A stretch of 40,981 nt of DNA. It comes from Pseudomonadota bacterium (GTDB lineage Bacteria > Pseudomonadota > Gammaproteobacteria > Steroidobacterales > Steroidobacteraceae). Both the position numbers and the translations under genes were made by a program. A model generated the notes under the pieces. The model saw only the letters and a list, made by a program, of their open reading frames with translations, made no database searches and was not told the origin of the DNA. Below are positions 1 to 40,981 of the stretch, in pieces. The stretch spans positions 1 through 40,981 of the forward strand of contig JAJXYR010000041.1 of assembly GCA_021780475.1 (NCBI GenBank), given 5' to 3'. Each line of letters opens with the position of its first letter. The first letter of the stretch is position 1.

Positions 1-326
1 TGACGGTTCGAAATAGCGACCGTAGTGCGTCTTTGCTTGACTCCGCGGCCAGGGGCAGTCGCTCCTATCGGTCAGATATCGTCTCCGAGCGGTCAAGGTG
101 CCTTGGCGGTGCGATGGTGGCGGCGGACGTTCTTCTCCGCCGCCGCGCAATTATTGCCGCGCGCACCGGTCTGAGCCGTGTGGGCCCGGCCGAGTCGGCG
201 TCGCCGGCGTCGCGGCGAGGGCTCGGGCAGATTCGCAATCAAGGTCCAATGGCTCTGGGAATGTTCATTGGATCCGGGTCCTCGCCGGATCCGGCCGGAG
301 CGTCGCCGCCCGCACAGCTTGCGCGA
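1..326. other. intergenic, no supported gene
   Basis: This stretch lies downstream of the YceI gene, which is read leftwards and ends at 327. Open frames here are arginine-rich shadows without a ribosome site or recognisable domain. The only structure seen is the GGATCC hairpin at 270-292. The left edge of the window cuts whatever lies beyond. Confidence 0.5.
270..292. repeat. GGATCC-type intergenic hairpin (copy 1)
   Basis: A perfect inverted repeat: arms GGATCCGG (270-277) and CCGGATCC (285-292) around a 7-base loop. It sits about 35 bases past the YceI stop codon, so it could end that transcript, but no T-run follows on the minus strand. Similar hairpins occur at 27573-27592 and 33608-33632, also between genes, which suggests a small repeat family. 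Confidence 0.55.
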
Positions 327-935
327 TCAGTGCCCCTTGGTCGCCGACTTCAAGGCATCGGCTTCGAGCGTGATTCTGATGTGCACCGCGTCGGAGACCA
401 TGGGCACGTAGGCACCCACGCCAAAGGTGCTGCGCTTGATTTCAGCGCTCGCGTTGAAGCCGACCGCCGGCAGGTGCAGCATTGGTTGCACGCCGATCTT
501 GTTGAGGTGCGCGTGCAGCGTCACCGGCCGGATCACCCCGTGCGCGGTGAGCAATCCCTCGATGGTCAGATCGCCGGGTTTTGCGCCGGGCACGACCTTC
601 GTGCTCTTGTAGGTGATGTCCGGGAACTTGGCCGCATTGAAGAAATTCGCTTCCTTCAGGTCCGCATTCAGCGCCGGCACGTGCGTGTCCAGACCCGACA
701 AAGGCATGGTCACCTGCACCGATGATCGGGACGGATCCTGGGCGTCATAGACGAGCGTGCCCGTGATGGTGTTCATGTTGGCGCAGGGCATGGAGAAACC
801 GAAGTGGTTCCAGCAGAAGCGCACCTGGGTATGCCCCTGGTTCAAGGTGTAAGTCACCGGTGCGGCCCAGGCCGGCGACGCCACCAGCGCGAGCGGCGCC
901 AGAGCAAACCCGAGGAACAGACGGAAAATACGCAT
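327..935 (-). CDS. YceI-family periplasmic lipid-binding-like protein
   Basis: The protein is 202 residues, typical for YceI proteins, which form a lipocalin-like barrel that binds polyisoprenoid or other lipids in the periplasm. Residues 1-24 are a signal peptide (MRIFRLFLGFALAPLALVAS then AWA, cleaved before APVTY). The mature part has family hallmarks: an early YTLNQGHTQVRF strand, a GTLVYDAQDP segment, the FFNAAKFPDITYKST motif in mid-protein, and a LTAHGVIRPVTLHAHLN segment. The start at 935 is chosen because GGAGG lies 8 bases upstream and the signal peptide begins there; the frame is open further upstream but without a leader. Two cysteines (RFCWNHFGF and MPCAN) could form a disulfide. 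It stands alone, divergent from the oxidoreductase operon. The ligand is unknown. Confidence 0.9.
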   Translation of the reverse strand: MRIFRLFLGFALAPLALVASPAWAAPVTYTLNQGHTQVRFCWNHFGFSMPCANMNTITGTLVYDAQDPSRSSVQVTMPLSGLDTHVPALNADLKEANFFNAAKFPDITYKSTKVVPGAKPGDLTIEGLLTAHGVIRPVTLHAHLNKIGVQPMLHLPAVGFNASAEIKRSTFGVGAYVPMVSDAVHIRITLEADALKSATKGH

Positions 936-1747
936 CTCGACAGCCTCCACCGTGAAAGAAGTTTGCCGGGCCGATGGCAACGGGTGATCCGATTCGTTCC
1001 GACCGAAGGCACGGCTGGGAATATCTGAAAAAGTATGCATTGCAGCGTAGATGAAGCCAAGACCCGGTAGCCGGCGACTCCCCCGACCCCGCTCGCGGCG
1101 GCTGCGCATCGGATCGAAGCCCACATGACGCTGCCCTCGGAATTGAAATCGCTTCACATTCTCTCTTGGATGCAAACGAGTATTACCACGATGGCGCCAG
1201 ACAAGATCTCGGAGACGCGGCCTGAACGGAAGCGACAACAATTCCAAATTGCTTCTGGAGTGGGTCGCGCGCGTTTCAGTTCCGACTCGACCAACAGCGG
1301 CTGAACCCGTTTTGGCGAGAGTGTCTGGTCACACGTCTCTCTCGATTTCGACACTCGTCACCGGATCCGCGAACTTTCGGGCCGACTACAACGACGTTCG
1401 CGTCCGCCGTTCCCTTGACGGTGCCGTACTAACCAATCGTGCCGGACACTTCTGCTCCTTGAACGCGAACGCGTCTCATCATGCAACGGAGCGGCATTGC
1501 AACGCTCTGTTGAACCTCCCGTCGCCCCTTCCTTGATTGGAAATTCGCTTCCTACAGGCGTAGCGTTACGTGCTACGAGTAGTGCTTTCAGATCAGGACG
1601 AATACCAGATCAGTAATCTTGCATCTATGGATTCGTACACGGTCGGGACGCGCACTTTGAGTTGTTGATCGTGCGAAAGCTGCGTCGATAAGCAGGTACT
1701 TTTGGCACGAAAGGTCCGCCACCCCCCAGGCCATCGGAGACCACCGC
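936..1747. other. 812-base divergent intergenic region
   Basis: This region separates the YceI gene (leftwards) from the oxidoreductase operon (rightwards). Short open frames such as the one at 1249-1536 have no ribosome site and no recognisable domain, and I do not call them. The right half is less GC-rich and carries an inverted repeat (1559-1577) and a direct repeat of CAGATCAG (1589-1596 and 1606-1613), plausible control sites for the operon. No confident sigma-70 or sigma-54 promoter could be assigned. Confidence 0.5.
1559..1577. promoter_or_regulatory. inverted repeat, possible operator of the oxidoreductase operon
   Basis: CGTAGC (1559-1564) and GCTACG (1572-1577) are perfect 6-base arms around a 7-base spacer. 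The site lies about 170 bases upstream of the TTG start of the first operon gene, just before two copies of CAGATCAG. A dimeric regulator site is the simplest reading, but no regulator gene is adjacent and chance cannot be excluded. Confidence 0.3.
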
Positions 1748-2305
1748 TTGCTGCAGATCGCGATTCAAGGCCGAGGTGGCCAAGGCGCACAGACGGCCGG
1801 CAGCCTGCTGGCGATGGCGTTCTTCGCCGAGGGCCGCGAGGTGCAGTCCTTCGCGAGCTACGGCGGCGCGAGGCGCGGTACGCCCGTGAGTTCCTTCATT
1901 CGCGTTGACGACCGGCCAATTCGCTTGCGCTGCGATATCGAACAAGCCGACGCGATTCTATGCTTCGACGCGAGCCTTCTCGAAGGCCGATTGCTCGCGA
2001 TCGCCCGTCCCGACACGCTGATCGTCGTCAACTCGTCGAGGACGCCCGAGCAATACGCCGAGCAATTGCCGGGCTACCGGGTGCTTCCCATCGACGGCAT
2101 CTCGATTTCGCGCCGTCATGGCCTGGGACGGATCGTTAATTCCACGCTGCTCGGCGCGTTTGCACGGGCAATCGAAGCGCCGAAACTGGAGGTGCTCACC
2201 CAGGCGCTAGGCGAGACGGCGCCGAAGCTGCGCGAGGAGAATATCGCGAGTTGCGAAGAGGGCTACCGCAGGATGGAAGCGCAACTGCAGAGGGTGGCGG
2301 CATGA
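1748..2305 (+). CDS. 2-oxoacid:acceptor oxidoreductase, gamma subunit
   Basis: The 185-residue protein matches the gamma subunit (PorG/PadE type) of enzymes that oxidatively decarboxylate 2-oxoacids to acyl-CoA. The diagnostic IQGRGGQGAQTAGSLLA motif is at residues 6-22, followed by the GGARRGTPVSSFIRV segment typical of this domain. The start is TTG at 1748, chosen because GGAGA lies 7 bases upstream and the conserved domain begins at once. It is the first gene of four whose coding ends overlap by 4 bases, which implies translational coupling and a stoichiometric complex. The gamma domain helps bind CoA and hold the complex together. Substrate cannot be read from this subunit. Confidence 0.92.
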   Translation: MLQIAIQGRGGQGAQTAGSLLAMAFFAEGREVQSFASYGGARRGTPVSSFIRVDDRPIRLRCDIEQADAILCFDASLLEGRLLAIARPDTLIVVNSSRTPEQYAEQLPGYRVLPIDGISISRRHGLGRIVNSTLLGAFARAIEAPKLEVLTQALGETAPKLREENIASCEEGYRRMEAQLQRVAA

Positions 2306-3984
2306 ATGCGAACGATGCAGTTCCGAGCATCTGGACCACCGCCCTCACCGAGGTCTTCAAGACCGGCACGTGGCGCGCCGCGATGCCGCAACACATTCAC
2401 GCCCCGTCGCCGTGCCACGCCGCCTGCCCTGTGAACGGTGACATTGCCGAATGGATCGGGCGTGCCCGCGAAGGGGACTGGCACGGCGCTTGGCAGATCC
2501 TCACCCGCCACAACCCCTTTCCGGCGGTGACCGGACGAATCTGCCATCATCCGTGCGAAGCCGCCTGCAATCGCCGCAGCCTTGACGAGTCGCTGGCGAT
2601 CTGCCGACTCGAACGCCATGTCGGCGATACGGCGCTCGCGCAAGGTTGGACGTTTGCGCCGATCGACGCGCCACGCAACGAGCGGATCGCGGTAGTGGGC
2701 GGGGGACCCTCCGGACTATCGGCGGCGTTCCATCTGCGAAGACGCGGTTACGTCGTCACGTTGTTTGAATCCCGTCCAGAACCCGGCGGACTGATGCGCT
2801 ACGGCATTCCGGCGTATCGCCTCGCGCGATCCGTGCTCGACGGCGAGATCGCGCGCCTTGTTGCACTGGGGATCGACGTGCGCTGCGGTCAATCGATTGA
2901 TACCCCCGAGGACTTCGAGCGCCTGCGCAACGGCTTCGACGCGGTGTACTTGGCGATCGGCGCCCGCTGCCAACAGCGCTTGCCACGGCTCGACTACACC
3001 CGGCCTTGGGTGATGGACGGCGCGGACTATCTCGCGCAGACGAACTCCGGTGCGCCACCCGCGCTCGGCAAGCGCGTGGTCGTGATCGGCGGCGGCAGTG
3101 CGGCCATCGATGTGGCACGCAGTGCGCGGCGCGCCCGGCACGAGGTCACGATCGTAGCGCTTGAATGTGCGTCGCAGATGCCTGCGCAGCGCGAAGAAGT
3201 CGCGGAGGCGATGGAGGAAGGAGTTGCGCTGATCGACGGAGCGATGCTGACCGAGGTTGCCGACGGAGGCAGTGCAGGCCCCGCGCTCGAGTTCGTGCGT
3301 GTGCGCTTCGAGGCAGGTGCGCAGCGCGGGCAATTCACGGTGACCCCGGTCGCGGACAGCCAATTCTCGCTCGCGGCGGATGCCATCATCACCGCGATCG
3401 GGCAAAACCCCGACCTTGCGCCGCTGCGAGCTGCGCTCAAAACCGACGGCGCACTGCTCCAGGTCGACGAATATCAGGCAACGAGCGTCGAGCGCGTGTA
3501 TGCCGGCGGCGACGTCGCGAGCACGGCACGCTTCGTGACCGAGGCGATCGGTATGGGTAAACGCGCTGCATGCGAGATCGACCGCCTGTTGCGCGGGAGC
3601 GTGCAAAGCCTGGATCGCGACGGCGACGATGCGGCCGCAGATGTCGAGGTCGAGCCCACCGTCGGGTTCGCGGCGATCAACGAGTTCTATTACCCACGGC
3701 AGGCACGGGCGGTCGAGCAGCGGTTGGATCCCGCACAGCGACTCGCGAGTGTCGCCGAAGTTCAGATCGGATTTGACGTGGAGCGAGCGCTCGCCGAAAG
3801 CAAGCGGTGCTTCTCCTGTGGCACCTGCATCCAGTGCGACAACTGCGTTCACTACTGTCCCGATCTTGCGGTGAAACGCGAGGCCGGCGGCTATGTGGTG
3901 CTGACCGACTACTGCAAGGGCTGCGGCATCTGCGTCAAGGAATGCCCGACAGGCTCGATGAAGATGGTCGAGGAGGCGCGGTGA
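2302..3984 (+). CDS. GltD-like FAD/NAD(P) oxidoreductase fused to a two-cluster ferredoxin
   Basis: This 560-residue protein combines three parts. Residues about 30-110 are the Cys-rich helical iron-sulfur domain of glutamate synthase small subunits (C38, C42, then C81, C85, C89). Residues about 130-490 hold two Rossmann motifs: VVGGGPSGLSAAF for FAD and VVVIGGGSAAIDVA near 257-270 for a pyridine nucleotide. Residues about 500-560 carry eight or more cysteines in two ferredoxin motifs (CFSCGTCIQCDNCVHYCP and CKGCGICVKECP). In the four-gene operon it replaces both the separate delta ferredoxin subunit and the flavoprotein subunit seen in NADH-linked phenylglyoxylate dehydrogenase. It likely moves electrons from the thiamine enzyme through clusters and FAD to NAD(P)+. 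The ATG at 2302 overlaps the upstream stop (ATGA). Confidence 0.9.
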   Translation: MNANDAVPSIWTTALTEVFKTGTWRAAMPQHIHAPSPCHAACPVNGDIAEWIGRAREGDWHGAWQILTRHNPFPAVTGRICHHPCEAACNRRSLDESLAICRLERHVGDTALAQGWTFAPIDAPRNERIAVVGGGPSGLSAAFHLRRRGYVVTLFESRPEPGGLMRYGIPAYRLARSVLDGEIARLVALGIDVRCGQSIDTPEDFERLRNGFDAVYLAIGARCQQRLPRLDYTRPWVMDGADYLAQTNSGAPPALGKRVVVIGGGSAAIDVARSARRARHEVTIVALECASQMPAQREEVAEAMEEGVALIDGAMLTEVADGGSAGPALEFVRVRFEAGAQRGQFTVTPVADSQFSLAADAIITAIGQNPDLAPLRAALKTDGALLQVDEYQATSVERVYAGGDVASTARFVTEAIGMGKRAACEIDRLLRGSVQSLDRDGDDAAADVEVEPTVGFAAINEFYYPRQARAVEQRLDPAQRLASVAEVQIGFDVERALAESKRCFSCGTCIQCDNCVHYCPDLAVKREAGGYVVLTDYCKGCGICVKECPTGSMKMVEEAR

Positions 3985-5156
3985 ACGCGCACGGTGCGAT
4001 GCTTTCGCAGCAGAAGCCGGTGCTGTTGACCGGCAACCATGCGGTCGCCTGGGCAGCTCGCCTGGCAAGGCCCAAGGTGGTTCCGCTCTATCCAATCACG
4101 CCACAAACGCCGATTCTCGAGAAGCTCACCGAATTCCAGGCCGACGGCGCATTCAACGCCGAGATCATCACGCCCGAGTCCGAGCACTCGGTGATGGCCG
4201 CCTGCATCCCGGCCTCGTTGGCGGGTGTTCGGGTATTTACGGCGACGGCCTCGCAGGGTCTGCTGCTCATGCATGAGCTGCTCCACTACGCGAGCGGTGC
4301 GCGGGCGCCGATCGTGATGGCCAACGTCAACCGGACGCTTGCGTCGCCGTGGGCGTTCTGGCCCGATGAGACCGACAGCCTCTCTCAGCGCGATACCGGC
4401 TGGATTCAGTACTACGTGGAGAGCGCGCAGGAGTCGCTCGACACGGTGATCCAGGCGTTCAGGGTGGCCGAGCGAGAACTGCTGCCGGTAATGGTGAACC
4501 TCGACGCGTTTTACGTCTCGCACGCGCTCGAGCCGGTGCGCGTCCCGCCGCAAGAACTGGTGGATGCATTCCTGCCCCCATACACGCCTTCCCATTGCCT
4601 CGACACCGCGAAAGTCGAGTCCTGGGGCAACGTCGTGACGCCGGACATGTATTATCGCCACCGCCGAGCCCTCGGCGAGGCGATGGACCAAGTCTACGCG
4701 ACCGCGCTCGAGGCCGACGACGAATGGGGTGAACTGACCGGCCGTCGCTACGGGTTGATCGAGCGCTACCGCTGCGAAGGCGCCCGCAGCGTCATCGTGG
4801 CGATGGGCAGCATGTGCGGCACTGCGCGCGACGCGGTCGACGCGATGCGTGATGCGGGTCTGATGATCGGCCTGATGAAGGTGCGGCTGTTCCGGCCGCT
4901 GCCAGTGCAGGCGCTGCGCGCAGGTCTGGCCGGTGTTGCCGATGTGCTGGTGCTGGATCGCGACTATTCGCCCGGCCACGGCGGCGTGTTGCATCAGGAA
5001 TTGCGCGCCGCGCTCTACGGCATGGCGGATGCGCCTCGCATTCACGGCTACCTTGCGGGCGTGGGCGGCGTCAATGTCTCGCCGGAAAAAATCGCCGAGT
5101 TCGCCCGGATGGCGAACGTGAGCGACTCGCAGCCGGAGTCGGCCTGGGTCAGGTGA
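3981..5156 (+). CDS. 2-oxoacid:acceptor oxidoreductase, alpha subunit
   Basis: The 391-residue product is a PorA/KorA/PadG-type alpha subunit. It shows the pyrimidine-binding domain near the N-terminus ([15 protein letters not shown] and [14 protein letters not shown]), the [20 protein letters not shown] segment, the [21 protein letters not shown] segment, and a C-terminal domain II with [15 protein letters not shown]. With the beta subunit it forms the thiamine diphosphate site where the 2-oxoacid is decarboxylated. The GTG start at 3981 overlaps the previous stop (GTGA) and AGGAGG lies 4 bases upstream; an ATG at 3999 is a weaker alternative. Substrate (aryl or alkyl 2-oxoacid) is not decided by sequence. 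The distribution of residues resembles phenylglyoxylate, pyruvate and 2-ketoisovalerate enzymes about equally to the eye. Confidence 0.9.
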
Positions 5157-6124
5157 TGCACATGCAAGAACTCGAACGACTGGAAGACTCCATGCTTTGC
5201 TCGGGGCACGCGGCATGTCCGGGCTGCGTTGATGCGCTGTCAGTGCGGCACGTGCTTGCCACGCTCGGACCGAAGACGATGGCGATCATTCCGCCCTCCT
5301 GCATGGCGATCATCGCCGGCCCGCAACCCTACAGCTCTTTGCGCATTCCCGTCTATCAGACTTCGCTGGAGTCTAGCGCCGCCGCGGCATCTGGCCTGCG
5401 CCGGGCGCTCGACGCCCGTGGTGAACACGACACGCAGGTGATCGTTCTCGCCGGCGACGGCGGCACCTATGACATCGGCTTCCAGTGCCTGTCCTCTGCG
5501 GCCGAGCGCAACGAGAACTTCATCTACTTCTGCCTCGACAATGAAGGTTACATGAACACCGGGGCGCAGAAGTCCTCATCGACGCCGCATTTGGCGAGCA
5601 CCGGTTCGACCCCCGCGGGCAAGACCTCGCGAAAGAAGAACTTCACCGAGATCATGGCGGCACACGAGGTGCCCTACGTAGCCACCGCAAGTGTCGGCTT
5701 CCTGCCCGACCTGATGAGCAAGGTCGAGAAGGCCAAAGCGATGCGCGGCACACGAATCATCACGCTGCTCATTCCTTGTCTGGACGGCTGGGGGCTGCCC
5801 GACGATGCGGGCCTGACCGCCGCGCGTTATGCGGTCGAGAGCGGGGCGTTCCCGCTCTACGAAGTCGAGAACGGGCGTACCTACACGCTCAACTACGCTT
5901 CGAAGCCGCGCGCGATTCGCGATTATCTGGCGCTGCAACGTCGCTATCGACATTTGAGTGCCACCGACATCGAGACCTTGCAAGCCGAGATCGACGACAA
6001 CTGGGCGAGACTGATGCAGCGGGTCGAAGCGGGACCGCCAAGCGCTGGTGGCAACCGCTTCCACTCATCGTCGGCCGGAGCGTCCTATGCGACCTCTACG
6101 GGTGAGCGCCGCCAACATTCTTGA
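5153..6124 (+). CDS. 2-oxoacid:acceptor oxidoreductase, beta (thiamine diphosphate) subunit
   Basis: The product (323 residues from the GTG at 5153) is the PorB/PadI-type beta subunit. The cofactor motif is clear: [11 protein letters not shown], then 15 residues to [12 protein letters not shown], the GDG...N signature that binds Mg and thiamine diphosphate. [10 protein letters not shown] near residue 17 and further cysteines ([14 protein letters not shown]) are the ligands of the 4Fe-4S cluster found in this subunit type. [19 protein letters not shown] is the usual loop after the cofactor motif. GTG at 5153 overlaps the alpha stop (GTGA); ATGs at 5156 and 5162 are alternatives. The C-terminal 30 or so residues are Ser/Gly-rich and look unconserved. 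This ends the recognisable operon. Confidence 0.92.
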
Positions 6125-6381
6125 TGGCGATTCCGGCGGTTGTGGTCAAGTTTCGTGATGGTTCGATAAAGATCCTTTCCGGGGAGTCCCCAGTTGCCAT
6201 GCCAGGAGACGCGCCAAGTGTGATACGAGCGACTGCAAGACCCCAGGTTTTCCGATTGCTATCACGGGATGCGGAGGCGGTGGCGCTTGAACTCGATATG
6301 CGATGGAACAATGGTCATCCCAGAGGGCCGCGCGGCAATCGCGATTCCCGCTTGGAATTGGCGCGAATGAATCGGCAGTAG
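6121..6381 (+). CDS. possible small ORF after the oxidoreductase operon
   Basis: An 86-codon frame begins TTG-ATG exactly over the stop of the beta subunit gene, in the same overlapping style as the genes before it. The first 30 residues ([20 protein letters not shown]) look protein-like, but the rest is arginine-rich without a recognisable fold and no strong ribosome site is present. It could be a small operon member or simply open sequence. I do not recognise a family. Confidence 0.22.
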
Positions 6382-6497
6382 CCGTTCTCATCGATGGTGC
6401 GGGCGGTACGCAAGGACTCCAGAACGGGGAACGCATACGGCTCATCGCGTGCGGGACTAGTACAGATTATCGGTGTCGTTGCGACGGACGGTGATGA

Positions 6498-6806
6498 CTA
6501 GGGTGTCGCGTCGTGGATCGAATGGCCAGCCTCGCGCTGATGGCGAATTGCGAGGATCAGAACGACGTCCTGTCGCCGCTCATAGCTGTAGAGTGCGACA
6601 TAGCCGCTCTTGCCATACGATATCGAGAGTTCCCTAAAACCCTCCTCGCATGATCGACCGACCAAGGGATGTCGCTCGAGAATCTCTATCCCATCGCGAA
6701 TTACGTCGATCGCAGCAATAGCGGCTCTCGGTGCATCCTTGACGAGGAAATCGGCCAATCTCGCCAGGTCGGCGAATGCGCGTCGCGCATAGACTACTTG
6801 CGCCAC
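6498..6806 (-). CDS. type II toxin, RelE/ParE superfamily
   Basis: The 102-residue protein fits the ParE/RelE toxin fold: an N-terminal helix-rich half (RRAFADLARLADFLVKDAPRA), a middle LERHPLVGRSC segment, then RELSISYGKSGYVALYSYE and the closing VLILAIRHQREAGH, which is nearly the consensus ending of ParE-type toxins. ParE members poison gyrase and RelE members cut mRNA; the HQREAGH ending favours the ParE group, but target is inference. The start is GTG at 6806, 13 bases inside the upstream antitoxin gene, so it is translated by coupling. It has no strong ribosome site of its own, which is usual for toxins. Confidence 0.9.
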   Translation of the reverse strand: MAQVVYARRAFADLARLADFLVKDAPRAAIAAIDVIRDGIEILERHPLVGRSCEEGFRELSISYGKSGYVALYSYERRQDVVLILAIRHQREAGHSIHDATP

Positions 6807-7087
6807 GTTCGCACTTTCGGCCGCCTCACCCGGCCGCCGCGGACGCGAGCGGCCAAGTAACGATGTACATCTGTCGCAGCGTAACCCTCGCCGCTGGTTA
6901 GCGCTTCGGTGCGCGCAGCCACGGCATCGGCAACAAATGCTCGGCGCTCTTCGTCTAGCCGAGTCTGGCGCTCAATGGCCTCCAACATGAATGCATGGGG
7001 TGACTTATCCGCCGCTTTGGCGGCCGCTACGACGCGTCGTTTGAGATCTGCGGCAATCTTGAGCGTCGTCGCTAGAGGGCTGCTCAT
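6794..7087 (-). CDS. antitoxin, ribbon-helix-helix (CopG/ParD-like)
   Basis: The 97-residue protein starts with ATTLKIAADLKRRVVAAAKA, the short beta strand and first helix of a ribbon-helix-helix DNA-binding domain, followed by KSPHAFMLEAIERQTRL for the second helix. The C-terminal half is charged, as expected for the part that wraps the toxin. The ATG at 7087 has GGAG 6 bases upstream. It precedes and overlaps the toxin gene by 13 bases, the standard order for parDE-like modules. It should neutralise the toxin and repress the pair by binding the palindrome just upstream (7107-7124). Confidence 0.88.
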   Translation of the reverse strand: MSSPLATTLKIAADLKRRVVAAAKAADKSPHAFMLEAIERQTRLDEERRAFVADAVAARTEALTSGEGYAATDVHRYLAARVRGGRVRRPKVRTWRK

Positions 7088-7106
7088 GAATGGCTCCAAC
7101 CGGTAA

Positions 7107-7124
7107 GTGTTACAAAAGTAACAC
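7107..7124. promoter_or_regulatory. palindromic operator of the toxin-antitoxin pair
   Basis: GTGTTAC (7107-7113) and GTAACAC (7118-7124) are perfect 7-base arms with an AAAA/TTTT centre. The site lies 19-37 bases upstream of the antitoxin start codon. Ribbon-helix-helix antitoxins repress their own promoters through such short inverted repeats, so this is the likely autoregulatory operator. Binding is inferred. Confidence 0.7.
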
Positions 7125-7389
7125 CGTCGGCATTGCCGTTCAAGGTAACGTCGACACCGGCTGCGTCGCTCACGTTGCCGTTCGCGATAGCGTTCGTCTG
7201 TGAGGTTAATTTCGGGCCCGATATTGTTGACTGGGCGTACTGTCCTTCGCACCGATGGCCGGACGGGAGTGTGGAATATCAACGTGTCGGATCGACGCGA
7301 ATCAGCCACTTAAGTCGGCGTAACTCTCCGAAATATTCCACAACACGGCCGTCGGAATTCCATATATATCAGCGGGTTGCCTTGTTTTT

Positions 7390-7443
7390 GGCCGCGAGCT
7401 GAAGATCCGCAGGTCGGGGCTTCAATTCCCTCCATGGCCACCA
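7390..7443 (+). other. 3' tRNA-like fragment, possible attachment-site remnant
   Basis: The stretch reads like the second half of a tRNA: an anticodon-loop-like CTGAAGA, a partly pairing stem, a T-arm-like GGGGCTTCAATTCCC and an acceptor-type end GGCCACCA at 7436-7443. No matching 5' half precedes it (GGCC is present but the D-arm is not), and the T-stem pairs imperfectly. Duplicated tRNA 3' ends are typical att sites left by integrating elements, and a toxin-antitoxin module lies next to it. No integrase is visible. It also ends only 31 bases before the next gene, so it may sit in that gene's leader. Confidence 0.4.
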
Positions 7444-7474
7444 TAAAATCAATAACTTACGAGGGAGGCCACGA

Positions 7475-8731
7475 ATGGCGTCAATTAAAGGACGAACTTC
7501 ATCGGGTGGCCGCTGCTGCTTCGCAAGCGTTGCCCTGCTTTTTGGGGTCATCGTCGGTGCGAGCAGCGCAAAGGCGGACGACCTGCCTCGGTCGATTGCC
7601 GCCGCGCGCGCGCTCGAGTCGAGCGACGCGCTTCCGCTCACCTCGTTCTATACCCCGCCCAGTTCGCTGACTCCTGTGGCACCGGGGACTCTGATTCGCG
7701 CGCAGCCGTTTCGAGGCTACTCCTTGCCGCCCGGTGCCTCCGCGATACGGATTCTCTACGAGACGCGAAAGCTCGATGGATCCGGCACGGTCGCATCGGG
7801 CGTCGTATTGATCCCGTCGGGCAAAGTCCCAGCCGGTGGATGGCCCGTCATTGCGTGGGCGCACGGGACGAGCGGCGTCGCCCGAATGTGCGCACCGTCG
7901 CTGATGAAAGACGTCGAGTACGGGAGCGAAGGACTCATGCCGATGGTGGCGGCTGGCTACGCGGTGGTCGCGACGGACTATGCCGGCCTTGGGACACCGG
8001 GCCCGCATCAGTATGAGAATAAGTTCGCTCAGGCCAACGATGTCATCTATTCGGTCGCAGCGGCGCACCGAGCCGTGCCGTCACTTGGCGCCCACTGGGT
8101 GGCGATAGGGCACTCCCAAGGCGGCACGGCAGTCTGGGGTGTCGCGGAGGAGGAGGCCCGGCTCCACGATTCTGGATATCTGGGCGGGATCTCGGTGGCC
8201 GGAGACATCAATTTCTCGGACGACCCCAACGATGACCCCCGGATAGTCGACCCGGCCACCGCGATGTACTGGATCTACGACGCATTCGCGGTTCAGGCAG
8301 GTTATCCGGGTTTCGACGTAGCCAGCATGCTCACCCCGGCGGGCATGGGGGTCTACCACGAAATGACGACCAAAGGGTGTTGGTATTACGGCTACGCCGT
8401 CATGGAGGCGCTTGGGCCTCGCCAGGTCGGCCGTTCCGGGTGGATGCGATTGAAGGCCGTGAAGCAGTGGTTTCATGATAACCACAGCAGCGATCTTCCC
8501 ATTCGAGGCCCGCTGCTCGTCATCGCCGGCGACGATGACAGGACCGTGCCGTTCGTGTCGATCGTGCGTGGGGTCGAGAAGGCTTGCCGCCACCACCTTC
8601 CGATCGAGTTCTGGCACCGCAAAGGCCTGGATCACGATCCGCTGATGGACAAGCTGACGCCGGCGATGTTGGCCTGGACCAGGGATCGCATGGCGGGTCG
8701 GCCGTGGCACGGCACCTGCGGACGGCCGTGA
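7475..8731 (+). CDS. secreted alpha/beta hydrolase, secretory-lipase family
   Basis: The 418-residue protein has an N-terminal signal peptide (about 33 residues, ending in GASSAKA) and the layout of the secretory lipase (LIP) family of alpha/beta hydrolases. The nucleophile elbow is AIGHSQGG with Ser214. The acid is probably Asp355 in GDDDRTVP and the base His387 in GLDHDP, a complete triad. WAHGTSG near residue 130 supplies the oxyanion region and VVATDYAGLGTPGPHQY is typical of the family. It should cleave esters in the periplasm or outside the cell; the natural substrate is unknown. ATG at 7475 has GGGAGG 6 bases upstream. A second member of the family lies at 29529-31166. Confidence 0.9.
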   Translation: MASIKGRTSSGGRCCFASVALLFGVIVGASSAKADDLPRSIAAARALESSDALPLTSFYTPPSSLTPVAPGTLIRAQPFRGYSLPPGASAIRILYETRKLDGSGTVASGVVLIPSGKVPAGGWPVIAWAHGTSGVARMCAPSLMKDVEYGSEGLMPMVAAGYAVVATDYAGLGTPGPHQYENKFAQANDVIYSVAAAHRAVPSLGAHWVAIGHSQGGTAVWGVAEEEARLHDSGYLGGISVAGDINFSDDPNDDPRIVDPATAMYWIYDAFAVQAGYPGFDVASMLTPAGMGVYHEMTTKGCWYYGYAVMEALGPRQVGRSGWMRLKAVKQWFHDNHSSDLPIRGPLLVIAGDDDRTVPFVSIVRGVEKACRHHLPIEFWHRKGLDHDPLMDKLTPAMLAWTRDRMAGRPWHGTCGRP

Positions 8732-8974
8732 GCGCGTGGTATCGGAAATTTTGACCCGGCATTCTACGAACGTGCCATTGGCCAAACGAAACGGCTCGAT
8801 GTCACAGCGCCGTCGGGTGACCGGGCATGCATTCAGGCCGTCGGACGCGCTAACGATGGGCAGACCCCGAGAACGGCAGCGCGCAGCCGACTCGGATTAA
8901 ACGTGAGAGTCGCCGCCAATTCATACGAATTTCTGGTGTTGCCGACGAAAGTCGCGCGCAAGGAGTATGCGGAT

Positions 8975-10798
8975 ATGCACGTCCAACCAAAGACTCTGGA
9001 ATGCGCCCGGGCAGCGAGACATCGAGGTTGGGATGGCGTGCTCGCAGTATTGTGCTTGTTTCTCGGTGTGTTCCTCTTCATCTCGCGCTCGGCCGCGGCT
9101 GCAGGCATACCCCTCGCAGCGCTGAGCGCCAAAGCCTATCGGGGGGGATTGGTTCCAAATTCCGACTTCTGGCCAGGCCCATCCGCGCGCGCCGCCCGCG
9201 AGCCGTTTCGGGGAGTACTTCGGCTCGCCGAAGCGAAAATGCAGACGATACCCTCGTCCCTGAAGCCGAGATACGTGCTGGGGAAGGACACGATGGCTTT
9301 CCCGGGGATCGACCTCACGTTCTTTACCGTCGGCAGCGATCTCGTGCCGATCACGCAAGATGTCATTCGCAGCGGAACAACCTCTCGAAGTCGCAGCTTC
9401 TGGGACGTGATCGTTCAACCCGGGAAAATATGGTCCGAGCCCGGTGACGGAGCGTGGTCGAGGGCGGCATTCCCGTTCGCGCTGGTCAATTCCATCGAGG
9501 GAGAGTCGCACAATGGCATCGCCACTTTCGCGTACCGCGGCACGCAGGTGTCGGACGTGCGATTCCAGATCGTTCAACAAACGGCGCCATTTCTCGTAAC
9601 GAACGACTTTACGGCGTCCGGCATTTTGATCGCGACTTTCCGGCAGGCGGCGATCCCGAATATCGCTTCGCAGGTTCGGCGTTACGAGGCGGCACGCGCC
9701 CATGAAGTCCGCTTCCGGCCTTGGACGGATCTCGTCGAAAAGGCGGGCGCTAAAGCGCTCGAGAACTTCGACGAATCCGTTCCCGAGCGTAGCCGGGTAC
9801 TTGCCGGAATCTATTATCACGACGCGTTCTATCTGCAATTCTGTGCGAGCGCCGCGGGACCGCTCCCGTGGTGTGATCGGGCGAGATTTGGAGTCTGGTC
9901 CGCAACGAAGGCGCTCGTCAATGAAACGGCGCTCCTTAGACTTGCGCAAAAATTTGGGCCGAGTGTATTCGATATGAGAATGGCCCGGTTCATCCCCGCG
10001 CTATCCAAGATCCCCGCCTGGCGCGACGTGCGATTCGAGGATGCGATCAACATGGCAACGGGCCTTGGAAACGGCAGTACCAACATCAAACCGAATAACA
10101 TTAGCGACGGCTATCTGGATCCGACCTATGACGTTTGGTACACGGCGAGGTCCGAGGCCGACAAAATCGCGGCAATCGTCAGGTCGGAGCGGGTCTATCC
10201 GTGGGGACCTGGAAAAGTCGCCCGCTACCGGGATCAGGACATGTTCCTGCTCGGCGTAGCAATGGATCGATTCTTGAAATCCCGCGAAGGATCGAAGGCC
10301 AACATTTGGTCGATGCTCGAGGCCGAGGTGTTCCGCCCGATCGGAATCTACTACGCGCCAACCAATCGGACGATCGAGCCTGGCGGGCGGCCGGGACAAC
10401 CGCTGATGGCTTACGGTTACTACCCGACCGTCGGGGATATGGTGAAGATCGCCGAGCTGTATCAATCGGATGGGCGATTCGGTAAGTCCCAAATCCTCTA
10501 TTCGCCCAGGATCCGTGCAATCCTGGACGGGCGTCATCGGCTCGGCTTACCGACCGGCGTGTACACTCAATTTGGTCAGACCACCTATTACAACGCGTTT
10601 TGGATGAACGCATACCACGATGGATGTGAATTGCGCTATCCGGTCATGGAAGGCTGGGGTGGGAACCTGGTCGCTCTATTTCCGAATGGAATGACTGCGA
10701 TTCGGATCGACAAAGCCGACGAACACGACGAAGCGAGCAGTGATGATCCCAGTTCCATGGCGCTCGTCGCCGATCGTATTCGGCCGTTCTGTCATTAG
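8975..10798 (+). CDS. membrane-anchored serine hydrolase, beta-lactamase (class C) fold
   Basis: The 607-residue protein has a hydrophobic segment at about residues 21-45 (VLAVLCLFLGVFLFISRSAA) that acts as signal or anchor. The active-site motif SATK is at Ser309-Lys312 in GVWSATKALVNETALL, and the downstream region (YRDQDMFLLGVAMDRFL, EVFRPIGI, GYYPTVGDMVKIAELY) follows the order of beta-lactamase/esterase/penicillin-binding-like hydrolases. It is longer than the usual 400 residues because of about 270 extra N-terminal residues that I cannot assign to a domain. ATG 8975 is chosen for AGGAG 9 bases upstream; the frame is open to 8903. It probably cleaves an ester or amide outside the cytoplasm. 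Substrate unknown. Confidence 0.82.
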   Translation: MHVQPKTLECARAARHRGWDGVLAVLCLFLGVFLFISRSAAAAGIPLAALSAKAYRGGLVPNSDFWPGPSARAAREPFRGVLRLAEAKMQTIPSSLKPRYVLGKDTMAFPGIDLTFFTVGSDLVPITQDVIRSGTTSRSRSFWDVIVQPGKIWSEPGDGAWSRAAFPFALVNSIEGESHNGIATFAYRGTQVSDVRFQIVQQTAPFLVTNDFTASGILIATFRQAAIPNIASQVRRYEAARAHEVRFRPWTDLVEKAGAKALENFDESVPERSRVLAGIYYHDAFYLQFCASAAGPLPWCDRARFGVWSATKALVNETALLRLAQKFGPSVFDMRMARFIPALSKIPAWRDVRFEDAINMATGLGNGSTNIKPNNISDGYLDPTYDVWYTARSEADKIAAIVRSERVYPWGPGKVARYRDQDMFLLGVAMDRFLKSREGSKANIWSMLEAEVFRPIGIYYAPTNRTIEPGGRPGQPLMAYGYYPTVGDMVKIAELYQSDGRFGKSQILYSPRIRAILDGRHRLGLPTGVYTQFGQTTYYNAFWMNAYHDGCELRYPVMEGWGGNLVALFPNGMTAIRIDKADEHDEASSDDPSSMALVADRIRPFCH

Positions 10799-10944
10799 TG
10801 GCGTCCAAGGGCAACCGCCAATTGTGCTGACAAGTTGGATTGCGAGCTCCAATCGGGACTGCGGCGCTCCGCGGCATTTCACTGGCTTGCCGCTGTCGCT
10901 GCAAACGCCAAGCCACGACTCGATTCGGTTCGCTCTCGTTCATG

Positions 10945-10972
10945 GGCTCTCTCCTGGTTCAGGAAGGGAGCC
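10945..10972. terminator. strong hairpin between convergent genes
   Basis: GGCTCTCTCCTG (10945-10956) pairs with CAGGAAGGGAGCC (10960-10972) through about 12 base pairs with one bulged A, one G-T pair and a 3-base loop. It sits between the ends of the serine hydrolase (10798) and the alcohol dehydrogenase (11050), where a bidirectional terminator would be expected. It lacks a T-run on either side, so intrinsic termination is not certain. Confidence 0.4.
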
Positions 10973-11049
10973 AAAATGTCACCTTAGTCCTGGGACTTCA
11001 CATTATTGATCCCAACGGGCTTTCCACTGGACTGATGCTCGAATGAAAA

Positions 11050-12153
11050 TTACCCGCCGAATTCGATGATGGTTCGCGCGGTGACGCCCTGCTCGAGCCG
11101 TCGAAGCGCGTCATTCACTTGAGCGAGGCCGATTCTCTTGCCGATCTGCCTTTCGAGGTCGAGACGTCCTGAACGATACAGTGAAAGAATGCGCTGCATA
11201 TCTCGCTCCGGAATTCCGCCTCCGTAGATCGAGCCGATCAAGCGCTTCTTCGACCCCGGGAAGCCAATGGCCGGGATCGCGAGATTCGTTCCAACTGGCG
11301 CAATGCCGATGATGACGACCGAACCGGCGGGCCGCGTCATCAGGTAAGCCAATGTCATCGCCTCGGGACGGCCGGTGCTTTCGACCGCCTGATCCACGCC
11401 GCGGCCACTGGTTAGTGCCTTGATCTGGTCGACGGCGTCGGCATCGCGAGCGTTGACGAAATGGGTGGCGCCGTTGGCAAGCGCGACGGATCGCTTGTCG
11501 GGATTGGCATCTACCGCAATGATCGCTTGGGCGCCGGCGAGGCGGGCGGCCTGGAGCGCGTTGACTCCCACTCCGCCGATACCCACCACGGCGACCAGAT
11601 CACCGACTCGGACCGCGGCGTCGTTCGTGATCGCACCAAAGCCGGTCGTCACCGCACATCCAACCAGGGCGGCGACCGCGAAGGGAACGTCATCCGGTAT
11701 GGCGACACAGCCCGCTTCCGGCACGACGGAGAATTCCGCGAAAGACGAAACACAGGAATAATGTCCCAGCGTTGCGCCCCCGTCCCGTAGGCGGCTCGTT
11801 CCGTCCCACAGCGCTCCAGCGGCAGCCGCATGCCCGTAGACATCACAGAGTGTCGGATGACCTTCGTGACAGTAGAAGCAATGACCGCAATTGGGCGCCC
11901 AGCTCAGCACGACGCGGTCGCCTGGCTTCACCTTCGACACGCCTGAGCCAATCTGCTCGACGATGCCGGCCGCTTCGTGCCCCGGTACGAGCGGTAGTGC
12001 CGACAGGGTCTTGCCTCGGATGGTCGACAAGTCGCTGGCGCAAACGCCGGTGGCCATGATTCGGACCAGCACTTCCCGGTCAAGAGGCGGCTGAATGGCC
12101 ACCTCCTCCACGGCAAGGGGGCGATCAAATGCGCGCAGCACCGCAGCCTTCAT
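11050..12153 (-). CDS. zinc-dependent alcohol dehydrogenase (medium-chain family)
   Basis: The 367-residue protein is a medium-chain zinc dehydrogenase. Catalytic zinc ligands are C38 (GVCASD), H59 (PGHEAAG) and C166 (VGCAVTTG). The structural zinc lobe is intact with C89, C92, C95 and C103 (CGHCFYCHEGHPTLC). The nucleotide site is GIGGVGVNAL at 191-200, and Asp215 in AVDANPDKR predicts NAD+ rather than NADP+. Length and the insertion around residues 105-140 resemble class III/aryl-alcohol-type enzymes. It probably oxidises an alcohol or reduces an aldehyde in the cytoplasm. ATG at 12153 has GGAG about 8 bases upstream. It is transcribed alone, divergent from the metallophosphatase; no partner gene points to a pathway. 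Confidence 0.93.
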   Translation of the reverse strand: MKAAVLRAFDRPLAVEEVAIQPPLDREVLVRIMATGVCASDLSTIRGKTLSALPLVPGHEAAGIVEQIGSGVSKVKPGDRVVLSWAPNCGHCFYCHEGHPTLCDVYGHAAAAGALWDGTSRLRDGGATLGHYSCVSSFAEFSVVPEAGCVAIPDDVPFAVAALVGCAVTTGFGAITNDAAVRVGDLVAVVGIGGVGVNALQAARLAGAQAIIAVDANPDKRSVALANGATHFVNARDADAVDQIKALTSGRGVDQAVESTGRPEAMTLAYLMTRPAGSVVIIGIAPVGTNLAIPAIGFPGSKKRLIGSIYGGGIPERDMQRILSLYRSGRLDLERQIGKRIGLAQVNDALRRLEQGVTARTIIEFGG

Positions 12154-12635
12154 ACTCGGGGACTCCAGACAGTCTCAACGGGGTGCACGGCATCCGCTTG
12201 CCGCGTCCGCACCACGCTCGTCACGATATCCGGAAACCCGTGGACTGGCGAATGCGACTTCTCGATCGCCGTCGCGCGGTGATTGATCGACGGAGCACTC
12301 GAGCCGACGCGTCGTCTGATCCAGTCGATCCGGCGCTTGTCGAAGAGTCGGCTATCCGCAGCCGCCGCCCGCTCGACAAGGCGGTCGGCGATGGGCTGGA
12401 GGGACCGCCCTGTCTGCTCGTCGCGTCGACACGGCGACGCGTGCGATCATCGATGAACCCCGGCGGACGGACCCGCCGCGGGGGCGGCGAGAGCGGTTGC
12501 ACGGGACCTTCGCAGGTCTCGGACGGCGTCGATCAATCTCCTCTCTCGCCGGTGCATCGAGCGATGCCCCGGCAGCTAGAGGCCATCTACCGCGTCGACC
12601 TGTGATATATCTGTCGTCGCTCCAGGAGGTTGGTC
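12154..12635. other. divergent intergenic region, no supported gene
   Basis: About 480 bases separate the alcohol dehydrogenase start from the metallophosphatase start. A long rightward frame covering 12129-12605 is arginine- and serine-rich, lacks a ribosome site and has no recognisable domain, so I do not call it. Promoters for both flanking genes must lie here but I cannot place them. Confidence 0.5.
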
Positions 12636-13706
12636 ATGCGTGATCCAACGAACGCGTTGGTCGCTCCACTGTTCGAGGGACCGATCGATGTCGTCGGTGA
12701 TGTTCACGGCGAGATCGAGCCACTGCGACGCCTGCTCGCGCAACTAGGCTACGACGCGCATGGCACTCACCCGGCCGGGCGTCGGCTGGTATTCGTCGGC
12801 GATCTGAGTGATCGTGGCCCGGATAGCCCGGCAGTCGCCGAATGGGTTATGTCGCTCGTTGTCCGCAGCCTCGCGCAATGCGTGCTCGGCAATCATGAGC
12901 TGAACATCCTGCGCAACGAGGTCAAGCACGGCAATGCGTGGCTGCTCGATCCGGCGGCCAAGGAACATCGACCGGGCGGCGAATTCGCACACTGCCGTCT
13001 CGCGGCATCACCGTGGAAGGAGCGATACGTCGCGTTTCTCGGCACGTTGCCGGTGGCTCTCGAGCGCAAGGATCTGCGCGTCGTGCACGCAGCCTGGCTG
13101 CCGAGCGAGATCGCGGCGTTGAGTGAGGCCACTGCGGGCGCGGTCGATGTCCACGAGCACTATCGCCTCATGACGGACCGACTGCTTCGGATGGAGGGCG
13201 TCGCGGAGCGCGCCGCGGTGGAGCGTGAGGCGTGGCGCCACGCGTTGCACGATCGGCACGCAGCGGTGCCGCTTCTGCCGGCGATCGGCGAAAGCGACGA
13301 ACGCCATCAGATGGGAAATCCGATCAGGGTGGCGACCTCCGGCGTGGAGCGACTGGCATCGATCCCATTTTGGTCGGCTGGCAAATGGCGCATGTGCGAG
13401 CGGGTCGCGTGGTGGCACGAATATGAGGAGCCGACGCCCGTGATCGTCGGCCATTACTGGCGTCGGCATCGACCGATTCGTGGTTCGAGCCATGCGGGAT
13501 CGAAGCTCGATCTGTTCCGGGACGCGTCCGCGACGGGGTGGCTCGGGGCGCGGCAGCGCGTCTTTTGCGTCGACTATTCGATCGGCGGGCGGTACGAGGA
13601 GCGCAAGGCGGGCTCCGCGCAATTCGACACCCGACTGGCGGCGATGCGCTGGCCGGAGCGAGAGCTCTGGTTCGAGAGTGGTCCCGCCAGCTCGATCGAG
13701 CCGTGA
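12636..13706 (+). CDS. PPP-like metallophosphatase
   Basis: The 356-residue protein carries the metal-binding motifs of the calcineurin-like/PPP phosphatase superfamily in order: GDVHG (D22, H24), GDLSDRGPDS (D56), GNHE (N86, H87), a VVHAAW histidine near 152 and VGHYW near 278. The GDxHG...GDxxDRG...GNHE spacing matches the bacterial protein phosphatase/bis(5'-nucleosyl) tetraphosphatase (ApaH/PrpE/PrpA) group. It is longer than those (about 220-280 residues) because of an insert between residues 155 and 265 with an acidic/arginine-rich helix. ATG 12636 is used because AGGAGG lies 6 bases upstream; the TTG at 12630 abuts that site and is too close. Cytoplasmic; substrate could be phosphoprotein or dinucleotide. 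Confidence 0.88.
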   Translation: MRDPTNALVAPLFEGPIDVVGDVHGEIEPLRRLLAQLGYDAHGTHPAGRRLVFVGDLSDRGPDSPAVAEWVMSLVVRSLAQCVLGNHELNILRNEVKHGNAWLLDPAAKEHRPGGEFAHCRLAASPWKERYVAFLGTLPVALERKDLRVVHAAWLPSEIAALSEATAGAVDVHEHYRLMTDRLLRMEGVAERAAVEREAWRHALHDRHAAVPLLPAIGESDERHQMGNPIRVATSGVERLASIPFWSAGKWRMCERVAWWHEYEEPTPVIVGHYWRRHRPIRGSSHAGSKLDLFRDASATGWLGARQRVFCVDYSIGGRYEERKAGSAQFDTRLAAMRWPERELWFESGPASSIEP

Positions 13707-14057
13707 CGGTCGCGAGGTCCGAAACTTGCCCTCGGCGCCCCGGTCGGACGGCGCGACCTGCCGAACCAAGGCGCGTGGACTCCCACGCAATCGTGGTCAG
13801 AGTGACCGACCGAGACCCGTTTATGCGGTTCAGGTGCTCCTCTTGAAGAAGGACGGTTCCGCCAACCGTGAACGAGATGCTGATCCGATGGTTGGGCAAG
13901 CCGATGTGCGCACGTTTTTGGCCGCACGGTTGGCTTGCCTGTGGGCATGACGTGTTATGGTGCGGCTGAAATCGCCGACAACCCAATCCGGGTTGACTAA
14001 CAGGACGGGATCCAGGCGATTATCGACACCGGGTATCGCTGCCACAGGGAGGGGCAC
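13707..14057. other. intergenic leader of the S9 peptidase gene
   Basis: About 350 bases without a credible gene. Near the right end a TATGGT (13956-13961) could be a -10 element, but no good -35 hexamer stands at 16-18 bases from it. Nothing else is recognisable. Confidence 0.4.
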
Positions 14058-16040
14058 ATGAAACGGTTGATCCTGCGGTCGATCACGACCGCGATGGCGA
14101 TCGGGTCGATGGGGATCGGGTTCGCCGCAGCGACGACTGCGAACTCCGCGCCGACACCCGGCTACGTGCCTCCTCCGCTCGCGATCTATGGGGAATTGCC
14201 CACGGTGGAGGATCCGGCGCTGTCGCCGTCCGGCAATCGCATCGCCCTCATCGACCGCCAGGACGGTCGGCGCTATGTCCTCGTGACGGATCTCGTGTCC
14301 GGAAAGCCGCTCGCCGCCACCCGCATTGGTGACACCAAGGTGCGTGAGTTGGAATGGTACGACGAAGATCACCTGTTGATCCGTTACTCAGCGACCGCGT
14401 ATCCGCCCTTCGGTTTTTACGGCGCCGAGCAGGAATGGTCGTTTCTCGTGAGCTGGAACATTGTCAAGAACCGGGTGCGGCAGGTGTCGATGCGGGTACC
14501 CATCTATCAGACCTTGAACGTCGTCCTGGGTCCGATCGAAAGGCGCGTCGTCAATGGTCGAACGAAACTGTTCGTGGTCGGAGCTTATCTCGCTCAAAGC
14601 CGTGTTTTGCCCGCACTGTTCTCGATCGACTTGCGAGGTACCGAGACCCAGATCGTGGATCGTGGCAATACCCTGGCAGCGCAATGGATCCTCGATGCGC
14701 GGGGACGCATCGCAGCGTCCTATGAATACCGCACGAGGGGAGCGAAGCAGGGCGACTGGCTGCTGCGGGTCCGCAGCCACGGCAAGCTGCGGCGGGTCGC
14801 GTCCGGAACGGCGGTCCTCGATCCGCCCGATGTCGTCGGCTTCAGTGAGGGCGGTCGATCATTGCTCGTCGCCTTCGATACGCTGCAGGGATGGACGTGG
14901 AAACCGCTGCGCCTTGCGGACGACTCCTGGGGAGCCACGCTTGGCGCGGGAAAGACCTTCAGCGATCCCACTCGCAATCCCTTGACCGGGCAGATCATCG
15001 GCGGTGTCCTCGACCCCTCGAACCCGCGCCAGGTGTTCTTCGACCCGGCGCTCCAGGCGCGCTGGTCCGCCCTGATCGACGCATACTCCGGCGAGCGCGT
15101 CGATTTGGTGTCCTATTCGGACAATTTGCAGAAGTTCGTGATCCGAGTCTTCGGTCCGCATGACGGCGACAAATACGTGTTGGTTGATTGGCGTACCGTG
15201 GACTCGATTCCGATCGGCAGCGTGTATCACGGTCTGTCGACGTTCGCGCCGGTACAACCGATCACCTACGCGGCCGCCGACGGCTTGAAGATTTCCGGCT
15301 TCCTGACGTTGCCGCCGGATCGACCCGCAAAGGACCTGAGCCTCGTCGTGTTGCCTCACGGTGGTCCCGCGGCCTCGGACGACGGGGACTTCAACTGGTG
15401 GGCACAGGCCTTGGCCTCACGTGGCTACGCGGTGTTGCAACCGAACTACCGGGGTTCCGATACTTCCAATGCGCTGCTGCGAGCCGGCTTCGGGGAATGG
15501 GGCCGGCAGATGCAGACCGACCTTTCCGACGGCGTGCACTCTCTCGTCGCGCGCGGCATCGCGAATCCACGGCGCGTCTGCATCGTCGGGGCCAGTTACG
15601 GCGGGTACGCAGCGCTCGCCGGCGTGACTCTTCAGACCGGCATCTACCGATGCGCGGTGTCGGTCGCGGGAGTGTCCGACCTCGAGCGCTTCCTCGAGTG
15701 GACCAACGATCGAATGATGGCGAACCGTAACGAATTCACGCGCTATTGGGATCGCTACCTCGGCGTCACCGGCCCGAAGGATCCCCGTCTGGCATCGATC
15801 TCACCGATCGATCACGTGAATGCGGTGTCGGTGCCGGTCTTGCTGATCCACGGACGCGACGACGTCGTCGTCCCGTACTCGCAGAGCAAGGAGATGGCGA
15901 AAGCGCTGAAGCGCGCCGGCAAGTCGGTTCGGCTGATCAGCTTGCCGCACGAAGATCATTGGCTATCCCACAGCGTGACCCGCGAGCGCATGCTCAAAGC
16001 GGTCGTGCATTTTCTCGAACGTCACGATCCGCCGGGATAG
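14058..16040 (+). CDS. secreted S9 family serine peptidase (prolyl oligopeptidase type)
   Basis: The 660-residue protein has a signal peptide (about 30 residues, MKRLILRSITTAMAIGSMGI onward), a beta-propeller region with the PALSPSGNRIALID start usual for these enzymes, and a C-terminal alpha/beta hydrolase domain from about residue 400. LPHGGPAASDD gives the oxyanion motif, GASYGGYAAL the nucleophile Ser513, HGRDDVVVP the acid Asp602 and PHEDHW the base His634. The order and the 650-residue length fit the dipeptidyl/acylaminoacyl peptidase group. It should trim peptides in the periplasm or outside the cell. ATG 14058 follows GGGAGGGG by a few bases. It stands alone and converges on the desaturase gene 45 bases away. 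Confidence 0.93.
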   Translation: MKRLILRSITTAMAIGSMGIGFAAATTANSAPTPGYVPPPLAIYGELPTVEDPALSPSGNRIALIDRQDGRRYVLVTDLVSGKPLAATRIGDTKVRELEWYDEDHLLIRYSATAYPPFGFYGAEQEWSFLVSWNIVKNRVRQVSMRVPIYQTLNVVLGPIERRVVNGRTKLFVVGAYLAQSRVLPALFSIDLRGTETQIVDRGNTLAAQWILDARGRIAASYEYRTRGAKQGDWLLRVRSHGKLRRVASGTAVLDPPDVVGFSEGGRSLLVAFDTLQGWTWKPLRLADDSWGATLGAGKTFSDPTRNPLTGQIIGGVLDPSNPRQVFFDPALQARWSALIDAYSGERVDLVSYSDNLQKFVIRVFGPHDGDKYVLVDWRTVDSIPIGSVYHGLSTFAPVQPITYAAADGLKISGFLTLPPDRPAKDLSLVVLPHGGPAASDDGDFNWWAQALASRGYAVLQPNYRGSDTSNALLRAGFGEWGRQMQTDLSDGVHSLVARGIANPRRVCIVGASYGGYAALAGVTLQTGIYRCAVSVAGVSDLERFLEWTNDRMMANRNEFTRYWDRYLGVTGPKDPRLASISPIDHVNAVSVPVLLIHGRDDVVVPYSQSKEMAKALKRAGKSVRLISLPHEDHWLSHSVTRERMLKAVVHFLERHDPPG

Positions 16041-16085
16041 CTTGGCGCGCGTTCGGGCGACGGCCGCTCGGTGCGGTGTCTCGGC

Positions 16086-17006
16086 TCAGCCGGATTGCGG
16101 CTGGGATGGGTGATCGACGCTGCCAGACCCGAAGGTCGAGCGTATCTCCCGATGCGCCGCGGGATAGCCGCGATCCACCGTCGCAAATCGTGTTCCGACG
16201 AGCGCGTGCAGCTTCGGTAGCGCATGAAACGGGACTCCCGCGACGAGATGGTGCTCGGCGTGGAAATTCATGTTCCAGAAGAGATAACGCAGCGGTGCCG
16301 ATGCGAGAGTCGTTCGCGTGTTCCGCCAGGGGTCGGCGATTCGAGGACAGCCCGTGTGTTCCGCAAGCAGCAGATAACGCAACACCGGTTGTCCGAGGAG
16401 TACGGGTCCGACCCAGAGCATCAGCGGCAGGGCCGTCCGGAATAGCACCGCACCGACCGTGGTCAGTGCGTAGGCGCCGAGATAGTAACGCGCCTCGCGC
16501 ACGATGGAAGGCCGTGATGCCGGCGAAATCCAGCGGCGATCCGCGCGCCCGGTCGCAGTCTGGATCAATTCCCGGGCGTTGGCGATCCAGACCGGAATGC
16601 CGGTCAGCCGCCAGGCATACCGGGTCGGTGTCAACGGCTTCGCGCCGGCGAGTTCGGGATCCCGTTCGGGATCCTGTGCGTGGCGGTGATGGGCGATGTG
16701 AAACGCGCGGAACGCCCTTGGGGGCAATACGAGCACGAAGCCCGCAACGAGGCCAACGAATCGCGTCGGCCACGTCGACCGGAACGGCGTCGCGTGGGTC
16801 GCCTCATGGTGGGGGGCGAAGAGCAAGATCTCGAACAGTCCGAGCAACGTCATCGCCGGCCAAAGCCACGGCGTCCCGCGGGCGGTCAGCACGCCCACGG
16901 CAGCCCCGCCGATGAGTCCGAGATGGACCGCCAGGCGTCGCAGGCCGGGACCATCGGCGCGTCGCAATAACGCGCGCAGTTCGTGGGCCGGAATCGGTAC
17001 GGACAT
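16086..17006 (-). CDS. membrane fatty acid desaturase
   Basis: The 306-residue protein has the three histidine boxes of the membrane di-iron desaturase/hydroxylase family: HHEATH at 66-71, HIAHHRH at 103-109 and HAEHH at 249-253, plus the extra histidine in LLLAEHTGC near 217. Hydrophobic segments at about 25-65, 82-97 and 175-215 place the boxes on the cytoplasmic face. It should insert a double bond or hydroxyl into a fatty acyl chain; the acyl carrier and position are unknown. The start at 17006 is the first in-frame one and lacks a clear ribosome site, so it may differ. It is the last recognisable gene in the minus-strand series from 21146, but the genes just upstream look broken. Confidence 0.9.
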   Translation of the reverse strand: MSVPIPAHELRALLRRADGPGLRRLAVHLGLIGGAAVGVLTARGTPWLWPAMTLLGLFEILLFAPHHEATHATPFRSTWPTRFVGLVAGFVLVLPPRAFRAFHIAHHRHAQDPERDPELAGAKPLTPTRYAWRLTGIPVWIANARELIQTATGRADRRWISPASRPSIVREARYYLGAYALTTVGAVLFRTALPLMLWVGPVLLGQPVLRYLLLAEHTGCPRIADPWRNTRTTLASAPLRYLFWNMNFHAEHHLVAGVPFHALPKLHALVGTRFATVDRGYPAAHREIRSTFGSGSVDHPSQPQSG

Positions 17007-17214
17007 CGGCAGCGACGTTGCGCTGATCGAATGCGAGCGTCAAGCGCCGCGGACGGCGGCGGGACGGTCGGATCCGCGCGAGCGCCGAGCGATACCCCGC
17101 GGCGTCGAGGTCCCGGCGGACCGCCGGGGTGGCGGTCCTGGCTTCGGTTCAATCGATGGCCTCGACCCCCTTGGTTCGACGCCAGCGCGGGCGACGGAAG
17201 ACGACTCCGGGCGG

Positions 17215-17457
17215 CACCGTCGGCTGCCTTCCAGAGCCGCTTCATCCATCCGTCGATCGATAGTTTCATCAACGACGTGCGCAGCAGCCAAATGCCCAAC
17301 GGTAGAAATGCGAGCGCGCTCGGCAAGTTCAGATCGTCGTATCCGTTCAGGAGTCCGATGTACACGACGGGCCGAACGGAATGACGAAAAACAGCACCTT
17401 CAATCGTTGCGCGATCCTCCCCCCGCCCGCCACTGCGAATGGATCCGGCTTGTTCAC
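17215..17457 (-). pseudogene. frameshifted small membrane protein gene
   Basis: A frame starting GTG at 17457 reads MNKPDPFAVAGGG... then QRLKVLFFVIPFGP and stops at 17347. The next frame, from about 17368, carries on with VVYIGLLNGYDDLNLPSALA, then FLPLGIWLLRTSLMKLSIDG and WMKRLWKAAD. Joined, they form one plausible two-helix membrane protein of about 80 residues, so one base seems lost near 17366-17372 (in the GGCCCGTCGTG run). Past WKAAD the frame becomes arginine/proline-rich and unconvincing. I do not recognise the family. It may be a true pseudogene or a sequencing error. It starts 3 bases after the preceding minus-strand stop, as if in an operon. Confidence 0.45.
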
Positions 17458-17460
17458 GGC

Positions 17461-18100
17461 TCAGGAGTTGCTCGTGTGGCTCAGCGCGGCGAAGGGCCTT
17501 GCGCCTCCCCTTCTCGACGCGACATCGATGGTGATCACGTCCCCCAAATCGGGGGCGAGGTCGAAATCCTCCAACAGGAGGTCGGTGCGTTGGCCGTTGG
17601 CGAACTGCAGCCGGAGATTTTCGAATCCATGAGCGCCGATGTGGGTCGGCTTGCGCCCGGCAGGGTTTTCGGCCGATCCGTATCCCTCGCCACCACCGCT
17701 ACCGATCGTATCCGGGTGCGATCGGTGGCCGGTCAGCCGCCCGGTGAGGCTCGCGACCTTCAAGCGATGCAGGCCTGCGACGACCCTCGTACCGCGACCG
17801 CGCGGAGTCCGGCCTCGTGGTACGCGTGCTGCGCCTCCGGGCGGGAAGAATGCGTGGAGCACATGGCGCTCGTCTTCGCCGTACGCTTCCTGGTCATCGT
17901 CAGCTTTCGCTGGTCGGACTCGACGATCGCGTTCTCCGAGCCCGTGCAGGACCGACGGAGTCGAATTTCGGCGATCATCGATCAGCGTACGTCGAACTGT
18001 CGGCGTCCTTCGAATCGACCGATCATCGCGATCGGCGGATCGAACACTCCGCACGGTCGTGCGGCGGCATCGAAAGCGTCTTTGCCGCGGACCGTGCCCA
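17461..18100 (-). other. degenerate or unassigned stretch with coding-like pieces
   Basis: No single frame covers this region convincingly. On the minus strand, codon third positions are GC-rich in one frame for about 17760-17978 (MIAEIRLRRSC...) and in another for about 17461-17700, where the text GFENLRLQFANGQRTDLLLE and DFDLAPDLGDVITIDVASRR looks like real protein ending at 17461. Together with the broken gene to its left and the truncated helix ORF to its right, this suggests one or two decayed or mis-sequenced genes. No family recognised. Confidence 0.35.
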
Positions 18101-18238
18101 TCACGTGCCCCACGGGCGCGTGTCGCTGAGAGCGGACGGCGAATCCGCGCGCGTCACCGTAGTGACCGCCAGTAGCGCGACGATCAGCGTGACCGCGAGT
18201 ACTGCGGCGCTGAGGCTCGTCGCAGGAGGGTTCGTCAC
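18101..18238 (-). CDS. small single-helix membrane ORF (45 aa), perhaps truncated
   Basis: GTG at 18238, 6 bases after the stop of the secreted-protein gene, opens a 45-residue frame. Residues 9-31 (SLSAAVLAVTLIVALLAVTT...) form a clear hydrophobic helix followed by TRADSPSALSD, so it is a membrane anchor or signal peptide. Third positions are GC-rich. It stops at 18101 and could be the N-terminus of a longer secreted protein whose remainder lies in the degenerate stretch beyond. Confidence 0.35.
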   Translation of the reverse strand: MTNPPATSLSAAVLAVTLIVALLAVTTVTRADSPSALSDTRPWGT

Positions 18239-18244
18239 GGCATC

Positions 18245-18748
18245 TCACTTCGGGCGTGCGTGGCCGGAAATCGTTGGCACTGCCGCGGATTCGGCTGTCG
18301 GCGCATAGACATAGAAATTTCCCTCTCGACGCAGGCAGGTTCGCGTTCGATTCCACGTTTGCGCGGTGAGGGCGATCTGGAAGCAGCGGTAGACACGGTG
18401 ACCGAACACCGAACCGGGGCTGGACAGCGTCAGCCGTGCCGCGCCGGTCGTCCGCCGGCCGCTCGCGCAACTCGGTGTGCAGTCGCTCGCGCTCCACCGA
18501 CCGGTGGCGCGGGCGAGTTCGGTGCCCCAGCCGGTCCAGCGCAAATGCAGCAGCGCGACGGAACCGTCCTCGGTCAAGAACAGCGTGACCGGGCGGTCGA
18601 CGGGTGAACTGCGCCGGCTCACGATGTCGCCGAGGCCGCCGAAGAAGCCGATCCGGTCGACGCGGGCTTGGCGGTCGCGTCCCGTCGCCGGCCGCGCGAA
18701 CGCACCGGCGGCGGTTGCGATCAGCAGAAGCACGCCGGCCGAACGCAC
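18245..18748 (-). CDS. secreted protein of unknown function
   Basis: The 167-residue protein begins with a signal peptide (MRSAGVLLLIATAAGAFARP). The mature part contains SVALLHLRWTGWGTELARAT, paired cysteines in SDCTPSCASG, RLTLSSP and a CFQIAL/CLRRE region, so disulfides are likely. The order Trp-Gly strand, CTPxCA, then a beta-strand-rich end resembles small secreted proteins of unknown function that occur widely, but I cannot name a family. GTG at 18748 has GGAG about 11 bases upstream and lies 17 bases after the preceding stop, so it belongs to the same operon as the genes at 18766-21146. Confidence 0.7.
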   Translation of the reverse strand: MRSAGVLLLIATAAGAFARPATGRDRQARVDRIGFFGGLGDIVSRRSSPVDRPVTLFLTEDGSVALLHLRWTGWGTELARATGRWSASDCTPSCASGRRTTGAARLTLSSPGSVFGHRVYRCFQIALTAQTWNRTRTCLRREGNFYVYAPTAESAAVPTISGHARPK

Positions 18749-18765
18749 GCCCGGGGTCGCTCCGT

Positions 18766-19851
18766 TCAGAAGGTCGGCGCCGCCGGTGTCTTCGATATCG
18801 CGTGGTAGCGCTTGAGGGCAGCCGCTTGCATCTGGGTTCTCGCGTCCAGGACGTCATCGACACAGGGTTTGCTGTAATAGATAGCGAGTTCCATCTGTGC
18901 CGCCTTGCTCGAATCGGCGCGATTGCTCGAAATGCTCGCCCAGATCCTGACGATGTCGTCGTCGACCTGCATGTTGGGACTGCCGACGAACGAACCGCAT
19001 CGTTGGTTCAAGAGGTTGAAGTCCAGCTTAAATACGCCACCGTCGGGACGCAATGCCGTCAAGGGACCCCCGCCAGTTGGGGAGCCCACGCCATAGCTCG
19101 CATTCCAATCGGCGAAGCAGTCGCCATACTGGCAGGGTAATCGGCCCTTCTGGCTGTACGCCCACCAGAATTGGGTCAGAGCGTTGGTGTTTGTCCCTGA
19201 GGGGGTGCCGTACTTCTTGAGCAGGCTGGCCTGAATGCTGCTCACGAGCGGTTCATTGGCGGCGTGAGGGTCGAAATTGATCAGTCGCTCCATGGACACG
19301 ACCCGGCTGTCGCCCACGGGGCTGTTGAAGTCGAGCAGAAGCTGATCGGTCGTGTTCGCGGTCGCCTTGGTATATTCGACGTACTGGACGAAGGGTTGAG
19401 ACTCGACGGTAACCTCCTTGTAGGCGAGGCGGTACTTGAACCTTTGCACCACGGGACTATCCGGATAAGTCTTGCTCGCGATCTTCTCCGCCTGTGCCAA
19501 CGGCATGCCCAACCGGACACCCAGCAGGTCCTCCGCCGCGCCGGAGTACGAGGGAATGACCGGCTGGAAAGTCCGCACCAGGGGGACGGCATTCGGGTCC
19601 TGTGGGGCGCTGCCCGATGATCCCGCGACGGCCTGGGTGGGCACGGGTTGTCCGGAGGGCGCCGTGGTCGGCGCCGCCCGCGCGACCGCGTTCACCTGAT
19701 TCTTCATCTGATTGATGTTGTTGATGACGGTACCGACCGTCTTGTGGAGCATTTCGCCGAAGATCCCGTTGGCGTGGGCGGCGGACGGTGCCATCAGCAA
19801 CGCGAGCAGGAATGCCGGCAAACATCGCGAATACCACTGTGTGCTGCCCAT
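18766..19851 (-). CDS. secreted protein of unknown function
   Basis: The 361-residue protein has a clear signal peptide (PAFLLALLMAPSAAHA, cleavage near residue 27). Next comes a helical stretch (LHKTVGTVINNINQMKNQVN), a Pro/Ala/Thr/Gln-rich linker at about 58-85, and a folded domain from about 95 with LLGVRLGMPLAQAEKIASKT, a pattern typical of short repeats in which GVRLGMPL...AE(K) opens an alpha/beta unit. Four or more cysteines in CQYGDCFADW, QRCGSF and KPCVDDV suggest disulfides. ATG 19851 has GAGG 7 bases upstream. It lies between the lipoprotein and another secreted protein, so a joint envelope role is likely. No function assigned. Confidence 0.75.
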   Translation of the reverse strand: MGSTQWYSRCLPAFLLALLMAPSAAHANGIFGEMLHKTVGTVINNINQMKNQVNAVARAAPTTAPSGQPVPTQAVAGSSGSAPQDPNAVPLVRTFQPVIPSYSGAAEDLLGVRLGMPLAQAEKIASKTYPDSPVVQRFKYRLAYKEVTVESQPFVQYVEYTKATANTTDQLLLDFNSPVGDSRVVSMERLINFDPHAANEPLVSSIQASLLKKYGTPSGTNTNALTQFWWAYSQKGRLPCQYGDCFADWNASYGVGSPTGGGPLTALRPDGGVFKLDFNLLNQRCGSFVGSPNMQVDDDIVRIWASISSNRADSSKAAQMELAIYYSKPCVDDVLDARTQMQAAALKRYHAISKTPAAPTF

Positions 19852-19964
19852 GAATTTTCCTCGAGATTACTCTGTGGTAACCACCTCGCGCGCCCTTCCA
19901 CTGGTTCGCGCAAGGGGCGTCGCCGTGCGTTCGACGTCCGTCGATCGCGCCCGCTGCGCCGGCC

Positions 19965-20378
19965 TCAGTTCTGCGTGACCGCCATCAGCCATTTGCCTTT
20001 CCTCTTGACCCAGGTGTCGGTCGACTGCTGAACGGTGCCGTCGTGGAACACCATTTCGGCCGACACCTTGGCGTGAGCCGCGTCGATCTGCTGCATGGAC
20101 AGGATCTTCACCTGATCCAAGCCGCCGTGGGACTCGGCCTGCTGATGGGTCGCCTCCATCGCCGCGCGAATCTTGGCATTCACGTCCACGAGTTGGGCCG
20201 CGGGCGGAATGTCGGCGATATCGATCAGCTTCATGGCTTGGTCGGGATGACCGTTGCCGATGTCGGAGTAGAAATCCTTGCTCGCGGTCTTCGGGCCGCT
20301 CGAGCAGGCCGTCAAGGTCGTGGCGACGGCCGCTACGAGGAGGATTTTTTGCTTGGTCGCGCCGTGCTTCAGTGCCAT
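19965..20378 (-). CDS. lipoprotein with NTF2-like DUF4878 domain
   Basis: The 137-residue protein has a lipoprotein signal with lipobox LTAC (Cys25). The rest follows the NTF2-like pattern seen in DUF4878 lipoproteins: ASKDFYSDIGNGHPDQAMKL as first helix, HGGLDQVKILSMQQIDAAHA in the middle, and strands ending with TDTWVKRKGKWLMAVTQN. Such domains usually bind a small ligand or a protein partner. The start at 20378 lies 10 bases inside the end of the upstream YiiX-like gene, with AGGTG about 5 bases before it, so translation is coupled. It should sit in the inner or outer membrane facing the periplasm. Confidence 0.82.
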   Translation of the reverse strand: MALKHGATKQKILLVAAVATTLTACSSGPKTASKDFYSDIGNGHPDQAMKLIDIADIPPAAQLVDVNAKIRAAMEATHQQAESHGGLDQVKILSMQQIDAAHAKVSAEMVFHDGTVQQSTDTWVKRKGKWLMAVTQN

Positions 20379-20896
20379 GGATCACCTGTCGGTCGTGTGA
20401 ATAGGCTCGGTAGGATCAATTCGCGTGCCCCGAGCATCGGCAGCACGACGAGCGGGAAGGGCGGCTGCGGAGCGGCAATGCCCGCGTTGTTGAATATCCG
20501 CCACAGAAGCGAGGTGCAATACACCGCGTCGGTGCGCTTCCAGTCGTAGCGGCCATCGAACGGCGTGCCGAGATGCTGCTGCGCCTCGTGTCGCAGTTTC
20601 CTCGCCGAATCGACATCCAGACCGGAGAGGGGAATGAGACGGGCGCAGTGTGCTCGCGCGGCGAACTCGGCGAAGCGCTCTTCCCGAACGCGGCCATCGT
20701 GTCCGTGCCCCGGGTCGGCGTGAACGACGGCCCACGACCGGGAGCGGGGCAACTTGAACGCAAGACCCAAGTGCGTCCACCGACACGACGAGTCTCTACC
20801 TCGAAGGATCCGCGCTTCGAGTCCGAGCCCTTGTCGCGCCGCGAGCGCGATGCCGGGATGCCCCCGGGCGGTGCGGTTAGCGGTCTCGCGGCGCAA
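20369..20896 (-). CDS. YiiX/YebB-like protein, permuted NlpC/P60 papain-like fold
   Basis: The product (175 residues from the TTG at 20896) shows the permuted papain-like order: the histidine in WTHLGLAFKL (His42), then VVHADPG as the second strand, a LRHEAQQHLGTPFDGRYDW segment, and the nucleophile cysteine in DAVYCTSLLWRIFNNAGI (Cys127). The family includes proteins thought to cleave amide or ester bonds in lipids or cell wall. No signal peptide is visible with this start. The start is uncertain: TTG overlaps nothing and lies 2 bases after the upstream stop, and the first 30 residues do not look conserved, so an upstream frameshift or other start is possible. It overlaps the lipoprotein gene by 10 bases. 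Confidence 0.68.
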   Translation of the reverse strand: MRRETANRTARGHPGIALAARQGLGLEARILRGRDSSCRWTHLGLAFKLPRSRSWAVVHADPGHGHDGRVREERFAEFAARAHCARLIPLSGLDVDSARKLRHEAQQHLGTPFDGRYDWKRTDAVYCTSLLWRIFNNAGIAAPQPPFPLVVLPMLGARELILPSLFTRPTGDPWH

Positions 20897-20897
20897 C

Positions 20898-21146
20898 TCA
20901 GTTCCCGCTGGGAGTGGTTCGAGAATTCTTGCCGGTTTCGATGGCTCTGACCGACGTCTGAATGTCGACCAGCAGCAGGAACGCACCGAAGAACACGACG
21001 CAGAACACGAAGGCCGCGACGAGCGAGACGATCGCAGCACCGAAGCCCTTCATGGCCCAGCCGGTAATGAAGGTGCCGATCAAGATCAGCCACATCGAGA
21101 CTTCGAGCAGGATCTTGTAGGAGGCGACGATGAGTCGACTAAGCAT
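20898..21146 (-). CDS. small two-helix membrane protein
   Basis: The 82-residue protein has two strong hydrophobic segments: IVASYKILLEVSMWLILIGT into FITGWAMKGFG, and AAIVSLVAAFVFCVVFFGAF into LLLVDIQ, followed by a polar tail. ATG at 21146 is preceded by AAGGAG at 6-base spacing, the best ribosome site of this series, so it is likely the first gene of the operon. I do not recognise a named family. It is divergent from the winged-helix/kinase gene 418 bases away and its position suggests a role with the YiiX-like protein and the lipoprotein. Confidence 0.75.
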   Translation of the reverse strand: MLSRLIVASYKILLEVSMWLILIGTFITGWAMKGFGAAIVSLVAAFVFCVVFFGAFLLLVDIQTSVRAIETGKNSRTTPSGN

Positions 21147-21564
21147 GATTCGCTCCTTGGCGCGCTAGGTGAAGAGGTCGGCTCGGCATTGCATGCCACC
21201 GCCGCAGGGTTTGGGGAGCCTGAGACCGTTGGTCGCGCGGCGTTACCATCGGGACCCCGCAGGCGCGCGCAGGCCGATTGCCATGGCGGCGACGCTCAGT
21301 CGCAAGGCGGCGGCGGCGTGTGCGCGAAGGACGCAGCCGGGGTTGCTCCCGGAGGCCCCCCTTGTGCGATCCGCACTGCAGTACCAGAATCCCATCGATT
21401 CCCCCTAGGCCGGAGGGGTCTTCGCGAGCGCGCGAGCCCTCCGCCCTTCGGCAAGTCTTATCGCTGGGCAAGGCGGCGCATGTCTTCACCGGACATTCAA
21501 CAAACGCTAACCCGAAGAAAAGTCATAAATAACAAACAGGTGCACCTGACCGCCGGAGACCGAT
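21147..21564. other. divergent control region between envelope operon and kinase gene
   Basis: About 418 bases separate two divergent transcripts. The left two-thirds is GC-rich with only arginine/proline-rich shadow frames. The last 60 bases (21501-21540) are strikingly AT-rich (CCCGAAGAAAAGTCATAAAT then AACAAACAGG) and probably hold the kinase-gene promoter. The kinase protein carries a DNA-binding domain, so this region is the first place to look for its target. Confidence 0.45.
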
Positions 21565-24318
21565 GTGGGCGTTGAACCGCCTCCGACACGGGATATTCAG
21601 TATCGATATCGATTCGGGACCGCCGAATTCGACGAGGTCCGGGTCGAACTTCGCGTCGATGGCGAGTGCGTCGAGATTCAACGACGTCCCCTCGAGGTGC
21701 TCGCCGTTCTGCTGCGTCATGCTGGCGAGGTGGTCACGCGGGAGGAACTGCGCGAGGCGGTCTGGGACAAGCGCATCACGGTGGACAACGTCATCGATAC
21801 GGCGCTGACCAAACTCCGCCACGTCCTCGGCGAGCGCAATGCGGAGCTGATACAGACGCAACCCCGGGTGGGATTCCGCCTGCTCGGTCCCGTCGAAAAG
21901 GTGGCGGTCGGACGGCGATTCCCTGGAGAGCTCGTCCTGTCCGAAGGTCAGGCGATTGCGCATCGGGAGCACTTCCAGTTGGTGCGCCTCCTCGGCTGCT
22001 CGCCACACGATCAGGTCTGGCTCGCGCGGCACGTCAAGACGCAGGAGCGGCGCGTATACAAGTTGAGCGCCGGCGGCGAAGGACTCGACGCGTTGAAGCG
22101 GGAGGTCACCTTGGCGCGTGTACTGCGCGAGAGCCTCGGTGAGCGCGAAGACCTGGTGCGCATCCTGGATTGGAATTTCAAGGAGCCGCCGTTCTTCCTC
22201 GAAAGTGAGTACGCAGGAGAGAATCTCGTCGATTGGGCCGCCGCGCATCTCGGCAGCACGCCGCTCAGCGAGCGCCTGGCCCTGCTCGCTCAGGTTGCCG
22301 ATACCGTCGCGGCGGCTCACGGCGTTGGCGTGCTCCACAAGGACCTCAAGCCCGCGAATCTCCTGATCTCGAGCGGGCCCGGCGGGACCCGGGTCCGTGT
22401 GACGGATTTCGGCAGCGGACGGCTTCTCGAACCAGATCGCCTCGCCGCACTCGGCATCACCCAGTTCGGCGCGACGCTGACGCAAGGGGTGACGGCGGAC
22501 TCGGACGCAGCCACGCCGCTCTATGTCGCGCCGGAGCGGTACAAGGGCGAGACGGCCACCACCCGGAGCGACGTTTTCGCCCTGGGGGTCATGCTGTACC
22601 AGCTGGTGGTCGGGGATTTGCGCAAGCCCCTGGCCCCGGGATGGGAACGCGACGTATCCGACGAGATTCTGCGCCGGGACATTGCTGCGGCGACCGACGG
22701 CGATCCCGCGGCACGCTTGGGAAGCGCCGCGGAACTCGCGGACCGACTGCGCCGCGTTGATGAACGGCGAAGCGAATTGGCACGCCAGCGAGCGCTGCAG
22801 CGCCAGCTGAACGCGGACCACGAAGCGCTGCGCCACGCCCGCGCCCGTCGCCCCTGGGTGATCGCGACCATCGTCACGCTCTGCGCAGGCATGATCGGCA
22901 TGCTTGGGCTCTTTGCCAGCGTGACGTCGGCACGGCGGTCGTTGGCGCGTCAGTATGCCGTTGCCCACGTGCTCAACACCTTTCTGACCGACGACTTCAT
23001 CGCGGTCGCCAATCCGGACCAAGCCGGCCGTGCCGACGTCACCGTGGTCGAAGCGACACGTGCGGCGGCGTCGAAGATCGATACGGTGTTCCGGCAGGTG
23101 GGACCAGACGTCCGCGGCCGCCTGCACGCAGCGATGCAGAGGTCGTTTTTCGGGCTCGATGACTTTCCCGCAGCGCTCGCGCAAGGACGCGAGGCCTTGA
23201 CGGCGTACCGGGCCGCGAGCGCTCTCGATCCCCAGCGCATCGCCGAGGCGCGCATCCTGCAGGCGCTGACGCTCGCGAAGCTTTCGAGGCTCGACGAGGC
23301 CTCCGCACAACTCGCGCGCGCAGCAGCCGCGATGAAGGCGATGCCCCGAGTCAGCCCGACTGTGAACGCGCAGTACTGGTGGGCGCGCGCATCGGTCGAG
23401 TCCTATCGGCTGGCGCTCCCCCAGGCGCTCGCCGACTACCAGCACGCCTGGATCTTGGCGAAGGCGGCCTCCGGATTGCCGCTCCAGGTGCGTGATCAGA
23501 TCGGGTTCTCCTATGCCGACACCTTGCGCCTGTCCGGGCACTTCGGCACCGCCGAGCGGCAGGCGTCCGCACTGCTCGCGAGCGAGCGAGCTCAATTGGG
23601 GTCGGACTCCCCGGAAACTTGCTATACGGCCGCATTGCTGGCGAGCATCCTCGGTTTTCGCGGTGAGACGAACCGAGCCATCCCGATGGTGACGCAGGCG
23701 GTCGCGTGCCTCACCCAGTCGCTCGGACCGACGAACGCGCGGACCATTGCGGCTTATCAGGTGATGGGCAATCTGCAATTCCAGGGTCGCCGTTATGCGG
23801 ATGCCGCGGTGACCTACGCCAAGGTCGCGAATCTGTTCGCCGGTGTCGTGGGGCCGCAGGCGCTGAAGACCATTTCGGCCCGGGAGAACACCGGCGTCGC
23901 TCGGCAGTACGCCGGACAATTCGATGCAGCCCAGGACTCCTTGCAGAAAGCGCTGGCGCTCGCCCGCACCGCGCTCGGCTGGACGCATCCCACGACCGAG
24001 GACTTGCGCTACCACCTTGCCGACTGCCTGCTCGATCTGCGCCGCACCGTCGGTGTCGATGCCCTCATGGACGGCCTTTCCGTGCGCGTACTAAACGAGG
24101 GGGAAATCGAATCGGATTGGATCGCGCGTCTCGCCTATCAGCGCGGCCGACTGGCGTTCTACGCCGGACATATGCAAGTGGCCGTGCAACTGCTGCAGGG
24201 CGTGGCGAAGCAGATCGCCGCCCAGGATCCGAACGGTCCGATCAGCGTGAGCGCGATACAAAGCCTGATCCGGACTGCGCAGGCGGTCGAAGCGGCCAAA
24301 CGCACGACCCCGGAGTGA
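21565..24318 (+). CDS. winged-helix DNA-binding / Ser-Thr kinase / TPR membrane protein
   Basis: One 917-residue chain joins three modules. Residues about 18-107 are an OmpR/PhoB-type winged helix (RPLEVLAVLLRHAGEVVTRE through IQTQPRVGFRLLGPV). Residues about 136-400 are a Ser/Thr kinase with the expected residues: Lys166 (VYKLSAG), Glu180, HKDLKPAN at 258-265, DFG at 281-283, APE at 322-324. The glycine loop (LLGCSPHDQVWLA) has lost its later glycines. Residues 431-452 form one membrane helix, and about 460-917 are helical repeats (TPR-like). DNA binding and kinase face the cytoplasm and TPRs the periplasm. GTG 21565 is supported by GGAGA at 5 bases. It may pass an envelope signal to gene expression by binding, phosphorylation, or both. 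Confidence 0.9.
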   Translation: MGVEPPPTRDIQYRYRFGTAEFDEVRVELRVDGECVEIQRRPLEVLAVLLRHAGEVVTREELREAVWDKRITVDNVIDTALTKLRHVLGERNAELIQTQPRVGFRLLGPVEKVAVGRRFPGELVLSEGQAIAHREHFQLVRLLGCSPHDQVWLARHVKTQERRVYKLSAGGEGLDALKREVTLARVLRESLGEREDLVRILDWNFKEPPFFLESEYAGENLVDWAAAHLGSTPLSERLALLAQVADTVAAAHGVGVLHKDLKPANLLISSGPGGTRVRVTDFGSGRLLEPDRLAALGITQFGATLTQGVTADSDAATPLYVAPERYKGETATTRSDVFALGVMLYQLVVGDLRKPLAPGWERDVSDEILRRDIAAATDGDPAARLGSAAELADRLRRVDERRSELARQRALQRQLNADHEALRHARARRPWVIATIVTLCAGMIGMLGLFASVTSARRSLARQYAVAHVLNTFLTDDFIAVANPDQAGRADVTVVEATRAAASKIDTVFRQVGPDVRGRLHAAMQRSFFGLDDFPAALAQGREALTAYRAASALDPQRIAEARILQALTLAKLSRLDEASAQLARAAAAMKAMPRVSPTVNAQYWWARASVESYRLALPQALADYQHAWILAKAASGLPLQVRDQIGFSYADTLRLSGHFGTAERQASALLASERAQLGSDSPETCYTAALLASILGFRGETNRAIPMVTQAVACLTQSLGPTNARTIAAYQVMGNLQFQGRRYADAAVTYAKVANLFAGVVGPQALKTISARENTGVARQYAGQFDAAQDSLQKALALARTALGWTHPTTEDLRYHLADCLLDLRRTVGVDALMDGLSVRVLNEGEIESDWIARLAYQRGRLAFYAGHMQVAVQLLQGVAKQIAAQDPNGPISVSAIQSLIRTAQAVEAAKRTTPE

Positions 24319-24642
24319 GTGGTGGTGCGGCGGTCGCGACAGCGGTCTGAACCGAAACTGAACGGTCCCCCGAATGCGCTGCAGTCCGCTCCATGGACGG
24401 ATGGCGATCGAAGCGCACCTGGTTCCGCGAACGCATGATGACCAGCGAGGGTTCCGGAGCGGACTCGCGGCGTCGGGTTCGTGCAAGCCGCAACGCGGGC
24501 GCACCGTCGACGCCTATGGCCGCTCGAACGATTGGGGAGCACGATCGGGCCAGGCGATCCGGCGCCCGCGCAACCGCCGTGACTCCGGGGCGTGGCCTTG
24601 GGTCGACGGACCGTTCGCTGGGGATACAAGGGAGACTCCTGC
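24319..24642. other. intergenic between kinase gene and propeller-like gene
   Basis: No credible gene. Near the right end, AAGGGAGACTCCTGC precedes an ATG at 24643, a good ribosome site that marks the start used for the next gene. Rightward frames through here are arginine-rich. Confidence 0.4.
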
Positions 24643-26290
24643 ATGGATACGCACGCGCTCATTCACCGGAACCACGGTCACCGGCAACGGGTTCGCGCCG
24701 ACCGCCGGGTCCGGCGACACGAGTGCGTAAAGACGATCCAGGGTGCCGCGGCGACGGTCTTTACGCTGACCAAGCCGACGGCAGCCTCCGGAGGCTACGA
24801 CGTATATTTCGCGTACAGTGGAGGCGGGGTCACGGCGCTCGGCAACACCGATCCGACCGATACGATCTCCCCTGCGATCATTCCTTACGTGCAGATGCTG
24901 TTTCCCGTGCAACTCGGGCAGGTCTCGTCGCTGGCCGGCCAGAACCTCCCCGCCGGCCATTTCCGGAGCCGCGACCGATCGGGGCCAGTCCAACGTGGTG
25001 TCGGGCACCGATACCGCCTGGTATGTCCCCGGCATCGGACAGGTCGAGGATTCGACGACCGCGAGCGCCAATGGCACGACCGTTTCCACGTCGGGGGAAC
25101 CGCGCGGGTACGTGGTGAATGGCCAGGCACATGGGCTCGGCTCGATCGGCGACGTCGTCGCGGCGCTCGAGCCCGATGGGTGTCAAGCGGTCCAGACCGG
25201 GGTACCGGCCGTGGGTTCTGATGGGAATCACTTTCTGATCGTCGCCGTGGCGTGCACCGCGACGAATGGCGTGCTGACGACGAACTGGACCGGCACGCTG
25301 GTCGGACCGGATGGCAGCGTCGGGGCCACGTTTCCGATCACCGCACCGGCCAGCCCGAATTCCTCCGGCCCCGGGGTCCTGCATGCCGCGGTGGCGTTCG
25401 ATGGTACGAACTACCTGGTCGCTCTCGAGGACGACCGTACCCTCGCGGGCGGTGCCTACATCGACACCGTGGCCGTGCCGCCCACCGGGGGCATCGTAGC
25501 CGGCCCGACGACCATTGAATTGTCGCAATACGACGTCGCGAATTATTCGAACAACGAGGCACTCGCGTTCGATGGAACCCGCTATCTGCTCGTCTACGGC
25601 GCTACCGACCTGGGTCTCGTCAACGGACCCCAGCTCGCCGGCGTCTTCCTGTCCCCGAGCACGGGACTGCCGAGCGGTGCTCCGTCCCCCATCTCGACGA
25701 CCTCGGGAGGCGAACACACGAACCCCGCGGTTGCGTTCGACGGTACCGAGTTCCTCGTCGCTTGGGTCGAGCATGGCACGACGCCCTCGGGGCTGTACGC
25801 CGTTCGCGTCTCGACCTCCGGCGCGATTCTCGATGGGTCCCCGACCCACCTGTTCGACGGCTCGACCGCGGACGTCGCGCAACCCTGTTGCGATCTCGAG
25901 CCGACCGTATCGTTCGATGGCACGAACTTTCTGGTGGCTTACCGGGATCAGCGCGGTGTCGCCAGCAACTCGGGTGTTGCGTCGGTATCCGCGGCCCGGG
26001 TATCCACCGCCGGGGTACTGCTCGATGGATCGGCGACGACGCCGGGAATCGTGCTGAGCTCGGCGAAGGCCCAGCCGATCGGCCGTGTGCGCAGCGTGTA
26101 CTTCAACGGTGCTGCGTGGATCGTCTGGGAAAGTGGCACCCCACAGCAGCTGAGTGCCGCGCGGGTGGCGCCAACCGGCGCCGTCAGCGGCACCTGGCCG
26201 GCAGGCTTCACGATGGTGCCCGCGCAGACCGTGACCGAATATCCGGCGATCGGCGCGGTGGGCTGGCCGCTGACCGGGACGGAGCGGTGA
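24643..26290 (+). pseudogene. beta-propeller-like repeat protein, interrupted by two frame changes
   Basis: The long clean part is at 24974-26290 and shows repeated FDGT(N/R/E)(Y/F)LVA units: AVAFDGTNYLVALEDDR, ALAFDGTRYLLVYGATD, AVAFDGTEFLVAWVEHG, TVSFDGTNFLVAYRDQR and SVYFNGAAWIVWESG, 40-75 residues apart. These look like propeller blades of an extracellular protein. Upstream, TGTTVTGNGFAPTAGSGDTS is in the same frame but hits TAA at 24728; then 24731-24955 continues in another frame (KTIQGAAATVFTLTKPTAAS...) and returns near 24960. Thus one base seems lost near 24725 and one gained near 24955. ATG 24643 has a ribosome site but lies in the middle frame. No signal peptide is seen. Decayed gene or assembly error; function unknown. 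Confidence 0.6.
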
Positions 26291-26305
26291 CGGGCGCTCG
26301 ACTCC

Positions 26306-26527
26306 GTGGAGAGGCTTCGTCGCGACAATTCGGAGTTCCGGCGGCTAGCGATGCTCGCCGATACGTCGATGACGCAGCTCGGGATCAGCGTCCACGATTA
26401 TCACCCGCTCGACGGTCGCGTCTCGCCGCTCCAGGATCCGCAGCGGGTGATCGCGGAGATGCCGGCATCGCCGATGGCCGAGCCGTGCGTCGGCTCGCTC
26501 GAGCGGGCGCTCGCCGCGGGGCGGTGA
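26306..26527 (+). CDS. doubtful small ORF
   Basis: A 73-codon frame from GTG 26306 follows the propeller-like gene by 15 bases. The text (LAMLADTSMTQLGISVHDYH...) is moderately protein-like with a helical ending, but there is no ribosome site and no recognised family. It could be a remnant. It converges on the DoxX-like gene. Confidence 0.2.
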   Translation: MERLRRDNSEFRRLAMLADTSMTQLGISVHDYHPLDGRVSPLQDPQRVIAEMPASPMAEPCVGSLERALAAGR

Positions 26528-26543
26528 CGAGACGCGCTCGTCG

Positions 26544-27476
26544 TCATCCGGAGGCGAGCTCGGCGCCGCCTACCCAGAGGAACAGAAACGGGATCAGATA
26601 AATCAGGACATTACCGAGCACATTGCCTCGGACCCCGGTTCCGGCGGTCGTGTAAGGTCCCCCAAAGGCTTCCGCGGTCGCCCAGACCGCAAGCGAATAC
26701 GCCAGACCAAACGGAACGAAGACGCGCAATCCCTTGCCGCTGAGCAGCGCAATGGCGATCGCGATCTCCGACAGGCCGACGAGAACCGCGACCGGCACGG
26801 GGCCAACCGCGTGGACGATCCCGACGACGAACCCGAGCCAGGCGGCGATCCAGTGAGGTTGCCCGGGGATGACCGACGTGATCTGGCTGCTGAAATGCAA
26901 CAGGAACGCCGGTAGCCATTTGAGCGCTGCATCGAACAGCCACAGCACTCCGAAGCTGATCCGCGCGGCGTGCCAGATCCGGCCGGGCGGTGCCGTCTGT
27001 GCGCTGTGGCGGTCGGTCGCCGGTGCAACGGCGAGCACGAACAGGAACGCGATCGCATAGGCGACGAACACGCCGGGGTCGGTCTGTCCGCCGCTATACG
27101 GGAATCCGAAGCCGTCGAGGAATACCCAGCAGATCACGCTGAACACGATGCCGGTGCGGGCCGCGAGCGCGACCTTCCGGCCGCTCAGCAGTGCAAGGCC
27201 CAGCCAGACGGCGATCGCGACCAGAGCGCCGGCGATGATCCGCGGACCGATCGTTTGCGCCAAGTGCAGCGCGGCAAGCAGCAGTGGCCGGATCCCTGCC
27301 GGCACCTTCGAGGCGGGCTTCGCGAGCGCGTGGAGGAAGTTGGCCTCGGCCGCCGGCACGGCCAGCCAAGCCGTCGCCTGAAACACGGCATTCGCCAACC
27401 AGACCGCGCCGAAACCTCGTACGATCGAGTTCAGGGCCGGGCCGTGCGTGGTATCGGATCGAACCGCTGCGGTCAT
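26544..27476 (-). CDS. internally duplicated DoxX-like membrane protein
   Basis: The 310-residue protein has about eight hydrophobic segments arranged as two similar halves. In the first half LLSGRKVALAARTGIVFSVI is followed by CWVFLDGFGFPYSGGQT and an AIAFLFVLAV helix; in the second LLSGKGLRVFVPFGLAYSLA is followed by VWATAEAFGGPYTTAGT and IPFLFLWVGG. Each half resembles a four-helix DoxX-type unit (FGAVWLANAV... and FGVLWLFDAALKWLPAFL...). DoxX-like proteins are linked to quinone and redox partners, but no activity can be claimed here. ATG 27476 has GGAGAA at 5 bases. It is the last gene in the minus-strand series after the XdhC pair, 167 bases on. Confidence 0.72.
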   Translation of the reverse strand: MTAAVRSDTTHGPALNSIVRGFGAVWLANAVFQATAWLAVPAAEANFLHALAKPASKVPAGIRPLLLAALHLAQTIGPRIIAGALVAIAVWLGLALLSGRKVALAARTGIVFSVICWVFLDGFGFPYSGGQTDPGVFVAYAIAFLFVLAVAPATDRHSAQTAPPGRIWHAARISFGVLWLFDAALKWLPAFLLHFSSQITSVIPGQPHWIAAWLGFVVGIVHAVGPVPVAVLVGLSEIAIAIALLSGKGLRVFVPFGLAYSLAVWATAEAFGGPYTTAGTGVRGNVLGNVLIYLIPFLFLWVGGAELASG

Positions 27477-27572
27477 GCGAGTTCTCCACCGGTTGCGTGC
27501 TGCGGGTCAATTCCGAGCGGCCGAGCAAGGATACTCCGGTCCACGAGGCGCTGCCTATCGCGGAGTCGGCCG

Positions 27573-27592
27573 GGATCCGCGCGACCGGATCC
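27573..27592. repeat. GGATCC-type intergenic hairpin (copy 2)
   Basis: Arms GGATCCG (27573-27579) and CGGATCC (27586-27592) around a 6-base loop. It lies between the XdhC C-terminal gene (ends 27644) and the DoxX-like gene (starts 27476). It shares the GGATCC core and the CCGGATCC right arm with copy 1. Confidence 0.45.
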
Positions 27593-27643
27593 TTGCCGGG
27601 CGATCGCGCGACGACCCAACGCCCACGTCGCGGCGGCAGGGTC

Positions 27644-28330
27644 TCATGTCGTGCGATAGCGCGTCTGGATGATCTCGGCGATGATCGCGATCGCGATCTC
27701 GCCGGCGGAGCGACCTCCCAGATTCAGACCGACCGGTGCCCGCAGCCGCTCCGATCCGTCGATGCCGTGGGCGGCGAACCGTTCGAGCCGCGCCGCGTGG
27801 GTTCGCCGGCTGCCGAGCGCGCCCACGTAGAACGCCGGACTCGCGAGTGCCGCGATGAGCGCGGGGTCGTCGAGCTTCGGATCGTGCGAGAGCGCGGCCA
27901 CCGCGGTCTGTGCATCCGGAGCGAGCGTCTCCAGCGCGACGTCGGGCCACTCGTGCGTCACCGTCGTGTCGGGAAACCGCTCGACGGTCGCGAACGCGGT
28001 GCGCGGATCGACGATCGTGACGTCGAACCCTGCCATCACGGCCGCGGGTGCGAGCGCCTGGGCGATGTGCACCGCGCCGACGATGATCAGTCGGTACGCC
28101 GGCGTGTAGCATCGGATGAACAGTGCCGGGTCTGCGCGCAGTCGTCCGCTGCGATCGTGTCGGCAGCGGTCGCGAACCTCCGCGAGCACCGGCTCCGTGA
28201 GTTCGAGATCGCCCTGCGGGCCCCGCGCCGGATGGAGCGACTGTGCGCCGTCGCGCAGCCGCGTCACCACCGCGATCGCTTGCCGCTCCGCTCGGGCCCG
28301 GGCGATTTCGAGGAGGAATGCGCTCTTCAT
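27644..28330 (-). CDS. XdhC/CoxI family protein, C-terminal (Rossmann) half
   Basis: The 228-residue protein holds the Rossmann-type C-terminal domain of XdhC/CoxI proteins: YRLIIVGAVHIAQALAP (the usual GAGH is GAVH), FDVTIVDPRTAFATVERF, ALSHDPKLDDPALIAAL and the hallmark FYVGALGSRRTHAARLERF. It ends with NLGGRSAGEIAIAIIAEI. XdhC proteins bind molybdenum cofactor, help sulfurate it and load it into xanthine-dehydrogenase-type enzymes. The ATG overlaps the stop of the N-terminal half gene (ATGA), so the two are coupled and should act together. No molybdo-hydroxylase gene lies in the window, so the client enzyme must be elsewhere. Confidence 0.88.
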   Translation of the reverse strand: MKSAFLLEIARARAERQAIAVVTRLRDGAQSLHPARGPQGDLELTEPVLAEVRDRCRHDRSGRLRADPALFIRCYTPAYRLIIVGAVHIAQALAPAAVMAGFDVTIVDPRTAFATVERFPDTTVTHEWPDVALETLAPDAQTAVAALSHDPKLDDPALIAALASPAFYVGALGSRRTHAARLERFAAHGIDGSERLRAPVGLNLGGRSAGEIAIAIIAEIIQTRYRTT

Positions 28331-28662
28331 TCGACGCGCTCCACGTAAACGGCGATCCGTCCTCCGCAGGCGAGCCCGACGCTCCAGGCCTGTTCATCGC
28401 TGACGCCGAACTCGAGCTGTCGCGGCTTGCCGTCCGCGATCACCTCGAGCGCCGCCTCCACCACCGCGCCCTCGACGCAGCCCCCGGACACCGAGCCGAC
28501 GAAGCCCCCGGTGTCGGCGACCGCGAGGTGACTGCCGACCGGCCGCGGCGAGGAGCCCCAGGTGTCGATGACGGTCGCGAGCGCCACCCGTCGGCGATCC
28601 TGCTGCCAGCGCCGCACTTGCGTGAGGATCTCGTCGACTTCCGATTCCGCTCGCTGGGTCAT
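28327..28662 (-). CDS. XdhC/CoxI family protein, N-terminal half
   Basis: The 111-residue protein is the XdhC_CoxI N-terminal domain alone: RRVALATVIDTWGSSPRPVG, then HLAVADTGGFVGSVSGGCVE, with the conserved cysteine and glycine-rich SVSGGCVEGAVVEAAL segment. In full-length XdhC the two domains are fused; here they are separate overlapping genes, a known arrangement in cox-type clusters. ATG at 28662 is preferred for its GGGAG ribosome site at about 8 bases; an in-frame ATG at 28683 lies upstream. It should act with the following gene in molybdenum cofactor handling in the cytoplasm. Confidence 0.88.
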   Translation of the reverse strand: MTQRAESEVDEILTQVRRWQQDRRRVALATVIDTWGSSPRPVGSHLAVADTGGFVGSVSGGCVEGAVVEAALEVIADGKPRQLEFGVSDEQAWSVGLACGGRIAVYVERVE

Positions 28663-28733
28663 GATGACGCTCCCCCGGAACATGGCCGGTGCTCAGATCG
28701 GGACAGGTGGGGTCCGCGGCACGGCGGACGCGG

Positions 28734-29474
28734 TCACATCTCCTGCGTGATCGGCCGGAACAGCACTTCGTTGATGTCGACTTCCTCCGGCTGACAGATC
28801 GCGAACGCGACGACGCGCGCGAACGACTCGGCGGGGATCGCGTAGTTCTCGTAGAATTCGCCGACCCGCTTCGCGACGTCTGGCTCGGTGACGCTGAGCG
28901 GCAACTCCGACTCCACGGCGCCCGGGGAGATGATCGTCGTGCGGATGTTGTACGGCTTGACTTCCTGGCGCAGCCCCTCGGAGACCACCCGCACGGCGGT
29001 CTTGGTCGCGGAGTAGACCGCGGTGCCGGGACGCACCTTGTGTCCGGCCACCGAGGACACGTTGATGATGTGTCCACTGCGGCGTGCCTTCATGTGCGGC
29101 AGTGCGGCGGCGATTCCGTAGAGAACGCCCTTGAGGTTGACGTCGATCATGCGGTCCCAGTCCTCGATCCGGCCGCGCTCGAGCAGTGATTGCGGCATCA
29201 GTCCGGCGTTGTTGATCAGCACGTCGATCCGCCCGTGCCACTCCACCGCGCCGTCCACCAGGCGGCGCACCTGGTCCGCATGGGTGACGTCGGTCTGCAC
29301 CGCCGCGCGTGGCGGCAGCCCGAGTTCGCCGGCCAGTGCCTGCAGGCGTTCGATGCGCCGCGCCCCGAGCACGAGTTTCGCGCCGGCGCGGGCGAGATGT
29401 CGCGCCGCTGCTTCGCCGAGTCCGCTGCTCGCGCCGGTGATTACGATGACCTTGTCCTGGATTCCCTCGCTCAT
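28734..29474 (-). CDS. short-chain dehydrogenase/reductase (SDR)
   Basis: The 246-residue protein is a classical SDR: cofactor motif TGASSGLG at 13-20, Arg39-Arg40 after the second strand (favouring NADP), NNAG at 88-91, catalytic Ser near 141 (INVSSVAG), and YSATK with Tyr154 and Lys158, followed by the [12 protein letters not shown] segment. It oxidises or reduces an alcohol/ketone; the C-terminal substrate loop ([20 protein letters not shown]) gives no clear hint. It lies 54 bases after the lipase-type hydrolase gene and 71 before the XdhC pair, all on one strand, so it may work on a product of the hydrolase. Upstream GGAG is visible. Confidence 0.93.
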
Positions 29475-29528
29475 CGGTACTCCTCCGTCGGACGTTGCCC
29501 CTGATCCCGCGTTTGCATCAATGGCGCC

Positions 29529-31166
29529 TCAGCGCGTGTAGCGATCGAAGAACGACCGCGCCAGCACCATGCAATACGGTGCCGCGTCCGTGTGGTAGGC
29601 CTCCATGCCGACGACGGATCCGCGGGCGCCATCCACGCCGTGTTGATATGCGGTGAACGCGCGCTGCAATCGCGTGGCCGTGCGGTGCAGGCTCGCGTTG
29701 CGCGTGGCGTCGATGCCGTGTTCGAAGTAGGTGCCGGCGGTTCCCGCGGAGGTGTCGAGGTCCACGGTCGCGAACCGCAGGTGCGGATCGGTGGCGATCT
29801 TGGATCGTAGCGCCGCGGTCATCGCGCCCGCGCCCTGCTGCCAGAATACCTCGGGGTCGCCATGGCCGCCGCACATCAGCAGCGGCATGCTCGGCGTGTA
29901 GTTGCGCAGGTCGTTGGCCTTCGCGTCGCGACGCATCCGCAATTGCGGATCGGTCGGCAGCGTCGGCACCGTGTTCGAGGGGTCCGGCCCCGAGGCGACG
30001 GGTGGCGCTGCGCTGTCGGGATGCGCCTCGACATCAGCGACGTACGCGGCGCGGAACGCCGTACTCACCAGATACGCCGAGGGATCGAACCCGGCGTGAT
30101 AGAGCGGCCCTCCTTCCGGGAGGGCGGCGAGTGCCGGATAGCGCGCAGGGGAAAAGCCCGGAGCACCCGGGGCGGAGGACTTCGACTGGAACATCGCGTT
30201 CGCCGGGAGCTCGCCGGCGGCGACGAGCTTCGCGAAGTCACGGAACCCGCTGGATCCGGGGAACAGGCTGGCCGCGTCACGGAACCGTCGACTGAACACG
30301 CGATGCGGATCGATCGACCCGTGTTCGAGGTGCGCGTACGAGTTGACGACCAGCGGCAGATACGCGGTGCCGCCGAAATCCGGATGACCGAGGAAGATCT
30401 CGTCGGCCATCGCGAGCAGCGCGTAAGGTCCGGACATCGGCGCGCCGGCGGTCGCGGGTTCGCCCCGCTCGTCGAGCGCGCGCAGCGTCGCCATCGAGAC
30501 GAAGCCGCCTTGCGAATACCCGGTGACGAACAACTGGCCGTCGTCACGCGTCGATCCACCGATCCGCTGCAGCAGCGCCCGCCCGGCGATGAGGCTGTCG
30601 ATCGCATCCTGCGACTGCTGCCTGCGGTTCAGGTACGGATGGTAGTGCAGCGTCGACAGGTCATAGCCTGCGTAATTCGGAGCCACCGCGACGTAGCCGT
30701 GGGCCGCGAAGATGAGCGCGATGCGGGTGGCGGTGCCGTAGGCCGGATTGTCGGGGTCGGCGACCGCCGACAGATCTTCGGCATGGTTGATCGCCGTGCC
30801 ATGCGTATACAGCACGATCGGCCGGGGGCCATGGCAGGGCGCGGCGTTGCCCGAGGGAACCATCAGGGCGCCGGAGGCATCCGTCGCCTCGCCCTCGCCG
30901 CCGACCGTCGCGTAGGCGAACTTGTATACCCGGACGCCGCAGATCGGCGGGCCGATCAGGGCGCCGAGCGCCGGTTGGTTCGCGAAGTCCTGGCGCAGCA
31001 TCGCGCGCAGAGCGGCGACCGACAGGGTGGCCGGCGCGCCGAGCGGCCCCGAGTTCAGCGACGCCGCGGCGTCGCGCGAGGGCGGCGCACGATCCGCGAT
31101 CGCGCCGATGCTGAACACGATGGCGCCCGCCACGCCGAGGAGCACGTTCGCATAGGGAATACGCAT
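29529..31166 (-). CDS. secreted alpha/beta hydrolase, secretory-lipase family
   Basis: The 545-residue protein has a signal peptide or anchor (MRIPYANVLLGVAGAIVFSI...) and belongs to the same secretory lipase group as the protein at 7475-8731. The nucleophile elbow is GYSQGG with Ser about 218; IVLYTHGTAIN gives the oxyanion region; VAVAPNYAGYDLST and the CGGHGDPEVFWQQG region near 440, where the acid residue should lie, follow. The ending HTDAAPYCMVLARSFFDRY holds the likely histidine area. ATG 31166 is chosen for the signal peptide; the frame opens at GTG 31214 but adds only a basic leader. It follows the TonB receptor by 123 bases, so it may degrade a substrate imported or sensed by it. 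Confidence 0.86.
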   Translation of the reverse strand: MRIPYANVLLGVAGAIVFSIGAIADRAPPSRDAAASLNSGPLGAPATLSVAALRAMLRQDFANQPALGALIGPPICGVRVYKFAYATVGGEGEATDASGALMVPSGNAAPCHGPRPIVLYTHGTAINHAEDLSAVADPDNPAYGTATRIALIFAAHGYVAVAPNYAGYDLSTLHYHPYLNRRQQSQDAIDSLIAGRALLQRIGGSTRDDGQLFVTGYSQGGFVSMATLRALDERGEPATAGAPMSGPYALLAMADEIFLGHPDFGGTAYLPLVVNSYAHLEHGSIDPHRVFSRRFRDAASLFPGSSGFRDFAKLVAAGELPANAMFQSKSSAPGAPGFSPARYPALAALPEGGPLYHAGFDPSAYLVSTAFRAAYVADVEAHPDSAAPPVASGPDPSNTVPTLPTDPQLRMRRDAKANDLRNYTPSMPLLMCGGHGDPEVFWQQGAGAMTAALRSKIATDPHLRFATVDLDTSAGTAGTYFEHGIDATRNASLHRTATRLQRAFTAYQHGVDGARGSVVGMEAYHTDAAPYCMVLARSFFDRYTR

Positions 31167-31289
31167 GAGAGTTCGCCAGGGTCGAGGGTTCGTGAGTGGA
31201 GATCGGCGACGCACTGGAAGCGATCGGGGTCATCGACATCCTATCGAATGACCGGGATGGGGTCGAGCCGCATGAACCGGCGCGACGGA

Positions 31290-33590
31290 TCAGAATTCGT
31301 AGGTGAAATCGATGCCGACCGAGCGTGGCCGCTGATAGAAGGAGACCCGTTGACCTTCGCTGCCGGCGAACGCGTAGGTCAGGGGTCTGGCGTCGGTGAC
31401 GTTCGTCGACCACAGACTGGCGTTCCAGTGTGCCTGCCGGCTGCGTATCCCGACGCGAACGCCCATGTCGTGGCCGCGTCCGAACGTCGTGGGATCGCCG
31501 AGGTACGGATGGATCGCACCCACGAAGCGGTCGTTCGCCTGCACGAACCCGATGAAGTTCGCGGAAAGCGGATGCTCGTAGTGCACGATGTAACTCCAGG
31601 TGAAGTTCGGCGCGTCGGGCAGCATTTGACCGACCTGGACCGGCGTGAAGAGCGCGAGTCCGTTATCGCTCGTCAGGGTCTGCGTCACGCGCGCATCGAG
31701 TCGGGTCGCGGCGAGATGGATCTCGAGGCCGCGCACCGGGCGCCAATCGGTCTCCACCTCGATGCCGTCGATCCTCGACCGGGGGACGTTGCCGAGGCCG
31801 GCGATCAAGGGTTGTGTGCCGACCGGACCGGCCCAGAGCGACAGGCTCGACTGGCGATTGCGAATCACGGAGTCGAACACGTCCATGTCGAGCTGCACCG
31901 AGTCGTCGAGAAACCGGCTCTTGATCCCGAGTTCGCTCGTGAGGTTCGTCTCCGGCTGGACGTACCCCCAGTCGACCTGGACCTGTGCGGGCTGGCCGTA
32001 GTAGATCCCCGCCTTGTAACCGCTCGCGACGCTGCCGTAGAGCAGCACCTCCGGCCTCAGGTGGTAGTCGAGCCCGACGCGATACGAGACGTTCTGATTC
32101 GAGCGTGAGTCATCGAGCGCGGCGAGCACCGTGTTCGGCACGATCGGCCCGCTGAAGTTGTTGGCCGCATAGGTCAACAGGCCCGTCGGGTCGATCGTGA
32201 CGCCGTCGAACGAGGTTTGATCGTGCGAATAGCGCAGCCCCGTCACGAGCGTCAACCGGCTCGACAGGTGGGTGTCGACGTTCGCGTAGACGCCGCTCGA
32301 GCGTTGTCGCTGGACGAAATTCTCGGCGGTGATCGCCAGGCCTTGCTGGGTCATGTCGGTGGCAAGACCGTAAACGAACGTCCAATCCAGCGCGTCGCGA
32401 TTGCGATACCAGTTCTGCGAGTAAATGGCGCCGATGATCCAGTCGACCGGGCCGCCGCTCTTCGACGTCAATCGGACTTCCTGGCTCAGCTGCCACTGCT
32501 GGAAGTTCTTGGTCCAGTTGTTGTCGGCCGCCGGATAGCCGTCGTAGTTGTCGAGGCTGTGATCGGTGAAGTAGTCGTAGGCGCTGATCGACGTGAGCGT
32601 GAACGCTGCGAACGCGACCTTCAGCTTCGCCGACGCTCCCCCGCCGACCTCGTGCTTGTAGAGCGGCAGGCCGCCGACCCGAACCCTCGTGCCGCCGGGC
32701 GGGCTGTCCATCAGGCCCGCGGTCGGGAACGGCTCCGGCGGGATCAACGCCTCGACGTTCGGGGTCGACGGTGACGAGGGCACGGAACGGTCGTACACCC
32801 AATGAAGATTGAGATCGAGGTTCGCGGCGTCACTCAACCGGATGTCGAACAACGCCCGGGCGCCGCCGCGATGGAGCTTGCCGTATCGTTGTCCCGTGCC
32901 GAGGTCGGTCTGGTAACCCTCGCCCTGGGTCGTCATCGTGCCGGCGAGCCGCGCCTTCACCCGATCGTTCAGCGGTCCACTCACCGCGCCGGTCAGATCG
33001 ACGGTGTTCCAGCGGCTGTAGCCGAGTTCGACGTACCCGCCGAAATGATCCGTGGGTTGCGCGGAGATGATGTTGATCGCGCCGCCGTCCGTATTCTTGC
33101 CGTAGAGCGTCCCTTGCGGACCCTTGAGGATCTCGACGCGGCCGACGTCGTACAGCGTGTCCGTCAGAAAGCCGGGAAAGCTCGCGAACACGCCGTCCTG
33201 GTAGATTCCGACGCCGCTGCTGTTGTTGTTGTTGAAGTCGTCGAGTCCGATGCCGCGCAGCAAAAAGAGCGGCGTGCCGTCGGTTTGCGCATTCATGGTC
33301 GAGAGGCTCGGGTCGACCAGCGACAGGTCGAGCGGTTGCTCGACGCGCAGGGAATGGGTCAGGCGGCCACTGACCGCGGTCAGTGCGATGCCGACGTTCT
33401 GGGCGGGCTCCGCCCGACGGGTCGCGGTGACGACGATCTCGCGCAGGGGCCGATGATCGTCGGCTGCGGCGTCCGCTGGGCGCTCGCGCGAGTCCGCCGC
33501 CCGCGCCGTCCAGGGGACGAGCGAACCTGCGATCAGGAGCGCACGCCAGCCGCGGCGCGTGATCTTCGAGCGTTGTCGATCCCGCTGCAA
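31290..33590 (-). CDS. TonB-dependent outer membrane receptor
   Basis: The 766-residue protein has a signal peptide (ALLIAGSLVPWTARA, cleavage near 31), an EIVVTATRR sequence that usually begins the plug after the TonB box, and the plug signatures LFLLRGIGLDDF, GVGIYQDGV and VEILKGPQGTLYGKNTDGGAINIIS. The rest is a beta barrel with alternating strands and ends in FTYEF, the terminal Phe recognised by the Bam machinery. It should take up a large or scarce ligand across the outer membrane with TonB energy. The ligand is unknown; linkage to a secretory-lipase-type hydrolase and an SDR suggests an ester or terpenoid/steroid-like compound. The start is TTG at 33590, with no in-frame ATG nearby. 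Confidence 0.93.
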   Translation of the reverse strand: MQRDRQRSKITRRGWRALLIAGSLVPWTARAADSRERPADAAADDHRPLREIVVTATRRAEPAQNVGIALTAVSGRLTHSLRVEQPLDLSLVDPSLSTMNAQTDGTPLFLLRGIGLDDFNNNNSSGVGIYQDGVFASFPGFLTDTLYDVGRVEILKGPQGTLYGKNTDGGAINIISAQPTDHFGGYVELGYSRWNTVDLTGAVSGPLNDRVKARLAGTMTTQGEGYQTDLGTGQRYGKLHRGGARALFDIRLSDAANLDLNLHWVYDRSVPSSPSTPNVEALIPPEPFPTAGLMDSPPGGTRVRVGGLPLYKHEVGGGASAKLKVAFAAFTLTSISAYDYFTDHSLDNYDGYPAADNNWTKNFQQWQLSQEVRLTSKSGGPVDWIIGAIYSQNWYRNRDALDWTFVYGLATDMTQQGLAITAENFVQRQRSSGVYANVDTHLSSRLTLVTGLRYSHDQTSFDGVTIDPTGLLTYAANNFSGPIVPNTVLAALDDSRSNQNVSYRVGLDYHLRPEVLLYGSVASGYKAGIYYGQPAQVQVDWGYVQPETNLTSELGIKSRFLDDSVQLDMDVFDSVIRNRQSSLSLWAGPVGTQPLIAGLGNVPRSRIDGIEVETDWRPVRGLEIHLAATRLDARVTQTLTSDNGLALFTPVQVGQMLPDAPNFTWSYIVHYEHPLSANFIGFVQANDRFVGAIHPYLGDPTTFGRGHDMGVRVGIRSRQAHWNASLWSTNVTDARPLTYAFAGSEGQRVSFYQRPRSVGIDFTYEF

Positions 33591-33607
33591 GGAAGCCCCC
33601 CCATCAC

Positions 33608-33632
33608 GGATCCCGGGGATGACCCGGGATCC
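33608..33632. repeat. GGATCC-type intergenic hairpin (copy 3)
   Basis: The longest of three similar palindromes: arms GGATCCCGGG (33608-33617) and CCCGGGATCC (33623-33632) with a 5-base loop. It lies between the SYLF gene end (33704) and the TonB receptor start (33590), so it may end the SYLF transcript or fold in the receptor leader. No T-run follows on the minus strand. Confidence 0.6.
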
Positions 33633-33703
33633 GGCGGGGCGAATCGTTCCATGCGCGGCCGAGTACTACCAGGGATAGGAGACGCCTGGCTCCGCGCGCG
33701 GTG

Positions 33704-34273
33704 TCAGCGCGCCGGCTTGAACGAGAACTTCTGTCCGGCCACCGCGGCCTGGTACATCAGCCCGCCCTTCGCGATGGTGAACACCGCGACGCCGTCCTGG
33801 TACACGCCCGCCGCGGTCGCGTGCGTCTCGGTGCCGCTCGCGCCGGCGGTCGCGCCGGCGGTGCCGGCGCTCGCGGAGGCGGACGCGGTGATCGCCACCG
33901 CGCTGACGTCCGCGCTGAAGGCGTATTTTCCGGACTCGAAGCGCGCGAGCGCGGCCGCGTTCTGGAAGAACACCATCTCGCTGTAGGCCTGCCCGCCGAG
34001 CTGAAAGCCGACGCTGATCTGGGTCATCGAGGTGTCACCGACGTACCGGCCCTGTCGGAATACGCGACCGTCCCCGTGTGCCGCGCCGACGATGAATCCG
34101 CCCTTGCCGATCGTCGGGAAGACGGCATAACCGTAACTCGTTCTGAAGAAATCCGCGGTCTCGCCGGCATGCCGGAACAAGGCGATCGTGTCCGTGTATC
34201 GATCCGCGCGCGCAAGCGGGGCGATCAACACCAGCGCGAGGCACGCAGCGCTTTGCCAGGTCATTGACTTCAT
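33704..34273 (-). CDS. SYLF/Ysc84-domain secreted lipid-binding protein
   Basis: The 189-residue protein has a signal peptide (WQSAACLALVLIAPLARA) and the SYLF/Ysc84 pattern: YGYAVFPTIGKGGFIVGAAH, GRVFRQGRYVGDTSMTQISV, then GFQLGGQAYSEMVFFQNAAA and a C-terminal AVFTIAKGGLMYQAAVAGQK that ends FSFKPAR. SYLF proteins bind phosphoinositides or other lipids; bacterial members are envelope proteins with unclear role. ATG 34273 has GGAGGG about 8 bases upstream and starts the signal peptide, so the longer frame to 34363 is not used. An alanine/serine/threonine-rich stretch (SASASAGTAGATAGASG) is inserted between residues 128 and 148. Confidence 0.9.
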   Translation of the reverse strand: MKSMTWQSAACLALVLIAPLARADRYTDTIALFRHAGETADFFRTSYGYAVFPTIGKGGFIVGAAHGDGRVFRQGRYVGDTSMTQISVGFQLGGQAYSEMVFFQNAAALARFESGKYAFSADVSAVAITASASASAGTAGATAGASGTETHATAAGVYQDGVAVFTIAKGGLMYQAAVAGQKFSFKPAR

Positions 34274-34359
34274 GGAACGGCCCTCCGGTGCTAGATGCTG
34301 CATGGTATCCCGAATCGATCGGGAGGGAGAGACGCGTGCCGAAGCGCTCGTGCCGCTGT

Positions 34360-35334
34360 TCACCGCTCGTGCGGCCCGCTGGATCGGGCACGCGAAGCGG
34401 CCGCGCGCCCGCCGTCAGTGCGCCGCGCAGGCGCTCGTTCACCCGCGGCCGCGACCGTCCCCAGATCGGCGAGGAGCGCGCCGAGCACCTCGCTTTGGTA
34501 GCGGTCCCGGCCGGTCGCGAGCCACAGCGTGCGATGCAGGTCGAGGAACGGCGTCGCCAACAGCGCGATGCGACCGAGCGCGACCGAATCGGCGACCGCG
34601 ACCGCGGGCAGGAACGCGAGCCCCAGTCCGGCGATGACGGCTTGCTTGATCGCTTCGGTCTGAGGCAGTTCGATCGACGCGCGCGCATCGGGCAAGCGTG
34701 CCAGGGCCCGCTCGGCGAGCGATCGGGTCGCGGAGCCGGGCTCGCGCAGGATCCACTGCTGGCCGGAGAAATCCGCGGCCCGTAGCCGTCGCCGTCGTGC
34801 GAGCGGATGGTCGGGCCCCGCGCAGACGACGAGCCGATCCTCCCGCCACGCGGTCGCCTGCAGCCCCGGATGCGTGACCGCGCCCTCGACGCAGGCGACG
34901 TCGAGCGCGAAGTCGAGCAGTCGCTCGAGGATCGTCTCGGTGTTGCCGATCGCGAGGTCGATCGTCACGCTCGGGTGCCTCGCGACGAAGCCGCCGAGCA
35001 GATCGCCGATCCGGTAGTTGCCGACGGTATTGCTCGCGCCGATGCGCAGCGCGCCGCCCAACGCGGTGCGATCCGAGGGCCGCGGACGGTCGATTTCGCG
35101 TAGCCGCACCAGGGCCTCCTGGACCCGCGGCAACAGCGCGCGGCCGCGCTCGTTGATGTGCAGCCGCCGCCGCGCCCGATCGAACAGACGCTCTTCGAGC
35201 CGCGACTCCATCTGGGCGAGCGCCATGCTCACCGCGGGCTGCGTGAGGTGCAAGCGCTCGGCGGCTGCGCGCACCGTGCCGAGCTCCGCGACGGCGGCAA
35301 ACACCTCGAGCTGTCGCGGGCTGATCCCGATCAT
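34360..35334 (-). CDS. LysR-family transcriptional regulator (YeiE-like)
   Basis: The 324-residue protein has the LysR winged helix at residues 4-63 (QLEVFAAVAELGTVRAAAER, then HLTQPAVSMALAQMESRL) and a periplasmic-binding-like effector domain from about 90 (LRIGASNTVGNYRIGDLLGG). The divergent neighbour is a YeiH-family transporter; the yeiE/yeiH pair is a known arrangement, so this regulator most likely controls that gene in response to its substrate, perhaps a sulfur oxyanion. The C-terminal tail (about 30 residues, Arg/Ala-rich) is longer than usual. Possible binding sites are in the 93-base gap (35344-35358 and 35371-35382). Confidence 0.9.
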   Translation of the reverse strand: MIGISPRQLEVFAAVAELGTVRAAAERLHLTQPAVSMALAQMESRLEERLFDRARRRLHINERGRALLPRVQEALVRLREIDRPRPSDRTALGGALRIGASNTVGNYRIGDLLGGFVARHPSVTIDLAIGNTETILERLLDFALDVACVEGAVTHPGLQATAWREDRLVVCAGPDHPLARRRRLRAADFSGQQWILREPGSATRSLAERALARLPDARASIELPQTEAIKQAVIAGLGLAFLPAVAVADSVALGRIALLATPFLDLHRTLWLATGRDRYQSEVLGALLADLGTVAAAGERAPARRTDGGRAAASRARSSGPHER

Positions 35335-35343
35335 CAGTAAATC

Positions 35344-35358
35344 TTATCAAGACCATAA
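35344..35358. promoter_or_regulatory. LysR-type box between divergent genes
   Basis: TTAT (35344-35347) and ATAA (35355-35358) form a dyad with 7 bases between; it contains the T-N11-A pattern of LysR binding sites. It lies in the AT-rich gap between the regulator start (35334) and the YeiH start (35428). Binding is inferred from position and pattern. Confidence 0.5.
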
Positions 35359-35370
35359 AAAATAGAAAAT

Positions 35371-35382
35371 ATTCTTAGGAAT
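35371..35382. promoter_or_regulatory. second dyad in the regulator/transporter gap
   Basis: ATTC (35371-35374) and GAAT (35379-35382) with a 4-base centre TTAG. Together with the first box it gives the two-site layout usual for LysR-controlled divergent promoters. The arms are short, so chance is possible. Confidence 0.35.
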
Positions 35383-35427
35383 CGCCGGGCCGTAGAGTGA
35401 CGCTCCTCGAGATTTCGGAGCCGATCG

Positions 35428-36522
35428 ATGTCCTCACAACGACTGTCTGCGTCCGCGGCCTCCGTTGCCGTCGCCGCCCCGGATCGTGCCGACGCGGCCG
35501 CGCGACGGACCGGCTGGCCGTTCACCGGCACGTCCGGCATCGCCCGTCTGCTGCCGGGACTCGTCCTGACCACCGCGATCGCGAGCCTCGCCTGGCAGAT
35601 CGGGCGCGTGCTGCCGCTCCTGGGCGCGCCCGTCTGCGGGATCCTGCTCGGCATCGCGGTGGGCAATCTGTTCACGCCGTCGGCGGTGTTCCTCCCGGGC
35701 GTGCGGTTCGTCGCGAAGCACGTATTGCAGTGGTCCATCGTGCTGCTCGGGTTCGGCCTCAGCCTGGTCACGGTCGCGCACACCGGCGTGCGGTCCCTGG
35801 CCGTGACCGCGGTGACGATGACGACCGCGTTCCTCGCCGCCTGGGCGCTCGGGCGCGTGCTGCGCGTGCCGGATCATCTGAAAGTGCTGATCGGCGTCGG
35901 TACCGCGATCTGCGGCGGCTCGGCGATCGCGGCGGTCGCGCCGGTGATCAGGGCGGACGAGCACGATACGGCGTTCGCGATCTCGACGATCTTCCTGTTC
36001 AACCTCGTCGCCGTCCTGGTGTTCCCGATCTTCGGCCATTGGCTGCACCTGTCGGACCTCGGGTTCGGCATGTGGGCGGGCACCGCCGTCAACGACACCT
36101 CGTCCGTGGTGGCCGTGGCCTACGGCTGGAGTCACGTCGCGGGTGATTTCGCGACGATCGTCAAGCTGACCCGATCGACCTTGATCATCCCGGTCTGCCT
36201 CGTGCTCGCGATCGTGGAGTCGGTGCGTCACCGCCGCAACGGCGTCCAGTTGAACCTTGCGCGGGTCTTCCCGTGGTTCATCCTCTGGTTCCTCGCCGCG
36301 TCCGCGGTGCGCACCGCCGGCTGGATCCCGGCCGGGTGGCTCCCGGGCATCGCGACGGCCGCGACCTTCCTGATCGTGATGGCGTTGAGCTCGATCGGCC
36401 TGTCGGCGGACCTGCGGCGCATCGCTGCGACCGGGATCCGGCCGATCCTGCTCGGAACCGGGGTCTGGATCGCGGTCGCGGTCAGCAGTCTCGTGGTCCA
36501 GGGGGTGCTCGGTCAGCGCTGA
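35428..36522 (+). CDS. YeiH-family membrane transporter (putative sulfate/anion exporter)
   Basis: The 364-residue protein has about ten hydrophobic helices (LLPGLVLTTAIASLAWQIG, VLQWSIVLLGFGLSLVTVAH, AISTIFLFNLVAVLVFPIFG and others) and family motifs GTAICGGSAIAAVAPVIRA, FGMWAGTAVNDTSSVVAVAY and LTRSTLIIPVCLVLAIVES. These are hallmarks of the YeiH/UPF0324 family, whose members are annotated as putative sulfate or other anion exporters. ATG 35428 has CGGAG at about 8 bases. The divergent LysR gene is the likely regulator. The first 35 residues are polar and variable. Gap to the DUF1499 gene is 34 bases, so they may share a transcript. Confidence 0.92.
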   Translation: MSSQRLSASAASVAVAAPDRADAAARRTGWPFTGTSGIARLLPGLVLTTAIASLAWQIGRVLPLLGAPVCGILLGIAVGNLFTPSAVFLPGVRFVAKHVLQWSIVLLGFGLSLVTVAHTGVRSLAVTAVTMTTAFLAAWALGRVLRVPDHLKVLIGVGTAICGGSAIAAVAPVIRADEHDTAFAISTIFLFNLVAVLVFPIFGHWLHLSDLGFGMWAGTAVNDTSSVVAVAYGWSHVAGDFATIVKLTRSTLIIPVCLVLAIVESVRHRRNGVQLNLARVFPWFILWFLAASAVRTAGWIPAGWLPGIATAATFLIVMALSSIGLSADLRRIAATGIRPILLGTGVWIAVAVSSLVVQGVLGQR

Positions 36523-36556
36523 TTCGCGCGCCCGCGCGGCCCTGCGCGCTGGTATC

Positions 36557-37321
36557 ATGGAATCGATGGCTCGAGTCCTTGCGAATCTCGCCCTGGTCGT
36601 CGCGGTGGTCGCGATCCTCGCGGTCGCGCTGCCCGGACCGTTCTATCGCTTCGGCCTGACCGACCTGTCGGTCGCGTTCGGGATGATGAAATACGGCGCG
36701 TTCGCCGGCATGCTGGGTGGTGGCCTCGGACTGATCGGGCTGGTCGTGTCCCGGATCGCCCACCGGCCCGGCAGCGCCGTCCGAGCGGTCCTCGGCCTCG
36801 TGCTCGGAGGCGTCGCGTGGGGAATTCCTTATGCGATGCTGAGGAAGGCCGAGTCCTTGCCGGTGATCCACGACATCACCACCGACGTCGTGAATCCCCC
36901 GCAATTCCAGCCGGACGTCCTCGCCCTGCGTGCGGCCGCGCATGCGGTGAACTCGACCGTGTACGCCGGGGCGTCGGTTGCCGCGCTCCAGGAAAAGGCG
37001 TATCCCGACATCCGGACGATGACGTTCGATCTGCCGGTCGCGAGGGTGTTCGATGCCGCACGGCGGACCGCGGACGCGCTCGGCTGGAAGCGGGTCTCGG
37101 CAGACCCCCGGACCGGACTCATCGAAGCCAGCGACACGACGTTCTGGTTCGGCTTCACCGACGACGTGGTGATTCGCGTCGAGCCGTCAGGTTCCGGCAG
37201 CCGCCTCGACATTCGCTCCGAATCGCGCGTCGGCGAAAGCGACCTCGGCAAGAACGCTCAACGCATCCGCGCGTTCCGCGCCGCTCTCGATGCGCGTCTC
37301 GGACGCGCGACGCGCCGCTAG
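36557..37321 (+). CDS. DUF1499 membrane protein
   Basis: The 254-residue protein has three hydrophobic helices at the N-terminus (ALVVAVVAILAVALPGPFYR, GAFAGMLGGGLGLIGLVVS, AVLGLVLGGVAWGIPYAM) and a C-terminal DUF1499 domain: LPVIHDITTDVVNPPQF, VFDAARRTADALGWKRVSAD and VIRVEPSGSGSRLDIRSESR ending with a GESDLGKNAQRIRAF helix. The function of DUF1499 is unknown. ATG 36557 or 36566 are both possible; no strong ribosome site is seen, which fits co-translation after YeiH. Its TAG stop overlaps the stop of the convergent hydrolase gene in the sequence CTAG (37318-37321). Confidence 0.87.
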   Translation: MESMARVLANLALVVAVVAILAVALPGPFYRFGLTDLSVAFGMMKYGAFAGMLGGGLGLIGLVVSRIAHRPGSAVRAVLGLVLGGVAWGIPYAMLRKAESLPVIHDITTDVVNPPQFQPDVLALRAAAHAVNSTVYAGASVAALQEKAYPDIRTMTFDLPVARVFDAARRTADALGWKRVSADPRTGLIEASDTTFWFGFTDDVVIRVEPSGSGSRLDIRSESRVGESDLGKNAQRIRAFRAALDARLGRATRR

Positions 37322-38298
37322 CCGAGACAGCGCGCGGCGATCGAGAGCGCGGTCCGATAGGGCTCCGGATCGCTGCGGTTCGTCAGGATGATCACCGTGA
37401 GTGCGCGCCGAGGGTAGCGCACGATCACGTTGCGGAAGCCGACCGACTCGCCCGAATGCCACAAGGTCTCGCCGGTGACACGCCAACCCATCGCATAGTC
37501 CACGCTCGGATCGTCGGTCGCGGTCGCGGCGGTGAACAATGCGCGACGCGTGTCGGCGCGAAGCAGCCGATCGTCGCCGAGCGCGGCATCCCATTTCGCG
37601 AGATCGTCGATCGAGGAGTAGATGCCGCCGTCGCCGAGCACCGAGCTCGTCAGGTTCTGGTCGGTCCGCACCCACGAGGTCCCGACGGCGGTGTATCCGT
37701 ACGCGCGATTCGGCACCGTCGAAACTCCCGCCTCGAACGCGACGGTGCCATGCATGCCGAGCGGCTCGAACACCCGGTTGCGCAGGAACGCAGCGAAACT
37801 CGTGTTCGCGGCGCGCTCGACGATGAGCGCGAGCAAGGCGTAGCCGCCGTTGCTGTAGCGGTACCCGGTGCCCGGGGCGAAGTAGGTGCGGCTCTCGCGC
37901 TCGAGGAGCGCGAGCACACCGGCGTCGCGCAGCGGGACGGTGGCATCGGGTGCGATCAGGTCCTCGTAGTCGATCAGGCCTGCCGTGTGCGTCAGGAGCT
38001 GGCGCACCGTGACCGGCGCGACGGCGCCGGGAAGCGACGGCAGCCAATCCCGCACGCGATCGTCGAATCCCAGTCGCCCGTCCTCGACCAGCAACGCGAT
38101 CGCGGCCGCCGTGAATTGCTTGGTCACCGACGCGAGCCGGTAGTTCGTCGCCGGTGTCGAGGCCGCACCGCTCTCGAGATCGGCGAGTCCGTAGGCGCGA
38201 CGGATCCTCGGGCTCCCGTGATCGATGACCAGCACGCAGGCGCCCGGCACGGCGCCGCGATAGGCGGCCATCTGCGCATCGAGGTCGGCGGCGCTCAT
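37318..38298 (-). CDS. beta-lactamase-fold serine hydrolase
   Basis: The 326-residue protein has the class C beta-lactamase/esterase motifs in order: SVTK with Ser57 and Lys60, YSN at 148-150, and HSG at 281-283 in the place of KTG. Supporting pieces are QLLTHTAGLIDYEDL, YRYSNGGYALLALIV and GDGGIYSSIDDLAKWDAAL. It lacks a signal peptide, so it may work in the cytoplasm or be exported another way. The ATG at 38298 overlaps the stop of the ABC permease gene (ATGA), so translation is coupled to the exporter. It may process or resist the exported compound. It is not the same length class as the protein at 8975-10798. Confidence 0.88.
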   Translation of the reverse strand: MSAADLDAQMAAYRGAVPGACVLVIDHGSPRIRRAYGLADLESGAASTPATNYRLASVTKQFTAAAIALLVEDGRLGFDDRVRDWLPSLPGAVAPVTVRQLLTHTAGLIDYEDLIAPDATVPLRDAGVLALLERESRTYFAPGTGYRYSNGGYALLALIVERAANTSFAAFLRNRVFEPLGMHGTVAFEAGVSTVPNRAYGYTAVGTSWVRTDQNLTSSVLGDGGIYSSIDDLAKWDAALGDDRLLRADTRRALFTAATATDDPSVDYAMGWRVTGETLWHSGESVGFRNVIVRYPRRALTVIILTNRSDPEPYRTALSIAARCLG

Positions 38299-39428
38299 GA
38301 GCTCATCGACGCCCTGAAGCGGCTGACGCTCACCGCCAGCATCACCAGCGCGAGCGCCGCCATCGCGGTCAAGTCGGGCCACAGGACCGAGAAGCCGACT
38401 CCCTTCAGGAATACCGCGCGGATCACGATCAGGAAATAGCGCAACGGGTTGATCAGGGTGAACCACTGTAGCGCCTTTGGCATCGCGGCGATCGGGAACG
38501 CGAAGCCGGACAGGATGAAGAACGGGTTCACGAAGAAGAAGTTCAATGCGAACGCTTGCTGCTGCGTGTGGGAGTACGTCGACAGCAGCAATCCCATGCC
38601 GACCACGGCCAGCAGGAACAGCGTCGATCCGGCGAGCAGTACCAAGGGATCGCCGACGAACGGAACCTTGAACCACAGGATCCCGATCGCGCACACCAGC
38701 GCGATGTCCGCGAGCCCGATCAGGAAGAACGGCACCGTCTTGCCGAGGATGAATTCCACCGATCGGATCGGACTCACGAGTATCTGTTCGAGCGTGCCGA
38801 CCTCGCGCTCGCGAACGATCGCGAACGCGGTGAGGCTCACCACCTGCATCAAGGTGAGGCTGCCGATGATCCCGGGGATGAAGAACCAGGTGTCCTCGAG
38901 ACCGGCATTGAACCACGGCACGACTTGCAGGCTCACGCCGGCCGGCGGCCGCGCGATGCCAGCGACCCCCCGCGCAAGCGCGGCGACCTCCTCGGCCGAG
39001 TATTGCGCGACGATCTGATTGATGTATCCGAGCGCAATCAGCGCCGTATTCGAGTTCGTGCCGTCCACGATCACCTGAAGCGGCGCGGTCTTGCCATTGC
39101 CGAGATCGCGCGCGAAGCCCGCGTGGATCACGATCCCGATCATCGTGACGTCGTGATCGATGTCGCTCTGCAACTGCGCCTGGCTCTGGGCTTCGTCGAC
39201 GACGTCGAATCGTCCGGAAGCGACGAAGTGCGAGACCAGGCCGCGGCTCGCCGCGCTGCGATCCAGGTCGAGCACGGCGGTCGGTACATGGTGCACGGTG
39301 AACGTCGCGGCGTAGCCGAACATCAGCATCTGCACCACGAGCGGGATGATCAGGCGCATCATCGCCGTTCGGTCCCTGCGCAGCTGCAGCAACTCCTTGA
39401 CCAGCATCACGCCGACGCGTCCGAACAT
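38295..39428 (-). CDS. ABC-2 type permease (second of two)
   Basis: The 377-residue protein matches YbhR/YhhJ-type ABC-2 permeases: one N-terminal helix (MMRLIIPLVVQMLMFGYAAT), a large external domain from about 45 to 175 (VHHVPTAVLDLDRS, VIVDGTNSNTALIALGYINQ), then five helices with the motif ERE VGTLEQILVSPIRSVEFILG (AFAIVREREVGTLEQ), and NPLRYFLIVIRAVFLKG near the end. It forms the membrane part of a drug or metabolite exporter with the gene upstream. It starts 4 bases after the stop of the first permease and its end overlaps the hydrolase gene. Confidence 0.92.
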   Translation of the reverse strand: MFGRVGVMLVKELLQLRRDRTAMMRLIIPLVVQMLMFGYAATFTVHHVPTAVLDLDRSAASRGLVSHFVASGRFDVVDEAQSQAQLQSDIDHDVTMIGIVIHAGFARDLGNGKTAPLQVIVDGTNSNTALIALGYINQIVAQYSAEEVAALARGVAGIARPPAGVSLQVVPWFNAGLEDTWFFIPGIIGSLTLMQVVSLTAFAIVREREVGTLEQILVSPIRSVEFILGKTVPFFLIGLADIALVCAIGILWFKVPFVGDPLVLLAGSTLFLLAVVGMGLLLSTYSHTQQQAFALNFFFVNPFFILSGFAFPIAAMPKALQWFTLINPLRYFLIVIRAVFLKGVGFSVLWPDLTAMAALALVMLAVSVSRFRASMSS

Positions 39429-39432
39429 CGTG

Positions 39433-40569
39433 TCAGTCCAGGCGCTTGTGGAAGGCTCTCGAGGCGAGCCAGACGATCAGGATCGCGAAGACGATCATCC
39501 CGAGCAGCGGCTGCCACAGGTCGAGCAGCGTGCTGGCCTTGAGGAAGATCCCGCGCAAGATCGTCACGTAGTAGCGTGGATAGACGACCAACGTGATCGC
39601 CTGGATCACCCGCGGCATCTGGTCGATCGGGAACGTGTAGCCCGACAGCAGCGTCGTCGGCAACAAGGTCACGAGCAGCGCGATCTGGCTCGCCGCGAGC
39701 TGGCTGCGGATCCTCACCGAGATCAGATAGCCGATCCCGAGGACCACGAGACTGAAGAGCGCGGTCGCCACGAACAGCGTGAGGAGATTGCCGCGGAACG
39801 GAACGTCGAACCAGAACACCGCGAGCGCGAGGCATACCGCGGCATCGATCATCCCGACGGCGAAATACGGGATCAGCTTGCCGAGCATCACCTCGAGCGC
39901 GGTCACCGGCGTCGAGATCAGTTGCTCCATGGTGCCGCGTTCCCATTCTCGCGAGATCGTCAGCGAGGTGAGCTGGGCGCCGATCAATGCGAGGATCACC
40001 GCGACCACCCCGGGAATGATGAAATTGCGGCTGTCCAGGGTCTCGTTGAACCAGGTGCCGGGCTGCAGGTCGATCTGTCCGATCCCCGAGGGCTGTCCGC
40101 CGTGCGCAGCGAACCATCGCGCCTCGATCCCGGCATTGACCTCGGCGATGACGCCCTGGAGGTAGCCTTGCGCGATGTTGCTGGTGTTAACGTCGGTCGC
40201 GTCGAATACCGCCTGGATCGTCGCGCCGCCGGTCGCCGCGAGCGTGCGCGAGAAGTCGACCGGGATCACCACCGCGGCGATGCACTCGCCGGCGTCGATC
40301 GCGCGGCGCACGCCGGCTTGGTCGTGCAGCGTGCGCACCGTCGAAAACCAGTCCGCTGCATCGAAGCGACTCACGATCGCGCGCGTGAGCTGGCTGTTCT
40401 CCTGGTCGTAGACGCAGATCGGCACGTGCTTGATGTCGAGGCTCACGCCGTAGCCGAGCAAGCCCATCTGCATCAGCGGCATCACCAGCGCGATCGCGAG
40501 GCTGCGCGGATCGCGCAGGATCTGCAGCGCCTCCTTGTACACCATCGCGAACAGCCGGCGCGGGCTCAC
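39433..40569 (-). CDS. ABC-2 type permease (first of two)
   Basis: The 378-residue protein is a paralogue of the next gene product with the same layout: [20 protein letters not shown], helix [13 protein letters not shown], external domain ([20 protein letters not shown]), [20 protein letters not shown], and [20 protein letters not shown]. It corresponds to the YbhS-type subunit; two different permeases make a heterodimeric channel with the ATPase. GTG 40569 is chosen because it overlaps the stop of the ATPase gene (GTGA) and gives a length equal to the sister permease. The frame is open further upstream but that part lies in the ATPase gene. Confidence 0.9.
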
Positions 40570-40981
40570 GCGACCGACCTCGTCTCCAGCCCGCGCGCGA
40601 CCAGGTGGACGAATACGTCTTCGAGCGTCGGGATCGCGGAGCGGATCGGTCCGACCGAGATCCCGCGGCTGCGCAGGCGTTCGCCGAGTTCCTGCACGCG
40701 CGTCGCGCCGGCGTCGACGACCACGTGCAGGCGGTCGCCGAAGATCGCCGCCTCGAGCAGACCGGGTGCGCCCTGCAGGGCGTCGAGCGCGGCACCGAGC
40801 GGCGAGCACTCCAGTTCGTAGAGCGTGCCCCCGAGTCCGCGCTGCCGCAGTTCGCTCGGGCTGCCGATCGCGACCAGCTTGCCGCGGTCGATCAGTGCGA
40901 TCCGGTTGCAGTATTCGGCCTCGTCCATGTAGTGGGTCGAGACCAGGGTGGTCACTCCGTTCGCCGCGAGATCGTGGATCA
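40566..40981 (-). CDS. ABC transporter ATPase, C-terminal part (cut by window end)
   Basis: The window holds the last 138 codons. [20 protein letters not shown] contains the H-loop histidine typical of YbhF/CcmA-type export ATPases, followed by [20 protein letters not shown] and a C-terminal domain that ends in [17 protein letters not shown]. That last motif is characteristic of drug-export ABC ATPases such as DrrA/YbhF. Walker motifs must lie beyond 40981. It energises the two permeases that follow. A preceding HlyD-type adaptor, usual in YbhGFSR systems, would be beyond the window. Confidence 0.92.

Follow-up and report, generated by a model that had tools for sequence, protein, structure and literature searches.

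Transmembrane transcription regulators (TTRs) of the CadC/ToxR type carry an N-terminal OmpR-type winged helix, one membrane helix and a C-terminal part beyond it. The portion of a TTR census covered here reports hybrids that contain histidine-kinase and receiver domains, and none with a Hanks kinase (PMC10269533). The same text presents the Bacteroides hybrid two-component systems as holding a sensor, a kinase and a DNA-binding domain in one membrane chain (PMC10269533).

PknS of X. citri comprises a kinase, a membrane helix and a periplasmic TPR part, and in the sections of its report covered here it autophosphorylates and phosphorylates the sigma factor EcfK (PMC13147305). Those sections record no phosphorylation by full-length PknS without a cue, unlike truncated forms lacking the periplasmic part; the truncated forms did not complement, and the authors suggest the periplasmic TPR part as a modulator (PMC13147305). 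ECF43 factors are described, in the portion of the source covered here, as being activated by a neighbouring kinase (PMC8999054). In M. tuberculosis, the covered part of the EmbR/PknH account places an OmpR-type winged helix and a TPR-like part under a Hanks kinase in two separate proteins, with an FHA domain on EmbR as the link (PMC4601284).

Here we analyse a 917-aa open reading frame with a GTG start (21565..24318, + strand) in a window of 40,981 nucleotides, the whole stretch of DNA examined. From N to C terminus, the protein contains an OmpR/CadC-type winged helix, a Hanks-type kinase, one membrane helix and approximately 450 residues of TPR. It shares with CadC/ToxR TTRs the N-terminal winged helix, a single (predicted) membrane helix and a C-terminal part beyond, and differs from them in having a Hanks kinase of approximately 270 residues between the winged helix and the membrane. 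Unlike the Bacteroides hybrids, which use His-Asp chemistry, it has a Ser/Thr kinase and no receiver, HisKA or HATPase. It resembles PknS in its kinase, membrane helix and TPR part, the side of which is predicted here. It differs from the PknS type in that its transcription output is fused in cis, with no adjoining ECF sigma gene, in that its kinase falls in a separate group of an unrooted tree, and in having lost the glycine loop that PknS keeps. Because no sigma gene adjoins it, the window protein lies outside the ECF43-linked receptor kinases, with which it has a membrane-proximal segment in common. EmbR-type SARPs carry FHA and BTAD, neither of which was found in it. The window protein thus appears to be a Hanks-kinase hybrid of a TTR; a search of the open-access literature (subscription papers and supplements lying outside it) returned no published description of a winged helix-Hanks kinase-membrane-TPR chain.

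A conserved family of winged helix-kinase-membrane-TPR proteins

Pfam matches above cut-off include Trans_reg_C at residues 33-106 (1.1e-14), Pkinase at 175-351 (3.2e-20) and TPR_12 in four stretches (4.5e-13). HisKA, HATPase_c, receiver, FHA and BTAD are all absent from the nine Pfam families matched. An AlphaFold model of the whole protein (14-row alignment; mean pLDDT 82, pTM 0.50) has a winged helix within residues 11-106, a kinase fold and a helical TPR array extending to residue 914. Pfam and AlphaFold therefore agree on the domain order given in a preliminary description of this DNA, with the winged helix and the kinase fold both recovered by domain search and structure prediction. The winged helix (residues 18-107; 21616..21885, +), modelled alone (AF2, 13 rows), reaches a pLDDT of 94, and Foldseek matches it in the PDB to OmpR/PhoB-type DNA-binding domains, including PhoB on pho-box DNA, CadC and ToxR. 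The best PDB match of the Ser/Thr kinase domain (residues 133-400; 21961..22764, +), by both sequence and fold, is PknS of X. citri (9eed; 25% identity and TM 0.65 by target for the fold match).

Hydropathy identifies one hydrophobic stretch, from residue 432, at the single membrane helix (residues 431-452; 22855..22920, +), which is preceded by Arg-Arg; AlphaFold draws a helix across it at low confidence (pLDDT <50 at 429-449). The strongest hydrophobic stretch is located behind the kinase in 14 of 14 members, and in all 14 the 20 residues before it are richer in Lys/Arg than those after it. This bias predicts that the kinase is inside and the TPR part outside, with the winged helix as a cytoplasmic N terminus (N-in) and the TPR part extracytoplasmic. 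The membrane-proximal segment and TPR array (22942..24306, +), marked out by TPR_12, the modelled helical array and a likeness to ECF-linked receptor kinases, are probably periplasmic.

The gene is under purifying selection and is not an assembly product. The genome is in 323 contigs and an 830-aa antisense ORF (21523-24015) is present, features that would fit an artefact in which misassembly fused two genes or the antisense frame is the real gene. We consider this extremely improbable. A second assembly (L009) carries a 99.8% identical copy on a 63,953 bp contig, with 3 of 3172 bases differing over 21147-24318; a relative (L010) has one that is 77% identical; and cultured Solimonas carry tandem copies. 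These copies rule out the fusion of two ORFs by assembly error, which the preliminary description had raised, and its single continuous chain holds, the architecture recurring in other genomes. Substitutions relative to L010 concentrate at third positions of the + frame (145/122/368 at codon positions 1/2/3), and dN/dS over the whole gene is 0.19. Thus, the + frame is the gene, and the antisense ORF is ruled out by the third-position excess. By segment, the winged helix has a dN/dS of 0.075 against L010, the kinase 0.14 and the TPR part 0.23. The lowest value among the segments compared, followed by that of the winged helix, is that of the activation loop (0.043; residues 285-317, 33 codons).

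The window protein belongs to a real, conserved family. Searching with the protein finds the architecture in at least 9 of 196 genomes of the order, and searching with a winged helix-kinase profile in at least 17 of 396; at least 5 of 369 genomes of the class pass, as do at least 6 of 398 of the phylum, three of them outside the class. These counts are lower bounds, with four candidates per genome scored for the order and phylum and two for the class; the three samples overlap, and every count includes the window's own genome. A plasmid search with the 917-aa protein at E 1e-20 gave no match. Two Solimonas species have two copies in tandem. Variants include a member with a shorter tail (L016, 726 aa in all), a distant member missing part of the winged helix (L021) and, among the five that passed in the class, a kinase-TPR protein without a winged helix (L026).

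The winged helix and the kinase are kept together. At least 19 matches, in 17 of 396 genomes, each span both domains, and in a kinase tree of 45 rows the 19 winged-helix rows form one side of a branch with support 100/100 (unrooted; near copies L012a and L012b removed beforehand; L021 a long branch). This suggests that, as far as sampled, the two domains have been together since one origin. One of the 19 matches begins at position 32 because its contig ends. The tail, by comparison of members, may be exchangeable: L025, another of the five from the class, joins a winged helix and kinase to a different tail in which TolB_N and TPR scores are sub-threshold, which suggests tail exchange.

Affinities of the head, tail and kinase

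With E 1e-18 as the limit, the winged-helix profile has 34 matches outside the family, and the open frames that contain them are 301-842 aa long. Frames of this size are long for response regulators. A motif script resolved frames in 12 of 28 non-family winged-helix loci, and 10 of these 12 were scanned with Pfam. All ten scanned proteins have Trans_reg_C, nine have TPR and one has an alpha/beta hydrolase; a receiver or kinase was found in none of the ten. This composition, mostly TPR and without receivers, points to a CadC-like head, as first proposed, the nearest scanned non-family winged helices being those of wHTH-TPR proteins without a receiver.

The tail was compared with 29 loci (L069-L097) around strong PF07638 sigma matches, which we take to be ECF43-type. 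A kinase lies within approximately 1.5 kb of the PF07638 sigma gene in 19 of the 29. A profile of the membrane-proximal segment (residues 453-560) matches 14 of these 19 sigma-linked kinases (E 1e-3 or better), usually C-terminal to the kinase domain, many of the 19 being cut by locus ends. It also matches L026 and L032, none of five other kinases of the window's own genome, and one of nine CadC-like proteins, via the TPR half only. The own genome has six PF07638 matches, none of them on the regulator's contig (C43); the strong one (1.5e-37), on contig C161, adjoins a kinase-membrane-TPR gene. The tail thus appears closest to ECF-linked receptor kinases of the PknS type, a better match than CadC-like proteins. 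On this basis, gain of a CadC-type head by a receptor kinase seems a better description of the protein than insertion of a kinase into a CadC. The preliminary description had favoured insertion of a kinase into the CadC/ToxR plan. Its CadC-like head stands, but the region that follows the kinase is no CadC sensor; the window protein looks like the same receptor layout with a transcription output fused on.

Direct descent of the kinase from ECF-linked kinases was rejected as stated. In the unrooted tree, the winged-helix kinases are not inside the ECF-linked ones and form a separate group with a long stem, so that only the C-terminal segment ties the two. The kinase tree neither supports nor excludes such descent.

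Catalytic residues are conserved throughout the family, while the glycine loop is not. The 917-aa protein has Lys166, Glu180, HKD (258-260), Asn265, DFG (281-283) and APE (322-324), the last two bounding the activation segment (residues 281-324; 22405..22536, +). Lys166, Glu180, His258, Asp260, Lys262, Asn265, Asp281, Gly283 and the APE residues are invariant in 21 of 21 aligned members, and the Phe of DFG is kept in 20. Activation-segment threonines are also well conserved (T299 in 20 of 21 members, T304 in 17, and T317 as Thr in 17 and Ser in 4). The glycine loop reads LGCSPHDQV, is shortened in some members and has the canonical GxGxxG form in one of 21. Both observations in the preliminary description, intact catalytic residues (Lys166, HKD, DFG, APE) and an altered glycine loop, are thereby confirmed, and the alteration is a family trait and not a local defect. 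Pseudokinases usually lose some catalytic residues. That the glycine loop has been lost while all else is retained would point to an enzyme that is active but handles ATP in an unusual way. The family supplies kinases that keep every catalytic residue checked yet not the glycine loop. In the winged helix, Arg85 of the recognition helix is present in 21 of 21 members. T58 is invariant; its role may be that of a helix cap alone, and no winged-helix phosphosite can be named.

Direct repeats upstream of the gene

Tandem 11-bp direct repeats were first noticed by eye in the intergenic DNA of ten loci, and were then formalised. The preliminary description had directed the search for a binding site to 21147-21564. 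A probable operator, TTCACC-N5-TTCAAC-N5-CTAACC, lies there at 21485..21512 (+), with three direct repeats of 11-bp period that end 52 bp before the start codon. A spacing of 11 bp is that of PhoB/OmpR boxes. Relative to L010, this site keeps 25 of 28 positions (rank 11 of 391), and the 28-bp stretch with the highest conservation anywhere in the intergenic DNA lies at 21475-21504 (27/28; mean 58%). Related repeats are found in L035 (GTCACG-N5-CTAACG-N5-CTAACG), L036 (CTAACG-N5-CTAACG-N5-CTAACC), L043 (ATAACG-N5-GTAACG-N5-ATAACG) and L053 (TTCACG-N5-CTAACG-N5-CTAACG). Solimonas has another word, CTGAGG/TTGAGG, with the same spacing and nowhere else in either genome. A simple scan of 20880-21640 gave no promoter or terminator.

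Perfect TAACG pairs occur upstream in 5 of 18 loci, against 0 in 300 randomisations each. Sequence-free triple repeats of period 11 reach a score of at least 14 in 6 of 16 loci, a count that never exceeded 5 over 1000 randomisations, nor over 300 draws from elsewhere in those loci. At a score of at least 16, they occur in 3 of 16 loci and never in 1000 randomisations. The window's own site scores only 12 in this test, and the upstream DNA of L038, L039, L041, L042, L044 and L024 scores 9-13. Of ten loci newly contributed by the winged helix-kinase profile search, L140, L141 and L145 (best scores 11, 12 and 9) were left uncounted, being near-duplicates of L010, the window and L039, respectively.

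Extension of the repeat operator to other members failed. Among seven held-out loci (L149-L153, L155 and L156), one reached a score of 14, which is the chance level; six of the seven are outside the window's subclade, as judged by the recognition helix. The sole pass, L149, is of the subclade and has a different word, 309 bp upstream. With the held-out loci added, a score of 14 is reached in 7 of 23 loci (1/2000 in the null) and a score of 16 in 3 of 23 (never in the null). At score 14, these 23 loci give 7 at period 11 and similar counts at period 9 (6), period 21 (7) and period 24 (6); at score 16, periods 9 and 11 are level, with three each. The codon periodicity of flanking genes may lie behind the high counts at periods 9, 21 and 24, the randomisation null lacking such periodicity. 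A cross-locus word test of 16 loci stayed within its null: the best word was found in 4 loci, and 48 of 200 randomisations reached 4 or more. Within a seven-locus subclade, chosen after the repeats had been seen, a TAACGA repeat of period 11 occurs in 4 loci (null 3/300).

Genome-wide, STAACGN5STAACG occurs seven times in 10 genomes; four of these sites are at the regulator, by construction, three are in other places, and 4 genomes lack a site. The reversed-pattern control has 23. A degenerate triple likewise occurs seven times, in 7 genomes, with five sites at the regulator, again by construction, and two away from it; the control has 2, and two genomes (G048 and G937) have no match at the regulator. 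In the window's own genome the triple occurs once, at the regulator, the pattern having been drawn up to include that site. These repeats form a probable operator in the window's subclade and in Solimonas; the claim does not extend to the whole family.

Proposed signalling and divergent neighbours

We propose, with confidence that stands about evenly balanced, that the protein acts from the membrane as the dedicated regulator of its own divergent promoter and that its own kinase controls its binding to DNA. The TPR tail, outside the inner membrane, would sense a ligand, a partner protein or the state of the envelope, and the signal would alter the pairing of chains. The kinase would then autophosphorylate in trans on its activation segment, as its conserved catalytic residues and the example of PknS suggest. 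Phosphorylation of the winged helix or linker, or the altered pairing itself, would set the head-to-tail stacking of winged helices on the 11-bp direct repeats upstream of the gene, in the subclade that has them; winged-helix phosphorylation could occur in cis, or in trans within a dimer. Gene orientation and the rarity of the site suggest that the main output would be a divergent operon of exported proteins, together with autoregulation. One molecule may combine sensing outside the cell with phosphorylation and the switching of a gene. This bears on two general questions, the route by which membrane-anchored regulators get to DNA and the control of transcription by bacterial Ser/Thr kinases. 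More tentatively, and at somewhat less than even confidence, the winged helix may be the kinase's own dedicated substrate and the divergent promoter its own operator, making the protein the Hanks counterpart of hybrid two-component systems. If true, this would be a one-molecule PknS/EcfK pathway with the sigma factor replaced by a fused transcription factor. Since a single gene with its promoter supplies the kinase, the candidate substrate, the sensor and the probable 28-bp operator, one protein and one short DNA would suffice to test how phosphorylation relates to DNA binding.

Other readings assign different roles to the kinase. It might be a pseudokinase or ATP-gated switch that binds ATP and transmits shape, the winged helix acting as in CadC/ToxR without phosphorylation. 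The near-universal loss of GxGxxG and the shortened loops would suit such a switch, yet every aligned member retains the Lys, alpha-C Glu, HxD, Asn, DFG Asp/Gly and APE, and dN/dS is lower in the activation loop than in any other segment compared; we judge this reading unlikely. Equally doubtful, in our view, is a protein with two outputs, in which the substrates of the kinase are other proteins, as EcfK is for PknS, and the winged helix does no more than link the receptor to its own promoter, giving autoregulation. A probable operator that is nearly unique in the genome and sits at the gene's own promoter would be expected of such a protein, as would a C-terminal part common to receptor kinases adjoining a sigma gene. 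Against it, the winged helix and kinase occur together in 19 of 19 matches, and no sigma factor, PPM phosphatase or FHA protein was found among the 30 window frames scanned with Pfam; a calcineurin-like phosphoesterase (12630-13706), a possible nearby phosphatase, lies approximately 8 kb off.

The winged helix might also serve as a protein-contact or dimer domain without binding DNA, as the incomplete head of the distant member L021 could imply. We regard this as very unlikely, given that the head has the lowest dN/dS of the domains, Arg85 is universal among aligned members and direct repeats lie upstream in the subclade. Under the favoured reading of a kinase-controlled regulator of its own divergent promoter, the divergent neighbouring genes would be the main targets.

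The gene and its 5' neighbour are divergently oriented in 16 of 17 loci, compared with 60 of 188 other genes of the same loci, a count in which some loci are near relatives and which relies on a purpose-made gene caller that skipped small genes beside the regulator in the window, L010 and L042. On the - strand, the window has an 82-aa small membrane protein (20898..21146; coding status by codon bias only), a lipoprotein-like protein (19965..20378; Pfam DUF4878, 4.2e-8) and a secreted protein of an unnamed family (18766..19851; LGM...KYG...W.Y), with no Pfam match at 0.01. Several divergent genes begin with export signals, as judged by eye. The unnamed family occurs beside the regulator in five loci (the window, L010, L035, L036 and L037). 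Leave-one-out searches recovered four of the five seeds, including the window's (hmmsearch E 3.6e-16), and missed the L036 copy at 5634-6770; a second L036 gene (6802-7554) was recovered at 2.3e-5.

Copies and variants of the regulator gene

The regulator gene occurs as a head-to-tail pair in two Solimonas species, at 5242-7992 and 7992-10715 of one locus (L011) and at 5212-7962 and 7989-10685 of the other (L012). In S. flava, the two tandem frames meet at base 7992. These tandem copies could perhaps form a heteromeric pair. The architecture itself also varies. At locus L025 (1-2808), the winged helix and kinase are followed by a different membrane-anchored tail, whose TolB_N and TPR scores are weak. 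A distant member, L021 (L042), lacks part of the helix-turn segment of the winged helix and retains the kinase residues.

The genome that carries the window also encodes a pair similar to PknS/EcfK, the X. citri receptor kinase and the sigma factor it phosphorylates: on another contig (C161), a PF07638 sigma gene adjoins a kinase-membrane-TPR gene (locus L045, 2742-5761).

Genes beside and opposite the regulator

Divergent from the regulator at five loci is an unnamed family of secreted proteins with LGM...KYG...W.Y motifs, located at 18766-19851 in the window, 2716-3345 in L010, 10780-11976 in L035, 5634-6770 and 6802-7554 in L036, and 5832-6842 in L037. The family has no Pfam matches above the cut-off. 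About 8 kb upstream of the regulator, window 12630-13706 encodes a calcineurin-like phosphoesterase (Metallophos, 1.4e-10).

An 830-amino-acid ORF on the reverse strand (window 21523-24015) overlaps the regulator gene, and the regulator's homologues are likewise overlain by long antisense frames. We rejected this ORF as a gene because codon-position bias identifies it as a shadow of the high G+C regulator gene.

Metabolic genes and composition of the window

Genes for pyridine nucleotide/4Fe-4S oxidoreductase, POR_N, and TPP_enzyme_C proteins stand in a row at window 2251-6124; this is a 2-oxoacid:ferredoxin oxidoreductase-like cluster. Few frames in window 1-24000 pass the third-position G+C filter, and many do in 26500-40981. 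A compositional boundary between these two segments is possible.
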